In this document: positions 1 through 64,000 of the stretch, one piece after another
How positions within the stretch are numbered: position 1 is the first letter of the stretch
How the letters are laid out: each line of letters begins with the position of its first letter
NCBI RefSeq assembly: GCF_026967575.1
Contig: NZ_CP114054.1
Location: 1,302,001-1,366,000 of the forward strand
Direction: 5' to 3'
DNA length: 64,000 nt
From: Aurantiacibacter sp. MUD11
GTDB lineage: Bacteria > Pseudomonadota > Alphaproteobacteria > Sphingomonadales > Sphingomonadaceae
Notes under the pieces: model-generated
Database searches by the model: none
What the model was told of the DNA's origin: nothing
The model's input: the letters and a program-made list of their open reading frames with translations, nothing else
Position numbers and translations under genes: made by a program

Positions 1-2
1 TC

Positions 3-227
3 TTCCTGCTGATCTTCGTCGCCTACATCGTCATCTCGGCCGTGCTCGGCCTGGTGATCGCAGGCGTGGCCGCACTGCTTGGCCCGGACAGCAGCCGCCT
101 GGTGGTGGCCGTGATTTCCGCCATCGTCAGCGCGATTGCCACGGTGGTGATGGTGGCCGCATTGGCTGCGGCGCACCGTCAGTTGGCCGGCCCGTCGGAC
201 GAGGCGGTGAGCGAAACCTTCTCCTGA
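3..227 (+). CDS. C-terminal end of a membrane protein (5' truncated by window edge)
   Basis: The reading frame is open from the first bases of the window and stops at 225-227, so only the last 74 residues are visible. They contain two strongly hydrophobic stretches separated by a short Gly-Pro-Asp-Ser turn, then a polar tail. This indicates the last two transmembrane helices of an integral inner-membrane protein, with the C-terminus probably cytoplasmic. An internal GTG at 42 is not needed as a start because the frame continues upstream. No family can be named from this fragment. Confidence 0.6.
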   Translation, partial: FLLIFVAYIVISAVLGLVIAGVAALLGPDSSRLVVAVISAIVSAIATVVMVAALAAAHRQLAGPSDEAVSETFS

Positions 228-237
228 GGCAACGACC

Positions 238-582
238 TCAGAGGATTTCCTCGACCTTTTCCTTCGGGCGGCACAGGCGCACGCCCTTGTCGGTTTCCAC
301 AAGCGGACGCTCGATCAGGATCGGCTCTGCCGCCATCGCATCCAGCACCGCGTCCGCATCGGCATCGGGCAGGCCGCGCTCCTTGGCGTCGGTGCCGCGA
401 ATGCGCAGCCCCTCGTTCGGCGTAATGCCCGCGTCCTTGTAGAGCTGCGCCAGCTTCTCGCGGCTGGGCGGTTCCTTCAGGTATTCGATCACCTCGACAT
501 CCACCCCGTCGCGTTCCTGCAGGATCGCCAGCGTATTGCGCGACGTGCCGCATTTCGGGTTATGCCAGATGGTCGCCTTCAT
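238..582 (-). CDS. arsC: ArsC-family (glutaredoxin-type) arsenate reductase
   Basis: This is a 114-residue protein of the thioredoxin-fold ArsC/Spx superfamily, the usual length for it. The N-terminus has the HNPKCGTSR motif with the nucleophilic Cys at residue 11. An ERPLV segment followed by basic residues near the C-terminus matches the anion-binding arginines of glutaredoxin-coupled arsenate reductases. It would act in the cytosol, reducing arsenate to arsenite with glutathione/glutaredoxin. No arsR, arsB or acr3 lies nearby, so it may be a housekeeping YfgD-like paralogue and not part of an ars operon. It is divergent from the siderophore receptor. Confidence 0.85.
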   Translation of the reverse strand: MKATIWHNPKCGTSRNTLAILQERDGVDVEVIEYLKEPPSREKLAQLYKDAGITPNEGLRIRGTDAKERGLPDADADAVLDAMAAEPILIERPLVETDKGVRLCRPKEKVEEIL

Positions 583-660
583 CGTCTTCTCTCCTGAATG
601 GGTCTTTGCCGCGCCCTAGCGCGGGAAAAAAATCGCGCCAATGCCGGATTTGGTGTTGCC

Positions 661-679
661 ATTGATAATCATTCTCAAT
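661..679. promoter_or_regulatory. Fur box upstream of the TonB receptor
   Basis: The 19-bp sequence attgataatcattctcaat is a near-perfect inverted repeat that matches the classical Fur box (GATAAT-type hexamers). It lies 37 bases before the GTG start of the siderophore receptor. Fur bound to iron would repress that gene, so expression is expected only under iron starvation. It also lies upstream of the divergent arsC-family gene. Confidence 0.8.
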
Positions 680-715
680 AGAGGCGCTCTTGCAAATCAG
701 TTGCAATAAAGACTC

Positions 716-2833
716 GTGAGGGAATTCAACATTCGTACCGTAATCGTCCGCACCGCCCTGCTCGCCACCGTCGCCGCCATCGTGCCGGCCCCTGCCCTGG
801 CCGAAACCGCGCCGGAGACCTCCGCCGCGCCGCAGCGCGAATACCTGCCCGGCAATATCGTGGTGACCGGCGAGCGCGACAGCTACGCCAGCGACGACGG
901 CAGCAGCGGCACCAAGACGCCGACGCCGATCATCGACGTGCCGCAGGCGGTTACCACGATCACTTCCGACCAGCTGGAGGACCAGGGTGTCACCGCGCTG
1001 AACGATGCCCTGCGCTTCGTGCCCGGCGTGTCGCTGGAAACCGGCGAAGGCCACCGCGACGAGGTGTTCATCCGCGGCCAGGAAACCACCGCCGACTTCT
1101 ACCTCGACGGCCTACGCGACGATGCACAGTACTACCGCTCGCTGTATAATGTGGAACGCGTGGAAGTGCTGAAGGGCGCCAATGCGCTGATCTTCGGCCG
1201 CGGCGCCGGTGGCGGCGCGATTAACCGCGTCAGCCGCGTGGCGATCTTCGACATGCCGCAGGTCAACGGCAGCGCGCAGCTGGACACCTTCGGCGCCTTC
1301 GCACTGACTGCCGATGCCAACATCCCGGCAGCCGAGGGCGTGGCGGTCCGCCTGATGGGCACCTACGAGGAGTTCAACAACCACCGCGACGTCTACGATG
1401 GCCGCTTCTTCGGCTTCACCCCGACCCTGTCGGCGCAGCTCGGCCCGGACACCCGCTTCTTCGCCACCTATACCTATGACGATGACGAGCGAGTGGTCGA
1501 CCGCGGCCTGCCCTCGATCAACGGCGGCCCGCTGCAGGGTTACGATGAAACCTTCTTCGGCGATGCGGACTACAACCTGTCCGATATCGAAGTGCACATC
1601 GGCCGCGCCCGACTTGAGCACGATTTCTCCGACGGCTGGAGCCTCAACGCCAGCCTGCAATACGCCGACTACGACAAGTTCTATTCCAACATCGTCCCCG
1701 GCGGCGGCACCACCGCCACCACGGTCAACCTGTCCGGCTACGAAAGCGGCACGGACCGCGTCAACGTGATCGTGCAGGCCAATATCGTCGGCCAGTTCGA
1801 GACCGGCTCGCTCGGCCACACGCTGCTGATCGGCGCGGAAGCCACCACTTCGGAAACCGATTCCGTGCGGGACCGCGTGCTGTTCAACAACGGCACTGCT
1901 ACCAGCGTCACCGTGAACCTGGCCGACACCATCGCCGTGCCGGCCTTTACCCTCGCCCCGCAGCGTGCCAGCGCCTCGGAACTGTCGACCGTGTCGCTCT
2001 ATGCGCAGGAACAACTCGATATCGGCATCCTGCAGCTGGTGGCCGGCGTGCGCTACGATCGCTTCGATCTCGAAAGCACCGATTTCATCGCGTCCTTCAG
2101 CGGCGCGCGGGTCGACGAGAAGGTCTCGCCGCGCTTCGGCGTGATCCTGAAGCCGCAGGACAACCTGTCGATCTACGCCAGCTATGCCGAGAGCTTCCTG
2201 CCGTCGGCGGGCGACCAGTTCACCGTGCTGAGCCAGCAGGACCAGGGGCTGGAGCCGGAAAGCTTCGAGAACCTCGAACTGGGCCTGAAGTGGGCGCCGC
2301 ACCGCGAACTGCTGCTGACCGCGGCGGTGTTCCGCCTGACGCGTTCGAACACTCCGTCGGTCGATCCCACCACCAACCTCACCACGCTGGTCGGCGAAAG
2401 CACGGTCGAGGGCTTCGAGCTGGGCCTGGTGGGCGAGCCGGTGGACGGCCTCTCGGTCAGCCTGGGCTACACCTACCTCGACGCGGAAATCACCGACAGC
2501 GCCGATGCCACCGATATCGGCACCGTGTTGCAGCAGGTGCCCGAGCACCAGGTCACCGCCTGGGCCCGCTATGACGTTACGGACCGTCTCGGCTTCGGTG
2601 CCGGCGTGATCCACCAGTCGGACCAGTTCGCCAGCAACAGCAACAACGTCGTGCTGCCGGCCTACACCCGCGTGGACGCGGCGATCTTCTTCGAAGCGAC
2701 CGACACCCTGTCACTGCAGGTCAATGTCGAGAACCTGTTCGACGAGGATTACTACCCGTCCGCACATGGCGACAACAACATCCAGCCGGGCGCGCCGCTG
2801 AACGCCTCGGTCGGGGCTCGCCTACGGTTCTGA
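716..2833 (+). CDS. TonB-dependent siderophore receptor
   Basis: The 705-residue outer-membrane receptor starts at GTG 716. It has a signal peptide ending after Ala-Leu-Ala (about residue 29) and a TonB-box-like segment IVVTG at residues 48-52. A plug domain covers about residues 60-170 (VPQAVTTITSDQLEDQG, FIRGQETT and LKGANALIFGRGAGGG regions). A 22-strand barrel follows and ends in a terminal Phe (ARLRF), as in outer-membrane proteins. The plug style is that of ferric-siderophore receptors (FhuA/FecA/CirA class). It would import a ferric siderophore with TonB-ExbBD energy. The upstream Fur box supports an iron role. The ligand cannot be predicted. Its 3' end overlaps the convergent 2Fe-2S gene by 12 bases. 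Confidence 0.92.
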   Translation: MREFNIRTVIVRTALLATVAAIVPAPALAETAPETSAAPQREYLPGNIVVTGERDSYASDDGSSGTKTPTPIIDVPQAVTTITSDQLEDQGVTALNDALRFVPGVSLETGEGHRDEVFIRGQETTADFYLDGLRDDAQYYRSLYNVERVEVLKGANALIFGRGAGGGAINRVSRVAIFDMPQVNGSAQLDTFGAFALTADANIPAAEGVAVRLMGTYEEFNNHRDVYDGRFFGFTPTLSAQLGPDTRFFATYTYDDDERVVDRGLPSINGGPLQGYDETFFGDADYNLSDIEVHIGRARLEHDFSDGWSLNASLQYADYDKFYSNIVPGGGTTATTVNLSGYESGTDRVNVIVQANIVGQFETGSLGHTLLIGAEATTSETDSVRDRVLFNNGTATSVTVNLADTIAVPAFTLAPQRASASELSTVSLYAQEQLDIGILQLVAGVRYDRFDLESTDFIASFSGARVDEKVSPRFGVILKPQDNLSIYASYAESFLPSAGDQFTVLSQQDQGLEPESFENLELGLKWAPHRELLLTAAVFRLTRSNTPSVDPTTNLTTLVGESTVEGFELGLVGEPVDGLSVSLGYTYLDAEITDSADATDIGTVLQQVPEHQVTAWARYDVTDRLGFGAGVIHQSDQFASNSNNVVLPAYTRVDAAIFFEATDTLSLQVNVENLFDEDYYPSAHGDNNIQPGAPLNASVGARLRF

Positions 2834-3391
2834 CGAACCCAAGTCGTCCGGGCGGTCCACCACACGCATGCCCGGAACGGCGCGCGCCGCGTCTGCAGGG
2901 TCGATACCCGGTGCAGGCGCGGCGCTGATCCTTTCGCGCCGGCGCGCCACGCGGCCCGCGCGCTGGATCGCCCGCACCAGCCGCGGATAGACGCCGCAGC
3001 GGCACAGGTTGGGGATCGCCTCGCGAATCTGCTCGGCGCTGGGCTCGGGATTGCGCCGCAGCAGCGCCGCAGCGGCAATGGCGATGCCCGGCGTGCAGAA
3101 GCCGCACTGGATCGCCTGTTCGGCCACCAGCGCCTGTTGCACCGGATGGCTCCGGTCGCGGCTCAGGCCCTCGATGGTGGTGATGAAGCGCCCCTCGGCC
3201 TCGGCCAGGGTGACGAGGCAGGAACGCAGCGCCTCCCCGTCGACCAGCACCATGCAGGCACCGCAATCGCCCACGCCGCAGCCATATTTGGCGCCGGTCA
3301 GGTTCGCCGCCTCGCGCAGGGCGAACAGCAGCGGGGTGTCCGGGTCCATGTCGAAATCGACTGGCCGGTCGTTCACCGTCATCGCAGTCAT
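2822..3391 (-). CDS. (2Fe-2S)-binding small subunit of a xanthine dehydrogenase-family oxidoreductase (IorA-like)
   Basis: The 189-residue protein has two [2Fe-2S] centres. The plant-type N-terminal cluster is Cys38, Cys43, Cys46 and Cys58 (GCGVGDCGAC). The C-terminal four-helix cluster is Cys96, Cys99, Cys130 and Cys132 (CGFC and CRCG). This is the electron-transfer small subunit of molybdenum hydroxylases, close in style to IorA of isoquinoline 1-oxidoreductase. A polar C-terminal tail after about residue 145 is longer than usual. I chose ATG 3391 because longer readings run into the next gene. The expected molybdopterin-binding large subunit is not adjacent, so this subunit is an orphan here. 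It overlaps the TonB receptor 3' end. Confidence 0.88.
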   Translation of the reverse strand: MTAMTVNDRPVDFDMDPDTPLLFALREAANLTGAKYGCGVGDCGACMVLVDGEALRSCLVTLAEAEGRFITTIEGLSRDRSHPVQQALVAEQAIQCGFCTPGIAIAAAALLRRNPEPSAEQIREAIPNLCRCGVYPRLVRAIQRAGRVARRRERISAAPAPGIDPADAARAVPGMRVVDRPDDLGSSEP

Positions 3392-3395
3392 GCAA

Positions 3396-3608
3396 TCATT
3401 TTCCCGGAGCGTAGTGTTCGAGCGCGCCGCACTTCTCGCATCGCCAGACTTCGATGTCGATCTTGCGCGCACCTTTCAGGCGAAAGCCGAAAATGCCCTT
3501 CTTCGGCTCACCCTGGATCCACTGGTCGACCTTGTAGGTCACGTCCCGCGCCTCGGGCGTATAGCCACGCTCAAGCTTGCCGCCACATTTCGCGCAGGAT
3601 CGCTTCAT
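3396..3608 (-). CDS. Small zinc-ribbon protein
   Basis: This 70-residue protein has two CxxC knuckles: CAKCGGKLERGY at residues 5-8 and CEKCGALEHY near the C-terminus. Together they should bind one zinc ion. Between them lie charged strands with a KGIFGFRLKG segment. Similar small domains of unknown function occur widely in bacteria. It lies 4 bases before the 2Fe-2S subunit and 2 bases after the aldolase on the same strand, so the three are likely co-transcribed. No enzymatic role can be assigned. Confidence 0.75.
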   Translation of the reverse strand: MKRSCAKCGGKLERGYTPEARDVTYKVDQWIQGEPKKGIFGFRLKGARKIDIEVWRCEKCGALEHYAPGK

Positions 3609-3610
3609 CG

Positions 3611-4369
3611 TCAGTTGCGCCAGCTTGGGTCGATGGAGTCGATCTTGCGAGTCCAGGCTTCGAAGTCGAGCTTGCCGAAGTCGTCCGTCAGCTGCTTGTC
3701 ACGATCGCGCTGGTGGGTTTCGATGACTTCGGGCGGCACCACGATGGGCGCGCCCAGGCTGGCGGTCTTCACCTGCACCTCGCAGGCGCGCTGCAGCATG
3801 TAGTAGAGCAGGAACATCTCGTAGATGGTCCGCCCCATCACCACCGGCCCGTGGTTCTTCAGCATCAGGATCTGGTGGTTGCCGGCATTCTTGACCAGCC
3901 GCTCGCCCTCTTCGGCGCGCACGGTGATACCTTCGAAATCGTGATAGCCGATCGCGCCTTCGAAGAAGCAGGAATAGAAATTGCTCGCCTGCAGGCCGCC
4001 CTCGGTGCTGCACACCGCCATGGTATCCGGCGTATGCGTGTGCACGATGGCATGGGCGTGCGGCAGGTTCTTGTGGAACACGGAATGCTGGGTGAACCCG
4101 GCGAGGTTCACCGGATAGGGATTCTCGCCCACCTTCTGGCCATTCTCGTCGATCTTCACCAGGCTGGAGGCGGTCACTTCCTCCCACAGCAGGCCGTAGG
4201 GATTGATCAGGAAGTGGTTCTCCGTGCCCGGCACCCGCAGCGTGATGTGGTTGTAGATGGACTCGCACCACCCCAGGTGCGCGAAGATGCGATAGGCGGC
4301 AGCCAGGTCCAACCGCGCCTGCCATTCCTCTGCGCTGCAATCGATCTGCGGCTTCAACTGTGTGGCCAC
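3611..4369 (-). CDS. Class II aldolase/adducin-family protein
   Basis: This 252-residue cytosolic protein has the class II aldolase fold. Visible markers are the early YNHITLRVPG segment, the zinc-binding HAIVHTHTPD region near the middle and a later HGPVVMG segment carrying the third metal histidine. Family members are fuculose- or ribulose-phosphate aldolases, epimerases or decarboxylases; the true substrate is unknown. I chose the GTG at 4369 because a good ribosome-binding site (GGGAGAGAG) lies just upstream; an upstream ATG at 4432 gives an atypical leader that overlaps the divergent gene. It heads the minus-strand operon with the zinc ribbon and 2Fe-2S subunit, opposite the catabolic block. 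Confidence 0.85.
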   Translation of the reverse strand: MATQLKPQIDCSAEEWQARLDLAAAYRIFAHLGWCESIYNHITLRVPGTENHFLINPYGLLWEEVTASSLVKIDENGQKVGENPYPVNLAGFTQHSVFHKNLPHAHAIVHTHTPDTMAVCSTEGGLQASNFYSCFFEGAIGYHDFEGITVRAEEGERLVKNAGNHQILMLKNHGPVVMGRTIYEMFLLYYMLQRACEVQVKTASLGAPIVVPPEVIETHQRDRDKQLTDDFGKLDFEAWTRKIDSIDPSWRN

Positions 4370-4449
4370 GAACTCTCTCCCGCTCGGCACTTTTCCTGAA
4401 CCCCTTCTAGGGATAGCTTGGCGGCAAGCCAATGGGGAGGAATTGCGCG

Positions 4450-5004
4450 ATGACCACCATGATGGGCTTCGGCCGTCAGACCAAGACGGTGATGCAGACC
4501 GCCTACGTGGTGGAGGACCTTGCGGAAACGCTGCACTATTACGTCCACACGCTGAACGTGGGGCCGTTCTTCACCCTGCCCCATCGGGTGGCGCAGGGGC
4601 GCATGTACCGCGGCGTGGAATCGCTCACCGAAACCAGCATGGCCATGGGTTTTGCCGGCAACATGCTGATCGAACTGATCCAGCAGCACGACGAGGTGCC
4701 ATCGCTGTTCAAGGAATGCGTGGATGCCGAGGGATACGGCTTCCACCATTACGGGGTGGTGCACGAGGACGTCGATGCCGTGCTGCCGAGCTACTATGGC
4801 GAGGGATACGAGCTGGTCGGGAGCACTCCCGTACCCACCGGCGGCACGGTGGTTTTCCTGCAGTCGCCAGATCCGGTGCACCGTGGATACCTGGAACTGA
4901 TACCCTGGTCGCAGTCGATGGATGCCATGTTCACCCGCTACTGGCAGGCGGCGCGCGACTGGGACGGCACCGATCCGATCAGGCCCTTCAGCGTGACCGG
5001 TTAG
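4450..5004 (+). CDS. VOC-family (glyoxalase/extradiol dioxygenase-like) protein 1
   Basis: This 184-residue protein has the paired beta-alpha-beta-beta-beta modules of the vicinal-oxygen-chelate superfamily. Module one includes MQTAYVVEDLAETLHYYV and a central MLIELIQ strand; module two begins at YGFHHYGVV. Metal ligands are plausible at the Glu of IELIQ and the His pair of FHHYG, but the set cannot be confirmed. The start at 4450 follows a strong GGGGAGG site at 4434-4440; an in-frame ATG at 4432 lacks one. A close paralogue follows at 5112. VOC enzymes include isomerases, lyases and dioxygenases, so the reaction is open, but the position inside the block implies a catabolic step. Confidence 0.85.
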   Translation: MTTMMGFGRQTKTVMQTAYVVEDLAETLHYYVHTLNVGPFFTLPHRVAQGRMYRGVESLTETSMAMGFAGNMLIELIQQHDEVPSLFKECVDAEGYGFHHYGVVHEDVDAVLPSYYGEGYELVGSTPVPTGGTVVFLQSPDPVHRGYLELIPWSQSMDAMFTRYWQAARDWDGTDPIRPFSVTG

Positions 5005-5111
5005 TGCCCGGCCGCACGGCCTGTTGCATGAAGATGATTGACTTTGCCCGTCCGATTGGCGAGCCACCACCCATGCGACCGGCAGAAAGCCGGCGCCACC
5101 GGGAGGGTTGA

Positions 5112-5657
5112 ATGGCAAACGAGCTTGGCTATGGCCAGCCGATGGAGGGCGTCGCGCAGACGGCCTTCATCGTGCCTGACCTGCAGCAAGCCATCGCCGA
5201 ATGGGTGCGCGACATGCGCGCCGGTCCGTTCTTCGTGCTCCCCAGCCTGCTGGCACCCGGCCAGGTCTATCGCGGCGAGGAAAGCCGCGCCGACATCACC
5301 CTGGCGATGGGCTTTGCCGGCCACATGCTGATCGAACTGATCCAACCGCTGGACGACAACCCCAGCGTCTACCGTGAAACCCGCCAGTTGCGCGGATACG
5401 GCTTCCACCACGTGGGCATCGCCTGCGCGGACGTCGATGCCTCCAGCCGGAAATACCAGGCGCGCGGCTATCACGAGGCCTATCGCGCGGTCGTGCCGAC
5501 CGGCGGCGAGGTGGTCTATCTCGACAACGGATCGGGCGCCGCGCGCGGCTTCATCGAATTGCTGCCGGTGACCCCGGCAATGGACGAAACCTTCACCCGC
5601 TTCTGGGAAGCAAGCCGCGATTGGGACGGCAGCGACCCGGTGCGGCCCTTCGGATAG
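5112..5657 (+). CDS. VOC-family protein 2 (paralogue of the preceding gene)
   Basis: This 181-residue protein is similar to the previous gene along its whole length: GPFFVLP, MGFAGHMLIELIQ, GYGFHHVGIA, PTGGEVVYL, FIELLPVT and RDWDGSDPVRPFG all have counterparts. The two genes arose by tandem duplication. It may form a heterodimer or catalyse a related step. The metal site again looks like FHH plus Glu in IELIQ. An unassigned gap of about 107 bases separates it from the first copy, and the MFS gene follows 14 bases later. The reaction is unknown. Confidence 0.85.
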   Translation: MANELGYGQPMEGVAQTAFIVPDLQQAIAEWVRDMRAGPFFVLPSLLAPGQVYRGEESRADITLAMGFAGHMLIELIQPLDDNPSVYRETRQLRGYGFHHVGIACADVDASSRKYQARGYHEAYRAVVPTGGEVVYLDNGSGAARGFIELLPVTPAMDETFTRFWEASRDWDGSDPVRPFG

Positions 5658-5671
5658 GAAAGAGAGCTTCA

Positions 5672-7030
5672 ATGGCGACTGCACCAGCACAAGGCGAGAC
5701 CACGGGCGAGACCCCGCAGGGCAACTGGGTCACCAATTCGCGCGGATACCAGTTCATGCTGGTCATCCTGCTCAGCCTGAACTTCGGGATCGTGTTCTTC
5801 GACCGGCAGGCGCTGAACGTGCTGATGCCCTATGTGCAGCCCGAACTGGGGCTGTCGGGCACGCAGATCGGCCTGCTGGCGGGCGGCCTGTCCTTCAGCT
5901 GGGCGATCGCGGCCTTCTTCGTCGGGCGCCTGTCCGACACCCTGGGTAAGCGCAAGATCCTGCTGATCATCGCCACCATCGCCTTCTCGCTGTGTTCGTT
6001 CATCTCGGGCCTGGCGACCAGCTTCCTGTTCCTTTTCGCGGCCCGCCTGCTGATGGGCGCTGCCGAAGGCGGCGTGATGCCGATCAGCCATGCCATGGTG
6101 GCGAGCGAGGTGAACCCCGAACGCCGCGGCCTGGCGCAGGGCGTGGCACAGAACCTCGGCTCCAACCTGCTCGGCAGCTTCGCCGCGCCGGTGGTGCTGG
6201 TGTCGTGGTTCGTCGTGGACCTTGGCTATAGCTGGCGCGAGGCATTCTACCTCGCTGCCGTTCCCGGCCTGCTGTCCGCAGCCATGATCTGGTTCATGCT
6301 GAAGGAACCGAAGCCCGCCCCGCGCGAGGAGAAGCCGAAGCTGAGCGCCGGTGAAGCCGTCAGCGCCTATTTCGACGAGGTCAAGCGCGCCATGAAGGTG
6401 CGCAACATGTGGATCAGCGTGGTCGTTGGCATCCTGATGGTCGCGCACTTCGTGATCACCTGGGCCTTCATGCCGGTGTTCCTGGTGCAGGAACGCGGGA
6501 TGGACGACACCTCGATGGCCTGGCTGGTCGGTTCGCTGGGTATCGCCGCGGCGATCTACAGCTTCGCCGTTTCCGGCCTGTCCGACCGCATCGGTCGCAA
6601 GCCGGTGATGGTGTTCCTGCCGTTCCTGTCACTGGTCGGCCCGCTGGGCGTGCTGCTGCTCGACCCGGCGAACTTCGCCGATGGCGGCATGTTCGGACTG
6701 TCGGGCTATGCCACCGTGCTTATCCCGATCTTCTTCATCGGCTGGATGGTCAACGGCACCTTCCCGATCTTCATGGCCACCATCCCCTCGGAAAGCTTCA
6801 AGCCGATCCACCATGCCACCGTGCTCGGCTTGGCCATGGGCTTCTGCGAAGTGCTGGGCGGCGTGTTCGGCCCGCCGATCGCCGGCGCGCTTAACGATCT
6901 CTTCGGGCAGGATACCTTCCTTTACGTGCTGATGGTGCTGGCCGTCGTCAGCGGCTTCGTCGCCATGGGCCTGCAGGAAACTGCCCCCGCCGCGCTGCGC
7001 AAGAAGGGCCTGACCTTCGAACCGGCCTGA
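5672..7030 (+). CDS. MFS transporter
   Basis: This 452-residue inner-membrane protein has about 12 hydrophobic segments. The MFS motif A lies between helices 2 and 3 (GRLSDTLGKRKILL), and a related GLSDRIGRKP occurs after helix 8. A long charged cytoplasmic loop (about residues 215-245) separates the halves. The overall style resembles the anion:cation symporter and sugar-phosphate families that take up organic acids or xenobiotics. The ATG at 5672 follows an AGGAAAGAGAG site. Its place among catabolic genes suggests uptake of the pathway substrate. Confidence 0.88.
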   Translation: MATAPAQGETTGETPQGNWVTNSRGYQFMLVILLSLNFGIVFFDRQALNVLMPYVQPELGLSGTQIGLLAGGLSFSWAIAAFFVGRLSDTLGKRKILLIIATIAFSLCSFISGLATSFLFLFAARLLMGAAEGGVMPISHAMVASEVNPERRGLAQGVAQNLGSNLLGSFAAPVVLVSWFVVDLGYSWREAFYLAAVPGLLSAAMIWFMLKEPKPAPREEKPKLSAGEAVSAYFDEVKRAMKVRNMWISVVVGILMVAHFVITWAFMPVFLVQERGMDDTSMAWLVGSLGIAAAIYSFAVSGLSDRIGRKPVMVFLPFLSLVGPLGVLLLDPANFADGGMFGLSGYATVLIPIFFIGWMVNGTFPIFMATIPSESFKPIHHATVLGLAMGFCEVLGGVFGPPIAGALNDLFGQDTFLYVLMVLAVVSGFVAMGLQETAPAALRKKGLTFEPA

Positions 7031-7040
7031 AGAGGCGACT

Positions 7041-7931
7041 ATGTCCGATCCCGTACTCGAGCAGCTGATTACGGGCCTGCGTGAAGGCGGGCCGGACCTC
7101 GCCGCCGACCCGCAGACGCTGCGCCCGGAATACGAAGCGCTGTTCGCCACCATGCCGGTGGCGGAAGACCTCGCCTTCGCGGAGACCGAGCTGGGCGGCG
7201 TCCCCGCGCTGCGCGTCGCCGCGCCGGGCGTGGCCGACGACAAGGTGCTGCTCTACCTGCACGGCGGCGGCTACGTCGTCGGCACGGCCAACGGCTATCG
7301 CGGGCTGGCCGGGGAACTCGGGCGCGCATCGGGCATGACCGCTGTCGTGCTCGATTACCGGCTGGCCCCGGAACATCGCTTCCCCGCTGCCGTGGACGAT
7401 GCCGTTGCCGCCTACCGCGCGCTGGTGGCGGGCGGCACGTCGCCAGCGAACATCGTGCTCGCCGGGGACTCGGCGGGCGGCGGGCTGGCGCTGGCCACCC
7501 TGCTCAAGCTGCGCGATGCGGGCGAGGCCATGCCCGCCGCCGCGCTGCTGATCTCGCCATGGGCGGACCTGACCGGCAAGGCCGGATCGATCGACGCCAA
7601 GGCCGCCGAAGACCCCTCGCTCACCAAGGAAGGCCTGCTGGCCTGCGCTGCGCATTACCTGGGGGATGCCGACCCGGCGGACCCGCTGGCCTCGCCAGCG
7701 CTGACCAACCTCTATGGCTTGCCGCCCCTGCTGGTGCAGGTCGGCTCCGTCGAGATCCTGCTCGACGACTCCTTGGCCATCGCCAACAGCGCCGGGCCGC
7801 GAGGAACGATGGTGCGGCTGGAGGTGCATCCCGGCCTGCCGCACGTCTTCCACGCTTTCCACTTCATGCTGCCGCAGGCGAAGGCTGCGCTGGATGAGGC
7901 CGGGGCCTTCCTCGCCAGTCACGCGAAATGA
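7041..7931 (+). CDS. Alpha/beta hydrolase of the hormone-sensitive lipase (HSL) family, probable esterase
   Basis: This 296-residue serine hydrolase carries the oxyanion-hole motif HGGG at residues 74-77 and the nucleophile elbow GDSAGGG with Ser144, the two hallmarks of bacterial HSL/family IV esterases. The acid and base are expected in the VEILLDDS and LPHVFHAF segments near the C-terminus; the latter supplies the His. It acts in the cytosol. The stop overlaps the start of the monooxygenase by 4 bases. Such coupling is known for Baeyer-Villiger pathways, where the esterase hydrolyses the ester formed by the monooxygenase; that pairing is an inference here. Confidence 0.88.
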   Translation: MSDPVLEQLITGLREGGPDLAADPQTLRPEYEALFATMPVAEDLAFAETELGGVPALRVAAPGVADDKVLLYLHGGGYVVGTANGYRGLAGELGRASGMTAVVLDYRLAPEHRFPAAVDDAVAAYRALVAGGTSPANIVLAGDSAGGGLALATLLKLRDAGEAMPAAALLISPWADLTGKAGSIDAKAAEDPSLTKEGLLACAAHYLGDADPADPLASPALTNLYGLPPLLVQVGSVEILLDDSLAIANSAGPRGTMVRLEVHPGLPHVFHAFHFMLPQAKAALDEAGAFLASHAK

Positions 7932-9520
7932 CCGGCCCGACGCGCCTCGATGCCCTTGTGGTCGGCGCGGGGTTCTCCGGGCTCTACATGCTGCACAAGC
8001 TGCGGCAGGAGGGGTTCTCCGCGCAGGTGGTGGAGAAAGGCTCCGGCGTCGGCGGCACCTGGTTCTGGAACCGCTATCCCGGTGCGCGCTGCGACATACC
8101 CAGTCTCGAATACTCCTACGGCTTCGATCCGCAGCTGGAGCAGGAATGGGAGTGGACCGAACGCTACGCCGCCCAAGGCGAGATACTCCGTTACCTGGAG
8201 CATGTCGCCGACCGCTATGACCTGCGCGGCGATATCCTGCTGAACACGCTGGTCACCTCGGCCAGGTGGGACGAAGCGAGCAGCCGCTGGAGCGTGCAGA
8301 CTGACGGTGGCGACAGCTTCGATGTGCAGTTCCTGATCCTCGCAACGGGCGCACTGTCCGAACCGAAGATGCCCGACCTGCCGGGGCTGGAGAACTTCGA
8401 GGGGGAGGTGCTGTTCACCGCCAAGTGGGACGACAGCGTCGACCTGAAAGGCAAGAACGTCTGCCATTTCGGCACCGGCTCCTCGGGCATCCAGGCGGTT
8501 GCCGCGATGAGCGAATACGTCGGGCACCTCACCGTGTTCCAGCGCACGCCCAGCTATGCCGTACCGGCCAACAACCGTCCGCTCGAACCTGGCGAGCAGG
8601 AGGCGATGAAGGCGCATTACCAGGAGATGCGGCAGGCCGCGCGCAACTCGCCGCTGGGGTTCGCCAATCCGCCCCGCCCCGGCAAGGCCAAGGAATTTGC
8701 CCCGGATGCCCGCGAGCAGCGGCTGGAGGAAGCGTGGAACGCCGGCACCACCGGCCTGCTCAATGCCTTCGAGGACTTGCTGTTCGACGAGGAATCGAAC
8801 GAATACGCTGCCGCCTTCGCGCGCGAAAAGATCGCCGAGACGGTGCAGGACCCGGACAAGGTCCGCAAGCTGACGCCCAGCTATCCGCTCGGCTCGCGCC
8901 GCATGTGCGCCGAGATCGGCTTCTACGACGCGCTCAACAAGGATCACGTCGACCTGGTCGACGTGCGCGAGGAGCCGGTAGTCGAGATCACCGCGAGCGA
9001 GGTGGTGACCAACAAGGGGCGGTATCCGGCGGACGCCATCACGCTAGCAACCGGTTTCGACGCCTGTGTCGGCGCGATCAAGGCGATCGACATCACCGGG
9101 CGCGATGGCCGCGAGATCGCCAAGGAATGGGACATGGGGCCGCGCGCCTACCTCGGCCTGGCCATCGAGGGCTTTCCCAACATGTTCACCGTCACCGGGC
9201 CGGGCAGCCCCTCGGTGCTGTCCAACGTGGTCGTCTCCATCGAGCAGCACGTCGAATGGATCGCGCGCTGCATGGGCGACATGCGCGAGCGCGGCCAGCA
9301 GGTGATCGAGGCGACCCGCGAGGCGGAAGCCGCATGGATGCAGCATGCCGACGAGGTAGCGCAGCAGACGCTCTTTCCCCGTGCCGACAGCTGGTACCAG
9401 GGGCGCACGGCGGACGGACGACAGGTGTTCATGCCCTTTGTCGGCGGGGTGGGCGCCTACCGCGCCAAATGCGACGAAGTGGCCGCGCAAGGATACGAAG
9501 GTTTTGCGCTCTCGCCTTGA
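7928..9520 (+). CDS. FAD/NADPH-dependent Baeyer-Villiger-type monooxygenase with altered fingerprint
   Basis: This 530-residue flavoprotein resembles cyclohexanone monooxygenase. An FAD Rossmann motif GAGFSG lies at residues 13-18, followed by GVGGTWFWNRYPGARCD, characteristic of the class. A second dinucleotide motif GTGSSG at about 180 would bind NADPH. The Baeyer-Villiger fingerprint FxGxxxHxxxW(P/D) is present at residues 157-168 as FEGEVLFTAKWD, but the conserved His is Phe163. It would insert oxygen into a ketone to give an ester or lactone. The altered residue may change activity. ATG 7928 overlaps the esterase stop. Confidence 0.88.
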   Translation: MTGPTRLDALVVGAGFSGLYMLHKLRQEGFSAQVVEKGSGVGGTWFWNRYPGARCDIPSLEYSYGFDPQLEQEWEWTERYAAQGEILRYLEHVADRYDLRGDILLNTLVTSARWDEASSRWSVQTDGGDSFDVQFLILATGALSEPKMPDLPGLENFEGEVLFTAKWDDSVDLKGKNVCHFGTGSSGIQAVAAMSEYVGHLTVFQRTPSYAVPANNRPLEPGEQEAMKAHYQEMRQAARNSPLGFANPPRPGKAKEFAPDAREQRLEEAWNAGTTGLLNAFEDLLFDEESNEYAAAFAREKIAETVQDPDKVRKLTPSYPLGSRRMCAEIGFYDALNKDHVDLVDVREEPVVEITASEVVTNKGRYPADAITLATGFDACVGAIKAIDITGRDGREIAKEWDMGPRAYLGLAIEGFPNMFTVTGPGSPSVLSNVVVSIEQHVEWIARCMGDMRERGQQVIEATREAEAAWMQHADEVAQQTLFPRADSWYQGRTADGRQVFMPFVGGVGAYRAKCDEVAAQGYEGFALSP

Positions 9521-9539
9521 AACGAAGCCCGTCGCAACA

Positions 9540-9551
9540 TAACGCTCGTTA
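9540..9551. promoter_or_regulatory. Short palindrome before the cupin genes
   Basis: TAACGCTCGTTA is a 5-2-5 inverted repeat (TAACG/CGTTA) in the 82-base gap between the monooxygenase and the first cupin. It could be an operator or a promoter element for the downstream genes. No T-run follows, so a terminator is unlikely. The match is short and may be chance. Confidence 0.3.
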
Positions 9552-9602
9552 GGATAAGATTACAAAGGCGCGAGTCTCGCAAAGGGACCGCAGGAGAGAG
9601 AA

Positions 9603-10136
9603 ATGCCAGAAGCACCCACCACGGAACCCTGGGCAGGCACGCCGCCGGTACCCGAAAGCCTGCGCCCCGGCGCCAAGCCCGAAGCCTACATGGCCAAGAT
9701 CGCCGAGGGCGACGAACGCTACTGGGTGCCGATCGTGGAGGATGTCTATTCCAAGCCGGTATGGATCAGCCCCAGCCTGAACATGTGGGCCGACGTGTTG
9801 ATGGCCAAGAAGGCCTGCATCGTGAACCGGCACTACCATCCCAAGCCGATCTGGGCTTATACCATCAGCGGCAAGTGGGCTTACCTGGAGCATGAATGGA
9901 CCGCCACGGCGGGCGACTTCATCTTCGAGGCTCCGGGCGAAAGCCACACGCTGGTCGCCTATGAGCACCCCGACCCGATGAAGGTATTCTTCGTCGTGTC
10001 CGGCCCGCTAATGTGGCTGGACGAGCAAGGTAACACCGTCGGCCATTTCGACGTCTTCGACTACATGGCGATGGCCCGCGAACACTACGACAAGGTCGGC
10101 ATCGGCGCCGACTATGTCGACACACTGATCCGATAG
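9603..10136 (+). CDS. Cupin protein 1, 2,4'-dihydroxyacetophenone dioxygenase-like
   Basis: This 177-residue single-domain cupin has metal-binding motif 1 near NRHYHPKPIWAYTISGKWAYLEHEW and motif 2 near GDFIFEAPGESHTLV. It offers the His-x-His, Glu/Gln and His ligands for iron. The ligand spacing and the E-W-x-A-x-x-GD-F-I-x-E-A-PGE-x-HTLV style match 2,4'-dihydroxyacetophenone dioxygenase and the related ChrR-type cupins. That enzyme cleaves a side-chain C-C bond to give 4-hydroxybenzoate and formate. It is the first of three tandem paralogues, with a GGAGAG site before ATG 9603. The substrate is inferred from family resemblance only. Confidence 0.8.
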   Translation: MPEAPTTEPWAGTPPVPESLRPGAKPEAYMAKIAEGDERYWVPIVEDVYSKPVWISPSLNMWADVLMAKKACIVNRHYHPKPIWAYTISGKWAYLEHEWTATAGDFIFEAPGESHTLVAYEHPDPMKVFFVVSGPLMWLDEQGNTVGHFDVFDYMAMAREHYDKVGIGADYVDTLIR

Positions 10137-10149
10137 AGGAGAGAAATCC

Positions 10150-10689
10150 ATGGCAAGTCAGATGAAAGCACCGCCTAGCGACAAGGCGGAAATCGTCGAA
10201 GTTCCGTTCAACTACCGCGACCTGGTCGAAAAGCGCAGCCCCGGTGGCCGCTACATCGATGCGCAGTCCGACGTGGACAGCCCGTGGGTGCCCTTCGGCC
10301 CCAACGCGGCAATCAAGCACCTCGCCTTCGACGTGCGCCGCAACCTGTTTTCCAACATCCTCTGGATGAAGGGACCGGGCGTGATCGGCACGCACATGCA
10401 CCGCGGCACCATCACCATGGTCTGCCTCGAAGGCTCCGTCCGCTACCTGGAGTATGACTGGGTGGCATCGCCCGGCGGCCTGATCCTCGAAGTGCCCGGC
10501 GAAAGCCACACGCTCGTCACCGAGCATCCGGAGGGCTGCAAGCTGTTCGGCTGGATGGAGGGCCCGATCGAGTTCTACGACGAGAACGCCAACCTGATCG
10601 AGACGGCCGACGTGTGGTGGATGATGAACCACTACGAGGAATACTGCCGCGAGCAGGGCATCGAGATCAACGAAAAGCTCTACGTCTAG
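10150..10689 (+). CDS. Cupin protein 2, 2,4'-dihydroxyacetophenone dioxygenase-like
   Basis: This 179-residue cupin is closer to the third copy than to the first: both have SPWVPFG, IKHLAFDVR/IRHLAFDVR and VIGTH-x-HRG segments. The predicted ligands lie in GTHMHRG and in the PGESHTLV region. It starts 13 bases after cupin 1. The C-terminal helix (WWMMNHYEEYCREQGI) is shared with cupin 3. It may form a hetero-oligomer with the others or act on a related ketone. Confidence 0.8.
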   Translation: MASQMKAPPSDKAEIVEVPFNYRDLVEKRSPGGRYIDAQSDVDSPWVPFGPNAAIKHLAFDVRRNLFSNILWMKGPGVIGTHMHRGTITMVCLEGSVRYLEYDWVASPGGLILEVPGESHTLVTEHPEGCKLFGWMEGPIEFYDENANLIETADVWWMMNHYEEYCREQGIEINEKLYV

Positions 10690-10702
10690 GGAGGCCTGAA
10701 GC

Positions 10703-11260
10703 ATGGCCACGCAGGAAAAGCCCAAGCTGGGCGCCAAGACCGCCGCCGAAGCCGGAGCGTTCAAGATCGTCAACGTGCCAGAAGCCTACAAGCACGTGAT
10801 CGACGAATACGTGTGCGAAGGCACCTATGTCTCGACCTCGGAAGAGGAGAGCCCGTGGGTGCCCTTCGGCGACAATGCGGCAATCCGTCACCTTGCCTTC
10901 GACGTGCGCAACAACGTCTATGCGAACGTGCTGTGGATCAAGGAAAAGGGCGTGATCGGCACGCACAAGCACCGCGGCATGGTGTGGGCGATCGGTCTGG
11001 AAGGCAGCTTCCGCTACCTCGAATACGACTGGGTCTGCCGTCCGGGCGATTTCATCACCGAATTCCCCGGCCACGCGCACACCCTCGTCACCGACGAGCC
11101 CAACGGCATGAAGGCCTTCTTCTGGATGCAGGGCGCCAACGAGTTCTACGACGATGAGGGCAACCACGTCGAAACGCTCGATGTGTGGTGGTTCATCAAC
11201 CACTACGAGAGCTACTGCAAGGAGAAGGGCATCCCGATCAACCGGCAGCTCTATCTGTGA
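10703..11260 (+). CDS. Cupin protein 3, 2,4'-dihydroxyacetophenone dioxygenase-like
   Basis: This 185-residue cupin has ligands predicted in GTHKHRGM and GHAHTLV; the second motif reads PGHAH where the other two copies have PGESH. The stop TGA (11258-11260) overlaps the GTG start of the SDR gene, so the two are translationally coupled. The run of three cupins shows repeated tandem duplication. Which copies are catalytic cannot be decided from sequence, though all keep histidines in both motifs. Confidence 0.8.
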   Translation: MATQEKPKLGAKTAAEAGAFKIVNVPEAYKHVIDEYVCEGTYVSTSEEESPWVPFGDNAAIRHLAFDVRNNVYANVLWIKEKGVIGTHKHRGMVWAIGLEGSFRYLEYDWVCRPGDFITEFPGHAHTLVTDEPNGMKAFFWMQGANEFYDDEGNHVETLDVWWFINHYESYCKEKGIPINRQLYL

Positions 11261-12111
11261 GCGGGGAGCCGAAGACCCTCGACCAGTTCGACATCACCGG
11301 CCGCTCCGCGCTCGTCACGGGCGCGGCGAGCGGTATCGGCCTCGCCTATGCCGAGGTGATGGCCGAAGCTGGGGCCAAGGTGACGCTGACCGACATCGAT
11401 GCCGAGGGCGTGGCGCTTGCGGCAGACCGGTTGACGCATGAAGGCTACGACGTGCGCTGGGACGCCTGCGACGTGTCCGACCTCGAAGCGGTCGCCCGCG
11501 CCTTCGACCACCACGTAGAGGCCTACGGCGGCTGCGACATCGCCTTCGCCAATGCCGGTCTCGACGTCGGTGACGGCTTCTGGAGCCCGGAGGACAAGCG
11601 CAACCCGGCTGGCCAGATCGATGTCTATTCCAAGGAGAAATGGGACAAGTCGATCGGCATCAACCTGACCGGCGTGTTCCACACGGTGCGGGAAGCCGCG
11701 CGGGTGATGAAAGCCAATACGCATCGGCGTGGCGGCAGTATCGTCATCACCAGCTCCAACGCGGCAGAGGTAAACGAGGCCATCGTCGGCGTCCCGTACA
11801 TGGCCGCGAAGGCAGGCGTGAAGCACTTCATGCGCCATGCCGCCTACGAACTGGCCGCCTACGGCATCCGCGTGAACGCCATCGCGCCCGGCCCCTTCGT
11901 CACCAACATCGGTGATGGCTGGGTGAAAAAGAACCCGGCGGCCAAGGAAGCGTGGGACAAGCTGGTGCCGGTGGGCCGCATGGCAGAGACCTACCAGATC
12001 AAGCCGCTCGCCCTGCTGCTCGCCAGCGACGCGGGCAGCTACATGACCGGCAGCCACGTGATGATCGACGGCGGGATGCAGCTTGGCCCGATCAAGCCGC
12101 TCGACGACTAA
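11257..12111 (+). CDS. Short-chain dehydrogenase/reductase
   Basis: This 284-residue NAD(P)-dependent classical SDR has the cofactor motif TGAASGIG near the N-terminus, the NAG motif (ANAGLDVG), a catalytic Ser in ITSSNAAE and the YxxxK pair in YMAAK. A C-terminal MIDGGMQLG is typical. An insert around residues 105-125 (WSPEDKRNPAGQIDVYSKEK) is longer than in the shortest members. The acidic TDID after strand 2 suggests NAD over NADP. I chose the GTG at 11257, which overlaps the cupin stop; a longer reading would run back through cupin 3. It probably oxidises an alcohol intermediate. Confidence 0.9.
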   Translation: MSGEPKTLDQFDITGRSALVTGAASGIGLAYAEVMAEAGAKVTLTDIDAEGVALAADRLTHEGYDVRWDACDVSDLEAVARAFDHHVEAYGGCDIAFANAGLDVGDGFWSPEDKRNPAGQIDVYSKEKWDKSIGINLTGVFHTVREAARVMKANTHRRGGSIVITSSNAAEVNEAIVGVPYMAAKAGVKHFMRHAAYELAAYGIRVNAIAPGPFVTNIGDGWVKKNPAAKEAWDKLVPVGRMAETYQIKPLALLLASDAGSYMTGSHVMIDGGMQLGPIKPLDD

Positions 12112-12125
12112 GGAAGAGGACACCC

Positions 12126-13244
12126 ATGACCACGCCAGCACGCGCCGCCATCTGCCGCGGCAACAAGGAGCCGTTCTCCATCGAGGACGTGGAACTCGAC
12201 GAGCTGCGCCCCGACGAACTGCTGGTGCGCGTGGTAGCCTGCGGCGTCTGTCACACCGACATGGCCGTGCGCGACGAACAACTGCCGGTGCCGCACCCGG
12301 TGGTGCTGGGGCATGAAGGCGCCGGCATTGTCGAGGCGGTAGGCAGCGAGGTCACCGTCGCCAAGCCGGGCGACCGGGTGGTGATGAGCTTCAACTCCTG
12401 TGGCTCCTGCCCGTCGTGCGAAATCGACGCGCCCACCTACTGCTACAATTTCTTCCCGCACAACTGGTCCGGCACGCGCGCCGACGGCTCTCCCGTCATG
12501 TTCAAGGACGGCGCGCCGATGAACGCCAACTTCTTCGGTCAGTCCAGCTTCGCCACCCATGCCATCGCGCATGAAGCGAATACCGTGAAAGTGCCCGACA
12601 GCGCGGCGAACATTCCGCTGGAGCAGATCGCCCCCATCGGCTGCGGCCTGATGACCGGCGCCGGCGCGGTCCTGCGCTCCATGGACGTGCGCAAGGGCAT
12701 GCCGATCGCCGTGTTCGGCACCGGCACGGTCGGCATGGCCGCGATCATGGCGGCAAAGATTGTCGGGGCGAACCCGATCATCGCGGTCGACATCAACGAC
12801 GAACGCCTTGCCCTTGCGAAAGAGCTGGGAGCGACGCACACGATCAACGCGCGCGGCAAGGTGGTCGAGCAGATCCAGGAACTGGTGCCGCAGGGCCTTG
12901 GTTATGCCTTCGACACCACGGGCATCAACACGGTGATCCAGGATGCGTGGAGCCTGCTGGCGCCCAAGGGCATCTGCGGCATCGTGGGTGCTTCCCCGCC
13001 AGAGGACATGCTGACGTTCAACGAAACCGCCTTCATGGGCGGTGGCCGCACGGTGAAGGGCATCCTGGGCGGCGACAGCGATGTCGGGCCGTTCCTGTGC
13101 GAACTGCTCGACTATCACGTGAAGGGGCAATTCCCGTTCGAGAAGCTGATCGGCTATTTCGATTTCGACCAGATCAACGAGGCCATCCACGCCAGCGAGG
13201 ATGGCTCCGTCGTGAAGCCGGTCCTGCGGATTTCGGCGGAGTAG
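12126..13244 (+). CDS. Zinc-dependent alcohol dehydrogenase (aryl/class III-like)
   Basis: This 372-residue medium-chain dehydrogenase has catalytic zinc ligands Cys39 and His63-Glu64 (GHEGAG), plus a later Cys in IGCGLMTGAGAV. The structural-zinc lobe is Cys92, Cys95, Cys98 and Cys106. The NAD motif is GTGTVG, followed by IIAVDIND, whose Asp implies NAD. The overall form is that of benzyl-alcohol or class III dehydrogenases. It lies 14 bases after the SDR. A role in oxidising a primary or aromatic alcohol of the pathway is inferred. Confidence 0.9.
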   Translation: MTTPARAAICRGNKEPFSIEDVELDELRPDELLVRVVACGVCHTDMAVRDEQLPVPHPVVLGHEGAGIVEAVGSEVTVAKPGDRVVMSFNSCGSCPSCEIDAPTYCYNFFPHNWSGTRADGSPVMFKDGAPMNANFFGQSSFATHAIAHEANTVKVPDSAANIPLEQIAPIGCGLMTGAGAVLRSMDVRKGMPIAVFGTGTVGMAAIMAAKIVGANPIIAVDINDERLALAKELGATHTINARGKVVEQIQELVPQGLGYAFDTTGINTVIQDAWSLLAPKGICGIVGASPPEDMLTFNETAFMGGGRTVKGILGGDSDVGPFLCELLDYHVKGQFPFEKLIGYFDFDQINEAIHASEDGSVVKPVLRISAE

Positions 13245-13249
13245 GCGCA

Positions 13250-14140
13250 ATGCTCCGCTGGCTCCTCGCTCTCGTCCTGGCCCTCACCGCCGCTCCGGCG
13301 CTGGCCGAGCATCACGAGGAGCCGCCGCTGTCGGTACAGGTCCTGCGCACCAGCGCGGGATCGCTGCACGTCAATTCGGCGCTGATCATGGGGCGCGAGG
13401 ATGCGGTGCTGGTCGATCCGCCCTTCACCCTTGCCGACGCCCACCGCGTGGCAGCCATGGTGCTCGATAGCGGGCGCAACCTGACGCATATCTTCGTCAC
13501 CCACGATCACCCGGACCATTTCTTCGCCATGGAAGTGCTGGCGGAGGCCTTCCCCGATGCCGAGATCGTCGCGCACGAGACGGTAGTGGCCGACATCTGG
13601 CGCTCGCTGCCGTTCAAGGTCGTGCGCTGGAGCCCGATGCTGGGCGACAACGGCCCGGCCTATCCCTCTGCGCCGCATGCGCTAACCAGCGATGTAATCA
13701 TGCTGGAGGGGCACGAACTGCGCGTGCTCGGCCCGATGCAGGGCGACCATGTCCACTCCACTGCGCTGTGGGTGCCCGAAATCCGCGCCCTGCTGCCGGG
13801 CGATCTCGTGTTCAACGAGGTGCACCTGTGGCTGGGCGAGCATGACGAGGCGCGAGTAGCGGCCTGGGCTGGCGCGATCGAAGAACTCGCCGCGCTGGAA
13901 CCCGAAATCGTCGTCGCCGGCCATGCGCGACCCGGCCTGCCCGACGATGCCAGCGGGCTGGCCTTCACCGCCGATTATCTGGAAGCCTGGCCCAACCTGG
14001 TCGCCAATGCCGCGGACTCCGACGACTTGCAGGCGCTGGTGCGCGCCGCCTTCCCCACCACCATTGACGTGCTCGACGACTTCATTCTCGTGAATTCGAC
14101 CGAAGTCGCGATGGGTGAACAACCGATCTGGACCGAGTAG
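13250..14140 (+). CDS. Secreted metallo-beta-lactamase-fold hydrolase
   Basis: This 296-residue protein has an N-terminal signal peptide (MLRWLLALVLALTAAPALA), so it should be periplasmic. The zinc motif HDHPDH follows strand 5, and further metal histidines are likely in DHVHSTALWV and AGHARPG. This is the MBL fold found in lactonases, thioesterases, alkyl-sulfatase relatives and quinohaemoprotein-associated hydrolases. It starts 5 bases after the alcohol dehydrogenase and precedes the second dehydrogenase. The reaction is unknown; hydrolysis of an ester or lactone before uptake is possible. Confidence 0.85.
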   Translation: MLRWLLALVLALTAAPALAEHHEEPPLSVQVLRTSAGSLHVNSALIMGREDAVLVDPPFTLADAHRVAAMVLDSGRNLTHIFVTHDHPDHFFAMEVLAEAFPDAEIVAHETVVADIWRSLPFKVVRWSPMLGDNGPAYPSAPHALTSDVIMLEGHELRVLGPMQGDHVHSTALWVPEIRALLPGDLVFNEVHLWLGEHDEARVAAWAGAIEELAALEPEIVVAGHARPGLPDDASGLAFTADYLEAWPNLVANAADSDDLQALVRAAFPTTIDVLDDFILVNSTEVAMGEQPIWTE

Positions 14141-14144
14141 AACC

Positions 14145-15146
14145 ATGAAAGCCGTTACCTTCCAGGGCCTCCACACCCCCCTCGCCTTCGAGGAAATTCC
14201 CGATCCCAAGCCCGGTGCGGGCGAACTGGTGGTGAAGGTGGGCCGCTGCGGCATCTGCGGCAGCGACCTGCACATGACCGAGGACGCCGCCTATGGCTGC
14301 AAGCACGGCGACGTGCTGGGTCACGAATTCGCCGGCGAGGTCGTCGAACTCGGCAAGGGCACGCAGGGCCACAAGGTGGGCGACCTCGTTTCGGTCATCC
14401 CGCTGAAGAGCTGCGGCGAGTGCGAGCATTGCCGCAAGGGTGCGGTGCAATGGTGCAGCAACTTCGGCCTGCAGGGCGGCGGCTATGCCGAATATGCCGT
14501 CACCCGTCCGAACCAGTGCGTGGCCCTGCCCAGCAACCTCAGCCTGGCCGATGGCGCGATCATCGAACCGTTGGCGGTGGCGCTGCACGGCGTGAACCTC
14601 TCCGGCATGAAGACCGGCGACAAGGTGCTGGTCCTCGGCGCGGGCCCGATCGGGCTGGCGGTGGCCTTCTGGGCACGCCGCTATGGCGCCTCGAGGGTGG
14701 CGGTGCAGGACATTGCCGACTGGCAGGAAGAGCGCGCACTGGACATGGGCGCCGATGTCTTCGTGGTCGATCCCGAAGACCCGATCGGCAGCGCCGAACG
14801 CGGCCTGGGCGGCAAGGCCGACATCGTCTTCGAATGCGTTGGCGTTCCCGGCCTGATCGACCAGGCCGTCAGCCAGGTGCGCAACGCCGGCACGATCCTG
14901 CTGCTGGGCCTGTGCACCAAGCCGGATACGCTGCACACCTTCCCGATGCTGTCGAAAGAGGTGAGACTGATAACCAGCGCCTTCTTCACCCGGCAGGAAT
15001 ACGAGGCCGCGCTCGCCGCGCTGGAACAGGGGGCCGCAGAACCGCGCGAACTGGTGACCGACACCATCTCGCTGACCGATACGCCGGACGTGTTCGAAAG
15101 CCTCAAGCGCCGGACGAAGCAGTGCAAGGTGTTGATCGCCCCCTGA
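14145..15146 (+). CDS. Zinc-binding alcohol/polyol dehydrogenase
   Basis: This 333-residue medium-chain dehydrogenase has Cys35, Cys38, Asp41 and His60-Glu61 around the catalytic zinc. The structural-zinc cysteines are 90, 93, 96 and 104. The coenzyme motif GAGPIG is followed by VAVQDIADW. It belongs to the sorbitol/threonine dehydrogenase-like branch, different from the upstream class III-type enzyme. It starts 4 bases after the MBL gene and is the last gene of the catabolic run. The substrate is unknown. Confidence 0.88.
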   Translation: MKAVTFQGLHTPLAFEEIPDPKPGAGELVVKVGRCGICGSDLHMTEDAAYGCKHGDVLGHEFAGEVVELGKGTQGHKVGDLVSVIPLKSCGECEHCRKGAVQWCSNFGLQGGGYAEYAVTRPNQCVALPSNLSLADGAIIEPLAVALHGVNLSGMKTGDKVLVLGAGPIGLAVAFWARRYGASRVAVQDIADWQEERALDMGADVFVVDPEDPIGSAERGLGGKADIVFECVGVPGLIDQAVSQVRNAGTILLLGLCTKPDTLHTFPMLSKEVRLITSAFFTRQEYEAALAALEQGAAEPRELVTDTISLTDTPDVFESLKRRTKQCKVLIAP

Positions 15147-15199
15147 CCGGCCCCTAGGGCTAGCTTGTGCCTTCGCGGCCGCAGACCGATTGGGGGCAC

Positions 15200-16564
15200 A
15201 TGGCCAAATCACCCGACAATCCACGAGCGAAGCTGGTCACCGGCTCCATTGCCGGACACTTGGTGCGCCAGACCACGCCGGCCATTGTCGGGGTAGCGGC
15301 GATCATGTCGGTCGGCATCATCGACGCCTATTTCATCGGCCAGCTGGGCGGCGGCGAACTGGCTGCCATCAGTTTCATCTTCCCGGTCATCACCGCGCTG
15401 CAGAGCCTGGGCGTGGGCCTCATGGCGGGGATCAATTCGGTGGTCAGCCGGGCCCTTGGCGAAGGCGACCACGACCGCGCCCTGGCCCGCGCCAACCTGG
15501 GCCTGATGCTGGGGGCGACGGCCGGCGTGGTGGTCGGCCTGCTGCTCTATGCACTGCGCCAGCCGATGTTCCAGCTGATGCAGGCCGATGCCGAGGTGCT
15601 GCCGCTGATCGATGCCTACATGCAGCCCTTCGCGCTCGGCTTCCCGCTGATGATGATGATGATGGGCGTCAACGGAGTGCTGCGCGGCCAGGGCGCCGCG
15701 AAAAGCAACACCGCCGTACTGGTCATCTACTCGGCGGCGAACTGGGTGCTCGATCCCCTGCTGATTACCGGGGCGTTTGGCTTTGCAGGGTTCGGTATTT
15801 CCGGCGCGGCCTATGCCACCATCGGTGGCTGGACCGTGGGCATCATCGCCGCCTTCTGGCTGCTGGAGCGGCATGACCTGCCTTTCCGCCCCGGATCGGT
15901 GCGCAACTGCCGCATCGGCGAGCAGTTGCGTGCGCTCACCCGGGTCGCCGGGCCGGCGGCCTTCACCAATTCTATCAATCCCACCGGCCTTGCCATCCTC
16001 ACCTCGCTGCTGGCGGTCGAGGGATCCGCGGCCGTGGCGGGCTTCGGCGTGGGCGGCCGGTTGCAGAGCTTTGCCGTGGTGCCGCTGCTGGCCCTGTCAG
16101 GCTCGATCGGGGCCATCGTCGGGCAGAACTGGGGCGCGCGGCAATATGACAGGTCGCGCCGGGCGCTGCTGCAGGCCTGGCTGTTCTGCATCGGCTACGG
16201 CCTTGCCGCAGCGGTGATCCTGTTCCTGGCACGGGGGTGGTTCGCCGAACTGTTCAGCGACGAGCAGGAAGTGACCGCCGCAGCGGTGGAATATCTTGCC
16301 ATCTCGGTCTGGGGCTATGCCGGCTACGGGGTGCTGATCGTCGTCAACGGCGCCCTGAACGCGATAGACCGCGCCAGCAATGCCCTCGCCCTGTCGCTCA
16401 CCCGCGTGCTGCTGGTGATGGTGCCGATCGCCTGGCTCGCGCGCGCGGCGCTCGGCACGCAGGCGGTCTACCTGGCGGAACTGCTAGCCAACCTGCTGGG
16501 CGGCCTCGCCGCCGCAGCAATCGCCTGGTGGGTCCTATGGAAGCGTCCCGGGGACGCGTGCTGA
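15200..16564 (+). CDS. MATE-family multidrug/organic cation exporter
   Basis: This 454-residue protein has about 12 hydrophobic helices arranged as two similar halves. Hallmarks include GHLVRQTTPAIVGVAAIMSVGIIDAYFIGQLG at the N-terminus and QSLGVGLMAGINSVVSRALGEGD in helix 2-3. It would export toxic compounds with Na+ or H+ antiport. ATG 15200 follows a GGGGG site; an in-frame ATG at 15167 lacks one. It may protect against intermediates of the adjacent pathway, though this is only positional. Confidence 0.88.
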   Translation: MAKSPDNPRAKLVTGSIAGHLVRQTTPAIVGVAAIMSVGIIDAYFIGQLGGGELAAISFIFPVITALQSLGVGLMAGINSVVSRALGEGDHDRALARANLGLMLGATAGVVVGLLLYALRQPMFQLMQADAEVLPLIDAYMQPFALGFPLMMMMMGVNGVLRGQGAAKSNTAVLVIYSAANWVLDPLLITGAFGFAGFGISGAAYATIGGWTVGIIAAFWLLERHDLPFRPGSVRNCRIGEQLRALTRVAGPAAFTNSINPTGLAILTSLLAVEGSAAVAGFGVGGRLQSFAVVPLLALSGSIGAIVGQNWGARQYDRSRRALLQAWLFCIGYGLAAAVILFLARGWFAELFSDEQEVTAAAVEYLAISVWGYAGYGVLIVVNGALNAIDRASNALALSLTRVLLVMVPIAWLARAALGTQAVYLAELLANLLGGLAAAAIAWWVLWKRPGDAC

Positions 16565-16568
16565 CCGC

Positions 16569-17363
16569 TCAGTCGAGCGGCTGGCTCGACCCGAAGAACA
16601 GCGCCTGGCTGATCGCCGCGCGCACCGTGTCTTCCTGGAACGGCTTGGTGATCAGGTAGGTCGGCTCCGGCCGGTCGCCCGTCAGCAGGCGTTCGGGATA
16701 GGCGGTGATGAAGATCACCGGCATGGAATCGATGGCGAGGATATCGTCCACCGCGTCGAGACCCGAGGAACCGTCAGCCAGCTGGATATCTGCCAGCACC
16801 AGGCCCGGGGTCTTCTCCGCCACCACTTCCTGCGCCTGCGTGCGCGTGGCAGCGGTGCCGCAGATGTCATGGCCCAGCGAACGGACGAGGTCTTCCAGCT
16901 GCATCGAGATGAGCGGCTCATCCTCGATGATCAGCACGCTGGTGGTGGTTTCGCGCTCGATCTCGGCAACAGCCTCGCGCACCAGTTCATCGACATCGTC
17001 TTCGGTGATACCCATGATCGAGGCGGCTTCAGCGGACGTGAAATCCTCCACCGTGGTCAGCAGCAGCGCCTGCCGGTTTGCCGGCGTGATGCGATTCAGC
17101 TTGGCGCGCGCGGCGACTTCGTGCGCAGAGCCCTCGGCGGGACCATCCTCCACCTCCATATAGGCGCTCGACCAGACCTTGTTGAAGGCGCGGTACAGCG
17201 GCACGCGGCCACCCCGCAGGCTTTCGGCAAGCTCCTCATCGGCGAGCGCGGCTTCCAGCGTGGCCTGGACAAATGCATCGCCAGTTGCCTGCGAGCCTGT
17301 CAGCGCGCGGGCGTAGCGGCGGAGAAACGGAAGATGTGCAGCAACTTCGGCACCAATCGACAT
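16569..17363 (-). CDS. phyR: General stress response anti-anti-sigma regulator PhyR
   Basis: This 264-residue regulator has an N-terminal EcfG-sigma-like output domain (residues 1-130, with HLPFLRRYARALTGSQATGDAFVQ resembling sigma region 2) and a C-terminal receiver (about 140-260). The receiver has acidic residues IEDE, the phosphoacceptor Asp in LADIQLAD, the Thr in FITAYPE and the Lys in ITKPF. On phosphorylation PhyR binds NepR and frees the sigma factor EcfG. An EcfG-type promoter lies just upstream, which indicates autoregulation. No nepR or ecfG could be found next to it, unlike in most relatives. Confidence 0.93.
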   Translation of the reverse strand: MSIGAEVAAHLPFLRRYARALTGSQATGDAFVQATLEAALADEELAESLRGGRVPLYRAFNKVWSSAYMEVEDGPAEGSAHEVAARAKLNRITPANRQALLLTTVEDFTSAEAASIMGITEDDVDELVREAVAEIERETTTSVLIIEDEPLISMQLEDLVRSLGHDICGTAATRTQAQEVVAEKTPGLVLADIQLADGSSGLDAVDDILAIDSMPVIFITAYPERLLTGDRPEPTYLITKPFQEDTVRAAISQALFFGSSQPLD

Positions 17364-17395
17364 AGATACCCTTCCCGGTCAATTCGTTGCACATG

Positions 17396-17420
17396 AACGC
17401 GCCGAAACCGGATGGGTTCC
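17396..17420 (-). promoter_or_regulatory. EcfG (general stress sigma) promoter of phyR
   Basis: Read on the minus strand, GGAAC at 17420-17416 is followed after exactly 16 bases by CGTT at 17399-17396, the consensus for EcfG sigma factors (GGAAC-N16/17-CGTT). The -10 element ends 33 bases before the phyR ATG. This predicts that the stress sigma factor feeds back on its own activator. Confidence 0.8.
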
Positions 17421-17519
17421 ACGCCATGAAGAAACTTGGCTGGCAACCTGCATCGATGACGACGGAACAGCCAACAAGCCGCCTGGCCGGAGATTCCGAA
17501 AAATTTTGAAACCGGCGGG

Positions 17520-17640
17520 AACCCCCCTTGCGAATGGACATTTAGGGTATGTCACCGCCGAGACCCCCCCTCCCGTCCAAGCGGCTGGTGATACGATCCC
17601 GAAAGGCCTCCGCTCAAGCAGAGCGGAGGCCTTTTTTCTT
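17520..17640 (+). ncRNA. Candidate small RNA ending in a strong terminator
   Basis: No coding gene explains the plus-strand terminator at 17602-17638, since both flanking genes are on the minus strand. The roughly 90 bases before it are C-rich (gaccccccctcccg), resembling anti-Shine-Dalgarno loops of alphaproteobacterial small RNAs. A GGAAC at 17518-17522 with CATT 16 bases later is one mismatch from an EcfG promoter. The 5' end is therefore only estimated. Confidence 0.4.
17602..17640 (+). terminator. Rho-independent terminator (plus strand)
   Basis: A perfect stem GGCCTCCGCTC / GAGCGGAGGCC with the loop AAGCA is followed by six T residues. It is the clearest terminator in the window. It terminates a plus-strand transcript from the phyR intergenic region. 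Confidence 0.85.
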
Positions 17641-17697
17641 GCCCGGCTCACAGGCGGCGCGCACGGCGCCACCCCCAGACCTGAAGTTGCGGGGAAA

Positions 17698-18135
17698 TCA
17701 GCGCAGCAGGCGGGCGAACAGGCCGCGCTTGCGGCCCGAGGCGAGGACTTCGACCAGCCGTTCGGGATCGTAGGGCTTTTCGAAGATCGGCCCGAGTTCG
17801 GCGATCTGGGCGGGAATGTCGCCGGGAGAGCCGGTGGAGAAGGCGATGCGCGGTCGCTTCGGGCCCAGCAGGGTCACCAGCTCGGCCAGCGCCCAGCCGT
17901 CGTCGCGGTCGGCCAGGTGCACGTCGATCACGATGGCATCGAGCTTTTCGCGCTTGTCGAGCTCGGCCATGGTGGCCTTCATCGTCTGGCAGATGACCAC
18001 CTCGTCGGCGCCACCGCGTAGCAGGGCATCTTCCAGCGCCAGGGCCAGCACGGTATCGTCTTCCACCAGCAGCACACGACCCAGCGAAGCTGGCCGGACC
18101 GCCTTTTCCACGTTTGCCGGTTTGGACGCGCTCAT
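17698..18135 (-). CDS. Single-domain response regulator (FAT-GUY/SdrG-like)
   Basis: This 145-residue protein consists of one receiver domain. Visible residues are the acidic pair in LLVEDD, the phosphoacceptor Asp in IVIDVHLAD, the Thr/Ser region FSTGSPGD and the Lys in FEKPYDP. The FSTGSPGD stretch resembles the FAT-GUY motif of single-domain regulators (such as SdrG in Sphingomonas) that feed phosphate into the general stress response. ATG 18135 was chosen over the longer frame because the extension has no receiver character. An EcfG-type promoter upstream puts it in the same regulon as phyR. Confidence 0.82.
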   Translation of the reverse strand: MSASKPANVEKAVRPASLGRVLLVEDDTVLALALEDALLRGGADEVVICQTMKATMAELDKREKLDAIVIDVHLADRDDGWALAELVTLLGPKRPRIAFSTGSPGDIPAQIAELGPIFEKPYDPERLVEVLASGRKRGLFARLLR

Positions 18136-18174
18136 TGGACTCCCACGTGACGCGAGAACCGCGCCCAGGCCTAT

Positions 18175-18200
18175 AACGTCCGTGATTCCCCGCCAGTTCC
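18175..18200 (-). promoter_or_regulatory. EcfG-type promoter of the single-domain response regulator
   Basis: On the minus strand GGAAC (18200-18196) is followed after 17 bases by CGTT (18178-18175), which again fits GGAAC-N16/17-CGTT. It lies 40 bases before ATG 18135. Two such matches in front of two stress-regulator genes make chance unlikely. Confidence 0.75.
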
Positions 18201-18220
18201 CCGTGCGGCGAAGAAGACCG

Positions 18221-19375
18221 TCAGAGCTGCTTTTCGTAGATCCGGTATTCGCGGTTGACCTTGGATTCGATGGCATCCGCAATGGCCACCATCCCCTGGT
18301 TATCCTCCAGGATCCAGCCCACTTCGGCTCGCTTCGCTCCGTGTTCGCCAACTGCATAGCGACGAATATACTCGATCATCATGAAGGCCAGCTGGCTGGC
18401 AATGCGGGTATTCTGGTATTTCTTCACGACGCCCATCAGCGGCACGCGGAAATTCGGGCTCTGCGGATTGCGCAGCCACCACAGCAGCTTCGCCCAGTTG
18501 AAGGGGAACAGCTTGCCCTTCATGTCGATCAGCTTGGTGTTGATATCGGGCCAGCTGATCATGAAGGCGGCCGGCTCCCCGTCGATCTCGGCGATCATGT
18601 TCGCGCCTTCGAGGATGATCGGCTTCAGCTTCTTGGCGCCATAGGCCTTCTCGGTCTCGGTAAAGGGCACGAAGCCCCAGTTCTTCGACCACGCCTCGTT
18701 CAGGATGCCGAGGATGATCTGCGCCTCGTCCTCGAAGCGCGACTTGTCCACCCTTCGCACGGTGATGTTCTTGCTGCGCTCACCCAGCTTGACGATGCGG
18801 TTGACGATTTCGGGGAAGCCGTTCTCCACTTCCAGGTCGTAGGTGTAGAGCTTCTTGGCGACCGCATAGCCCTGCGCTTCGATCCAGCCCTGATAGTGCG
18901 GCTTGTGATGACCCATCATGATCATCGGCGGGTGGTCGTGGCCCTGCACCAGCAGGCCCGGCTCTTCCCAGATCGACAGGCTGATCGGTGCGAGCACGCG
19001 GGTCATGCCCTGTTCGCGCAGCCAATCCTCGGCGCGGGCGATCAGCGCCGCGTTCACTTCCTCGTCCTCGGCTTCCAGCAGACCCCAGTTGCCGGTGCCC
19101 GGCCCCATGCCCTGTTCCGGCGGCTGCTCCAGCGCCAGTTCGTCGTAGTGGGCCGAGATCCGGCCCACGACCTTGTCGCCGCGCCGGGCGAGGAACAGCT
19201 GCACCTTGGCGTGTTCGTGGAACGGGTTCTTGCCGGGGGTCAGCAGTTCGCGCATGTCGGCACGCAGGGGCGGCACCCAGTTGGGATCGTCCGCGTTCAG
19301 GCGATAGGCCAGTTCAATGAACGCATCGAGGTCTCCCTTGCCCGATACGGGGGTAATAACTATCTGCTCGCTCAC
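18221..19375 (-). CDS. GNAT-superfamily-like protein of unknown substrate
   Basis: This 384-residue soluble protein is made of two parts. Residues 1-150 include a VVGRISAHYDEL segment and residues 230-370 include a MIAEIDGEPAAFMISWPDIN segment; both look like the beta4-beta5 core of GNAT acyltransferases. The long form is common in Sphingomonadales and other alphaproteobacteria and is often labelled N-acetyltransferase or hypothetical. The start is GTG 19375. The acyl acceptor is unknown. The divergent neighbour is a fatty-acid desaturase, and a TetR-type palindrome lies between them. Confidence 0.65.
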   Translation of the reverse strand: MSEQIVITPVSGKGDLDAFIELAYRLNADDPNWVPPLRADMRELLTPGKNPFHEHAKVQLFLARRGDKVVGRISAHYDELALEQPPEQGMGPGTGNWGLLEAEDEEVNAALIARAEDWLREQGMTRVLAPISLSIWEEPGLLVQGHDHPPMIMMGHHKPHYQGWIEAQGYAVAKKLYTYDLEVENGFPEIVNRIVKLGERSKNITVRRVDKSRFEDEAQIILGILNEAWSKNWGFVPFTETEKAYGAKKLKPIILEGANMIAEIDGEPAAFMISWPDINTKLIDMKGKLFPFNWAKLLWWLRNPQSPNFRVPLMGVVKKYQNTRIASQLAFMMIEYIRRYAVGEHGAKRAEVGWILEDNQGMVAIADAIESKVNREYRIYEKQL

Positions 19376-19396
19376 CTGGCTGGCCTTTCATTCATT

Positions 19397-19408
19397 GAGC
19401 GTTCGCTC
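19397..19408. promoter_or_regulatory. TetR-type palindrome in the divergent promoter region
   Basis: GAGCGTTCGCTC is a perfect 5-2-5 inverted repeat (GAGCG/CGCTC) between the GNAT-like gene and the desaturase. Similar palindromes are common operators of TetR repressors in fatty-acid or xenobiotic genes. No TetR gene is nearby. Confidence 0.4.
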
Positions 19409-19508
19409 TTGATATGCATCAAGGCCATGTCAAGCGCCCACATCCATGGCGGATAGTGGACGAACGGGCGCATCGCATAACTGGACAATTTGCACTATAG
19501 AGCACGCC

Positions 19509-20606
19509 ATGATGGACGCGACGAGCAAGATTGCTGACGAGAAGGGCGGCACCGGCAAGGTGCAACGCCGCCGTATCCACGCGCAGATTCCGGACGACAA
19601 GGCGATGATGCGCGCCGCGGCAGAACTGACGCGCGACATCAACACGGCGCGGGCGGACATTTACTGGCCGGACATGATCGGTTCCGCGCTGGTCGGCTAT
19701 GCCGGCCTCGCCGGCGCGATCCTGTTCGACAATCTCGCGCTGGCGCTGGCGAGCGCGGTGATCTCGGTCTTCGCGCTCTATCGCGCGCTGCTGTTCATCC
19801 ACGAAATCACTCACCTGCACCGCGATGCGCTGCCCGGCTTCCGCACCGCGTGGAACCTGCTGGTCGGCATTCCCATGCTCACCCCCAGCCTGATGTACGA
19901 AAGCGTGCACACGCTGCACCATGCGCGCACCAAGTATGGCACCATCGAAGATCCGGAATACATGCCGCTGGCGCTGATGAAGCCGTGGAGCCTGCCGGCC
20001 TTCGTGCTGATCGCCGCACTGGCCCCGATCGCGCTGATCGTGCGCTGGGGCGTGCTGGCCCCGCTCGGCCTGGTGATCCCGCCGCTGCGTCGCTTCGCCT
20101 GGGAGCGGTTTTCCTCGCTCTCCATCAATCCCTCGTTCCGCCGCCGTCCCTGCGACGCGCGCGAGCGGAACTGGTTTCTGTTCCAGCAGGTCGGCGCCAG
20201 CGTTTGGGCGATCTTCCTGATGACCACGCCGTTCTGGCTCGGCTGGCGTCCGCTGCTGATCGCCGCCGCCATCACCGCGACGGTGGCGGTGTTCAACCAG
20301 CTGCGCACGCTGGTGGCGCACCTGTGGGAGAACGATGGCGAGGCGATGACCGTCACTGCGCAGTACCTCGACAGCGTCAACGTGCCGAGCTTCGTCGCCG
20401 GCATCTGGGCCCCCGTGGGCCTACGCTACCACGCGCTGCATCACCTGATGCCCTCGATGCCCTATCATTCGCTGCACGAGGCGCATCGCCGCATTCGCGA
20501 GCACCTGGGCGAGGATTCGACCTTCAACGAGGCAAGCCATGGCGGGATGATCCCGCTGGTGGCCCGCATTGCCCGCTCGACCATGGGCAGCCGCCCGCAG
20601 GACTGA
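19509..20606 (+). CDS. Membrane fatty-acid desaturase
   Basis: This 365-residue membrane protein has the three histidine boxes of di-iron desaturases: HEITH near residue 100, HTLHH about 35 residues later, and HALHH followed by HSLHEAH near the C-terminus. Hydrophobic helices flank the boxes. It would introduce a double bond into an acyl chain at the inner membrane using ferredoxin or cytochrome b5-type electrons. Two adjacent ATGs (19509 and 19512) are possible starts. The exact lipid substrate is not predictable. Confidence 0.88.
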   Translation: MMDATSKIADEKGGTGKVQRRRIHAQIPDDKAMMRAAAELTRDINTARADIYWPDMIGSALVGYAGLAGAILFDNLALALASAVISVFALYRALLFIHEITHLHRDALPGFRTAWNLLVGIPMLTPSLMYESVHTLHHARTKYGTIEDPEYMPLALMKPWSLPAFVLIAALAPIALIVRWGVLAPLGLVIPPLRRFAWERFSSLSINPSFRRRPCDARERNWFLFQQVGASVWAIFLMTTPFWLGWRPLLIAAAITATVAVFNQLRTLVAHLWENDGEAMTVTAQYLDSVNVPSFVAGIWAPVGLRYHALHHLMPSMPYHSLHEAHRRIREHLGEDSTFNEASHGGMIPLVARIARSTMGSRPQD

Positions 20607-20623
20607 CCTGCCGCGCGCAAAGG

Positions 20624-20653
20624 AAAAGGGCCTCCGCCGCGTGGCGAAGGCCC
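20624..20653 (-). terminator. Terminator of the small lipoprotein gene
   Basis: The stem GGGCCTCCGCC / GGCGAAGGCCC (one imperfect pair) is followed on the minus strand by CCCTTTTCCTTT. It lies 35 bases after the lipoprotein stop and may work for the convergent desaturase as well. Confidence 0.6.
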
Positions 20654-20687
20654 CTTCCTGATTCCGCTGTGTAGTTCTGGCCGGGTA

Positions 20688-20906
20688 TTATTCCGCCGCA
20701 GCCTCGGCACCTTCGTCGCTCTCCATGGCGTCTTCGCCAGCGTCAGCCGCCGGGGTCGCCGGGACGACGGGAGTCTGCGGCAGGTTCACCTCGACCTCTT
20801 CCTCGCCTTCGGCGACGGTTGCCTCTTCCGCCGGTTCGCCTTCGGCGCAGGCGGACAAGCCCACCAGTGCAGTCGCCGAAACAATGGCCAGGACAGTCTT
20901 CTTCAT
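20688..20906 (-). CDS. Small acidic lipoprotein
   Basis: This 72-residue precursor has a lysine start, a hydrophobic core and the lipobox LSAC with Cys20 as the acylation site. The mature part is about 50 residues of Glu, Ala, Pro and Asp with no predicted fold (EEATVAEGEEEVEV, PVVPATPAADAGED). A GGAGGGTGACC site precedes the ATG. Small disordered lipoproteins of this kind are frequent in Erythrobacteraceae; no function is known. Confidence 0.75.
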   Translation of the reverse strand: MKKTVLAIVSATALVGLSACAEGEPAEEATVAEGEEEVEVNLPQTPVVPATPAADAGEDAMESDEGAEAAAE

Positions 20907-21017
20907 CGGTCACCCTCCTTTGCTGGACCTCACCCATGAAAACGGGCGCGTAGGAGCGCTGTCTCCGAAAGGCGGCGAAAATGTGGCAAACTGCTTTTAG
21001 ATAAAGCGTTTAAGTGA

Positions 21018-22115
21018 TCATTCTTCCGTGCGGATCAGCACGGTCTCGCCCACCAGCAGGAACAGGAAGAACGGCGCCCAGGCCGCCAGCAGTGGCGGGT
21101 AGCCACCGAAACTGCCCATCGCGAGGGCAGAGTTGTCGACCACGAAATAGGCAAAGCCCAAGGCCATGCCGATCACCGCGCGGATGAACAGGTTGCCCGA
21201 CCGAGCGAGGCCGAAACCCGCTACCGCGCCCAGCAGCGGCATCAGCACGGCCGACAGCGGCCCGGAAATCTTGTGCCACCACTTGGCCTCCAGCTCGGCC
21301 GTGCGTCGTCCGGCGCCTTGCAGGGCATCGATGCTGTCAGACAGCCGCGACAGCGGCTCCGCATCGGGATCGACCCGGCGCAGCTCGACCTGGCCAAGTT
21401 CCACGCCCTCGGCGACGATGATCTCGTCGATCTCGCGCGTGCTGGCCGTCGCGACATTGAAGCTGGAGGCATTCTCCAGTCGCCAGCCGGGCCCGGCGAA
21501 AGTGGCGCGGTCAGCGGTAATCTGCCGCACGATCATCCCGGCCTCGTCTCGCTCGTAGAAGGCGACGTCGGTCAGCACGCTGTTTTCGCCCATGCCCGAA
21601 AGCGTCGCGCCCATCAGCACATCGTTGTCATCGTTGAAGTAGACATTGGCCCGGGTCTCCCGATCTTCGGGGACCGCGGCGTATTCGACATCCTCCCAGG
21701 CCTTCAGGGTGGCCGTCGCGCGGGTCACGATGCGTTCGTTGAAGGCGAAGGATATGGCCGCCACCACCATCCCGATCATCAGCAGGGGAGCAAGGATCTG
21801 GTGCGCCGAAAGGCCCGCGGCCTTCATCGCGATGACCTCGGAATTCTGGTTCAACCCGGCCAGCGTGATGATAGTGGCCAGCAGGACCGAATAGGGCAGG
21901 AAGCGGGCAATCAGTTGCGGCACTCGCAAGGAGGCATAGAGCCACAATTCCGCATCGCCATTGCCCTCCACCGCCAGGATGTCGCCGGTCTTGCCCAGCA
22001 GGTCCAGCATCATCAGCACCAGCACCAGCATCGCCAGCACGGCGAAGATGCGCACGGCGAACATCTTCGCAAGGTAGATCGTCAGCGTGCGCGAAGGGAA
22101 GAAATCAAGCAGCAC
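21018..22115 (-). CDS. lptG: LPS export ABC transporter permease LptG
   Basis: This 365-residue inner-membrane protein is of the LptF/LptG (YjgP/YjgQ) family. It has three transmembrane segments at the N-terminus, a periplasmic beta-jellyroll (about residues 140-265) and three segments at the C-terminus. Typical early motifs are LTIYLAKMFAVRI and QNSEVIAMKAAGLS. With LptF and LptB it extracts lipopolysaccharide from the inner membrane and passes it to LptC. Its start overlaps the lptF end by 11 bases, so the two are one operon. Confidence 0.92.
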   Translation of the reverse strand: MLLDFFPSRTLTIYLAKMFAVRIFAVLAMLVLVLMMLDLLGKTGDILAVEGNGDAELWLYASLRVPQLIARFLPYSVLLATIITLAGLNQNSEVIAMKAAGLSAHQILAPLLMIGMVVAAISFAFNERIVTRATATLKAWEDVEYAAVPEDRETRANVYFNDDNDVLMGATLSGMGENSVLTDVAFYERDEAGMIVRQITADRATFAGPGWRLENASSFNVATASTREIDEIIVAEGVELGQVELRRVDPDAEPLSRLSDSIDALQGAGRRTAELEAKWWHKISGPLSAVLMPLLGAVAGFGLARSGNLFIRAVIGMALGFAYFVVDNSALAMGSFGGYPPLLAAWAPFFLFLLVGETVLIRTEE

Positions 22116-23382
22116 CGGTCGCCCCCTCCTGCCGCATCAATTCCTCTTCCTGCTGCTGGTGCGGGTCTTCCTCCGGCACCAGTCCGCGCAGCTTCTCGCG
22201 GCCGACCAGCTTCTTCAGGCGGCGCGACAGCTTGGCATAGAAGCTCTCGAGGAAGCCGATGGCCTGACCGCCCGGCACGAAGGCGACCTGATAGTACATC
22301 CAGGCGATGATCGAGAACAGCACGGCGAACGGTCCCCACAGGGCCAGGAAGGGATCGATCCGGCCGATATCGGCGACCTCGGACCCGTACTGGTTGATCT
22401 TGTGATAGGCGACCACGATGACGATCGAGAGGAAGATGCCCAGCGCCGATGTCGAGCGCTTGGGCGGGATCGCCAGTGCCACCGCCAGCAGCGGAAGCAT
22501 GAACATCATCACCACTTCGACCATGCGATAGTTGAAGGCCGCCTGGCTGCCGGCGCGCTCTTCGGCCGTGCTTTGCGGGCTCCAGCCGATTTCGAGCAGT
22601 TCGGGCAGGATGTATTCGCGCTCGTCTTCACCGCGTTCGCGGAACTGTTCGATCGCCGGCAGATCGATCGGCAGGTCGTGCTGGCTGAAGCTGAGCACAC
22701 GCGGCGTGCCCTCGACAACGTCATGCACGATGACCCCGTCCTCCAGCCGCAGGATGATGGTGTTGCGATCCTCGCGATTGGCCAGGAAACGGCCTTCGCG
22801 CGCTGAGATGGAGAGCACCTGCCCCTCCTCATCGGCGACGCGGGCGAAGATGCCCATCAGGCGGCGACCATCGTCCTCGCTCGCCTCGATGCGCAGGGCC
22901 ATGCGGTCTTCCAGCGTGTTGAACTCGCCCACCTTGATGGAGGCGCCCAGCGCGCCGGAGCGCAGCTCGAACTCCATCTCCTCGTAAGCGAAGCGCGCCT
23001 GCGGCTGGATGAAGCCGACGATGGCGAAGTTCACCGCCACCAGCACCAATGTGATGAGGTAGGGCACGCGCAGCAGCCGGGTGTAGGACAGGCCGACCGC
23101 ACGCATCACGTCGAGCTCGGACGAGATCGCCAGCTTGCGGAAGGCGAACAGCACGCCCAGCATCAGGCCCAGCGGGATCGCCAGTCCGGCATATTCGGGA
23201 ATGAGGTTCAGCAGCATCTCGAAGACGACGCCCATCGGCCCGCCCTCGATGCTGACGAATTCGAACAGCCGCAGCATCTTCTCCAGCAGGAGCAGGCTGG
23301 CCGCCAGCAGGAAAATCCCGATCATCGGCACCAGCACGAGCCGGAAGATGTAGCGGTCTGTAGCGGTGATAAAGCGGGACAC
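22105..23382 (-). CDS. lptF: LPS export ABC transporter permease LptF
   Basis: This 425-residue LptF/LptG-family permease has the family start region DRYIFRLVLVPM, the segment ISSELDVMRAVGLSYTRLLRVP after helix 3, and three C-terminal helices. It has an unusually long cytoplasmic C-tail (SFYAKLSRRLKKLVGREKLRGLVPEEDP and on). It is the first gene of the pair with lptG. Together they form the transmembrane part of LptB2FG. Confidence 0.92.
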   Translation of the reverse strand: MSRFITATDRYIFRLVLVPMIGIFLLAASLLLLEKMLRLFEFVSIEGGPMGVVFEMLLNLIPEYAGLAIPLGLMLGVLFAFRKLAISSELDVMRAVGLSYTRLLRVPYLITLVLVAVNFAIVGFIQPQARFAYEEMEFELRSGALGASIKVGEFNTLEDRMALRIEASEDDGRRLMGIFARVADEEGQVLSISAREGRFLANREDRNTIILRLEDGVIVHDVVEGTPRVLSFSQHDLPIDLPAIEQFRERGEDEREYILPELLEIGWSPQSTAEERAGSQAAFNYRMVEVVMMFMLPLLAVALAIPPKRSTSALGIFLSIVIVVAYHKINQYGSEVADIGRIDPFLALWGPFAVLFSIIAWMYYQVAFVPGGQAIGFLESFYAKLSRRLKKLVGREKLRGLVPEEDPHQQQEEELMRQEGATGAA

Positions 23383-23489
23383 GTGCCGTCTGACGCTGCA
23401 AAGGATGCCTGGGTTCCCCCGCGCCTTAGCGGCAAATCACGCGGCGGTCATGTCCTGATTGCCCCTTGGCGAGGCGAAAGTGGCCCGGT

Positions 23490-23882
23490 TCAGGCCTTTT
23501 CCAGCGTACATTGCAGCGGGTGCTGGTTCTCGCGAGCGAAGTCCATCACCTGATTCACCTTGGTCTCGGCGACCTCGTAGGGGAAGATCCCGCACACGCC
23601 GACCCCGCGCTGGTGAACATGCAGCATCACCCGGGTCGCTTCTTCCAGGTCCATGCGGAAGAAGCGCTTGAGCACCATCACCACGAATTCCATCGGGGTG
23701 TAATCGTCGTTGAGCATCAGCACCTTGTACTGGCTCGGCTTCTTGGGCTTGGCGCGGGTCTTGGTGGCGATGCCGACCTGCGCATCGCCTTCGCCCTCGC
23801 CCACGCCGGCATCATCGCCATCGTCGCCGGCAGCGGTAACGCTCCAGCCATGGGGATCGCTGATGTGGTCGGGCCTGGTCAT
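23490..23882 (-). CDS. clpS: ATP-dependent Clp protease adaptor ClpS
   Basis: This 130-residue protein has a disordered N-terminal 45 residues followed by the ClpS core. Visible signature residues are [17 protein letters not shown], the [21 protein letters not shown] region and a final [11 protein letters not shown]. It delivers N-end-rule substrates to ClpAP. ATG 23882 (MTRPDH) was chosen over the long upstream extension. No clpA is adjacent in the window. Confidence 0.93.
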
Positions 23883-23971
23883 GATGCGGGCCGAATATCG
23901 TATCGAATGCGCAGGCTGCAAGAGCGTGATTGCAGTTTTGCGGTTAGCGGGCAGGGTTAAGCGGGAAAGCG

Positions 23972-24031
23972 TGGCTGCCGGACATCCGGCAGCCAAAAGA
24001 ATAGGGCCGGGCAGCTGACGCTGCCCGGCCC
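23972..24031 (-). terminator. Double hairpin, terminator of the phasin gene
   Basis: Two perfect stems lie side by side: GGGCCGGGCAGC/GCTGCCCGGCCC (24004-24031, loop of 4) and GGCTGCCGG/CCGGCAGCC (23972-23993). On the minus strand the first is followed by TATTCTTTT. It lies 57 bases after the phasin stop. Confidence 0.65.
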
Positions 24032-24087
24032 ATTACCTGATCGCCAAAGGGAGAGGAGGAGATTGGCGATCGGGAAGAAGTAAGTCG

Positions 24088-24816
24088 TTAGCCGACCTTC
24101 GAGAGCTTCTCGGCAGCGACGTTCACGCGGCCCGAGATCGGGGCCATCACGTCGTTGGCCAGCTTCATCGAAGCATCGGTGGTCTTCGAGGAGGCAGCGA
24201 CCATCGCGTCGAAGTTGCGACGCAGGATCTTGCCCTGCAGCTGGAACAGCTCGGTCGGGCTCTTCACGCCGGCCATTTCCTTCAGGTCGGCAGTGGCGGT
24301 TTCGTAGGCGCTCTTGGCTTCGTCGGCGAAGCTCTGGCCCATGCCCTGCACGCCTTCGGCCCACACCTTGCCGCTTTCAACGACGGCTTCGACGTTGCCC
24401 TTGGCGAACTCGGTCGCCTCGGTCATCGCCTCGGTGCTCTTTTCGTAAGCGGCCTGAGCGCGGGTCTGCATTTCGTTGACTGCGCTCGACATGGTGTCGG
24501 CAAACGCGGTCGTATAGTCGACAGTCTTGGTAGCCATGATCTTTTCCTTGAGTTGGGTAACGGTTGTCTGGGGGGTGCCCGTCTTCGCCGCCTTCACCGG
24601 CTTGCGAACGGGAGCTTTCTTCGTCGGCTTCTTGGCGGCCGGCTTCTTCGCCAGGGTCTTCTTGGCAGCCGGCTTCTTGGCCGGCGCCTTCTTCGCAGCA
24701 GCAGGCTTGGACGCAGCCTTCTTTACCGGCGCCTTCTTGGCAGCCGGAGCAGGCTTGGCTTCCGCCGCAGCGGCATAGGCCTTTTCGGCTTTCTCGTCGG
24801 TCTTGGACGTCGCCAT
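24088..24816 (-). CDS. Phasin with a lysine/alanine/proline-rich N-terminal extension
   Basis: The 242-residue protein has two parts. Residues 1-92 are a histone H1/AlgP-like basic region built of AKKP, AAKKAP and KKPA repeats. Residues 93-242 are a helical phasin domain (PF09361 style) with ATKTVDYTTAFADTM and FQLQGKILRRNFDAMVAASSKTT. Phasins coat polyhydroxyalkanoate granules; a basic tail could tie granules to the nucleoid, as in PhaF and PhaM. An internal ATG at 24537 with an AAGGAAAAG site could yield the 149-residue phasin alone. PhaC is the next gene upstream, and a PhaR-like operator lies before this gene. Confidence 0.85.
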   Translation of the reverse strand: MATSKTDEKAEKAYAAAAEAKPAPAAKKAPVKKAASKPAAAKKAPAKKPAAKKTLAKKPAAKKPTKKAPVRKPVKAAKTGTPQTTVTQLKEKIMATKTVDYTTAFADTMSSAVNEMQTRAQAAYEKSTEAMTEATEFAKGNVEAVVESGKVWAEGVQGMGQSFADEAKSAYETATADLKEMAGVKSPTELFQLQGKILRRNFDAMVAASSKTTDASMKLANDVMAPISGRVNVAAEKLSKVG

Positions 24817-24876
24817 GTTACCTCGCTTGCACGTCTTGCTTTCCGGATCGGGATTCATTCCCGACCTTTATTGCGA

Positions 24877-24931
24877 TGCACAAAATATGATTGTGCAGGT
24901 GCGAAGTCAAGGAAAATGTTGCAGTGCACAA
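24877..24931. promoter_or_regulatory. PhaR-like operator upstream of the phasin
   Basis: TGCACAA (24877-24883) and TTGTGCA (24891-24897) form a perfect inverted repeat with a 7-base spacer. A third TGCACAA lies at 24925-24931 within TTGCAGTGCACAA. TGC/GCA-rich repeats are the sites of the PHA regulator PhaR in alphaproteobacteria, which represses phasin genes until granules form. phaR itself is not visible. Confidence 0.6.
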
Positions 24932-24969
24932 AACCCTGAAAGTGCAGGATTCGTGCGCTAAACCGCGCT

Positions 24970-26832
24970 TTAGCGCATCATTACGTAACGGCCCGGCGCA
25001 TCTTCGACGGCGGGATTGGCCTTGGTGCCCGGCTTGCGCACGCCGGTGGCCTTCACCTTCTCGCCATCCTGCGATTCGAGCCACACCAGCCAGTCCGGCC
25101 ACCAGCTTCCCGGGTGCTCGGTGGCGCCGGCGATGAATTCCTCCAGCGTCGCGAAGTCGCCTTCGTTGGTCCAGTACTGGTACTTGTTCGCCTCGGGCGG
25201 ATTCACCACCCCGGCGATGTGCCCGCTGCCCGCCAGCACGAAGCGGTTCTCGCCGGAGAAATGCTCCAGCGCCTTGAACACGCTATCGGGCGGCGCGATG
25301 TGGTCTTCCCGGCCAGCCTGGATATAGCAGGGCGTCTCCACCCGGCGCAGGTCGATCTCGGTGCCATCGGCGCCCAGCGCATCGGGCACCACCATCAGGT
25401 TTTCCTTGTACAGGTCGCGCAGGTAGGCCGCGTGCCACTTGGCCGGCAGGTTGGTGACGTCGCCGTTCCAGTACAAGAGATCGAACGCCGGATAGTCCTC
25501 GCCCAGCAGGTAGTGGTTGACCACGTAGTTCCAGATCAGGTCCGACCCGCGCAGCATGTTGAAGGTGGCGGCGAGATAGCGCCCGTCGAGATAGCCGCCC
25601 TTGCTGGCTTGCCGGATGAACTCCAGCTTCCCGTCGTCGACGAACAGCTTGAGATCGCCCGCATGTGCGAAATCGACCTGCGCGGTGAAGAAGGTGGCGC
25701 TCTTGACCTTGTCCGCCTGACCGCGCCGCGCCAGCACCGCCAGCGTGCCCGCCAAGGTGGTGCCCGCCACGCAGTAACCGATGGTGTGCACGCTGGGCAC
25801 CTTCAGCCGCTCGCGCACCACGTCGATCGCTTCCATCTGCGCGCGGAAATAGTCGTCCCAGTCGATGTGCGTCAGGCTCTCGTCGACCGAGCGCCAGCTG
25901 ACGAGGCAGACGGTGATACCCTGGTCCACCGCCCAGCGCACGAAGCTCTTCTTCGCGTTCAGGTCGAGGATGTAGAAGCGGTTGATCCACGGCGGGAAGA
26001 TCAGCAGCGGCGTCTTCATCACCGTTTCGGTGGTGGGTGAATACTGGATCAGCTGGAACAGCTCGGTCTCGTAGATCACCTTGCCCGGCGTGGTGGCGAT
26101 GTTCTCGCCCAGCTTGAACTTGCTGGTATCGGTATGGGTCAGCTGGCCGCGCTCGAGGTCGGAAGTCAATCGCTCCAGCCCGCGCACCAGGTTCTCGCCC
26201 TTGGTTTCCATCGTGCGTTCCAGCACGACCGGATTCATCATCGGGTAGTTGGCCGGACTCATCGCATCGAGCACGTTCTGTGTCGCAAAGCGCAGGTTGG
26301 CGCGGTCCTCGTCGGACAGCCCCTCGGCCTTGTCGATGCTCTCCGCCAGCCGTTCCGCGAACAGCAGGTAAGTCTGATGGATCAGCGCGAACACCGGCTG
26401 GTCGCGCCACTTGGGATCGGCAAAGCGACGGTCCTTCCGCGGCAGCTGCGCGTCCTCGCCATCGGGCTTCTGCGCATACTGGGCCAGCAGCTCTTGCCAC
26501 AGCGCCATCCCGTCGGACCACAATTGCTGCTGCGCCTGCGGATCCAGCAGCGGCATGGCGGCGGTCCACTTCTGCATCGCTTCCATCCAGCTGGCGGGGC
26601 TGGTCAGCAGCGGCGCGGGGCGTTCTTCCTCGGGCAGGCAGAATTGCAGCCAGGTGCGCTGGAATTCCATCATCGCCTTGCCCATTTCATCGACGGCCGT
26701 CTCGTCAGGCACGCGATCGGCAGCCTGCGGGGCAAAGGTCTGCATCATCTGGCGCGCGGCCTCGCCCTGGATGCGCAGCATTTCGGTAAAGATGTCGGCA
26801 GCCTCGTCGCCGCTCTTCGGGTCGTTTGCCAT
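24970..26832 (-). CDS. phaC: Class I poly(3-hydroxyalkanoate) synthase PhaC
   Basis: The 620-residue synthase has an N-terminal domain (about 1-220) and a C-terminal alpha/beta-hydrolase domain. The catalytic Cys lies in the lipase-like box GYCVAGT, the Asp in GREDHIAPPDS and the His in GSGHIAGVVNPP. The WINRFYILDLN segment is typical of class I enzymes. It polymerises 3-hydroxyacyl-CoA on PHA granules. ATG 26832 was preferred over a 14-residue extension. It is upstream of the phasin gene on the same strand and divergent from the aminotransferase. Confidence 0.95.
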   Translation of the reverse strand: MANDPKSGDEAADIFTEMLRIQGEAARQMMQTFAPQAADRVPDETAVDEMGKAMMEFQRTWLQFCLPEEERPAPLLTSPASWMEAMQKWTAAMPLLDPQAQQQLWSDGMALWQELLAQYAQKPDGEDAQLPRKDRRFADPKWRDQPVFALIHQTYLLFAERLAESIDKAEGLSDEDRANLRFATQNVLDAMSPANYPMMNPVVLERTMETKGENLVRGLERLTSDLERGQLTHTDTSKFKLGENIATTPGKVIYETELFQLIQYSPTTETVMKTPLLIFPPWINRFYILDLNAKKSFVRWAVDQGITVCLVSWRSVDESLTHIDWDDYFRAQMEAIDVVRERLKVPSVHTIGYCVAGTTLAGTLAVLARRGQADKVKSATFFTAQVDFAHAGDLKLFVDDGKLEFIRQASKGGYLDGRYLAATFNMLRGSDLIWNYVVNHYLLGEDYPAFDLLYWNGDVTNLPAKWHAAYLRDLYKENLMVVPDALGADGTEIDLRRVETPCYIQAGREDHIAPPDSVFKALEHFSGENRFVLAGSGHIAGVVNPPEANKYQYWTNEGDFATLEEFIAGATEHPGSWWPDWLVWLESQDGEKVKATGVRKPGTKANPAVEDAPGRYVMMR

Positions 26833-26972
26833 GTCGTGACCGTTATAGGGCCAATTGCGACAAATGGGAGGCATTGTCGCCGAACAAGTTCTGCTGCGTT
26901 GCGCTCGTGCCCCCTTTCAGCCAGATAGGCGCGTGCAACAGCCCAATTTCGGGAAAACGCAAGAGTAAGGAA

Positions 26973-28175
26973 ATGATGGACACCCAATTCTACCGCATCA
27001 AGCGCCTGCCGCCCTATGTCATCGCCGAAGTGAATGCGATGCGTGCGGCCGCGCGAGCGGAGGGCCGCGACATCATCGACCTTGGCATGGGCAATCCCGA
27101 CCAGCCGCCGCCGAAGCACGTGATCGACAAGCTGTGCGAGGTGGCGCAGAAGCCCGACGCGCATGGCTATTCGCAGTCCAAGGGCATCCCCGGATTGCGC
27201 AAGGCGCAGGCAAATTACTACCAGCGCCGCTTCGGAGTCGAACTCGACCCCGAAAGCGAAGTGGTGGTGACCCTGGGCTCGAAGGAAGGCCTCGCCAGCC
27301 TCGCCACCGCGATCACCGCGCCGGGCGACACCATCCTGGCCCCCAATCCCAGCTACCCGATCCACACCTTCGGCTTCATCATCGCCGGGGCCTCTATCCG
27401 TTCGGTGCCGACGACGCCGGACGACAAGTACTGGCAGGCGCTGGAGCAGGCGATGAACTTCACCGTGCCGCGCCCGACGGTACTGGTGGTGAACTTCCCG
27501 TCGAACCCGACCGCCGAGGTCGTCGACCTCGAATTCTACGCCAAGCTCGTCGACTGGGCGAAGTTCCACAAGGTCTGGGTCCTCTCCGACCTCGCCTATT
27601 CGGAGCTTTACTACGACGGCAAGCCGACGCCATCGATCCTGCAGGTACCGGGCGCGAAGGACGTGGCGGTAGAATTCACCAGCCTGTCCAAGACCTATGG
27701 CATGGCCGGCTGGCGCATGGGCTTTGCCGTGGGCAACCAGACGCTGATCTCGGCCATGACGCGGGTAAAGAGCTATATCGATTATGGCGCCTTCACGCCG
27801 ATCCAGGCCGCCGCCTGCGCCGCGCTCAACGGCCCGCAGGACTATGTCGAGAAAAACCGGCAGATGTATCACAAGCGCCGCGACGTGATGGTCGAGGCCT
27901 TTGGCCGCGCCGGCTGGGAAATCCCGCCGCCGCCCGCCAGCATGTTCGCCTGGGCCCCGCTGCCCCCGGCGCTGAAGGAAATGGGCAGCCTGGAATTCTC
28001 CAAGCAGTTGCTTACCCATGCCGAAGTCGCCGTGGCGCCGGGCGTGGGATACGGCGAGGATGGCGAAGGCTATGTGCGCATCGCCATGGTCGAGAACGAG
28101 CAGCGGCTGCGGCAGGCGGCGCGCAACGTGAAGCGCTACCTACAGGACATGGGCGTAAACACTTCCGGCGGCTGA
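26973..28175 (+). CDS. Pyridoxal-phosphate aminotransferase class I/II (AlaC-like)
   Basis: This 400-residue fold-type I aminotransferase has the family markers GMGNPDQPPP at the N-terminus, NPSYPIH, NFPSNPTAEVV and the PLP lysine in SLSKTYGMAGWR; the carboxylate Arg is in YVRIAMVEN. It matches the LL-diaminopimelate/alanine (AlaC) transaminase branch common in alphaproteobacteria. The likely reaction is glutamate-pyruvate transamination to alanine. The start is ATG 26973 or 26976 after AAGGAA. It reads away from phaC. Confidence 0.9.
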   Translation: MMDTQFYRIKRLPPYVIAEVNAMRAAARAEGRDIIDLGMGNPDQPPPKHVIDKLCEVAQKPDAHGYSQSKGIPGLRKAQANYYQRRFGVELDPESEVVVTLGSKEGLASLATAITAPGDTILAPNPSYPIHTFGFIIAGASIRSVPTTPDDKYWQALEQAMNFTVPRPTVLVVNFPSNPTAEVVDLEFYAKLVDWAKFHKVWVLSDLAYSELYYDGKPTPSILQVPGAKDVAVEFTSLSKTYGMAGWRMGFAVGNQTLISAMTRVKSYIDYGAFTPIQAAACAALNGPQDYVEKNRQMYHKRRDVMVEAFGRAGWEIPPPPASMFAWAPLPPALKEMGSLEFSKQLLTHAEVAVAPGVGYGEDGEGYVRIAMVENEQRLRQAARNVKRYLQDMGVNTSGG

Positions 28176-28291
28176 CGCCCGGCTTGCCGGTTACCGCCAT
28201 TCCGCCAGCCCCCCGTGTCCATTACGCAATTGCAGGAACGGCGCTTTGCTGCTGCCTTGCCGGGCGGGTCTGAGTCGTTGGGGAGCGCAGC

Positions 28292-29020
28292 TTGGGGTTT
28301 TTCGGCTGGATTGCGGGCGATGACGAGCCTCCCGAGCGCTGGGACCTTCGCCGTCGCGGCTGGGAGCTGTGCTGCGGGATCGACGGCTGCCGCGCCGAAT
28401 GCCGCCATGTGCTGATTTGCGATACCCGCCGGCTTTCACCTGCGGGACGGTTGCGGCTGGCCGAAGCCGACAGGCCGGCATGGCGACTGATCATGCTGGG
28501 AGTGGAGCAACCGCACGAGCGCGCCAGCCTGCTCTCGCTCGGCTGCGCGGAGGCGCTCTCCGCCGAGACCGGGCTGCAGGAACTGCACGCCCGCACGCAA
28601 CGCATCACCGACATGTTCGGCATGTTGCCACGCTGGCGCGACCTCGGCGCCTTGACGCTGGACCTGTTCCACCGCGATGCCCGCCGGGGCAGCCGCTGGC
28701 TGGGCCTGCACCCGCGCGAATTCGGACTGCTCTGGCGGCTGGCGGACGCGCCCGGCGAAAGGGTGACGCGCAAGCAATTGCTGAGCGACGTCTGGCGGCT
28801 GAGCCACGATCCGGAGACCAACAGCGTCGAAGTGCACGTCTCGCGCCTGCGTTCCAAGCTCGCCGGAGCAGGCTGTAGCGACCTGATCCAGACCGTGCCC
28901 GAAGGCGGTTACCGGCTGGCCGACAGCCGTCCGGAACTGCTCGCTCACCGTTTGCCGCAGGCCGATGCACTGGACACCTGCCTGCGCGAACTGGGCTGGG
29001 CCGACGCGGTCGCCAACTAA
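28292..29020 (+). CDS. Winged-helix (OmpR/PhoB-type) regulator with degenerate N-terminal domain
   Basis: This 242-residue protein has a C-terminal Trans_reg_C domain (about 140-215): HPREFGLLWRLADAPGERVTRKQLLSDVW, then NSVEVHVSRLRSKL and a PEGGYRL wing. The N-terminal 120 residues look receiver-sized but lack the acidic pocket and phosphoacceptor Asp, and have a Cys-rich stretch (CCGIDGCRAECRH). It may sense something other than phosphorylation. The start appears to be TTG 28292 after GGGGAG. Its target genes are unknown. Confidence 0.75.
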   Translation: MGFFGWIAGDDEPPERWDLRRRGWELCCGIDGCRAECRHVLICDTRRLSPAGRLRLAEADRPAWRLIMLGVEQPHERASLLSLGCAEALSAETGLQELHARTQRITDMFGMLPRWRDLGALTLDLFHRDARRGSRWLGLHPREFGLLWRLADAPGERVTRKQLLSDVWRLSHDPETNSVEVHVSRLRSKLAGAGCSDLIQTVPEGGYRLADSRPELLAHRLPQADALDTCLRELGWADAVAN

Positions 29021-29092
29021 AGGGCTGGCGCGCTCGCGCGATGGCGTTTAGTCTCCGCCGGACAAAATCAACGGGCGAGAGGTTTTCTGTCG

Positions 29093-30490
29093 ATGGCCAG
29101 TACGGCTGGACGCACGCTGGACGTGTCCGCATTCCTGCAGGGGCGCGGATTCAACCGCTATCATCTCTACCTGCTGCTGCTGTGCAGCTTCGTCACCTTC
29201 TTCGACGGGCAGGACTTCACCGCGCTACCCTATGCCCTGCCCTACATTCGCGACGAATGGGGCATCGACGACATTACCACCGGCTATGTCACCTCGGCGG
29301 CCTTCCTCGGGCAGATGATCGGCTCGCTGTTCGGGGCCTACCTCGGCGACGTGTTCGGCCGCCGCCCGGTGATCATCGCCTGCACCATCGGCAGCGCGGT
29401 GCTGACCACGCTGGTGGGATTCGCCACCAGCCCGGACATGCTGATCGCGCTGCGCTTCATCTCCGGCCTTGCCATCGGCGGCCTGCTGGCCCCGGTCTGG
29501 GCGCTCAGCATCGAATCCATGCCCAAGTCGATGCGCTCGACCTCGGTTACCATCATCATGCTGGGGTTCAGTTTCGGCGCGTCCTCCGCCGCGCCAATCG
29601 CCAACTGGACCGCGCCGGTGCTGGGCTGGCAGGGCATCTTCTGGGTCTGCGGCGCGATGACCGGCGTCTTCGCCCTGCTGCTGCTGTTCACCCTGCCCGA
29701 AAGCTCGCGCTGGATGGTGGCCAAGAACAAGTCGCCCGAACGCATCTCCAAGGCCCTCGCCCGCTTCGACCGGGACGCTGACCTGTCCGTCTATGACGGC
29801 TTCACCCTGCCCGACGAGCGCAAGACCGCCGGCACGGACAACCCGGTGAAGAATTTTCGCGAGCTGTTCGTCGGCACGCTGCTGATCGTTACCCCACTGA
29901 TCTGGGGTGCCTACTTCTTCTCCAGCATCGCGATCTACCTGAAGAATGCCTACGGCGTGATCTTCATGGAGAACCTGGGCATCACCCGCGAGAACGCGGC
30001 GTGGCTATCGGCCGCCAGCGGCATGGTCGGCGCAATCGGCGGCGTGGTGCTGCTGGCGCTGACCGAGAAGCGCGGCCCCGGCTGGATTGCCCTCGCCCCG
30101 CTGATCGGCATCCCCATCGTCCTGCTGGTCGGGTTCGGCTACGTCGTCGGGGGCACCGAGCTGGCTGCCGTCCTGCTGATCGGCGCCATCTTCGTCGGCT
30201 CCGGCCACGCGGCGGTGATCTCCATAACCAGTGTCTATTACCCTAGCGCGGTGCGCAGCTTCGGCGGCGGCTGGGCCAGCTTCATGGCGAAATTCGGCGC
30301 GGTGGCAGCACCGATGATCGGTTCCTCCGCCGGCTTCCTGCAGGGCGCGAAGGGCGCGCGCGAAGGCTATGTCTTCACCGCTTTCTGCCTCGCCGGCATC
30401 GTCGTGTGCATTACCTTGCTGGCTCATTTCGCCAAGCGCCTGCCGCAAAACCAGCCGAGTGCTGCCGCCGCTGCGCAACCTGCCGAATAG
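29093..30490 (+). CDS. MFS transporter, aromatic acid:H+ symporter (AAHS)-like
   Basis: This 465-residue inner-membrane protein has 12 hydrophobic helices. The AAHS/sugar-porter motif GAYLGDVFGRRPVI follows helix 2, and PESSRWMV follows helix 6. FFDGQDFTALPYALPYIRDEWG in helix 1 is typical of carriers for aromatic or organic acids. It lies 13 bases before the dehydratase gene, so it may import that enzyme's sugar-acid or hydroxy-acid substrate. Confidence 0.85.
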   Translation: MASTAGRTLDVSAFLQGRGFNRYHLYLLLLCSFVTFFDGQDFTALPYALPYIRDEWGIDDITTGYVTSAAFLGQMIGSLFGAYLGDVFGRRPVIIACTIGSAVLTTLVGFATSPDMLIALRFISGLAIGGLLAPVWALSIESMPKSMRSTSVTIIMLGFSFGASSAAPIANWTAPVLGWQGIFWVCGAMTGVFALLLLFTLPESSRWMVAKNKSPERISKALARFDRDADLSVYDGFTLPDERKTAGTDNPVKNFRELFVGTLLIVTPLIWGAYFFSSIAIYLKNAYGVIFMENLGITRENAAWLSAASGMVGAIGGVVLLALTEKRGPGWIALAPLIGIPIVLLVGFGYVVGGTELAAVLLIGAIFVGSGHAAVISITSVYYPSAVRSFGGGWASFMAKFGAVAAPMIGSSAGFLQGAKGAREGYVFTAFCLAGIVVCITLLAHFAKRLPQNQPSAAAAAQPAE

Positions 30491-30503
30491 GAGCAACACA
30501 ACA

Positions 30504-32165
30504 ATGGTCGAACTGCGGAGCAATGCCGCCAACAATCCCGGTCGCCGTGCCAACTGGCGCGCACTGGGCCTGTCGAAAGAGGACATGGAAAAGCCCAAGA
30601 TCGCGGTGGTCAATTCCTCCAGCGAACTGGCGATCTGCTATGCCCATCTCGACGGCATCGCGCAGATGGTGAAGGAGGAAATCCGCAAGGCGGGCGGCGT
30701 CCCGTTCGAAGTGCGCACCTCCGCCCCCAGCGACTTCATCACCGGCGCCGCCAAGGCCGGCAGCTATATCCTTGCCGGGCGCGACATCATCGCCAACGAT
30801 ATCGAAGTGCAGGTGGAAGGCGCGCTGCTTGACGGCATGATCTGCCTGACCAGCTGCGACAAGACGCCGCCGGGCCACCTGATGGCGGCGGCGCGGCTCA
30901 ACATTCCCACCATCCTCGTCATCGGCGGTTACCAGCAGGCTGGCGAGATCGACGGCGAGCCGGTGGACGTGGAAGATGTCTGGTCCGGCCAGGTCGGCGC
31001 GATCTTCGGCAAGGAGCCGAAGTTCCCGATCCCCGACATGGCGGAGAATGCGATCATGGGTCCCGGAGTCTGCGCCGGCATGGCCACGGCGAACACCATG
31101 CACTCCGTCGTCGAGGCGCTCGGCATGGCACTGCCCGGCCACGCCCCGGTGCGCGCCAACAGCCCGAAGATGCAGGCCAATGCCCGCGCCGCCGGGCGCC
31201 GCATCGTCGAGATGGTCAACGAAGACCTGCGCCCGCGCCAGATCCTGACGCCTGCGGCCTTCCGCAACGCGGTGGCGACATTGCTCGCTGTCGGCGGGTC
31301 CATCAATGCCATCAAGCATCTGCAAGCTACCGCCATCGAGGCGGAAAACGGCGTCGATGTGTTCGCCCTGATGGAGGAGTTCAGCGACGTCCCGCTGCTT
31401 TCCCCGGTTCGCCCCACCGGTGCAGTCCGGATCGAGCAGTTCGAGGACGCCGGCGGCGCACGGGCGGTGCTGAAGCGTCTTGAACGCCGTATCAACCCCG
31501 AAGCGCTCACCTGCACCGGCAAGACGCTGGGGGAAAACCTGGCTGATTACGAAGTCGAGGGGCCGGACGTGATCCAGTCGCTCGATGCCCCGTTCAGCGA
31601 TGGCCCGACCATCGCCATCCTTTCCGGCAGCTTTGCCGAAACGGCGGTGGTGCGGCTGGGCATCCGCGATGGCTCGCGACCCGAGGAATTCACCGGCACG
31701 GCGCGCGTTTTCGAGGACACACAAACCTGCATGAAGGCAATCGAGGAGGGTGAGATCAAGGATGGCGACGTCGTCATCACCCGTAACCAGGGCCTGCGCG
31801 GCGGTCCAGCGATGGGCGGTGGAGCCAGCCTTATCCTCTTCGCGCTGGACGCGGCGGGGCTCGCCAAGACCACAGCCTTCGTCACCGACGGGCAGCTTTC
31901 CGGCCTGTGCCTGAAAGGCCTGACCGTCGCCGAGGTTCATCCCGAAGCAGCGGCCGAGGGGGCGCCCATCGGCCTCGTCCGCGATGGCGATACAGTGCGC
32001 ATTTCGGTCGCCAACCGCAGCATCGACCTAGACGTTCCGGCAGAGGAACTGGCCACGCGCGCCGGCCCCGGCTTCCGCACCGATGCCAGCGGTTACCTGC
32101 GGAATTTCCGCGAATCCGTGCGGCCCATGCCAACCGGCGGCGTGCTGATCCCGGAGAAGAAGTAG
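30504..32165 (+). CDS. IlvD/Edd-family dehydratase
   Basis: This 553-residue iron-sulfur hydro-lyase belongs to the family of dihydroxy-acid dehydratase, phosphogluconate dehydratase and sugar-acid dehydratases. Conserved elements include VVNSSSELAICYAHLD, CDKTPPGHLMAA with a cluster cysteine, GPGVCAGMATANTMH with another, and the C-terminal RGGPAMGG and VTDGQLSG. It is somewhat shorter than E. coli IlvD and probably acts on an acid brought in by the preceding transporter. The valine-pathway role is less likely given the context. ATG 30504 was chosen. Confidence 0.85.
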   Translation: MVELRSNAANNPGRRANWRALGLSKEDMEKPKIAVVNSSSELAICYAHLDGIAQMVKEEIRKAGGVPFEVRTSAPSDFITGAAKAGSYILAGRDIIANDIEVQVEGALLDGMICLTSCDKTPPGHLMAAARLNIPTILVIGGYQQAGEIDGEPVDVEDVWSGQVGAIFGKEPKFPIPDMAENAIMGPGVCAGMATANTMHSVVEALGMALPGHAPVRANSPKMQANARAAGRRIVEMVNEDLRPRQILTPAAFRNAVATLLAVGGSINAIKHLQATAIEAENGVDVFALMEEFSDVPLLSPVRPTGAVRIEQFEDAGGARAVLKRLERRINPEALTCTGKTLGENLADYEVEGPDVIQSLDAPFSDGPTIAILSGSFAETAVVRLGIRDGSRPEEFTGTARVFEDTQTCMKAIEEGEIKDGDVVITRNQGLRGGPAMGGGASLILFALDAAGLAKTTAFVTDGQLSGLCLKGLTVAEVHPEAAAEGAPIGLVRDGDTVRISVANRSIDLDVPAEELATRAGPGFRTDASGYLRNFRESVRPMPTGGVLIPEKK

Positions 32166-32172
32166 CGCCCGA

Positions 32173-32448
32173 CTACTTCGTCAGCATCTGCTTCAGCCGG
32201 TCGAACACCGTCTCATGCAACGGCGCCTCGAAAGCGATTCCGGCGCGGCCATCTTCCGCCCAGACCAGTTCGCCTGGCAGGGCCGACAGGCCGGGGAGCG
32301 TCACCAGCACGCGTTCACCCGGTCTCGCGGCAGAACCGTGGAACTCCACCATGCAGCCGCCGGCCGAGAGATCAAGCACCAGCAGGTCCACGCTCCCCCC
32401 GGTCTTGGCGCGCACCTTGGCGCGTACCTTGTCGGCTTCTTGCTGCAT
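32173..32448 (-). CDS. PilZ-domain protein
   Basis: This 91-residue protein consists of one PilZ domain. The DLSAGGCMVEF segment matches the (D/N)xSxxG motif. The usual RxxxR before it is seen as KVRAKVRAK. GERVLVTLPG and GIAFEAPLHETV follow. It could bind cyclic di-GMP, though the first motif is only partly conserved. It is convergent with the dehydratase; their stop codons lie in a 7-bp hairpin (GAAGTAG/CTACTTC, 32159-32179). Confidence 0.75.
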   Translation of the reverse strand: MQQEADKVRAKVRAKTGGSVDLLVLDLSAGGCMVEFHGSAARPGERVLVTLPGLSALPGELVWAEDGRAGIAFEAPLHETVFDRLKQMLTK

Positions 32449-32570
32449 GATTTCCCACTAGTCCCGACCGCTGAACGCCGTCCAGCCGCTTTTGGCAGAA
32501 ATGCGTTTACCGCCGCTTCACCTTGACGGCTAAGGACATGCGCATGACCGTGATTAACGCGGTCGCAACC

Positions 32571-34052
32571 CTATTGCGCGGGCACACTGGCCGCCTGGCG
32601 CACCGCCGCGACGACCTCGTCGTCGTGCAGGTGGGCACCCTGCTGGCGCAGCACCTTGCGGATGGCGTCGACGTCCACGTCGCGCGGCTGCACGCCCTGG
32701 TCAGCCGCCAGCGCCGCGCCCACGCCCGCCGCCTGGCCGGTCAGCCAGCACTGCGGGATCTCGCGCATGAAGCCATGGCTGTTGGCATCGCAGCTGATGT
32801 GCCGTCCGCCCACCAGCAATCCGTCCAGCGCGCGCGGCACCAGCGAGCCATAGGGAACCGAGACCACCGGAAACTTCGGGCTGAGCGAAGGCGATACGCC
32901 AACCTCGTCCGCCACCGGGTTGGCATCGCCCCAATCCTTGCGCTCGATCCGGCCGACACCGGCCAGCCGCCGCGTGTGGCGCACGCCCAGCTGGCTAGCG
33001 CTTTGCAGCGAATAGACGTTCTCGAACCCCGGCGCGTGCTTGCGAAAGAACTGGCAGTGCCCCTCCATCAGCCGGTGACTGCGGATTTCCACCTCGGTCT
33101 GGTCGTCCACGTCGAGCGCGGAGAGCCCACTCTGGCGCGGCCCCAGGAACAGCGCAATATCGGGCCGCCAACTGACGTAGGGCGTCTGGAAATAGCCCAG
33201 TTCCTCGCGCCCGCGCTCCATGAACTGGCGCAGCTCGTCCGGGTTGTGGACTTTCCAGTCGATCCAGCGATCCATGTTGACGCCGCCGAGCACCCAGCCG
33301 GTGTTCATCGAGTGGTGGACGTCACCTTCCTCGATATCGGTGTCGAACTCCGCCCCGGCGCGGGCGAACATGTCGCCGTCGCCGGTGGTATCGATCACCA
33401 CCTTGGCCATCAGCGCATGGCGCCCCATCTTGCTTTCGAAGATGGCGCCCTTGGCCTGGCCGTCCTCCACCAGCGGGCGCGCGGCCCAGGCATGGAAGAC
33501 GATGCGAACGCCCGCTTCCAGCAGCATTTCCTGGTTGTTGAGCTTCATCCGCTCCGGATCGAGCGTCGGCGCCCATTGCACGATGCCGTGGAAGGCCGTG
33601 GTGCGCTGCCCCCAGTATCCGGCCTTCACCGGGTCCTGGCTGCCCCAGTCCGCGCGCGGCGGGCCGGCGACGCCTTCGGGCGGCATGCGGTCGATGAAGT
33701 GGCGGGCATAGCCCTGGATCACATGGTTGCCCTGCCAGTCGGTCATACGGTCGATCCACATGACGAGGCCGCCGGTCGAGAGACCGCCCAGGCAATTGTA
33801 GCGTTCCAGCAGGGTGACGTCCGCACCCGCCTTGGCGGCCGCCCAGGCCGCCGCGCAGCCTGCCGGGCCGCCGCCGATCACCGCCACGTCGCACTTGTGG
33901 TAGATATCGATGTCGCGGGCATCCTCGCGCACGGTTCCGCTACCATTGGGTGGCGGCAGGTTGCGCGAATCGCTGGAGAACACGTCGGAGCCGAGGAAGC
34001 GCTCTTCCTGGTGCCCCTCCACTCGCTGCAGTTTGACTTTGTCCTGTGCCAT
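32571..34052 (-). CDS. FAD-dependent oxidoreductase
   Basis: This 493-residue flavoprotein has an N-terminal Rossmann motif VIGGGPAGCAAAWAAAKAG at about residues 60-80, then LLERYNCLGGLSTGG typical of the FAD_oxidored (PF12831) family. IDTTGDGDMFARAGA binds the FAD ribityl region, and GLLVGGRHISCDANSHG lies near the C-terminus. Members are poorly characterised dehydrogenases or reductases. ATG 34052 was taken as the start. Its substrate is unknown; it is not in an operon. Confidence 0.85.
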   Translation of the reverse strand: MAQDKVKLQRVEGHQEERFLGSDVFSSDSRNLPPPNGSGTVREDARDIDIYHKCDVAVIGGGPAGCAAAWAAAKAGADVTLLERYNCLGGLSTGGLVMWIDRMTDWQGNHVIQGYARHFIDRMPPEGVAGPPRADWGSQDPVKAGYWGQRTTAFHGIVQWAPTLDPERMKLNNQEMLLEAGVRIVFHAWAARPLVEDGQAKGAIFESKMGRHALMAKVVIDTTGDGDMFARAGAEFDTDIEEGDVHHSMNTGWVLGGVNMDRWIDWKVHNPDELRQFMERGREELGYFQTPYVSWRPDIALFLGPRQSGLSALDVDDQTEVEIRSHRLMEGHCQFFRKHAPGFENVYSLQSASQLGVRHTRRLAGVGRIERKDWGDANPVADEVGVSPSLSPKFPVVSVPYGSLVPRALDGLLVGGRHISCDANSHGFMREIPQCWLTGQAAGVGAALAADQGVQPRDVDVDAIRKVLRQQGAHLHDDEVVAAVRQAASVPAQ

Positions 34053-34053
34053 G

Positions 34054-34065
34054 AGAGCGCGCTCT
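34054..34065. promoter_or_regulatory. Palindrome at the start of the FAD oxidoreductase gene
   Basis: AGAGCGCGCTCT is a perfect 12-base palindrome 1 base before the start codon on the minus strand, covering the ribosome-binding region. It resembles the GAGCG/CGCTC half-sites seen at 19397-19408, so it may be a TetR-like operator. Confidence 0.35.
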
Positions 34066-34138
34066 AACCCGGCTTTGGCCACGCGGCAAGGAACCCCATT
34101 GCGTCAGGCATCACCTTTCGCTAGACGCGCGGCCTTCC

Positions 34139-34212
34139 GGCCCGATGGCGGAGTGGTTACGCAGAGGACTGCAAATCCTTGCACGCCGGTTCGATTCCGG
34201 CTCGGGCCTCCA
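34139..34212 (+). tRNA. tRNA-Cys (anticodon GCA)
   Basis: The acceptor stem GGCCCGA (34139-34145) pairs with TCGGGCC (34202-34208). The anticodon loop CTGCAAA (34169-34175) gives anticodon GCA at 34171-34173. The T-arm is CCGG-TTCGATT-CCGG. The discriminator is T (U in RNA), as is usual for Cys, and CCA is encoded at 34210-34212. Confidence 0.95.
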
Positions 34213-34270
34213 CTTCCCCTGATTTACCGTTGCCCGTGGGCAGCGGCGAGATTAGGGGGCGCGTCGGATT

Positions 34271-34346
34271 GCCGCTTTAGCTCAGTTGGTAGAGCACATC
34301 ATTCGTAATGATGGGGTCACGTGTTCGAGTCACGTAAGCGGCACCA
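34271..34346 (+). tRNA. tRNA-Thr (anticodon CGT)
   Basis: GCCGCTT (34271-34277) pairs with AAGCGGC (34336-34342). The loop TTCGTAA (34302-34308) gives anticodon CGT at 34304-34306, reading ACG. The discriminator is A and CCA is encoded at 34344-34346. This tRNA marks the last clearly chromosomal feature before the island. Confidence 0.95.
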
Positions 34347-34371
34347 CCCTTCCTTCAAAAGTGTGCTCAGC

Positions 34372-34400
34372 CCCAATCTTCGCAGATTGGGACCGCTTTT
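34372..34400 (+). terminator. Terminator after tRNA-Thr
   Basis: The stem CCCAATCT / AGATTGGG with loop TCGC is followed by ACCGCTTTT. It lies 25 bases after the tRNA 3' end and would end the tRNA transcript. Confidence 0.7.
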
Positions 34401-34550
34401 CCTGCGCCTATTCCGTGACTTGTCTGCAATGGCAAGTTGTTGCTACTGCACCGAGACCTATCTGGCGCGGCGCATCACCCGCGAATACCCCAGTGTCTCA
34501 AGGCGCCAGAATCGTGGCACCAGTTGCAGACCTTGTTCGATGTGGTGCTT

Positions 34551-36128
34551 TCAGGAGAACCCGAGGAAAGTGCGCTGGCCAGCCCAGTCGAGGGGCAGCG
34601 CCGATGCGCGCAACAATCGGCGCCCCGTCAGTCCGACCGGCTGACGCCCTTCAATGATTGCCGTGGTGATGTCGGGTGCGAGCCATCCGATTCTGAGAAG
34701 CTGCCAAAGGTGGCGCTTGCTGTAATTGACTACGGTCGGCTCTTCGCTTCCCTGCATGATCATGCGTTGTGCAGAACGGGCCTGCGCAAGCAGCTTGATG
34801 AGAACTGGATCGGGATTACCGGCGACCGCGTTTCCATCAGGCGGCAGCTGCAGTTTCTTCTCGGCTCCGCGTGAGACAAGCATTGCTGGCAGGGCTGTAT
34901 GTAGAGCGCCCTCTCCATTGCCGAGAATCAGATCCTCGTTGGTGAGCTCAAACCGCAAATCATGTTCCAACAGGATAGCGCGCTGTTCAACCGTTGGCAG
35001 CGCCTTGAGGTCTGTCGCCAGCTCACCTCTCGCGGCAATTTCGTCAGCATCGCCTGCACTGTTCGATCGAAGCCATTTCGCTGTCAGACGGACGGCTGCT
35101 TTCTCAAGCTCCCCTGCAGGCACGCTCCATGGTGTGCCCCTCGTCTCGCCAGGCAGAAAGCGGGTCATGTAGTAGCGGTAGCAGCGGTGCCTTCTCGTCG
35201 TATGGCTTGGCGACATCGGTCGACCATCAGGATCGCTGATCATCCCGGTCAGCAAACTCGGGTTCCTTGCTCGCTTGCCAAGACGATGATCGCGCCTGTT
35301 CTCCTTGAGAATGGACTGGACCTGCTCAAACTGTTCTAGCGGGATGATCGCCTCGTGCTGTCCTTCGTAGACCTCTTCGTTGTGCCTGACCCTTCCGCTG
35401 TAGATAGGGTTCCTAAGCATGAGCGCGAGCATGCCTTTGGTGAACGGGCATCCGCCGACCGTCTTGCCGTTCTTGTATTTGCGCAGCTTGGTTCTTGCGC
35501 CCTTCGCGTCCAGCGCATCGACAACCTGCTGGACCGAGCGAAGCTCACAATAGGAATCAAAGATGAAACGGATCGTCTCCGCCTCGCCAGGTTCAATATG
35601 GAGCATCCGGTGTTCAACCCGGTACCCGAGCGGCACAGGCCCGCCCATCCACATGCCCTTCTTCTTGGACGCCGCGACCTTGTCGCGAATGCGCTCGCTG
35701 GTAACCTCGCGCTCGAACTGGGCGAAGCTCAACAATACGTTGAGCGTCAGTCGTCCCATCGAGATGGTCGTGTTGAATGCCTGTGTCACGCTGACAAAGG
35801 AGGCCTCCTGTTTATCGAGGATTTCGACGATCTTTGCGAAATCGGCGAGGCTGCGGGTCAGGCGGTCAACCTTGTAGACGACGATGATGTCGACCTTGCC
35901 CGCCGCTACGTCTGCAAGAAGCTGTTTGAGCGCAGGACGATCCATTGATCCCCCTGACCAGCCACCATCGTCGTAATGCTCTCCAACCTTCTCCCAGCCC
36001 TCGGCTGCTTGGCTCAGGATATAGGCAGCACAGGCTTCCTTCTGGGCATCGAGGCTGTTGAAGTCCTGCTCGAGTCCATCCTCGGTCGACTTGCGGGTGT
36101 AGATCGCACAGCGCTTCTTCTCAGCCAT
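34551..36128 (-). CDS. Large serine recombinase
   Basis: This 525-residue recombinase has a resolvase domain at residues 1-150: the nucleophile Ser in YTRKSTEDG, DIIVVYKVDRLTRSL and an EREVTSERIRDK segment. A recombinase domain (PVPLGYRVEHRMLHIEPGEAETIRFIFDSY) and a C-terminal DNA-binding part follow, but no clear four-cysteine zinc ribbon is seen. It integrates or excises mobile elements without host factors. Its 5' end overlaps the DUF2924 gene by 8 bases. The trio with DUF2924 and DUF3489 genes is a recurrent Sphingomonadales island module. Confidence 0.9.
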   Translation of the reverse strand: MAEKKRCAIYTRKSTEDGLEQDFNSLDAQKEACAAYILSQAAEGWEKVGEHYDDGGWSGGSMDRPALKQLLADVAAGKVDIIVVYKVDRLTRSLADFAKIVEILDKQEASFVSVTQAFNTTISMGRLTLNVLLSFAQFEREVTSERIRDKVAASKKKGMWMGGPVPLGYRVEHRMLHIEPGEAETIRFIFDSYCELRSVQQVVDALDAKGARTKLRKYKNGKTVGGCPFTKGMLALMLRNPIYSGRVRHNEEVYEGQHEAIIPLEQFEQVQSILKENRRDHRLGKRARNPSLLTGMISDPDGRPMSPSHTTRRHRCYRYYMTRFLPGETRGTPWSVPAGELEKAAVRLTAKWLRSNSAGDADEIAARGELATDLKALPTVEQRAILLEHDLRFELTNEDLILGNGEGALHTALPAMLVSRGAEKKLQLPPDGNAVAGNPDPVLIKLLAQARSAQRMIMQGSEEPTVVNYSKRHLWQLLRIGWLAPDITTAIIEGRQPVGLTGRRLLRASALPLDWAGQRTFLGFS

Positions 36129-36567
36129 CTGCGGTTCCCCTCGTGGTGGAGCGCGAGCGCAGGCCGAAGAAGCGGGGCCCCGACCAGTGGGCTCCGGTTA
36201 TTGCACGGGCAATATGTGACAGGCTCTCGTAGCGCCGCCCCTCGTGCTCAAAGCCTTCGTCGAGCACGAGTACATGATAGGTCTTGCCATGCCACTCGCG
36301 CACCAGCCGTGTGCCCGGCTTGATGGTGAGGTGGCGCTCCGACATGACAGATCCGGTCTGCTCGAGTAGCGAACAGGCCCGGTTGATCGCTTTGCTGGTC
36401 GAGGTGGGAATCCCTCCATGCACGCGTGCCTGGATCTGCCAGGACAGCCCACGACACAGTAGTGCCGGGCCGATTGCAGGTGCTGGCTTCCTGAACTGCT
36501 CGCGCCATGCCGCCCGCAATTGTGGAGGCGACATCGCTTCAAGCTCTTCGATGCTCAGACGCGGCAC
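36121..36567 (-). CDS. DUF2924-domain protein
   Basis: This 148-residue protein has the DUF2924 pattern: an early helix LRAAWREQFRKPAP, then LLCRGLSWQIQARVHGG, LTIKPGTRLVREWHGKTYHVLVLDEGFEHEGRRYESLSHIARAITGAHWSGPRFFGL. The last part resembles the RAMA/DNA-binding fold seen with recombinases. It is coupled to the serine recombinase downstream (8-base overlap) and overlaps the DUF3489 gene by 13 bases. It probably helps the recombinase bind DNA or controls directionality; this is inferred. Confidence 0.85.
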   Translation of the reverse strand: MPRLSIEELEAMSPPQLRAAWREQFRKPAPAIGPALLCRGLSWQIQARVHGGIPTSTSKAINRACSLLEQTGSVMSERHLTIKPGTRLVREWHGKTYHVLVLDEGFEHEGRRYESLSHIARAITGAHWSGPRFFGLRSRSTTRGTADG

Positions 36568-36794
36568 GGTTCTGCCTCGCCCGTCATCTTGTATGCAATC
36601 TCGCCATTGGTGCGCTCTTCCTTGGCCAAGGCGATGCCTTGCTTGCGAACTCCACTCAGGAAGGCGCGACAGCTACGGGGCTTCCACGAAGTCGCCTTCT
36701 CGATCTCGGCCAAAGTGGCGCCTTTCGCACGGCGCAGCATGCTGTGGACTGCCGCTGCCTTGGTCTTGGTGGGCGTCTTCTTTTTCGAAGTCAT
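36555..36794 (-). CDS. DUF3489-domain protein
   Basis: This 79-residue protein has a lysine-rich N-terminus and a small winged-helix-like domain: MLRRAKGATLAEIEKATSWKPRSCRAFLSGVRKQGIALAKEERTNGEIAYKM. It starts the minus-strand recombinase operon, and ATG 36794 was chosen over a longer reading that runs into untranslated sequence. It may act as a regulator or accessory factor for the recombinase. Confidence 0.8.
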   Translation of the reverse strand: MTSKKKTPTKTKAAAVHSMLRRAKGATLAEIEKATSWKPRSCRAFLSGVRKQGIALAKEERTNGEIAYKMTGEAEPCRV

Positions 36795-37046
36795 TTCGGG
36801 TCTCCTATGCAAGCCGGACCATCCGGCCTTGCACTGACCCAAGCCGCTGAACTTTGAAGTCCCAGCGGCAACGTTGTGCCACACAGCAATGCTCCGCTTA
36901 TGACAACAGTCCAGTCAGAAAGTCGGCATTTCGCCCGTTTTCGCAAAAGGTTTTCGGGGAAGCAGACGAATGAACCGTTCCTGTTCTGTGCTCGACCCGC
37001 TAACATAAGTGTACCAGAGATTTGAAGAAGAGATGAAGCTAACAGC

Positions 37047-38147
37047 ATGAGCGGGAAGATCGTCGACCTATTTTCTTGTGGCGGTGGAATGTCCTCCGGT
37101 TTCGTCAGTAAGGGCTTCGAGACGATTGGTGCGGTCGACCTTGAGGTCGCGAAGCCGAGCCACGGGATTGGTGCCACGTTCTGTAACGACACATACGAGA
37201 GAAACCTGGGCCTCAGGCCGATGTCTGCTGACTTGGCTGTGACTGGACCGGACGAGGTCGCATCCCACTTCGGGATTAAGCCAGGCAACGTCGACGTCCT
37301 CATCTCGTGTGCGCCCTGCACGGGGTTCAGCCAGAAGCAGAGTCGCAACCACAGCAAAGACGACAGCCGGAACCGACTGGTCGAGAGGACAGCTATATTC
37401 GCCGCCGCGTGGCGCCCCCGTTATGTGGTCATCGAGAACGTCAAGGAGCTTCTGCGCGGCAGGCACAAGCACCACTTCCAAGCCCTACACCGAGCCCTGA
37501 CCGACTCGGGCTACAACGTCTACGCTGAGATCCACGACCTAAAGAACTTCGGTCTACCCCAGAGCCGAATTCGGTCCCTCATCGTCGCGAAGCTTGGTGG
37601 CAGCTTTTATCTAGATCTGCCCGAGGTCGAGCCGAGGACGGTGCGAGACGCCATAGGGCACCTACCCGAGCTCGAGGCGGGCGAGACACATCCCGACGAC
37701 CCGATGCACGTGTGCCCTCGGATAGGCGGACATTCGCTAGAACGTATGAAGGCTATCCCAAGGGATGGCGGAAGCTGGACGGACCTCACTGAGGACCAGG
37801 CACACCTGCGAATTCCGAGTATGAACGTGGAAAAGCCAGGATCATTTCCGGATGTGTACGGCCGGTTGGCTTGGGACCGTCCCGCGCCAACTATCACCCG
37901 AGAGTGCAGCCATCCGGGAAACGGACGCTACAGCCACCCCGAACAGGATCGTCTGTTGTCGGTGCGTGAGATGGCGCTCCTGCAGGGCTTCGCTCCCGAC
38001 TACCAATTCGAAGGCTCGCTCTCGTTCAAATACAGGCAAATCGGTGATGCTGTACCGCCGATGATTGCGGGTATGATCGCCGAGGCAATAATCGAAGATG
38101 CCGAGGGTCGGGGCGCACTTCCGCCTCAGTTGCGGATGGCTGTTTAG
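37047..38147 (+). CDS. DNA cytosine-C5 methyltransferase (restriction-modification unit 1)
   Basis: This 366-residue methyltransferase has motif I DLFSCGGGMSSGF at residue 8, motif IV CAPCTGFSQ with the catalytic Cys, motif VI VIENVKELL, motif VIII QSRIRSL and motif X QIGDAVPPM. PCTGFS replaces the usual PCQxFS. It should methylate C5 of cytosine at an unknown site. It is convergent with and overlaps by 4 bases the 256-residue gene at 38144-38914, a probable cognate endonuclease. Confidence 0.92.
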   Translation: MSGKIVDLFSCGGGMSSGFVSKGFETIGAVDLEVAKPSHGIGATFCNDTYERNLGLRPMSADLAVTGPDEVASHFGIKPGNVDVLISCAPCTGFSQKQSRNHSKDDSRNRLVERTAIFAAAWRPRYVVIENVKELLRGRHKHHFQALHRALTDSGYNVYAEIHDLKNFGLPQSRIRSLIVAKLGGSFYLDLPEVEPRTVRDAIGHLPELEAGETHPDDPMHVCPRIGGHSLERMKAIPRDGGSWTDLTEDQAHLRIPSMNVEKPGSFPDVYGRLAWDRPAPTITRECSHPGNGRYSHPEQDRLLSVREMALLQGFAPDYQFEGSLSFKYRQIGDAVPPMIAGMIAEAIIEDAEGRGALPPQLRMAV

Positions 38148-38914
38148 CCTGGACGACTTAGACGCCACCAAGCATGAAACGAGCAAAGGCGGACGTCGAG
38201 ACCGGCGATTGTGACCTTTTCGACGCTTCCATCTAGGCGCAGTGTAAAGGCCTTTCGGCCGTTCACCATGACCTTTGCGCTGGTTCCTCCCGATCCTGAC
38301 AATGGTTTGAAGTCTGTCGACTTAAGGCTCTGGACCATCGCCAGCACTTTTTTCGGAATCTCGACCAAGTCGTAACGGATACTCTGCTCGTCCCCGTAGC
38401 TGCGAAGCATGAAGATGCGCTCGTACTCTCGCAAGTGTGAAAGGACCCTTTCTTGGACCTGTTTGGGAGCATTATGATGGCTGCCGAGATCCCGGATCCA
38501 GCGAGCCTCCATCAACTTCGAGATCGTGATTGACTTAGGGTTCAGTCCCTTCGCTGCCTCTGTCTTGAGCGAGTAATAGCGACCATCGACCTCCAAGTCG
38601 GCGCCACGGTGCGTCATGTTCTCGGTACGTTGTGCGCTGTGGCCAGACATCTTGAAGGAGTGCTCCAATATATGCTCGAAGTTCTCCTTCTTCAGGGCAA
38701 CGCCGCTCGAAGCATGATGCGCAGCCAAGCGGGTCGAGAAATACTCGAACGCCTGTGCGTCTAGAAAGTCCGTGCGCAGGTGTTCCCGCTCAATCTCTTC
38801 CGTGAACTTATCGACGATACCTTGGAGTACCTCGACCTGCATCGGGTTGAGTCGGCCTATCGCCTCGATAAGCTCTTTTCGCTTCGAATTGTCCTCAGAC
38901 AATTTGGACTCCAC
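38144..38914 (-). CDS. Probable type II restriction endonuclease (unit 1)
   Basis: This 256-residue protein has a PD-(D/E)XK-like core. Asp106 lies in THRGADLEVD, followed by a strand with SLKTEA at residues 115-120, giving a D-x8-S-x-K arrangement seen in some type II enzymes. Helices before it (residues 20-90) may bind DNA. The pairing with the convergent cytosine methyltransferase supports an R-M role. No family name can be given with certainty; it could be another type of nuclease. Confidence 0.6.
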   Translation of the reverse strand: MESKLSEDNSKRKELIEAIGRLNPMQVEVLQGIVDKFTEEIEREHLRTDFLDAQAFEYFSTRLAAHHASSGVALKKENFEHILEHSFKMSGHSAQRTENMTHRGADLEVDGRYYSLKTEAAKGLNPKSITISKLMEARWIRDLGSHHNAPKQVQERVLSHLREYERIFMLRSYGDEQSIRYDLVEIPKKVLAMVQSLKSTDFKPLSGSGGTSAKVMVNGRKAFTLRLDGSVEKVTIAGLDVRLCSFHAWWRLSRPG

Positions 38915-39340
38915 CCTGCTTATGACCGGATGGAGACTAGTTTCTCAGCCTATTCGCCACAAGAGCTGGAAAAGCGCCCACCAAGTTGGATGGCCGAGCA
39001 GCCCTTTCCCCAAGGTCCCACGCCGGAGTTCCAGACTTCAGATTCCAAAACAACGTCAGCGTCTAAGGTTGAGAAGGTTGATTGCTTGAGGCGCGGCCAG
39101 ACCTTAAGGACCGGCAATCAAATTGGTCGCCATAAGATGAAATGCCCTGTGTGCAGGTCAGAGTTCATCTTCAATCGCTCGTCAGATCGGCACCAGCCTC
39201 GCATGGTCCTTCATCGACGGCCGGAAGCCGGACCCGATATGGATCAACAAGTCGTTAGCCCGAGTGACCCGAGGATCACCCAATAGTAATTCTCAGCCTG
39301 CAGTTTCTGATCGCCGGAAGCAAAAGATTTCAGCCTTGGA
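38915..39340. other. Intergenic stretch without supported genes
   Basis: The plus-strand frame reaching 39286 shows only weak features (one CPVC pair near 39140) and no ribosome-binding site. I regard it as non-coding or decayed DNA. Confidence 0.5.
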
Positions 39341-39797
39341 TCAAGTGTCCAACGGAATATCAAAATCGAGACAAGACCAGTCCGAGATAAGTCCTCGCAG
39401 ATCACCCGAGCTGAGCTTAGGCCGGGAAACGGAGATCCCCATTCGACATACCGACTGCCAAGAGAAAGTGCGATGACCAGACTGGCAATCAGGGTTGCCG
39501 AAAACGACTTCACATTCTTCGTTGTCTGTAAACTCAATGGAACCTTCGATTCCAACATAGCTACGATGTCCGATGGGGAGATCATAGCCCACCGTGCCGC
39601 CCAAAAATCACGCCATCAGCGTTCCTAGACTCCGAAAAATTGTCTGCGGGAAATGCCGTATCTTCGCAACCGAGCGTGCCGCTGACATGGTCCCATCCAA
39701 CGTTGGCCTAAACGCGTGCGTTGGGGAAGTCGTTTGCGTAGACGGCTGAGGCCAGTGACACCGCCATAGCTGCTGTCGCAAATAGCCGGTACTTCAT
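39341..39797 (-). pseudogene. Decayed outer-membrane beta-barrel protein gene
   Basis: From ATG 39797 with a GGAGGAG site the frame encodes a good signal peptide (MKYRLFATAAMAVSLASAVYA) and NDFPNARV, then a TAG stop. The same frame continues with ANVGWDHVSG and DGVIFG. A frame shift at about 39600 then restores GGTVGYDLPIG, YVGIEGSIEFTDNEE. This is the start of a porin-like or opacity-type protein common in Sphingomonadales. The rest (residues after about 110) is missing. It is a pseudogene with one in-frame stop and one frameshift. Confidence 0.75.
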
Positions 39798-40158
39798 CTT
39801 TCTCCTCCCATAGGTTCGACAAGCGAACATGAAGGTATCTCCGCAGCTCAACCTGCCAACTACGGGCTATCACCTACAGTCCGACGCCACATGAACCTGG
39901 GCATTCAGTGCGTTGATCGCTCGAATGGGAGTTGACCACTCAAAGGAGAGCAGCTCGGTTTGCGCCGAGGAGCATGGCGCCGATTACCTACTCGGGTACC
40001 AGGTTACTCTCGATGAGATATCTTGGTCGCATCGAGGCACCCAGTCATTCAGTCTGCCTTAAGCTGCATCGTGGCATAGGAACTTATGCATCAAGAGCAG
40101 GGCCTGCGCCCTCACCAACCTGCCCAAGCCCGGGTAAGGTGGTCACCTGAAAAGGGAT
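39798..40158. other. Intergenic stretch holding a repeat copy
   Basis: No gene is supported here. It contains the left copy (40088-40143) of an imperfect repeat that recurs on the other side of the next gene. Confidence 0.5.
40088..40143 (+). repeat. Imperfect direct repeat, left copy
   Basis: This copy begins GCATCAAGAGCAGGGCCTGC and shares CCTC-x-CCAACCTGC and a final AAGG-x-GGT with the copy at 41176-41228. About four in five positions agree with two small gaps. Confidence 0.5.
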
Positions 40159-41115
40159 GTGGCCGGTCGGCAAACAAGCGGGCTGCTCCGGCAATATCCG
40201 TTCTCGCGTGGGCTCCTGGTGCGGCAGCACAAGGACTTGCACACAATGACCATCGGATATGAGGACATCACGCACAATCTCGGACGAGGAGAAGGAGGCA
40301 TTCTGGCCGCCTGGTTCATCGCCGATCTGGATGGCCCTGTCGCCCTGAGTATCGGTTGCCTCGAGGGCCCGGAAACTGGGGACCTGTTCTATGCGTGGCA
40401 TCACTGGTCAGGGCACAGGGCATGGAAGATTGGAGAGTGCAGCCGGGAACTGGCTGCTGATGATCCAGCGTGGGGCGACCACCTACTGCGCGGGATGATC
40501 CGGCTAGGTAACTCCGGCCTTAAAGCCCACCCCTTCGACTACCGCTTCTTCCACGACCTGCCAAGCGTGTTGGTGACCAACGGTAACCCCGCAGTCCATG
40601 AGGCGATGATCGATCTGGCGACCAGCGTAAATGCAGGTCGCGACTGGAGCCTCGAGCTGTTTCTCCTAAACAGGTATGGGTCAAACCTCTTCCGGAAGGC
40701 GCACTGGCTGGTGCGTAACGGTCTGGAACGAGCACGAGGTCGGAGGGACGTCGATCCGCAGCAGCTGAAAGCGATAGAGGAACGGTTCGCATCCACCTCA
40801 GGCTTCGTGGAATGGGCGCTGCCCGACCTTCCACCTTCCTTCACAACCCGCGACCTGGTGCGTCAATGGGCCGACCTTTTGGTGAAACCGAGCTACTCGC
40901 GACAAGCGCTCTGGCGTATCGCGCAGATGTGGGCAGGAGCGGCGGACGGCCCGTACCAGGAGCGTATCAACCAGCTCTCAGTAGAAGGTCGTCATGTTTC
41001 CTTCCGGCGCCTGGCGGATTACTTCAGTCGCTATCGGCTGCCGCTCTGGCCGACCTCATTCGACGATGCGATCCTGCGTTGGGAGTTGCATCACTTCAAT
41101 CCTCACCCCGCCTGA
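40159..41115 (+). CDS. Hypothetical protein (318 aa)
   Basis: I do not recognise this protein. It is soluble and rich in Trp, Arg and His, with segments such as FYAWHHWSGHRAWKIGE, LNRYGSNLFRKAHWLVRNGLERARGRRD and VKPSYSRQALWRIAQMWAG. It has no signal peptide or obvious catalytic motif. The start may be GTG 40159 or ATG 40246; the latter has a fair AAGGA site. It stands alone between two imperfect repeats, in front of the defence-like operon but with a 330-base gap. Confidence 0.6.
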   Translation: MAGRQTSGLLRQYPFSRGLLVRQHKDLHTMTIGYEDITHNLGRGEGGILAAWFIADLDGPVALSIGCLEGPETGDLFYAWHHWSGHRAWKIGECSRELAADDPAWGDHLLRGMIRLGNSGLKAHPFDYRFFHDLPSVLVTNGNPAVHEAMIDLATSVNAGRDWSLELFLLNRYGSNLFRKAHWLVRNGLERARGRRDVDPQQLKAIEERFASTSGFVEWALPDLPPSFTTRDLVRQWADLLVKPSYSRQALWRIAQMWAGAADGPYQERINQLSVEGRHVSFRRLADYFSRYRLPLWPTSFDDAILRWELHHFNPHPA

Positions 41116-41444
41116 GGAATGAGCAACACACTTTATTTAGCACTCCTCAAGCCACCTCATGGCAAGAGAATTCCAGCATCAGGAGAAGGGCCTGCCCCTC
41201 GCCAACCTGCTCGTTCGGGCAAGGCGGTTCCGCCACTTTGGATGCAGGAGGGTTGATTGGATCTTGGGCTCAAGGCAGACGATTGATTCTTCACTTTCGA
41301 AGACGGATTAATCGATGCCCCCTTGCTGGACGCCCCCTCTCGTTCTCCTCGCAAGGGCGTTCGTCCATTTACAGAATTGTAACGATAGATCGCTGTTGCA
41401 AAAAGATAATTGATCACCCAGAAGCCTGAAGCTCGAGGGGGATA
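41116..41444. other. Intergenic stretch upstream of the defence-like operon
   Basis: It contains the right repeat copy and the presumed promoter region of the operon starting at 41445. No frame is supported. Confidence 0.5.
41176..41228 (+). repeat. Imperfect direct repeat, right copy
   Basis: This copy begins GCATCAGGAGAAGGGCCTGC and corresponds to 40088-40143. The pair flanks the 318-residue gene. Confidence 0.5.
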
Positions 41445-44414
41445 ATGCTGGAAAAGCTGAACGGGGCAATCAACGACATATTTCTCGGTGGACGCTTCGA
41501 ATCGCGTCCGCTGTATCTGGTCTTGGACAACCAAGGTCGCCAGCAGCTTGCCGCGGCACTCGGCAAGAGCCCAGACGACGTCGAGGAATATTGCTGCCGG
41601 GAAGTGGGCAACCACCTATCCCCCACCGGGGATCCGTACTCGGCTTTCGAGTCTGCTCTTTGGAGCTGGTCCCTCAACGGTCGCAAGTCACGCCCCCCCT
41701 TCACGTCCCTTCTCTTCGTGCTCTCCCATGCCGCCGAGCAAATGGTCTCCGACGGCGAGTTCTCGTCAGGCAACTATTATGAACGCCTCTCCGCGCTCGT
41801 AGGCCTCCCGGCCGACAAGCTATCACTGCACGGCAAGACCACCGAGCAATTCTGGCAAGCATTCAACGGTTGGCTGGCGAACAACGACTTCCTCTACGGC
41901 CGACCTACCGCCCGCGCCGTCAACAAGTTCAAATACGTCGGGATCGCCATGTCGCAGGCGATCGTGCGCGAAGCCGATCTCCTGCGATTTCACAAGCTGT
42001 TTGAAAAGTATGGTTTCACGGACACTGACGATGTCAGCGAGTCCGAGATCGAGCAGTACATCTCGACCTGGATTCGCAGCTCGCAGCCAACGAAACAGCT
42101 CAAGGAAGCATGGAAGAAGACAGAGCTTAGGCCGAGGATCTGCGAGGCCGCCGTGGAAGAGCTCAAGGAGTGGCAACAGGATGCTGCGGGAGGTGCACGC
42201 GAAGCGCAAACGGGTCCCCGGCGACTGTCGTTGGCACTGAATTTTCGCCACGACATTTTTGGAAGGTCCGCATCGGTCTACTTTGGACGCGAAAATGTGT
42301 CCGAACCAATTCCGCTCAACACGAGTGAAGGTACGGCAGTCGAGCTTTCAAATTCGACCTTCGGAGCCTTTGCAACCTTAGAGCCTCGCTCTGTTATCAA
42401 TATCGGCAACAGCCTTCTCCGAGGACTCGAGCTTTCCGTTGATGGCAAGCCCGCATTCACCTGGGGGGGGCGCGCAGCGATACCCCTTAGTCGTTCGGAC
42501 CAAGGCTATTGGACGGAGGTAAGTAGGGTTTCGCTCGGGATCCCACAACTTGTACTCGTCCGCGGCGACGGAAGGGTCCGCAGGGCAATCGAGGATGCTC
42601 TCGCAGAGGTTGCAGTACCGGGATACACGGTTTCGACGAGTGACAAGCTCAAGGGTCTTCCTGTCGGCTGGGTCTTGTACGAGAACGTGGTCGTCAAGAA
42701 AGCGCTAGCGCAATTGTCTGGTTTCGAGGCCGTCCTGTCTCCTGTTGGCGAAAGCGCGAGCTTGCGTTTCACTGGCGGAATGAAGCTCGGTCGGGGGATC
42801 TGGCATCTCTGGGTTCCTCCGGAGGTGTCGCTCGAGACAGCTAAGAGCGGTGTCGAAATCTTGGCGTGGGACGGGACTGGGCCAGACGGGGATCCCGTTT
42901 GCGAATCCCGCAGCGGCAGCACGTCAACTTCGCTTCGGTTGGAAGGCTGCATCCCCGATAGTGGCAACGTCTATCTCGAAGGGAAAGCCGGCAAGTCCGT
43001 CGTCGCGTCGGCAAGCATCCTGTTTCGCTCTGCGAACCGTCCGCGACCTCTAGATCGGCAAGGCCGTGGGGTCGTAGCGTACGCTGGTATCCTTTCGACC
43101 CAAGTCAATGGAGGCAATCAAGATTGCACGGTGCGCGGTCTTGTCTCGCCGAGACTAGAACCGAGAACGCTGAATCTCGATATATTGTTGCGTTTTCGAT
43201 CGCTTGACCAAGAGGTTGGTCGAGAAAAGCAGGAGGCCGAGACCGCGCCTGCTGGCACATCGGCCGACATCGAGTCGATAAGGGGGCTCAGTGTCGAAGA
43301 GGTGATGGCGTTGCCTTGCGCAGTGCGCGGCCTGCATCGCCTGGTTTATGCGCAAATCCCAAAGGATGCCTCGAAATCTGACCCAGTGGACGTCCATTGC
43401 GCTGACTGCGGCATTACGTTCGTGCATCGCAGGACGGACAAGGCGGTCAGGGTTCGTCGATCTCGTCAGCAGGTACCGGAAACACGACAACGCAGCGACG
43501 AGGTGGCGCACAAACCCGTTAACGTCGACCTCTGCTTGGACGGTGCGTGTTTTCTTGGCGCCGGCACTTTAGCCAGCTTCGAGACATTCGTCGCATCGCA
43601 AGACGTCGACACTTGGCGTGCTGGACGGGTCTTGCGAGATCTCGCCTGGTTGGGACATCTCGATGTCGAGACTACTTCGTCGCACCGGCCACGTTCATGG
43701 AGCATCTCGCCCCCGACAATCTCGTTTGTCTCGGACAAGAAGGCCGTCCTGACAGGTTATCGCAGCCGGAGCCTCGTGGCGAAAATCGAGGAGGTCGTTG
43801 TCGGTGTGGGTGGGCGCCTAGGCCGTGAAAAAAGGCGAGAACACGCAGAGATAATATCTGTCATCGGGCTCAAGGCGGCCGATTTGAGAGCAACCCTCAC
43901 AGACATAGACGACCCCCACGGGCGCGTGATCGAAGTCGTTGAGGAAGCCGCAAGCCAGCTCCTGGCTTTCATTGGCAAAGACCATGACCTCTCAACCATT
44001 TTCAGGCCAGTTACCCTTGGCTCGGGCCTGCCAATGCAGCGTTTTGATGTAGAAGCTAACAAGTGGCGCAACACGGACGAGTTGATCGGCGCCGGCGCGT
44101 ACAGGATCTCGGGTGCCGGCACGAGCTACGTGTTTCGCTCTCCTTCGGGAAAGGCGCATTCCGGCCCGCACGAACTCGTGAAACTCGCCGCCGCACGTGA
44201 AGCGGGGCTCAACCTGCATTCCTACGACGCCACTAGCGAAACCTTCCTATCGCGCCTTGGGTGCGAGCCGCCTGGGCTATTGGGGCGTGCACTAGTCTCT
44301 TGCAGCGGCGAGCTGCCAACAATCGAAGCAGGTACGTCCAAGTTCAAGAACGTCGGGCCAGCCATCGCGGCAAGGGTCCTGGAAATCCTATACGAGGGGG
44401 AGTTGCCGAAGTGA
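41445..44414 (+). CDS. Large protein of unknown fold, DruH-like partner of the helicase
   Basis: This 989-residue soluble protein starts after GAGGGGG. Residues 1-260 form a helical region with [56 protein letters not shown]. Similar segments occur, as I recall, in large helicase-linked defence proteins such as DruH. The middle (about 260-650) is beta-rich, followed by a CADCG knuckle at residues 652-656. The C-terminus looks like a small DNA-binding module. Its stop overlaps the next start (GTGA). A 1000-residue protein immediately before a DUF1998 helicase matches type III Druantia, but homology needs testing. Confidence 0.6.
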
Positions 44415-47400
44415 CAGGGCCAAAGACACCTGTAGCCTTCATGGATTATGTCCGCGAGGCCTACTTGCGATACTACGATTCCGCCTTCTGGATGCGCGAC
44501 GAAGCCATAATGCAGGAACGCAAAGAGCTGCTCTTGGAGCCAGGCGTCATGGCGCAAGAGCTACTCTTGGAAGCCGTGCCCGTTTACCCCTCGGAGGTAC
44601 CGGTAGAGGCGGCTTGCGAAAAAGCTGGCCTATCCAGTCATACTGGACAGAAACTCGGCCCCATCGTGTTCGGACGCGATGATATCAAGCTTCGCCGACA
44701 CCAAGCCGAGTCACTAGAATACGCGCTCGCTGGCGACAGCGAGGGACGAAAGAACGTCGTTGTGACCTCGGGTACGGGCTCGGGAAAGACAGAGAGCTTC
44801 CTCCTACCGTTGCTTGCTCGCCTTATCGAAGAGCGGTCAACCTTGCCTGGTGGGATGGACATCAACCCGTGGTGGGAAAAGCAACTCGGTAGGAGCGATG
44901 ATTGTTGGAAGCACCTGCGCAGCACCGGTGAACCCAACATAGATCCCGCGGTTAGAGCACTAGTTCTCTACCCCACGAACGCGCTCGTCGAAGACCAAGT
45001 GTCGCGCCTGCGCCAAGCTGCAATTAGGGGTAAAGAGCTCCTCGGCTCGCCGCTGTTCTATTTCGGACGATACACTGGTGCGACCCCCGGTGGCACGAAT
45101 TTCCCACCGGCAAAGCTGCTCGCAGACGACCGGAAACGCGTGAATAGCCTCGCGCGCGAGATCAAGGACATAGCACGAGAAACGCGCGACCTTCGCGCAG
45201 CCATCGAGGCAGATCCAGATAGTGTCGAGGACCGCGTCGAAGCCATCGCGCAATTCTCCGACCCGTACTGCGGCGAAATGTTGACTCGCTGGGACATGGT
45301 GGCAGCCCCACCCGATATCCTCATCACTAACACGAGCATGCTCAACATCATGCTCCTGCGCGATATCGAGGCGCCGATCTTCAAAAAGACGCGCGACTGG
45401 TTGAAGAAGGACTCCAGCGCGACATTCACGCTCGTTGTTGACGAGCTTCATGGTTATCGAGGCACGCAGGGCACAGAGGTCGCACTTGTCGTTCGCAACC
45501 TTCTCGATCGACTTGGCCTCGACCAGGACTCCGACCAACTCCGGTGTATCGGTACTAGTGCATCGCTAGATGGAGTTAGCGGCAAGGAATACCTCGAACA
45601 GTTCTTTGGCGTTGATCGCTCGACCTTCGTCATCTTGCCAGGTGAGCCCCGCCCATTCGAAATGCAAATGCCGATCGAGCAAGACGTCTTGCTGCAGCAC
45701 CACGACGACCTCCTGTCGGAAGACCAAGCGATAGCCACGAAAGCAGCTGCAGAGGTTTCACGACGGCTTTCGCCCCGTGAAGCGCTAGCGTCAGCCTGTC
45801 GCGTTGCCGGCACGAGGACCGATGGCCCCGTCCGTCCCTCGCGAATTTCGGAGATCGAGAAAGCCCTCTTCGGTGAGACGGCCGACCCAAAAGCACTCGA
45901 AGCGCTTCTCTCTGCTGCCCAGCATGAAGACCGGGGGTCGTGGGAAGCCCCTAAACCCTCCTTCCGGTCACACGCGTTCTTGCGCCAAGTCCAAGGCATG
46001 TGGGCTTGCTCAAATCCAGATTGTACCGAGCTCGACGAGAAGTTCCGCACCCAAGAGCGCAAGATCGGTAGACTCTTCAAGTCACCGGCCATCAAGTGTG
46101 GCTGCGGTGGCCAAGTCCTCGAACTCATGTACTGCTATGATTGCGGCGAAGCCTTTCTTGGCGGTTTCGTCCTGCACCAGCCTGATGTCGAGGTAGACGG
46201 CGGAGCATTCCTACAATCAACTCGCCCTGGCAGCGGCCTCGTGCCCCCCGGCATGGTTTACGAGCGACCACACAAGCAATTCAGGTGGTATTGGCCTGGA
46301 GGGGCGATGCACTCTGGCCTACAACCTTGGACTCATCAAAAGCAAAGCGGCAGCGGGTCACACACGTTCTCGTTCGGGGCAGGCAAGTTTGATCCGAAGC
46401 TCGGCTTGTTGCAGCGAGCCGAGGGGGAAGAAGATCGGACTGGCCTGATCTATTGCCCACCTGCTGACTTGGACTCGGTTGCGGGACTGCCCGAGTGTTG
46501 TCCGCGCTGCGAGAGCGAGAAGAAGTGGTTCAATAGCCAAGACCTCGAGGGCTTCTACTCGGGGACCGTTCAAACGCCAATCCGCGGCCTCCGCACGGGT
46601 TTGAATGCAACGACGCAACTGGTTGCCGACAGGTCTGCGGTTGCAATCAGCGCGGATGGTTCACCGGAAAAGATGATAGCGTTCACCGATAGCCGTGACG
46701 ACGCTGCGGACCTCGCCGCCGGCCTTGAACTCTACCACTTCCGCGACCTCGTCAGACAGCTAGTCCAGTCCTCGATGACCCCGACCGAGGTCCCCTCCCG
46801 AGACAAACTCATCGAGGTCGCAAGAGAGGTCGGTGGGAGTGAGCCATCGGGCGAGAGCGCCACGATCAAGGAGCTTGCCGAGTCCGCAGCCCCTGGAAGC
46901 TGGAAAGCTGCCAAGCTTTTTAGCGCCGGGATTGCAGACCCGGGAGACATCGAGATCCTCGAGCACCTCGAGGCCGCCAGCCATGCAACTGGAAAGAGCT
47001 GGTCATCCCTCGTCACCTCGCTCCGCGACCAGATGGTCTCAAAAGGCATAAACCCTGCGGGCCCGGAATTTCACCTCCAGAAGTTCTCGAAAACACCCTG
47101 GTGGAAGTTCTTTCCAAGGCCCACAGGCGCGAATTGGGAAGAGTTGAGTTCCGAACACAAGCAACAAGGGCTCGACCATTTCACGTCGAAGTGCGCCGCC
47201 AAGATCGCACTATCGCTCTTTGACCGGGCTGGACGGGATATCGAGTCCATGGGCTCCGGCTACATCGGGGTCATGGGCGATCACTCGCAAGCTCTTGGGC
47301 TACCGCGGGAACAGGCGGATGGCCTACTTGCAAACGTCGTGCGATTGGTTGGCCATGCAAAGCTGTTTTCCGGGAGCGGGAAATACCGCGGCGTCGATAC

Positions 47401-49888
47401 TTGCCCACCTGACGCGCGGATTTACATCGAGAAAGTAGCGGCCGCGACGGGCAAGGCCCCCGAAGATCTCACCGAGAAAGTGCGAGAAAGGCTCGCCGGG
47501 CTCGGGATAATCAACGAGAATTGGATCCTCGAGACTAGCGACGTCTCGGCTTCAAAACTTGAAATTAGGCCTGCCGGCGATCTCAAGCCGATGCGCTGCA
47601 AAGAGTGCTCACGCATCGGCCTAGTGTTCCCGACTACCGTTTGCACCACGCCCCATTGCAGGTCTCGCAACTTCGAGGTCGTCACCTCTGTCGGTGAAGA
47701 CTACTACTCGTGGGCAGCACGCGAGAAGCCTCACCGGCTGTCTACATGGGAACTCACCGGTCAAACGAAGCCGCTTAGCGAGCAAAGGCGCAGGCAACGC
47801 TTGTTCAAGGCGCAGGCCTTCATCGACGAGGAAACAGAGCTAACCCACGGCATCGATGCGTTGTCCGTTACCACGACGATGGAAGTCGGTGTAGACATCG
47901 GCTCGCTAAAGCTCGTGATGATGGCGAACATGCCTCCCCAGAGGTTCAACTACCAACAGCGAGTTGGCCGTGCTGGCCGACAGGGACAGGCCTTTTCTTA
48001 CGCCGTGACGGTTTCGCGAGGCGCCGCGCACGACGACTATTACTTTAACAATCCAGAACGAATGACTGGGGATGTTCCCCCGCAGCCACGCCTTGATCTC
48101 GGCCGTGCCGAGATCATGCAACGCGTCGCCACCGCGGAGTGCCTTCGCCGGGCATTCGGCTCACTTGGAGAAGAAAAGCCTGCGCGTAGCGCAGAGAGCA
48201 CGCACGGCGCCTTCGGACGCGCCGAGGATTGGCCAGAGCGTTATCGGGACATGATTGCAGATTGGCTCGCGAACGACCCGCAGGTGGACGGCGTCGTCGA
48301 CAGGTTAGCGGTAAAGTCACCGCTCGAAGCTAGTGCAGTCGACGCGGTACGTAGCTACCTAAGGGAACAGCTTGTCTCGGATATCGACCAGGCAGTTGCT
48401 GACCAGCGATTCATCCAGGACGAATTGAGCTACCGGCTGGCCGTCGCTGGGATCCTGCCCATGTTTGGCTTCCCGACCCAAGTCAGGTCGCTGTTCCACG
48501 ACAAGACGGGCGCGAGGAAAGCCGATGACCTTGTAATCAGCGACCGCCCGCTTGATCATGCCGTCTGGGCGTTCTCCCCCGGCGCCGAGATCCCGAAGGA
48601 CAAGCAGCTCTTCACGGCATATGGCTTTGCCGTGAAGCGCGACGGTTTCCAGGGGGTTGGCAACGAGCAAAATCCGTTGGGTCCTTCGCTGCGGTACACG
48701 CGTTGTATCGATGCCGATTGCGGCGCGATTTCCCACGGGAACGCGGAGCAATGTGCCGTTTGCGGAAACGAGAGCCTCGATTTCCCACTCTTCCAACCAC
48801 GCGGCTTCATGGCGTTCTGGAAAACTAGGGACTACGACGGCCAGCGAGCTCGGGGGCCAGCCTTGCCGCCTCCCGTCATGTCTTTCGAGCCCGAGTACTC
48901 GACTGAGAAGGCTGTTGGCCCCTTACAGCTCTCGTTCAAGAAAGACGCGATCGCACTCGTCAACGATAACGAGGGTAAGCTCTACGACTTTGCACGGGGC
49001 GAATTTGACCGCGTGATGGTCAAGGAGATTTCATACCGAGACCGTGACGTCGCGGACGCCGTGAATAACTTGGAGGTAATCGAGAGAGGTGCAATCGGTG
49101 CCGTCTTTACGACTGACGTCATGAGCTGTGTCTTCGCAGGGACTGGAGCAGTCGGCGGAATCGGGAAAAACGGAGTTCTCGACGTAGACCAAGTCTCTAC
49201 GCGCCCGGCGCTCGCGTCTTTCGCAGAGTTCCTTAAGCAAGCCGTGGCATTTGAACTAGACGTATCGCCAGATGAATTCAGAGTTGGTCGCCAATTGCTC
49301 TTGCTCGATGAAACGCGGACCGAGCAAATCTTTCTTGCTGATGCCCTCGAGAACGGTGCTGGCTACTCCCGGATGGCCGCTGCACCCGAAACCCTCAGGA
49401 CTTGGCTTGACACCCACTATCAACGGGAGAAGACGCGATGGCAATCGCCTTCACACTCCCGTGACTGTGACCGGTCTTGTCCAGACTGCCTACGCAACTA
49501 CGGCAATCGCTTCACGCATGGCTTGCTAGATTGGCGGCTCGCGCTCGATCTCGCGGAAATCGCCTTGGGACACGAGCTCGACGAGAGCCGCTGGTTGAAG
49601 GGCAAAGATGATCCCATCGTGGCCGCATTCGAGAAGCTTGCTCAGCAGGTCGGTCTCGAGGTCGAGATCGACGAGCATTCCGGCCTGGTGACGATAGCTC
49701 GAGGCGAACACGCCTTGGTACTTTCGCACCCACTTTGGCACTTTGAAGAGGGGCTACTCCAGCCAAGGCAAGAGGCCGCGCGCCACTCGTTGTTATCTGA
49801 CCTCGGGCCCCACGCGATGGTCCGGTTTGTCGACGCCCGCGACTTCGCTGCGAATCCAGCTACTCAACTCGTAAGGCTCCGGGGATGA
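44411..49888 (+). CDS. Giant DEAD/DEAH helicase with DUF1998-like C-terminus (DruE-like)
   Basis: This 1825-residue SF2 helicase has Walker [12 protein letters not shown] at residues 117-127, motif II DELH at about 343, FTDSRDDA at about 757, VGVDIG at about 1158 and [10 protein letters not shown] at about 1182. Cysteine clusters lie at about 533-578 and 1060-1080 and in [13 protein letters not shown]. The C-terminal [27 protein letters not shown] (about 1685) is the DUF1998-type zinc motif. Size and motifs match DruE of Druantia. The start is GTG 44411, overlapping the preceding stop; the stop overlaps the next ATG. Confidence 0.85.
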
Positions 49889-51861
49889 TCGAGGTAATCG
49901 GCATTCCGGGTAGCCGCGAATTCGAGGTGGCAAATCACTTCCGTGAAGTCTTCGCATCGCAATGGCCAGGGCTGGCAGAGAGCCCGGCAATTGAAGAACA
50001 CGTCAAGATAGCCGCGAACGCGAAGCTGTCAGGTGGACCCGTCAGCGACATCGACGTGGTGATCGCGGCTGTCTTTGCTCGCTCAAGGCATTATGCCGTG
50101 CGGCGACCGACAAAGGATCGTGAAGGCAAGCACGTTTCCGGCGTGAAAGTGAGGGTCAAGAGCTTCGTCTGCGCAGTCGAAGTGAAGTCGCAAGACGGGA
50201 GCGGCATTTCCATAAACGGTGACGAGATCAACGTGCGCTACCGGGGGCGATGGAAGAGCGCGACGGAACAGAACGTCAAGCAAGTCCACGCTCTAAAGGC
50301 AGCGTTCGAAAACCAGCACCTGAGTTGCTTTGTCTATCGCTGCGTCGTCCTCGATGGGATCGATGAGCTACCGAAAATAGCTGGACGCCCGCAACCAGAT
50401 GCCGGTGCTGTTGCCGGTGGCTTTAAGGCAGGCGAGTTCCTGTCAGCCGTGGCAGGAGTGTACGGCCTATACCGATACAAGGGTGAATACTCGATCTCGT
50501 CTGGCAAGCCGGAAGATATTAGAAAGGCCCTCGAGGCCCCGATTTTCCGCGGGATCGTGCCGACGAGGTTGGATCGTCAGAAGATGGACCGGATCGCCGC
50601 TAGGCGGCCAGAGTCCATTGAGATCGCAGCCAAGTTAGGGGAGCAGCGAGTTCACATCCGCGGGCATGGCGGCACCGGTAAGACCGTGATGATGTTGCAA
50701 GCTGCCCACGAGGCTTTCGAACGCCATGGAAAGCGATGCCTAATCCTAACTTACAACAATGCCCTCGCCTCGGACATCCGACGAAGCCTAGCCATGCTGG
50801 GGGTCCCATCGTTCGGAGATGGAGGTGGCGTAGAGGTGCGAACCGCAATGTCCTTCACATACTCGTGGCTTTCTCGGCTCGGTGTCAGCAGCCCAGAAGA
50901 GAAAGGCTCTTACGAGACTTACGAACAAGAATGCAGTGAAGCCCTGGAGCTCATACGCGCAGGAGCGATAACAAGAGAAGACATCGCAGCGGTCCTCAAT
51001 GCAGATCTCGATCGCTTCGATGTAGACGTAATCATCGTAGACGAGGCACAGGACTGGCCTCAACCGGAAGCCCAACTGCTCTCCGCTCTTTACGGAGGTC
51101 AGCGAATTTCAATCGCCGATGGTCGCGAGCAGCTCCTCCGCGGGCGCCCCACGAACTGGTCGAAGACGCTTGGCGAAGGGCACGAGGCAACCGAGCGAAA
51201 CTTGTCTCGGTGTCTTCGCATGAAAAAGAACCTCGGCATTTTCGCCAACTCTGTTGCTTCAGAAGCCGGGCTGAACTGGGAAGTTGAACCCAACGACGAG
51301 GCCGCGGGAGGGAAGGTCATATTGCTTGAAGGGCAGTACGGGGAAGACCCTTCCTTGGTAAGCGAGCTAGTCAAAGTAGCGAAGCGCGATGGCAACGACC
51401 TGGTCGATTTCCTCCACTGCGTCCCCCACTCGGCAGTGATTGAGATCGATGGCCACCGCGAGAGCGATCTCTCGAGATTGCTGATCGAACAGGGCTATGA
51501 GACCTGGGATGCCGTCGACGAGGTCGTTCGACAGGATTTCCCACGCTCCAATTCCCAGTTCCGCATCGTGCAATACGAATCAAATAGGGGTTTGGAGGGC
51601 TGGGTAACTGTCCTTGACCGATTTGACCTTGCAATCGCCAATCGCGAAGACTGGGAGCTTCGACGAGTGAACGCCAGCGACGATTCTACTGACCCTGTTC
51701 GAAGGGCAAGGAACGCGGCCTGGAGGTGGGCAATGATCTCTTTGACGAGGCCAATTGATACGCTCGTGATTTCACTTGGAGACAAGGATAGTGCCGCGGC
51801 AAATCTCTTGAAGCGAGTAGCCTCGATGCACGAGGATTTCGTCGAGTTCTACAACCGCTAG
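49885..51861 (+). CDS. PD-(D/E)XK nuclease fused to a UvrD-like SF1 helicase
   Basis: This is a 658-residue two-domain protein. Residues 1-180 contain a nuclease core with Asp55/Asp57 (SDIDVV) and Glu99-Val-Lys101 (VEVKSQD), as in PD-(D/E)XK or NERD-like domains. The helicase domain has Walker A GHGGTGKT at about 259-266, [15 protein letters not shown] and motif II DEAQDW at about 386. A final [14 protein letters not shown] corresponds to motif VI. It should unwind and cut DNA. ATG 49885 overlaps the DruE-like stop by four bases, so it is translationally coupled. Confidence 0.85.
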
Positions 51862-51865
51862 GCTC

Positions 51866-52438
51866 ATGGCAGACACCTATAAGCGGCTCCGCCTTTCACC
51901 CGAGATCTTGGAGGATGCACAGTCGAGGGCCGATGCGCTGCCCGTCTTTGAATACTCACATCGCGAACGCGATGCGAACATCATTGGTTGTATCGGGGAA
52001 GTCGTGTTTGAGCGTTTCCTCGAGCACTTCCAGGTCCCGTTCGAAAACCGAACAGAATTGACCGACCACGACTATGTCGTGAACGGCCTAAGATTAGACG
52101 TGAAGACAAAGGACCGGACGGTGCTCCCGCGTCGAAATTACGACAACTCGGTCCCACTGTACAACCACGAGCACCAGCGTCCTGATTTCTACTACTTCAT
52201 CTCCCTGTATAGAGACGCGTCTGAGCCCGTATCGACGTTGGGAAGATTCAAAGAAGCTTACATTGTTGGTGGGATCGATATCTCGTCTCTCGATGCCCAC
52301 GGGACTACCTGGGACACCGGACAAGTAGATCCCGACAACGGAACCAAGTTTTGGACCTCATGTATCAACGTCACCATGGCGCAGCTGCTTTCTAACAGCG
52401 AGATGTTGCAGGTACTTCGCGGCGACGCCAAGCTCTAG
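51866..52438 (+). CDS. Small PD-(D/E)XK nuclease-like protein
   Basis: This 190-residue protein has Glu45 (GEVVFERF), Asp69 (DHDYVVNGLRLD) and Asp78-Val-Lys80-Thr-Lys82, which fits E-x(n)-D-x(n)-(D/E)-x-K nuclease cores. It starts 4 bases after the nuclease-helicase stop and closes the operon. No other domain is visible. It could be the effector nuclease of the system or an inactive binding partner. Confidence 0.65.
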   Translation: MADTYKRLRLSPEILEDAQSRADALPVFEYSHRERDANIIGCIGEVVFERFLEHFQVPFENRTELTDHDYVVNGLRLDVKTKDRTVLPRRNYDNSVPLYNHEHQRPDFYYFISLYRDASEPVSTLGRFKEAYIVGGIDISSLDAHGTTWDTGQVDPDNGTKFWTSCINVTMAQLLSNSEMLQVLRGDAKL

Positions 52439-52573
52439 CCATTTAGTGAGAGAGAGACGGGCTTCGTTAGATCACGGGTTGGTTCAGCAGATCGAGACCG
52501 AAGCGCTTAACGACGTGGTCACAGGCTCCATCGCGAGCCCAAGCTCACACAGTATCCTTGTGCATGCACCCTG

Positions 52574-53572
52574 TTGCGCCCCGGAAAGAGCCTGATAAGT
52601 TCGGCCTGCATCAAGGGGAAGTCATTGAAACATCTGATCGAAGAGCTTGATAGCGAGGATTGGCACACCGCCGCGTCGGAAATCCAAATTTACCTGCGCG
52701 GCAAGCTGCTTGGTAGTGACGGCCTCATAAAGAGTGTGCGTTCAACATTGGACGACGAGCGGCAGGAGAGGACCGAAGCCTGCAAGCGAGACTTTGCAGC
52801 CAAGAATGACCTCGACGGTCTAGACGACCGGGTGAACGAGTTCCTCTCGACGCTCAAGACGATCAACGACCGAGTCCAAGACGAGATCTATTTTGACTTT
52901 CCCGTGAACGCGCAAAGGATCAAAGACCTATTGCCGTTGGAAGAGGGTCTCGAACAGATATTTGCCCACGTTCTAGAGCCAAATGAACTGTCACCCGTTG
53001 CTCAATTCAGGCTGAATGCGATCCTCTGCCGAGTCCTCAATGCCAGCCTTGGACAATCGAACAAGAGCAATGCCGGTAACGCGGGAGAGTTCATGGCGGA
53101 GGCCATCCTGAATGCCGCTGGCCTTACGGAAGGAAGAGACTATCGGAAACAATACAAGTCGAAGAAGGGGTCTGACACCGACTACGTGATTCCCGCGGTC
53201 GATGACTTCAGAGATCATGAAGTCGACGCGTTCATCGCGGTTCAGATCTCGACAAACGACCGAGCCCGACTAGCCTCAAGCGAGCTAAAGACAGGTGCTA
53301 AGAAATACCTGGTCACCGGTAACGGGACCGATGCCGCCTCCAAAGCCCTCAAGGACATTGGGTACCAGATCATTGCTGACTATCGGGAAAACTTGGTCCT
53401 CATCGTCTGCCACGCCGCCGAGATCGAGCGAGAAAAAGCCCGTCTCAGGTCGAAGTTACGGGCCAATCCAAGAGACGAGGAAACTCGTAGCCGCCTCGAG
53501 TACGTGGCCAATCTAACCCTGTCGTTCGAGGCATTCGCGAAACGCATGCGCGACAACTTCGCCAAGCCTTAG
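52574..53572 (+). CDS. Probable type II restriction endonuclease (unit 2)
   Basis: This 332-residue protein has a long helical N-terminus and a C-terminal core with GNAGEFMAEAIL (Glu172, Glu176), KKGSDTDYVIP (Asp201, Asp203) and FIAVQISTNDRARL. The spacing is that of PD-(D/E)XK type II enzymes, with Gln224 where the E/D of the motif is expected. It precedes a cytosine methyltransferase by 87 bases. The start is a TTG at 52574; another TTG at 52625 with an AAGGGGA site is possible. Confidence 0.6.
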   Translation: MRPGKSLISSACIKGKSLKHLIEELDSEDWHTAASEIQIYLRGKLLGSDGLIKSVRSTLDDERQERTEACKRDFAAKNDLDGLDDRVNEFLSTLKTINDRVQDEIYFDFPVNAQRIKDLLPLEEGLEQIFAHVLEPNELSPVAQFRLNAILCRVLNASLGQSNKSNAGNAGEFMAEAILNAAGLTEGRDYRKQYKSKKGSDTDYVIPAVDDFRDHEVDAFIAVQISTNDRARLASSELKTGAKKYLVTGNGTDAASKALKDIGYQIIADYRENLVLIVCHAAEIEREKARLRSKLRANPRDEETRSRLEYVANLTLSFEAFAKRMRDNFAKP

Positions 53573-53659
53573 GAAGCGGTCGCGACCAGCGACGAATGGT
53601 GTGTGAATCTGCGGCTCCCTCGGTTGACTTTGGGCCTGCAATCGGGCCCTTCAGTACTC

Positions 53660-55048
53660 ATGCAAGCTAACAATCTCGGCCCGACCATGATCGACCTCTT
53701 CGCAGGTTGCGGAGGGCTTTCGCTAGGCATGGAAAATGCTGGCTTCACCCCGGTGTTCGTGAATGAGCTTAACGAGCACGCCATGGAAACTTACCTCGCA
53801 AATCGGCATCACGAGGTTGGCGGCAAGCTCTTCCGAGACCAAGATCACTTGCGCTGCAATGATGCGCACGAACTGGAAGGCGAGCGGCTTGAAAAGCTTG
53901 TCAGGGACCTTTCAGAGGTTGGGATCACTTTCCCCACGAAGGAAGAGGCTGACGCGGGCAATGGGGGCAGCAGCCTCGAACTGCTCGCAGGAGGCCCCCC
54001 CTGCCAAGGGTATTCGGGGATCGGCCATCGCCGTTCCTACTCCGTAGATAAGAAGGACATTCCTTCGAACCAGCTATACCAGCGCATGTCGGCAATTATC
54101 CGCCGTGTCCGCCCAAAGGTATTTCTCTTCGAGAACGTGCGTGGACTCCTGTCTGCCAAGTGGACAAAGGAAGGAGGCCGGAAAATCTGGCCAGATGTGC
54201 TGGACGAGTTCCGGAGTATACCTGGTTACGAGGTTCGATGGTCGCTTGTTAGGGCCGGAGATTACGGTGTTCCGCAAAACCGTCCGCGTGTCCTGCTCGT
54301 CGGAATTCGCGATGACTTGGTCGAGGGTAACTCGGTCATCGACATTGCTGCTGACGAGGAAGACGCAGTCGCGTGTGGGTTCCTCCCTAAAGGTGAGCCA
54401 TCAGATTGCCCAGGCCTTGAGGAATTGTTGGGGGATCTTGAAGACCCCAGGGTCAAAGACGTTCTCAAGAGTGGAGACTATCCCAAGGGTAAATTCGAGA
54501 CGACAGAATACCCCTCTCCGCCAGCAACAGAGATGCAACGCAGGATGCGTGCCCCTGCAACTGGGAGCGCTAGCAACGTGCCCGTGACGCTCACTGACCA
54601 CGAGTACTCCAAGCACGGCATGAAGATCGTCGAGAAATTCTCCTACATGATCCGAAACAACGGCGAGATTCCCGACTGGGCCAAGACCAAGAAATTCGCC
54701 CAGAGGGTGCTCCCGAGGACGTGGGGCAATCGGGGGCCGAGCATCACCGCGACATCCCTGCCCGATGACTACGTTCACTTTTCACAGCCGCGTTCGTTGA
54801 CCGTCCGCGAGTGGGCACGGCTCCAACTGTTCCCTGACTGGTACGTCTTCAAGGGCAAGCGGACTACCGGGGGCATTCGCCGCGCAGGCAATCCCCGGGA
54901 GGGGGTCTTTGACCGCGAGGTCCCAAAGTACACGCAAATTGGCAATGCCGTACCAGTTGGCTTGGCGGAGCGTGTTGGCAATCACTTCAGGAAGGTCCTC
55001 GAAGATGCCGAGGCGCGAGTCGACGAGAAGAAGGCCGAAGCTGCCTGA
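53660..55048 (+). CDS. DNA cytosine-C5 methyltransferase (restriction-modification unit 2)
   Basis: This 462-residue methyltransferase carries motif I IDLFAGCGGLSLG, motif IV GGPPCQGYSG with the catalytic Cys, motif VI LFENVRGLL, motif VIII QNRPRVLLVG and motif X QIGNAVPVGLA. A long target-recognition region lies between VIII and X. The start is ATG 53660 or GTG 53603. Its 3' end overlaps the glycosylase gene by 44 bases. The site is unknown. Confidence 0.92.
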   Translation: MQANNLGPTMIDLFAGCGGLSLGMENAGFTPVFVNELNEHAMETYLANRHHEVGGKLFRDQDHLRCNDAHELEGERLEKLVRDLSEVGITFPTKEEADAGNGGSSLELLAGGPPCQGYSGIGHRRSYSVDKKDIPSNQLYQRMSAIIRRVRPKVFLFENVRGLLSAKWTKEGGRKIWPDVLDEFRSIPGYEVRWSLVRAGDYGVPQNRPRVLLVGIRDDLVEGNSVIDIAADEEDAVACGFLPKGEPSDCPGLEELLGDLEDPRVKDVLKSGDYPKGKFETTEYPSPPATEMQRRMRAPATGSASNVPVTLTDHEYSKHGMKIVEKFSYMIRNNGEIPDWAKTKKFAQRVLPRTWGNRGPSITATSLPDDYVHFSQPRSLTVREWARLQLFPDWYVFKGKRTTGGIRRAGNPREGVFDREVPKYTQIGNAVPVGLAERVGNHFRKVLEDAEARVDEKKAEAA

Positions 55049-55766
55049 TCCGCTCTGGACTCCTGCTGGCCAAGACCAGCTGAAAACAGGTGAGAAGCTC
55101 AAGCTTACGCGGTTACGCAAGGACCTCTTAGACTGGATGGCCGAGCATGGGCGGCACTTCCCATGGCGTTCATCCTCGGCTGGAACTTACGAGAAGATCG
55201 TCGTCGAGGTGCTCCTCCAGCGCACCACCGCCAGCGCGGTCGCCAACTTCTATTCTTCCTTCTTCGAGAGGTTTCCCACGTGGGAAGACCTCGCGGTTGC
55301 CGAGCCCGCCGATCTAGAACATTTCCTGAAGCCGCTTGGTCTTTGGCGACGGCGGGCGCAGTCGCTCATCGGACTTTCTCGCTATGCAGCCTCGAGGTCC
55401 GGCGATTTCCCGGCAGATCCAGAAGGGCACCGTGATATTCCCGCAGTCGGGCAATACGTCTCTAACGCGATCACCATCTTCCAACATGGAAAGCCGGCGC
55501 CACTCCTAGATACAAACATGGCGCGGGTTATTGAGCGGTTCGTTAGACCGCGGCGGTTGGCTGATATTCGTCACGATCCGTGGCTACAGAAAGCCGCGCA
55601 TTGGTATTCTCGGTGCGCGAATCCGGCAGAGGCAAACTGGGCTATCCTCGACTTCGCGGCTCTCGTCTGCAAAGCGCGGAATCCGAATTGCGAGAAGTGC
55701 CCCGTGCGGAATCGATGTAACTATCGCCTTGGCCGCAGGCGTAGTTCGAGGCGCACTAAAGGCTAA
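55005..55766 (+). CDS. HhH-GPD DNA glycosylase with [4Fe-4S] cluster (MutY/Mig-like)
   Basis: This 253-residue protein of the endonuclease III/MutY superfamily has EVLLQRTTASAV near the N-terminus, the helix-hairpin-helix IPAVGQYVSNAI, the catalytic Asp in LLDTNMARV and a cluster C-x6-C-x2-C-x5-C at the C-terminus. Genes of this type next to cytosine methyltransferases, such as Mig of Methanothermobacter, remove T from T:G mismatches left by 5-methylcytosine deamination. That role is inferred here from the overlap with the methyltransferase. A MutY-like adenine glycosylase is the alternative. Confidence 0.85.
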   Translation: MPRRESTRRRPKLPDPLWTPAGQDQLKTGEKLKLTRLRKDLLDWMAEHGRHFPWRSSSAGTYEKIVVEVLLQRTTASAVANFYSSFFERFPTWEDLAVAEPADLEHFLKPLGLWRRRAQSLIGLSRYAASRSGDFPADPEGHRDIPAVGQYVSNAITIFQHGKPAPLLDTNMARVIERFVRPRRLADIRHDPWLQKAAHWYSRCANPAEANWAILDFAALVCKARNPNCEKCPVRNRCNYRLGRRRSSRRTKG

Positions 55767-55810
55767 GAATGCAGAGGACGGGTCCGATCTTCGGCAAACA
55801 CGGCAATCCT

Positions 55811-56464
55811 TCAAAACGCATCTGATGTATTAGTCCTTGTTGCACTCAGGCACTCGGCTACCAGCCTTAGCTCGTCGACAAGCTTGTCTCTGTTGCGTGG
55901 GTCACGGTTGATTGAAAGCGGGCTTGGATGCCGCGTTTCGAAAACGGGCAGCTCGAACTGTACCAGTTTCCCCAACGCCTGGGCCTTCTTGCCCATCAAC
56001 ACGATGCACTTGAGGCTTGGGAAGTGGCCCAATAGCTCCAGTGTGAAAGGCAGCGCCTCGACAAGGTCAGACTGTTTCGCAGGCCGGATCTTCGACTGGT
56101 CCGAGTTTCCAATGTACCAAGGCACTGCATTCCAAAGCGCGGCTTGCGAACGCTCAAGGCCGGCCTCGAGCTGGAGCCGGAACTGGTTGGCCGCGGTCTC
56201 GTCGTTGTTGTCCCTTGAAATGAATTCTGATGCCAAGGCCTTGGGCCCGGGCGCCTCGAGGAGGAACAAGGCTTCCGCTTTGATACCACCGTCGTGAGGG
56301 TCAAAATATGGGACTTGGGCTCCTGCCGGCCCTTCTCTACGCAATCGCTCAACATAACGCGTCAAGGGCTCGACGTGCGGCTCTCTAATCAGCGAGCGCT
56401 TCGCTGCCCGCGTGCTCTCGTCCTTGTTCGCTTTTGGTTTTTGAGGTGGCTGAATCCATGTCAT
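55811..56464 (-). CDS. Uracil-DNA glycosylase superfamily protein
   Basis: This 217-residue protein has UDG-fold markers: ALFLLEAPGPKALA as motif 1, NAVPWYIG in the middle and HPSPLSI as the C-terminal motif. A basic N-terminal tail precedes the fold. It may remove uracil or another deaminated base. It is convergent with the HhH glycosylase, making two repair enzymes side by side. The substrate and activity are untested. Confidence 0.75.
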   Translation of the reverse strand: MTWIQPPQKPKANKDESTRAAKRSLIREPHVEPLTRYVERLRREGPAGAQVPYFDPHDGGIKAEALFLLEAPGPKALASEFISRDNNDETAANQFRLQLEAGLERSQAALWNAVPWYIGNSDQSKIRPAKQSDLVEALPFTLELLGHFPSLKCIVLMGKKAQALGKLVQFELPVFETRHPSPLSINRDPRNRDKLVDELRLVAECLSATRTNTSDAF

Positions 56465-56490
56465 CTGGTGGGCCTTAGCATTACGCCTCT

Positions 56491-57207
56491 CTAAGAGAGC
56501 AGGCGCGCATACGCTTCGATGCGCTCGTTCCGAGCGACAACGAAGTTTGCGACGGCTTTCATGTACGCCCGGTATTCGTCGACGGTCGCAGGCAAAGGTC
56601 CTTGGTCGAAGTCCTCGAAGGGAAGGAAGAACCGGACACTCTTGCCCGGTCCCGCCACCAAGTCTTGGAGTAAGAAGAAGTCAACGTAGCCTTCAAAGTC
56701 TTGGAAGATCTCAAAGAAGTCGGCGTACCTTGCAAGGACTTCGCGCAGAGGGCTTTCTTGCCCATCGTAATGCCTGCGGATGCATTCCAAGGTGAGGTCT
56801 GCGCGGTCCCTGATCTTCCGATTGAGACCTCGTGCTCCATTGATCGTTGGCTTCCCATCGACCCGGTTGGAAGGAAAGATGATGTATCCACCAATCGTGC
56901 TGCAAATCGCGTAGAACTGTTCAAGTTCTGCAATTGGCACCCGCGACACTACTGGCCTTGTCGCCTTGATGTAGCGATAGGTGTGCACGAACGAGTCACT
57001 AGAAAGCGCGAATTGGCCTAGCGCTGAATCGTGATGCAGATAGATCCTATATCGATCGCGAGTTAGCTCAAACGGGGTGCCGCCGGGCAATAGCTTACCC
57101 CAAAGCAGTTGATGGTACCGCCGCAGTGTCGGGCTATGACGATCGGGATCTCTCCCCTCCGGTGTGTCTGAATAGACGTCGAATGTCGTGTCGATGAGCG
57201 GCGTCAT
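56491..57207 (-). CDS. DUF6994-like protein
   Basis: This 238-residue protein starts at ATG 57207 with TPLIDTTFDVYSDTPEGRDPDRHSPTLRRYHQLLWGKLLPGG, followed by YLHHDSALGQFALSSDSF. I recognise this from the family I know as DUF6994; the name should be checked. No enzymatic residues are evident, though YLHHDS may be functional. It is divergent from the next gene, overlapping only if that gene starts early. Its role is unknown; such genes recur in islands. Confidence 0.65.
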   Translation of the reverse strand: MTPLIDTTFDVYSDTPEGRDPDRHSPTLRRYHQLLWGKLLPGGTPFELTRDRYRIYLHHDSALGQFALSSDSFVHTYRYIKATRPVVSRVPIAELEQFYAICSTIGGYIIFPSNRVDGKPTINGARGLNRKIRDRADLTLECIRRHYDGQESPLREVLARYADFFEIFQDFEGYVDFFLLQDLVAGPGKSVRFFLPFEDFDQGPLPATVDEYRAYMKAVANFVVARNERIEAYARLLS

Positions 57208-57451
57208 AGCTATTATCCCCCTAATCGGTAGCCAGAGAATGCGCCATGCGTCCAGCTTGTCTGGCTGGCGGCTCGCGCGATACGGAGCTTCGTTTACTCT
57301 TACTTCCCGCGGCAAGCTTGTTGGGCGCTTGAGGTGTCAGAGCATCAAGGATTCCACGAGCTTGGCCACCTACAAGCCAGATTTATGCTTTGACAGCGGC
57401 GTCCGAACGCCCATCATGTTCCCAGACCGGGTGGAGGGCGCTAGAAGCTTG

Positions 57452-58150
57452 ATGAAGGTCCCATTTAAGAAAAACGTGGTCTTGATTTCCCTCGTCATCG
57501 CGATGGGCATGGCCATCTTCTTTGTTTCCCAGGCGGAAAAAGAAAACTGGCTACCAGTTACGTTATTGATCGGCCTGATCGGCTGGGTTGTCATGCTGTC
57601 GACGGTCTACTTGAGCGACCTATTCAAGCTCTCAGACTTCGAGCAGCGTAGCATTGTAAGCGGTCGATCACTTGCCATCCTAACTGCTGCGACCGCAGCC
57701 GCTGCCAGTGCCCAGACAACTGTGACACCTTTCATCGAGCCAAAAGCCGCGCAAGAAAGTACGCCCCTTATCATCGAAAGGACTGTCGCAGACTCAAATC
57801 GGATCTTGCAGGGCATGGAACGGCAGGCAGATAATCGAGCAGAGTTGGCCGGCCGCATTAGTGGGCGATGGGGCCGCGCCAATTGCAGGACGATTCTAGA
57901 TTTCGAGTTAGAGAACGACACTCTGCAAATCTCGGCGTTGAAGATCGAAAATGGAACCACGGACTGGGAGTTTGTCGGCACCATTCTCTCGGCCAGAAAC
58001 GATACTCTCGAAGTCAGGGCTGAATTGCCGGTTGAGGCACTTGGACAGACTGCAAGCTTTGAACTCGATGATCAGGGGCCGGTTCACACGTTAACTTGGA
58101 ATGACCGCACAAATCGGGATTCGATCGTGGAGTTGGTCAGGTGCGAGTAA
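57452..58150 (+). CDS. Membrane-anchored hypothetical protein
   Basis: This 232-residue protein has two transmembrane helices near the N-terminus (NVVLISLVIAMGMAIFFVS and NWLPVTLLIGLIGWVVMLS), then a helical stretch and a beta-rich C-terminal domain with two cysteines (NCRTI and the final VRCE). The C-terminal part resembles a lipocalin or stress-type beta sandwich. Longer readings to 57188 exist but their sequence looks random. It overlaps the next gene's GTG by 10 bases. Function unknown. Confidence 0.6.
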   Translation: MKVPFKKNVVLISLVIAMGMAIFFVSQAEKENWLPVTLLIGLIGWVVMLSTVYLSDLFKLSDFEQRSIVSGRSLAILTAATAAAASAQTTVTPFIEPKAAQESTPLIIERTVADSNRILQGMERQADNRAELAGRISGRWGRANCRTILDFELENDTLQISALKIENGTTDWEFVGTILSARNDTLEVRAELPVEALGQTASFELDDQGPVHTLTWNDRTNRDSIVELVRCE

Positions 58151-59955
58151 CCCAGCAGATCGCAATTTTCGTGGGATACGCCGTGGCCTTCACGCTATCG
58201 TTCCCGCAAGGGGCATCAGCCCAGACCATGCCCGAGTTTCTTCGGCCGAGTTCCTCGGCAGAGCGTCAGCTCCTCACGGAAAGAATCCGAGAAGAGGCCG
58301 AGGGACGACAAGTCGCCGAGGCTGCAATCATTCGCATAGCCCAAGCTATCGAGATTGAGCTCCCAGGAAGAAATTACGACGCCTTCGTTGCCCTGCTAGT
58401 GCAACGCCTAGACCAGTTCGAGGCCCTTCTTGCAGAGAACGAACGCTTGAAGGCTGAAAGAGAAGTTATCCCAGAAATCTCGGAGCTCTTCTCAGACTAC
58501 CAGGCCCTCGACACCGCACTAATGCTCGCGCAAGCTGGCGAATTCGAACAGGCCTTGGAACTCCTGGCCCGCAAGCAGCATGAAATCGAGATGCGTAACG
58601 AGTTTCGCCAGTCTCCTTGGCGATCCATCGTTAGAACACGGCACGCTCTTGCCGAGTTAACCTCCGACTATGAACGAGCGTTTCAGGTCAACGTCGAAGC
58701 CGCGGAATTGCTTGACTTGAGGATGAGATCCGAGAGAGCCGGGCTCTACTTCGATGCGGCGATGGTACGCTGGCGCGAGGGACGGAGCACAAATAGGCTA
58801 CCGCCGCTCGTAGCGGCGTTAGACATCTTCGAGTCGAACGTTCTTCCGCTCCTTGACCCTGCCCAAGATGAGCAACGCTGGCCTTGGTTCGCAGCCATGG
58901 CGAACAGTGCAACGATTTGCTCGGAAGCAAGCAGGATGTCTGCCACCGCCGACTTGACCACTAGATGCAGAGAGCTGGCGCAAAATGCGCTCGATGCTTT
59001 GGATCGAGAGGAGGCACCGGAAATCTGGATCAATCAACTTCTATCTGTCGCGCAGATCTATTCTCTCCAGGCAAGACAGACAAATTCCTTGGAAAGCTAT
59101 CAGACGGCACTGTCGCTAATTGACCAATGCCTTCAGGAAATCTCTTCCCGGGGATTAAACCAAGATTTCTATTACATGCTCCTCTCAGAGCGAGCCAACG
59201 TCATCCAAGAAATCGGTATTTTAACCGGAGACGAATCTTACATACGCGAGGCAATATCGGCCCAAGACCAAGTCGCAAGTTATTACCTTTCCCACGAAGA
59301 CTGGGACAAATGGATGATGGTCACGATAAACCGAGGGAACTCCATTTATAACTTGTATTACGACTACGATAATATTCCCCTGTACGTAGAGGGAATTAAC
59401 AACCTAAAGGCCGTCGTTGAAGCGCTAGAGCTAGTCGAAGCCAGCACATCATTGATGATTCTAGCCAGCGGGACTCTGGCTAGCCTGCAGCAGGTCTATG
59501 GAGTCCTCGCTGAGGACGGCGCTTCGCTTCGAGACTCCGTTACCACATACTCGTCTTCACTTGACCTGCTCGACCCAGAGACGGCGCCCTATGACTGGCA
59601 TCGCATCACGCTCAACCGCGCTCAATCGATGTTGGCATATTGGTCCCTGACAGGAGAAGTCGATGCGGACGATCCCGTGATGACCGAAGCGATGATTTCG
59701 ACGCTCTTTGTGCAAGAGAACTCGATCGTAGAACTCCATGACCTCGCAATGACCACCTACCTCGAATATCGGCTCTTCGTGTGCCTTCATGACTCTGGCC
59801 AACCGATACCAAGGAATCGACAGCCTCGAGGAGAAGATGGACAAGCGGGTTACCTTTATTTTCGCTTCGAGGATATGACCGCCGAATCTTGCTCCCTATT
59901 CCTTCCAGACGATTACTTGGAGATACGGGAAAGCGAAGCCTCGAGCCCCGCTTAA
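58141..59955 (+). CDS. Secreted alpha-helical (TPR-like) protein
   Basis: This 604-residue protein starts with GTG 58141 and a signal peptide ending near ASAQT. The mature part is helical. A coiled coil with ERLKAERE lies at about 80-115, and repeated helix pairs with ALELLARKQ, HALAELTSDYERAF and similar segments look like degenerate TPR repeats. Two cysteines lie near the C-terminus. It overlaps the membrane gene and is probably its periplasmic partner. No family is recognised. Confidence 0.65.
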   Translation: MRVTQQIAIFVGYAVAFTLSFPQGASAQTMPEFLRPSSSAERQLLTERIREEAEGRQVAEAAIIRIAQAIEIELPGRNYDAFVALLVQRLDQFEALLAENERLKAEREVIPEISELFSDYQALDTALMLAQAGEFEQALELLARKQHEIEMRNEFRQSPWRSIVRTRHALAELTSDYERAFQVNVEAAELLDLRMRSERAGLYFDAAMVRWREGRSTNRLPPLVAALDIFESNVLPLLDPAQDEQRWPWFAAMANSATICSEASRMSATADLTTRCRELAQNALDALDREEAPEIWINQLLSVAQIYSLQARQTNSLESYQTALSLIDQCLQEISSRGLNQDFYYMLLSERANVIQEIGILTGDESYIREAISAQDQVASYYLSHEDWDKWMMVTINRGNSIYNLYYDYDNIPLYVEGINNLKAVVEALELVEASTSLMILASGTLASLQQVYGVLAEDGASLRDSVTTYSSSLDLLDPETAPYDWHRITLNRAQSMLAYWSLTGEVDADDPVMTEAMISTLFVQENSIVELHDLAMTTYLEYRLFVCLHDSGQPIPRNRQPRGEDGQAGYLYFRFEDMTAESCSLFLPDDYLEIRESEASSPA

Positions 59956-59983
59956 CATAAGATAACTTGCCAACCCGGCCGGC

Positions 59984-60553
59984 TCATTCCTCCTCCGGGT
60001 TTGCCGTGCCGAGCTCGATACCCCTGACCCAGCGCTTCCGGCCGACCTTGCACTCGTGCAACGAGATGAAGAGGTCCCGCGAAGAACCCAGAAGCGCCAT
60101 CCACTGTTCGACCAACCAGGGTTTGATGAACAGGCTTGTGCGCCAGAGCGGCTCGCCCTTCGCCTTGTCGAGAACGCCGAGCCCATCCGGCGGTTTATAG
60201 ACGGGCACTTCCCTCCCCCGATAAGTTCGGAAGCGCGGCGCACCATGCTTGTCGAGCGCCGTGATGTCCGCCAGCCTTGCATCGAGATCGCGCGCAGGAG
60301 ATGCCTCGCCGTAGAGCGTGATCTCGCAGCAATCGTCTTCCCGCTCCTCGGGCGCGGTTATCCTGCCCCGGACAACCAGGGCATTGCGGAATTCGTAGAC
60401 GGGCTGGTCGTCCAGCGTTTGGAAGGCGTATTGCGGCTCGTAGGCGTAGTGATTGACCCTCGCAGAAACAGATGCCTCACAATCCTCCATCACGATGGAC
60501 AGGTGCGTATGCACTTCTGCAGTGGCGCGCTTTCGTCTTCCGGGTCCTGGCAT
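59984..60553 (-). CDS. Hypothetical protein (189 aa)
   Basis: This soluble protein starts at ATG 60553 (MPGPGRRKRAT). It contains beta-rich segments such as EVHTHLSIVMEDCEASVSARVNHYAYEP and FRNALVVRGRITAPEEREDDCCEITLYGE. No motif is recognised. It lies between the secreted protein and the integrase on the opposite strand, a common spot for island accessory genes. Confidence 0.6.
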   Translation of the reverse strand: MPGPGRRKRATAEVHTHLSIVMEDCEASVSARVNHYAYEPQYAFQTLDDQPVYEFRNALVVRGRITAPEEREDDCCEITLYGEASPARDLDARLADITALDKHGAPRFRTYRGREVPVYKPPDGLGVLDKAKGEPLWRTSLFIKPWLVEQWMALLGSSRDLFISLHECKVGRKRWVRGIELGTANPEEE

Positions 60554-60673
60554 GGTCTCCTCCCGCTTCCCTGGCGCCACGTTATCACGCCAAGGCTCCG
60601 TCTTGCGAAGGACGCCGATTTCTTAGGCCCTGCAAGCCGAGGTTCTCCGCGGCCATTCCGGCCAAGGAGAATC

Positions 60674-61309
60674 ATGATGGAAATCTCGCGATGCACTCAA
60701 GCGGTCCATGACCGCGTGCCCTGGAACCTGGGAACCAGGGTCGGGCCAAAACGCCCGTTCACTCAGAAGCAAATCTGGGCGATCCGGTTCTTTCTCGATC
60801 GCGAGCAGCGATTGAGGGACAGGGCCCTGTTCGACCTTGCGATCGACAGCAAACTTAGAGGCTGCGACCTGGTCCAGCTGAAAATTGGTGATCTGGTCAG
60901 CGGCTCTGAAATCAGGAGAAGAGCTGCGATCACCCAACGCAAGACAGGAAGACCAGTGCAGTTCGAAATCGCTACAGACGCGCGGGCGAGCTTGGACGCG
61001 TGGTTTGAAAAGCGAGGCGGTTCGTTCAACGACTATGCGTTCCCGAGCCGCGTCGACAGGACGAGACACTTGAGCACACGCCAATATGCAAGGCTCGTCG
61101 ACGAGTGGGCCCTCGCAATAGGTCTTCGAGCCGAAGATTATGGGACGCACTCACTACGCAGGACCAAGGCTTCAATCATCTACAAGGCGACTGGTAACCT
61201 AAGGGCGATCCAGATCCTGCTTGGCCATTCGAAGATAGAAAATACGGTGCGATATCTTGGCGTTGATATCGAAGACGCCCTGACCCTGGCTGAAGAGACA
61301 GAGATCTGA
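60674..61309 (+). CDS. Short tyrosine-type integrase
   Basis: This 211-residue protein consists of only the catalytic domain. The Arg is in KLRGCDLVQL, the beta-hairpin Lys in TQRKTGRP, the HxxR in HSLRRTKAS, the His in LLGHSKIENT and the nucleophilic Tyr in VRYLGVD. The N-terminal core-binding domain is missing, as in many short island integrases. The start is ATG 60674 or 60677 after AAGGAGA. A tRNA-fragment repeat lies 115 bases downstream. Confidence 0.85.
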   Translation: MMEISRCTQAVHDRVPWNLGTRVGPKRPFTQKQIWAIRFFLDREQRLRDRALFDLAIDSKLRGCDLVQLKIGDLVSGSEIRRRAAITQRKTGRPVQFEIATDARASLDAWFEKRGGSFNDYAFPSRVDRTRHLSTRQYARLVDEWALAIGLRAEDYGTHSLRRTKASIIYKATGNLRAIQILLGHSKIENTVRYLGVDIEDALTLAEETEI

Positions 61310-61602
61310 CCAAACTCGGGCGCTAGTTCAGATCGAGCTGGCGTCCGCTATTGGGTGGTTAGCGGACATACCTCTTGAGCACCTGGCTGGCGACTGAAGC
61401 TCTCGCAGTAAACCTATGTGTAGCGGGATCATAATCCGCGTTTCGCGGGCTCGAGTCCTTCCTCAGCTACCAATCCAGCTTCAGCCCGATCCCGGGTTAC
61501 CAAAGCTGCCAGCTCGTTGATTGATGCTGGTGTGTGTCTTAGCCTCAATGCGTTCGCGCCCGGGCGCGCCACTCGCACATCAGTGATCAGGAGAGCAGGT
61601 TC
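61310..61602. other. Gap between the integrase and the HExxH gene
   Basis: Apart from the tRNA fragment at 61425-61472, no coding or structural feature is supported in this 293-base gap. Confidence 0.5.
61425..61472 (+). repeat. tRNA 3'-half fragment 1 (CAT anticodon), putative attachment site
   Basis: The fragment begins in the anticodon arm (loop ATCATAA), contains the variable and T-arm region and ends with CCA. Compared with 63036-63083 it matches at 41 of 48 positions. The D-arm and 5' acceptor strand are missing, so it cannot make a functional tRNA. It is probably an attR scar of an integrase that targets tRNA-Met. Confidence 0.7.
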
Positions 61603-63018
61603 GTGACAATCAGGCCTTTAGCCGCGGCGATCATGTTGGCTACCGCGCAAGGTGCAAGCGCCGAAGACAGTGCTCCCCCGGTAACTATTGATATAGTCGA
61701 AAGCGACGCCGGCGAATGGACTGTGACCTACAACTTTGTCGAACCGCAGCGAGCGCTTGTCCTCTCACAGGCTCCTGTCGTTTACCGCGAATGGCAACCC
61801 TTGAGCGACGGGGTGTCCATGTGGCGGATCGGTCAGATGGAAGGCTTTGTGTTTGATGAGCCGGGCACCTCGGCAACCTTTCGTTTCACCCCGCATACCG
61901 GCAATCTACCGGCAGCTTACACACCATTCCTACCGTTCAGCGATGGCAGCTTCGGTGTGCTGACCGGGCAGTTTCGGGTCAAACCGCTTGCCAATCTTGA
62001 TGACGCCACAAGATTCGATGGGACCGGAGAGGATTGGGCTGAGCCGGTTTTGGAATCCTCTGTATCGTTAAGCTCGCCAAGACGTGGCGATGCCTATGTT
62101 GGCCGGCCCTCAGGCGTCGATGGCACCTATATTTTCGTAGGTGACTCCGAGCCAATCGAGGGTGCAAACTTTGCCGGATATGTGGATGACGGTTTGCCCA
62201 CTTGGCTGGTTGAATCATTTGACTCCGATTTGGGTGTTATCTTCACCGAACTTGCCGATGGCTGGGGTATCGAACTGGCCGAGCCCGCGCGGATCCTGAT
62301 GGTTTTCAGGGGCTATGAAACTGAAGGATTGAGCTTGGGAGGCGGCGCAATCGGACGCTTGCTTTCGCTGGAAATGGGCGGCGCCGATCTGCGCGAGCCA
62401 ATACCCGAGATCCGAACTTATGTACGTTGGTTCCTTGCCCACGAAGCGGCCCATGTCTTTCAACAGGAACGGGGCAATATACGCGCCCTTTTCGCTGGCG
62501 AGGGCGGGGCTTGGGTCCATGAAGGATCTGCCAATACTTTCTCGCACAATATAGGCGCGAAGCTGGCGGATGATCCTGAAGCGTTTCTTTTCGAGGTATA
62601 TGGCGAGGCTTACCGCGATTGCCTCGCACACCTTGAAGATGCCCCGCTATCCCGCGCGAGTGAGATGCAAAACTTTCGCGCCAGTTACGCGTGCGGAGAC
62701 CTTATTGCGCTTGCTACTGATGCAGCCTTGCCTGAACACAACCTCTACAATGTTTGGCGCGCCTTGCAGGCAGCTTCCGAGGACGCCGATGAAAGTGATC
62801 GCGTAAGCCTGTATTTCAGGGTGCTTAGAGAACTTGGTGCAACCGAGACGGATATCGCGATATTGCGGCAATTCGCGACCGAACAGCCAGAAGACGCCCA
62901 GAGCTTCCTGATCGATACCATGGCTCACTTCGGTCTGCCGCTGACCCTGGATGACGAAAACCAGTTTGTTTCGCTAAAACTTCGCTCCGAAGCCGATATG
63001 CTGGCATTGTTCGAGTAG
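61603..63018 (+). CDS. Predicted secreted gluzincin-type (HExxH) metalloprotease-like protein
   Basis: This 471-residue protein starts with GTG 61603 after GGAGAGCAGG and has a signal peptide (MTIRPLAAAIMLATAQGASA). Residues 22-270 are beta-rich. HEAAH at 280-284, followed by Glu307 in WVHEGSANT, fits the HExxH-x(18-24)-E zinc site of gluzincins such as M61/M1-type enzymes. The remainder is helical with two cysteines. It may be a periplasmic or secreted peptidase. It sits between two tRNA fragments, so it is likely part of a small inserted segment. Confidence 0.7.
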   Translation: MTIRPLAAAIMLATAQGASAEDSAPPVTIDIVESDAGEWTVTYNFVEPQRALVLSQAPVVYREWQPLSDGVSMWRIGQMEGFVFDEPGTSATFRFTPHTGNLPAAYTPFLPFSDGSFGVLTGQFRVKPLANLDDATRFDGTGEDWAEPVLESSVSLSSPRRGDAYVGRPSGVDGTYIFVGDSEPIEGANFAGYVDDGLPTWLVESFDSDLGVIFTELADGWGIELAEPARILMVFRGYETEGLSLGGGAIGRLLSLEMGGADLREPIPEIRTYVRWFLAHEAAHVFQQERGNIRALFAGEGGAWVHEGSANTFSHNIGAKLADDPEAFLFEVYGEAYRDCLAHLEDAPLSRASEMQNFRASYACGDLIALATDAALPEHNLYNVWRALQAASEDADESDRVSLYFRVLRELGATETDIAILRQFATEQPEDAQSFLIDTMAHFGLPLTLDDENQFVSLKLRSEADMLALFE

Positions 63019-63414
63019 ATGAGAAACGTGCCGTTGGAATCATAATCCGCGTGGCGGGGGTTCGAGTCCCTCCTCCGCTACCAGCAAGCAGTAGCTACGT
63101 GGATTGCGAAGCCAACGCCTCGCAGCAGTTCATCCCGGTGTCTGCTCTTGGGTCGTTAGCCGACCAGCCCCTTTCGGCTGGCAACGCAGCAAAGCAGACT
63201 GTCAGCTTTCAGGAGAGCCGTATGGTGGCTACTTGGGCTGCTCTTGGGTGGAAAGCAGACTTGGTACCCTACCGCTACAAGGCGATTACAGGACCGATTC
63301 TGGCGGAGTCAGTCTTCAAAAATCTCAGGCTCCTTCGCGCATTTTCTGCCGCTGTCGTGTTGCGACGGTAGCGAACGATTTAATAACCCGCATTTGGTAA
63401 GCTGCCTTTCGACG
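63019..63414. other. Gap after the island with the second tRNA fragment
   Basis: The fragment at 63036-63083 is the only feature. The 330 bases after it show no supported gene; several short frames have no motif or ribosome-binding site. Confidence 0.5.
63036..63083 (+). repeat. tRNA 3'-half fragment 2 (CAT anticodon), putative attachment site
   Basis: This copy has a canonical T-arm GGGGG-TTCGAGT-CCCTC and an acceptor end TCCGCTA-CCA, like the 3' half of an elongator tRNA-Met. It lacks the 5' half. It marks the right border of the island or of a 1.6-kb segment bounded by the first fragment. Confidence 0.75.
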
Positions 63415-64000
63415 ATGCTAGGGACTTATCGAACCATTTTGGCGCTAATGGTCGTGCTTGCGCATACCGCAGTATCGCATGTCGGTATTGCAAGCGTGTT
63501 CGGCTTTTATGTCTTGTCTGGCTACTTAATGACTGCGGCTTGCAGAGGTGTCTATCGAGGACGAATCGGAGCTTTTTGCGCGAACAGGCTATTACGAATT
63601 TATCCTTGCCACATCACGTGCCTTGCCCTCGCGGCGACAGTCCTAATGCTTGGTGGCGAGCCGCGTTTCGGAACCGAGCAGGTTCCTCAAACAACGATAG
63701 ACTGGTTGCGCAATATTTTCCTAATCGACGTCCGTTCGGGCGCGCGGCTCAATCCAGTCACCTGGACAATTATGGTGGAGTTGGTCTTCTACTGCCTAAT
63801 TCCGTTCGTCGCTGTTACTCGGGAACGGCTGGCATGGTGGCTGGTTGTTAGTGCCGCGCTTTGGCTGCTTTCAGACAGCGAAAAATTGTATACGTTTGCA
63901 GGTGCAAGCCTGCCATTCGCCCTTGGTGCTCTAATTACTTACATGCCGAGGCTGCGACCAATGCAGGTGTCGTGGCTGGTGGGAGCTTCACTAACCGGGA
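63415..64000 (+). CDS. Acyltransferase-3 family membrane protein (3' truncated by window edge)
   Basis: From ATG 63415 the frame is open to the window end (195 codons). It encodes membrane helices with LMVVLAHTAVSH containing the family His, then FYVLSGYLMTAACRG and RLLRIYPCHIT, typical of Acyltransferase_3 (PF01757). Later helices include WTIMVELVFYCLIPFVA. These enzymes O-acylate surface polysaccharides or lipids. The rest of the gene is beyond the window. Confidence 0.8.
   Translation, partial: MLGTYRTILALMVVLAHTAVSHVGIASVFGFYVLSGYLMTAACRGVYRGRIGAFCANRLLRIYPCHITCLALAATVLMLGGEPRFGTEQVPQTTIDWLRNIFLIDVRSGARLNPVTWTIMVELVFYCLIPFVAVTRERLAWWLVVSAALWLLSDSEKLYTFAGASLPFALGALITYMPRLRPMQVSWLVGASLTG

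Follow-up and report, generated by a model that had tools for sequence, protein, structure and literature searches.

A Druantia-like locus of Aurantiacibacter sp. MUD11 combining a DruF-DruL fusion, DruE and a NERD-like nuclease-SF1 helicase candidate

Background

Which proteins accompany the giant helicase encoded in a low-GC region of Aurantiacibacter sp. MUD11, and which of them could cut DNA? As far as the accessible text of two sources goes, DruE of type III Druantia combines helicase and nuclease functions and acts on intermediates that contain ssDNA (PMC13192584), and a survey of the YprA family gives the Vsr nuclease as inactivated in DruE of types I and II (PMC12458937). The window, i.e. 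the whole stretch analysed, comprises 64,000 nt (GCF_026967575.1, NZ_CP114054.1, positions 1,302,001 to 1,366,000, forward strand). A sequence-only reading of it had proposed a Druantia-related operon of a DruH/DruE-like pair extended by two nuclease genes.

Gene layout and setting

The four genes of that reading are present as open reading frames on the + strand (Table 1). Genes 1 and 2 share four bases (GTGA, 44411-44414), as do genes 2 and 3 (ATGA, 49885-49888), and gene 4 follows after a spacer of 4 bases, all exactly as had been claimed. The setting, described as a lower-GC island with two restriction-modification units, likewise agrees with our data: the GC content of 2-kb windows is 0.535-0.598 from 34 kb on vs 0.624-0.682 before, and the two units are formed by a methylase with a SmaI-family REase and by a C5 cytosine methyltransferase with a REase-like protein. 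Promoter sites (3 vs a shuffle mean of 4.2) and terminator sites (11 vs 15.3) between 40 and 56 kb are fewer than in shuffles, so that neither scan is informative, and no repeat of 14 bases of the tRNA region (34100-34560) occurs farther downstream in the window.

Table 1. Positions of the genes discussed in the text, in coordinates of the window
Feature	Position	Strand	Remarks
Methylase	37047-38147		First restriction-modification unit
SmaI-family REase	38144-38914		First restriction-modification unit
Gene 1, DruF-DruL fusion	41445..44414	+	989 aa, ATG start
Gene 2, DruE, YprA-family SF2 helicase	44411..49888	+	1825 aa, GTG start
Gene 3, SF1 (UvrD/GajB-like) helicase with N-terminal NERD-like PD-(D/E)XK nuclease	49885..51861	+	658 aa, ATG start
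Gene 4, small PD-(D/E)XK-like protein	51866..52438	+	190 aa, ATG start
REase-like protein	52574..53572	+	RmuC 27.1 bits; EcoRII-C 22 bits, below cut-off
C5 cytosine methyltransferase	53603..55048	+	Pfam DNA_methylase E 1.5e-54
HhH-GPD base-excision glycosylase	54909..55766	+	Pfam HhH-GPD E 6.6e-16; true start probably inside the ORF

Predicted products of genes 1 to 3

Gene 2 contains DEAD, Helicase_C and MZB (MrfA zinc-binding) domains, all above the Pfam cut-offs, in agreement with the helicase and DUF1998-type zinc motif seen earlier. It matches the PADLOC model DruE2 with 1425 bits (residues 6-1823) and DruE4 with 1335 bits, and the solved structure 9wae_A (PDB) at E 2.4e-139. Judged by these profiles the giant helicase is DruE, of the DruE2/DruE4 type, so that the Druantia relationship proposed for the locus stands. 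In the DruE tree it belongs to a separate, well supported clade.

Gene 1 has no Pfam match. Its best PADLOC match is DruF2 (PDLC00023, E 1.6e-111), which extends over residues 4-963, and its C-terminal part (residues 718-983) matches DruL4 (PDLC00057, E 2e-15); all 11 PADLOC families matched at E up to 1 are DruF or DruL. Because DruF2 covers nearly its full length and DruL its C-terminal part, gene 1 is regarded as a DruF-DruL fusion (DruFL), with a predicted role as sensor or adaptor of the system. The DruFL profile obtained 0 matches among solved structures (PDB) at E up to 1. With gene 1 alone as query, 17 stretches of the genome contigs were matched, none of them a relative, and a DruFL search in which gene 3 was not a query covered 396 genomes of the order and recovered two, namely the window's own and one already-seen broken copy.

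SF1 helicases are recognised by a Walker A GKT, a DExQ motif II and conserved C-terminal motif arginines, and gene 3 possesses all of these. The GKT and the DE.Q motif (D386, E387, Q389) occur in 92/92 homologues, the arginines R568 and R622 in 90 and 88 of the 92. Among solved structures it matches DNA helicase IV (PDB, E 1.3e-6), and weak profile matches point to Nhi, GajB (helicase core) and a NERD+UvrD model. In the N-terminal part D57, E99 and K101 are kept in 86 of the 92 homologues, alongside a conserved Q133. The nuclease-helicase fusion noted earlier is thus upheld by its motifs, whereas NERD (PF08378) scores 19.7 bits, short of the Pfam cut-off of 22.1. NERD is matched by 2/40 homologues at E 0.01 and by 6/10 of their N-termini at E 1, and a profile comparison of the N-terminus with two true NERD domains is not significant (probability 4%). 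The nuclease calls for genes 3 and 4 are therefore calls from conserved motifs, without above-threshold Pfam support. An identity with DruG or another known Dru protein was rejected for gene 3, which no Dru model matches, and for its 40 aligned homologues, with no Dru model among the best 25 of 29 families. Gene 3 is a predicted effector of the system.

Association of gene 3 with DruE

DruE is present in the fetched loci of 57 of the 80 best gene 3 homologues, and the association spans at least three DruE lineages. No more than 200 bases lie between gene 3 and DruE in 44 of these 57 loci; in nine of the other 13, nothing but druF/druL or a gene occupying that position intervenes. In the window's DruE clade, 18 of 22 loci carry an in-frame gene 3 start codon that gives the 4-base overlap with the end of druE (two of them, L021 and L022, with an additional ATG at -1), and the remaining four start at -1 to +2. 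Distances between DruE proteins correlate with those between gene 3 proteins in the 22 loci of this clade (Mantel r 0.97) and in 26 loci of the DruD clade (r 0.96), with 0/5000 permutations as high in either case; over all 61 loci r drops to 0.79. Joint transfer of both genes would also give such correlations. The order of genes 1-3 is repeated at 20 further loci, all within one DruE clade (a Shinella plasmid, an Alisedimentitalea plasmid, G164 and 17 others; gene 1 is split into two ORFs in L034), a recurrence that rules out a chance arrangement.

Gene 3 is found in 23/24 rows of the window's DruE clade and in 26/27 of the DruD clade, proportions that are inflated, since gene 3 served as the query that retrieved most loci. 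Counted from the DruE side, it accompanies 2 of 15 plasmid druE loci (drawn from 28 matching records; the upstream side is cut off in L119 and L120), one more possesses a different NERD-UvrD protein, and 12/15 lack gene 3, which excludes it as a universal component of Druantia. The same count in five genomes gave gene 3 in 2/5 and a different NERD-UvrD protein in one more.

These counts bear on a competing explanation, in which gene 3 encodes either an autonomous defence protein, comparable to Nhi (NERD plus helicase) or to a solitary NERD helicase, or else a helper in DNA repair, and shares defence islands with Druantia as a mere hitch-hiker. Its weak matches to Nhi, GajB and the NERD+UvrD model would fit, as would Druantia loci devoid of it, e.g. 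an intact DruFL-DruE pair in L014, and the at least six switches of its presence on the DruE tree. Moreover, 9 of the 23 DruE-less gene 3 loci are flanked by 6 kb or more on either side, so the NERD-SF1 helicase also exists apart from Druantia. Nevertheless, the conserved overlaps, the closeness to DruE and the matching distances amount to more than co-location in islands would give, and we regard hitch-hiking as unlikely, if the most serious of the competing explanations.

Gene 4 and the neighbouring restriction unit

The second nuclease gene fares differently. Gene 4 retains G44-E45, H68-D69, K80 and a (D/E)-(V/I)-K motif as invariants in nine aligned sequences, in keeping with the PD-(D/E)XK assignment made earlier, but has no Pfam match; its profile yields chance-level matches only among solved structures (E 0.76 and worse). 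Relatives adjoin HhH/MvaI genes, belonging to an MvaI/BcnI-type restriction unit, in L011, L021, L022 and L110 (L110 has the same gene block as L022 and probably does not count as an independent case), and further ones occur in viral contigs L111-L116. Within the fetched flanks, three of the 24 loci in the DruE clade of the window have gene 4: the window, L021 and L022. It was consequently rejected as a Druantia core gene and probably serves the adjacent restriction unit as an accessory. Of the two added nucleases and the four-gene order formerly proposed, gene 3 and the order of genes 1-3 recur with DruE, but gene 4 does not share in this.

The HhH-GPD glycosylase of that unit likely serves, by prediction, in the repair of deaminated methylcytosine, and its homologues adjoin methylase homologues in L006, L015, L018, L021, L022 and L025. 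Apart from the window, 11/23 loci of its DruE clade have methylase matches of at least 450 bits, vs 0/27 of the DruD clade; with the window counted (12/24), Fisher p is 1.7e-5, uncorrected for phylogeny and with a threshold picked after the scores were seen. The Druantia variant is often located near a cytosine-methylase restriction unit.

One could read the block 41445-55766 as a single DISARM-like system, with self DNA marked by cytosine methylation and all nucleases directed against unmethylated DNA. The clade bias of the methylase speaks for this, as does DruM as part of Druantia type II in the available text of PMC8565338. Half of the clade, however, lacks the methylase in the fetched flanks. 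Its place and strand vary (reversed in L018 and L029, upstream in L016, L019 and L024), it is often accompanied by its own MvaI/BcnI REase, sufficient for an independent unit, and it scores higher with a generic type II methylase model (E 2.6e-72) than with DruM2 (E 2.7e-53). A single DISARM-like system therefore appears improbable.

Proposed mechanism

On balance, we favour genes 1-3 as an undescribed Druantia variant of DruFL, DruE and a NERD-like nuclease-SF1 helicase, without DruG, working as outlined below. Behind this stand the observed composition, the overlaps between the genes, a recurrence of the set in which distances match, and the conservation of nuclease and helicase motifs. DruFL would sense infection or license DruE, by analogy with the role proposed for DruH in type III; DruE may load where replicating phage DNA is single-stranded, and unwind this DNA; and the NERD-SF1 protein would then cut in trans, degrading the DNA opened by DruE. 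The cut is assigned to the NERD-SF1 protein because this branch's DruE has no recognisable active nuclease. Gene 4 and the methylase, REase and glycosylase genes would form an accompanying restriction-modification unit, whose cytosine methylation may additionally mark self DNA.

A broader proposal is put forward more tentatively, as plausible rather than favoured: the NERD-SF1 protein could be an unrecognised third core component, and the true effector, in a large share of Druantia systems, spread over three or more DruE lineages in which DruE, as reported or inferred, lacks a working nuclease. Such systems would be two-helicase machines with an SF2 opener and an SF1 cutter. A NERD-SF1 partner whose gene overlaps druE and accompanies it in several lineages is a candidate for the DNA cutter of types I and II, and would fill a gap in annotation tools. 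No report of the gene 3 helicase as a Druantia component was found in the open literature.

Comparison with known systems

In the accessible part of a 2026 study of type III, DruE is the sole component common to all Druantia types (PMC13192584), and gene 2 provides it with its 1425 bits to DruE2. The available text of PMC8565338 gives PADLOC Druantia type IV as DruE, DruF and DruL. All three are present here by profile, DruG is absent, and a methylase is near; however, DruF and DruL are one protein here, a NERD-SF1 helicase follows DruE, and DruE scores slightly higher as DruE2 and belongs to a separate clade. With type II (DruM, DruF, DruG, DruE) the locus shares DruF2 and DruE2 as best models and a C5 methylase close by, with two genes between it and genes 1-3, but a search of the entire genome with DruG (PDLC00024) gave zero matches at E up to 1. 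In plasmid loci L126 and L127, scanned with a different, separate DruF2 model, DruE branches separately and no gene 3 is present. Type III (DruH, DruE) likewise has a giant YprA-family helicase, and a large protein of no known family before a giant DUF1998-type helicase had suggested it; with added nucleases it is nonetheless extremely improbable and refuted at the profile level, since up to E 1 gene 1 finds models of DruF and DruL but none of DruH, and gene 2 scores 356 bits with DruE3, far below DruE2 and DruE4. The type I marker DruD was not found for genes 1, 3 and 4, nor among the best 25 of 40 matches of gene 2.

Outside Druantia, Nhi and GajB of Gabija are weakly matched by the helicase core of gene 3, which differs by its coupling to DruE; the GajA partner is not among the PADLOC matches listed for genes 1-4 and ten neighbours. 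ARMADA type II (BrxHII-like, PglX-like, YprA-like and RelE-GajB-like helicase), as presented in the accessible text of PMC12458937, shares a YprA-family helicase and an SF1 GajB-like helicase with an N-terminal nuclease. That nuclease is NERD-like here, whereas the last ARMADA II gene joins a GajB-like helicase to a RelE-like RNase, and neither BrxHII nor PglX is among the matches listed for the ten neighbour genes. TALON (ARMADA-like YprA helicase, NERD nuclease, TPR-CSD, TBP), from the same portion of PMC12458937, also unites a YprA helicase and a NERD nuclease in one system, but in the Aurantiacibacter locus the NERD-like domain forms one protein with an SF1 helicase, and DruF-DruL takes the place of the partner.

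Components of the operon

The four open reading frames and their junctions agree with the sequence-only reading, which had taken genes 1 and 2 for a DruH/DruE-like pair. The PADLOC DruF2 models PDLC00023 (E 1.6e-111) and PDLC00016 (E 1.8e-106) cover nearly all of the 989-aa gene 1 product, DruL4 matches its residues 718-983 (E 2e-15), and no DruH model matches at E up to 1. By these profiles gene 1 is a fusion of DruF and DruL (DruFL), which are encoded by separate adjoining genes in other loci, e.g. L058, L064 and L068. Gene 2, with PADLOC scores of 1425 bits for DruE2, 1335 for DruE4, 570 for DruE1 and 356 for DruE3, is DruE, so that this half of the proposed pair is retained and DruH is not. 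Pfam detects no nuclease domain in the DruE of the window. Across its clade the DruE C-terminal alignment has an HPLW motif, with no catalytic set recognisable by eye; an inactivated Vsr nuclease is reported for type I and II DruE in PMC12458937.

Gene 3 possesses an SF1 helicase core that GajB, Nhi and a NERD+UvrD model match weakly; searched against the PDB, its profile hits DNA helicase IV (E 1.3e-6). The N-terminal domain of gene 3 resembles NERD, at 19.7 bits below the Pfam cut-off of 22.1. Of 92 homologues, 86 keep the putative catalytic residues D57, E99 and K101 together, and all 92 keep Walker A GKT and DE.Q. Among the six exceptions, five have letters missing at one or more of the three positions (L027, L028, L064, L075, L083) and are mostly broken or ended by a contig edge, L075 having additionally N at position 99; L109 has R in place of K101.

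Table. Positions of features in the window and in two fetched comparison loci
Feature	Sequence	Position	Strand	Remark
tRNA-Cys and tRNA-Thr genes	window	34139-34346		lower-GC stretch starts just past them
Large serine recombinase	window	34551-36128		where GC content falls
C5 methylase	window	37047-38147	+	part of second restriction-modification unit
SmaI-family REase	window	38144-38914	-	second restriction-modification unit (37047-38914); tail-to-tail with methylase, 4-base overlap
Gene 1	window	41445-44414	+	DruFL
Gene 2	window	44411-49888	+	DruE
Gene 3	window	49885-51861	+	NERD-SF1 helicase
Gene 4	window	51866-52438	+	190 aa
REase-like gene	window	52574-53572		3' of operon
C5 methylase	window	53603-55048		3' of operon
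HhH-GPD glycosylase	window	54909-55766		3' of operon
Tyrosine integrase	window	60056-61309		within lower-GC stretch
Different NERD-UvrD protein	L101	13344-14957		NERD above Pfam cut-off, downstream of DruE
Different NERD-UvrD protein	L118	15146-16867		NERD above Pfam cut-off, downstream of DruE

Association of gene 3 with DruE

The proposed extension of the pair by two nuclease genes stands for gene 3. An alignment of five gene 3 proteins, used to scan genome_contigs, gave 118 confirmed relatives, and among the best 80 the fetched locus of 57 includes DruE. It lies within 200 bases of the gene 3 homologue in 44 of these 57, and in 9 of the remaining 13 only druF/druL, or a gene in that place, intervenes. 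One further gene is inserted in L061, the homologue of L076 is on the opposite strand with an intervening 951-aa ORF, and the distance amounts to 501 bases in L027 and 302 in L059. Of the 23 loci lacking DruE, 9 have ample flanks and 14 extend less than 6 kb to at least one side; one locus without DruE, L078, has a DpdF-like/C3a193 helicase nearby, hinting at another helicase pairing. Viral contigs yielded six gene 3 loci, of which four also have DruE.

In a FastTree tree of 78 DruE proteins, for which all support values are local SH-like ones and the program issued warnings about uneven composition and about long rows that include L069 and L034, the window falls in a clade of 24 rows with support 100. 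Its nearest DruE rows come from Sphingomonas and Erythrobacter, so a sphingomonad is the probable host. Gene 3 is found in 23 of the 24 rows of this clade, as a split copy in L027, and is absent from L014. With L027 excluded as broken and L014 as lacking gene 3, 18 of 22 loci have a gene 3 start codon placed so that it overlaps the end of druE by 4 bases; the remaining four have it at -1, +1, +1 and +2. The pairwise distances among DruE proteins follow those among gene 3 proteins, with r 0.97 in the 22 loci of the clade, 0.96 in 26 loci of the DruD clade, 0.90 in 13 other loci and 0.79 in all 61 (in none of these sets did any of 5000 permutations reach the observed r), a pattern that would also come from joint transfer.

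The second DruE clade (27 rows, gene 3 in 26) carries DruD and a gene of about 950-980 aa. This combination of the ~950-980-aa gene, DruD, DruE and NERD-SF1 helicase, mostly from alphaproteobacteria, is a second undescribed Druantia-like set (L032, L033, L035-L043, L045-L047, L050-L054, L063, L072, L074, L088, L102, L104, L105). DruD of L033 matches the type I DruD1 model (E 1.2e-168); the ~950-980-aa gene has no PADLOC match in L033 and L036 and no Pfam match in L033, and in L072 it would fall past the contig end. A remnant of the DruD set with a short gene 3 homologue and an IS3-family transposase gene inside the DruE region occurs on a Sinorhizobium medicae plasmid (L007). The third DruE set, with druF and druL apart, includes Chlorobi, Anaerolineales, Synergistetes, Acidobacteria, planctomycetes and others; gene 3 precedes druF in seven rows and follows druE in L065 and L107. 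L073, L085 and L094 (Bacteroidales, Erysipelothrix MAG) have the order NERD helicase, ~1070-aa gene, DruE, the ~1070-aa gene of L085 giving no PADLOC or Pfam match. On the 78-protein tree, presence of gene 3 switches at least six times.

Most loci were fetched via gene 3 itself. Searches with gene 1, a DruF profile and a DruFL alignment (298, 385 and 396 genomes, plus plasmids) gave five intact DruFL-DruE loci and two damaged ones. Of the intact loci, L014 alone lacks gene 3, which the window, L005, L006 and L009 have. The damaged loci, L008 and L010, are broken copies of the window's system from two genomes of the same family: one has a DruE ending after about 245 residues, and all that is left in the other is the DruFL end with the DruE start. 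Across 398 genomes of the phylum, the DruE2 profile (E up to 1e-100) detected five loci: the window and G990 have gene 3, two others lack it, and G932 has a different NERD-UvrD protein (NERD 36.3 bits). Gene 2 matched 28 plasmid records (E up to 1e-30); the 15 examined comprise two with gene 3, a Deinococcus plasmid locus with a different NERD-UvrD protein (NERD 35.7 bits) and 12 without, two of which (L119, L120) are cut upstream by the record start. As these counts include loci without it, gene 3 belongs to particular lineages of Druantia and is not shared by every one. The different NERD-UvrD proteins that follow DruE in L101 and L118, in two other DruE branches, suggest that the NERD-UvrD/DruE pairing may have arisen more than once; a very remote common origin is conceivable.

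Gene 4 and the restriction unit

Gene 4 has no Pfam match; G-E, H-D and a (D/E)-(V/I)-K motif are common to nine aligned sequences, gene 4 included, and are taken as a putative PD-(D/E)XK signature. Its relatives adjoin a glycosylase or MvaI/BcnI REase in L011, L021, L022 and L110 (which carries the gene block of L022), or are located in viral contigs (L111-L116, 39-46% identical). Gene 4 is therefore assigned to the restriction unit, and as a second nuclease of the Druantia set it is dropped. Only 4 bases separate genes 3 and 4, which suggests co-transcription in the window.

Matches of at least 450 bits to the methylase 3' of the operon, a threshold chosen after the scores were seen, occur in 12 of 24 clade loci if the window is counted and in 11 of 23 if it is not; the 27 loci of the DruD clade have none (Fisher p 1.7e-5 for the counts that include the window, uncorrected for phylogeny). 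L005, L026, L030 and L069 have weaker matches (61-166 bits), and outside the clade L058 has a partial one of 304 bits. The 11 other methylase loci include an MvaI/BcnI-type REase in eight, one being a piece at a contig end, and a glycosylase in six; in L016, L019 and L024 the methylase sits at the border of the fetched sequence. Pfam identifies the REase of L021 as MvaI_BcnI (E 4.8e-60). The unit accompanies the Druantia set but is not fixed in its operon, because its position and strand vary.

Genomic setting

The genome is complete (2.79 Mb), and the lower-GC setting and two restriction-modification units described from the sequence are both found. The tRNA genes with the serine recombinase (34139-36128) and the integrase are possible borders of mobile islands; a 14-base repeat of the tRNA region was not found further along the window.

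Comparison with known systems

Most simply, the three proteins would share the work: DruFL would sense or license, DruE would open the DNA and the NERD-SF1 protein would cut it. The passages covered, from openly licensed papers, describe no SF1/NERD helicase as part of Druantia; such a partner may already be shown in other literature. The portion of PMC12458937 covered mentions NERD in connection with TALON. It also describes, for the related system ARMADA II, a terminal gene for a fusion of GajB-like helicase and RelE-like RNase, and this use of an SF1 partner parallels gene 3 beside DruE.
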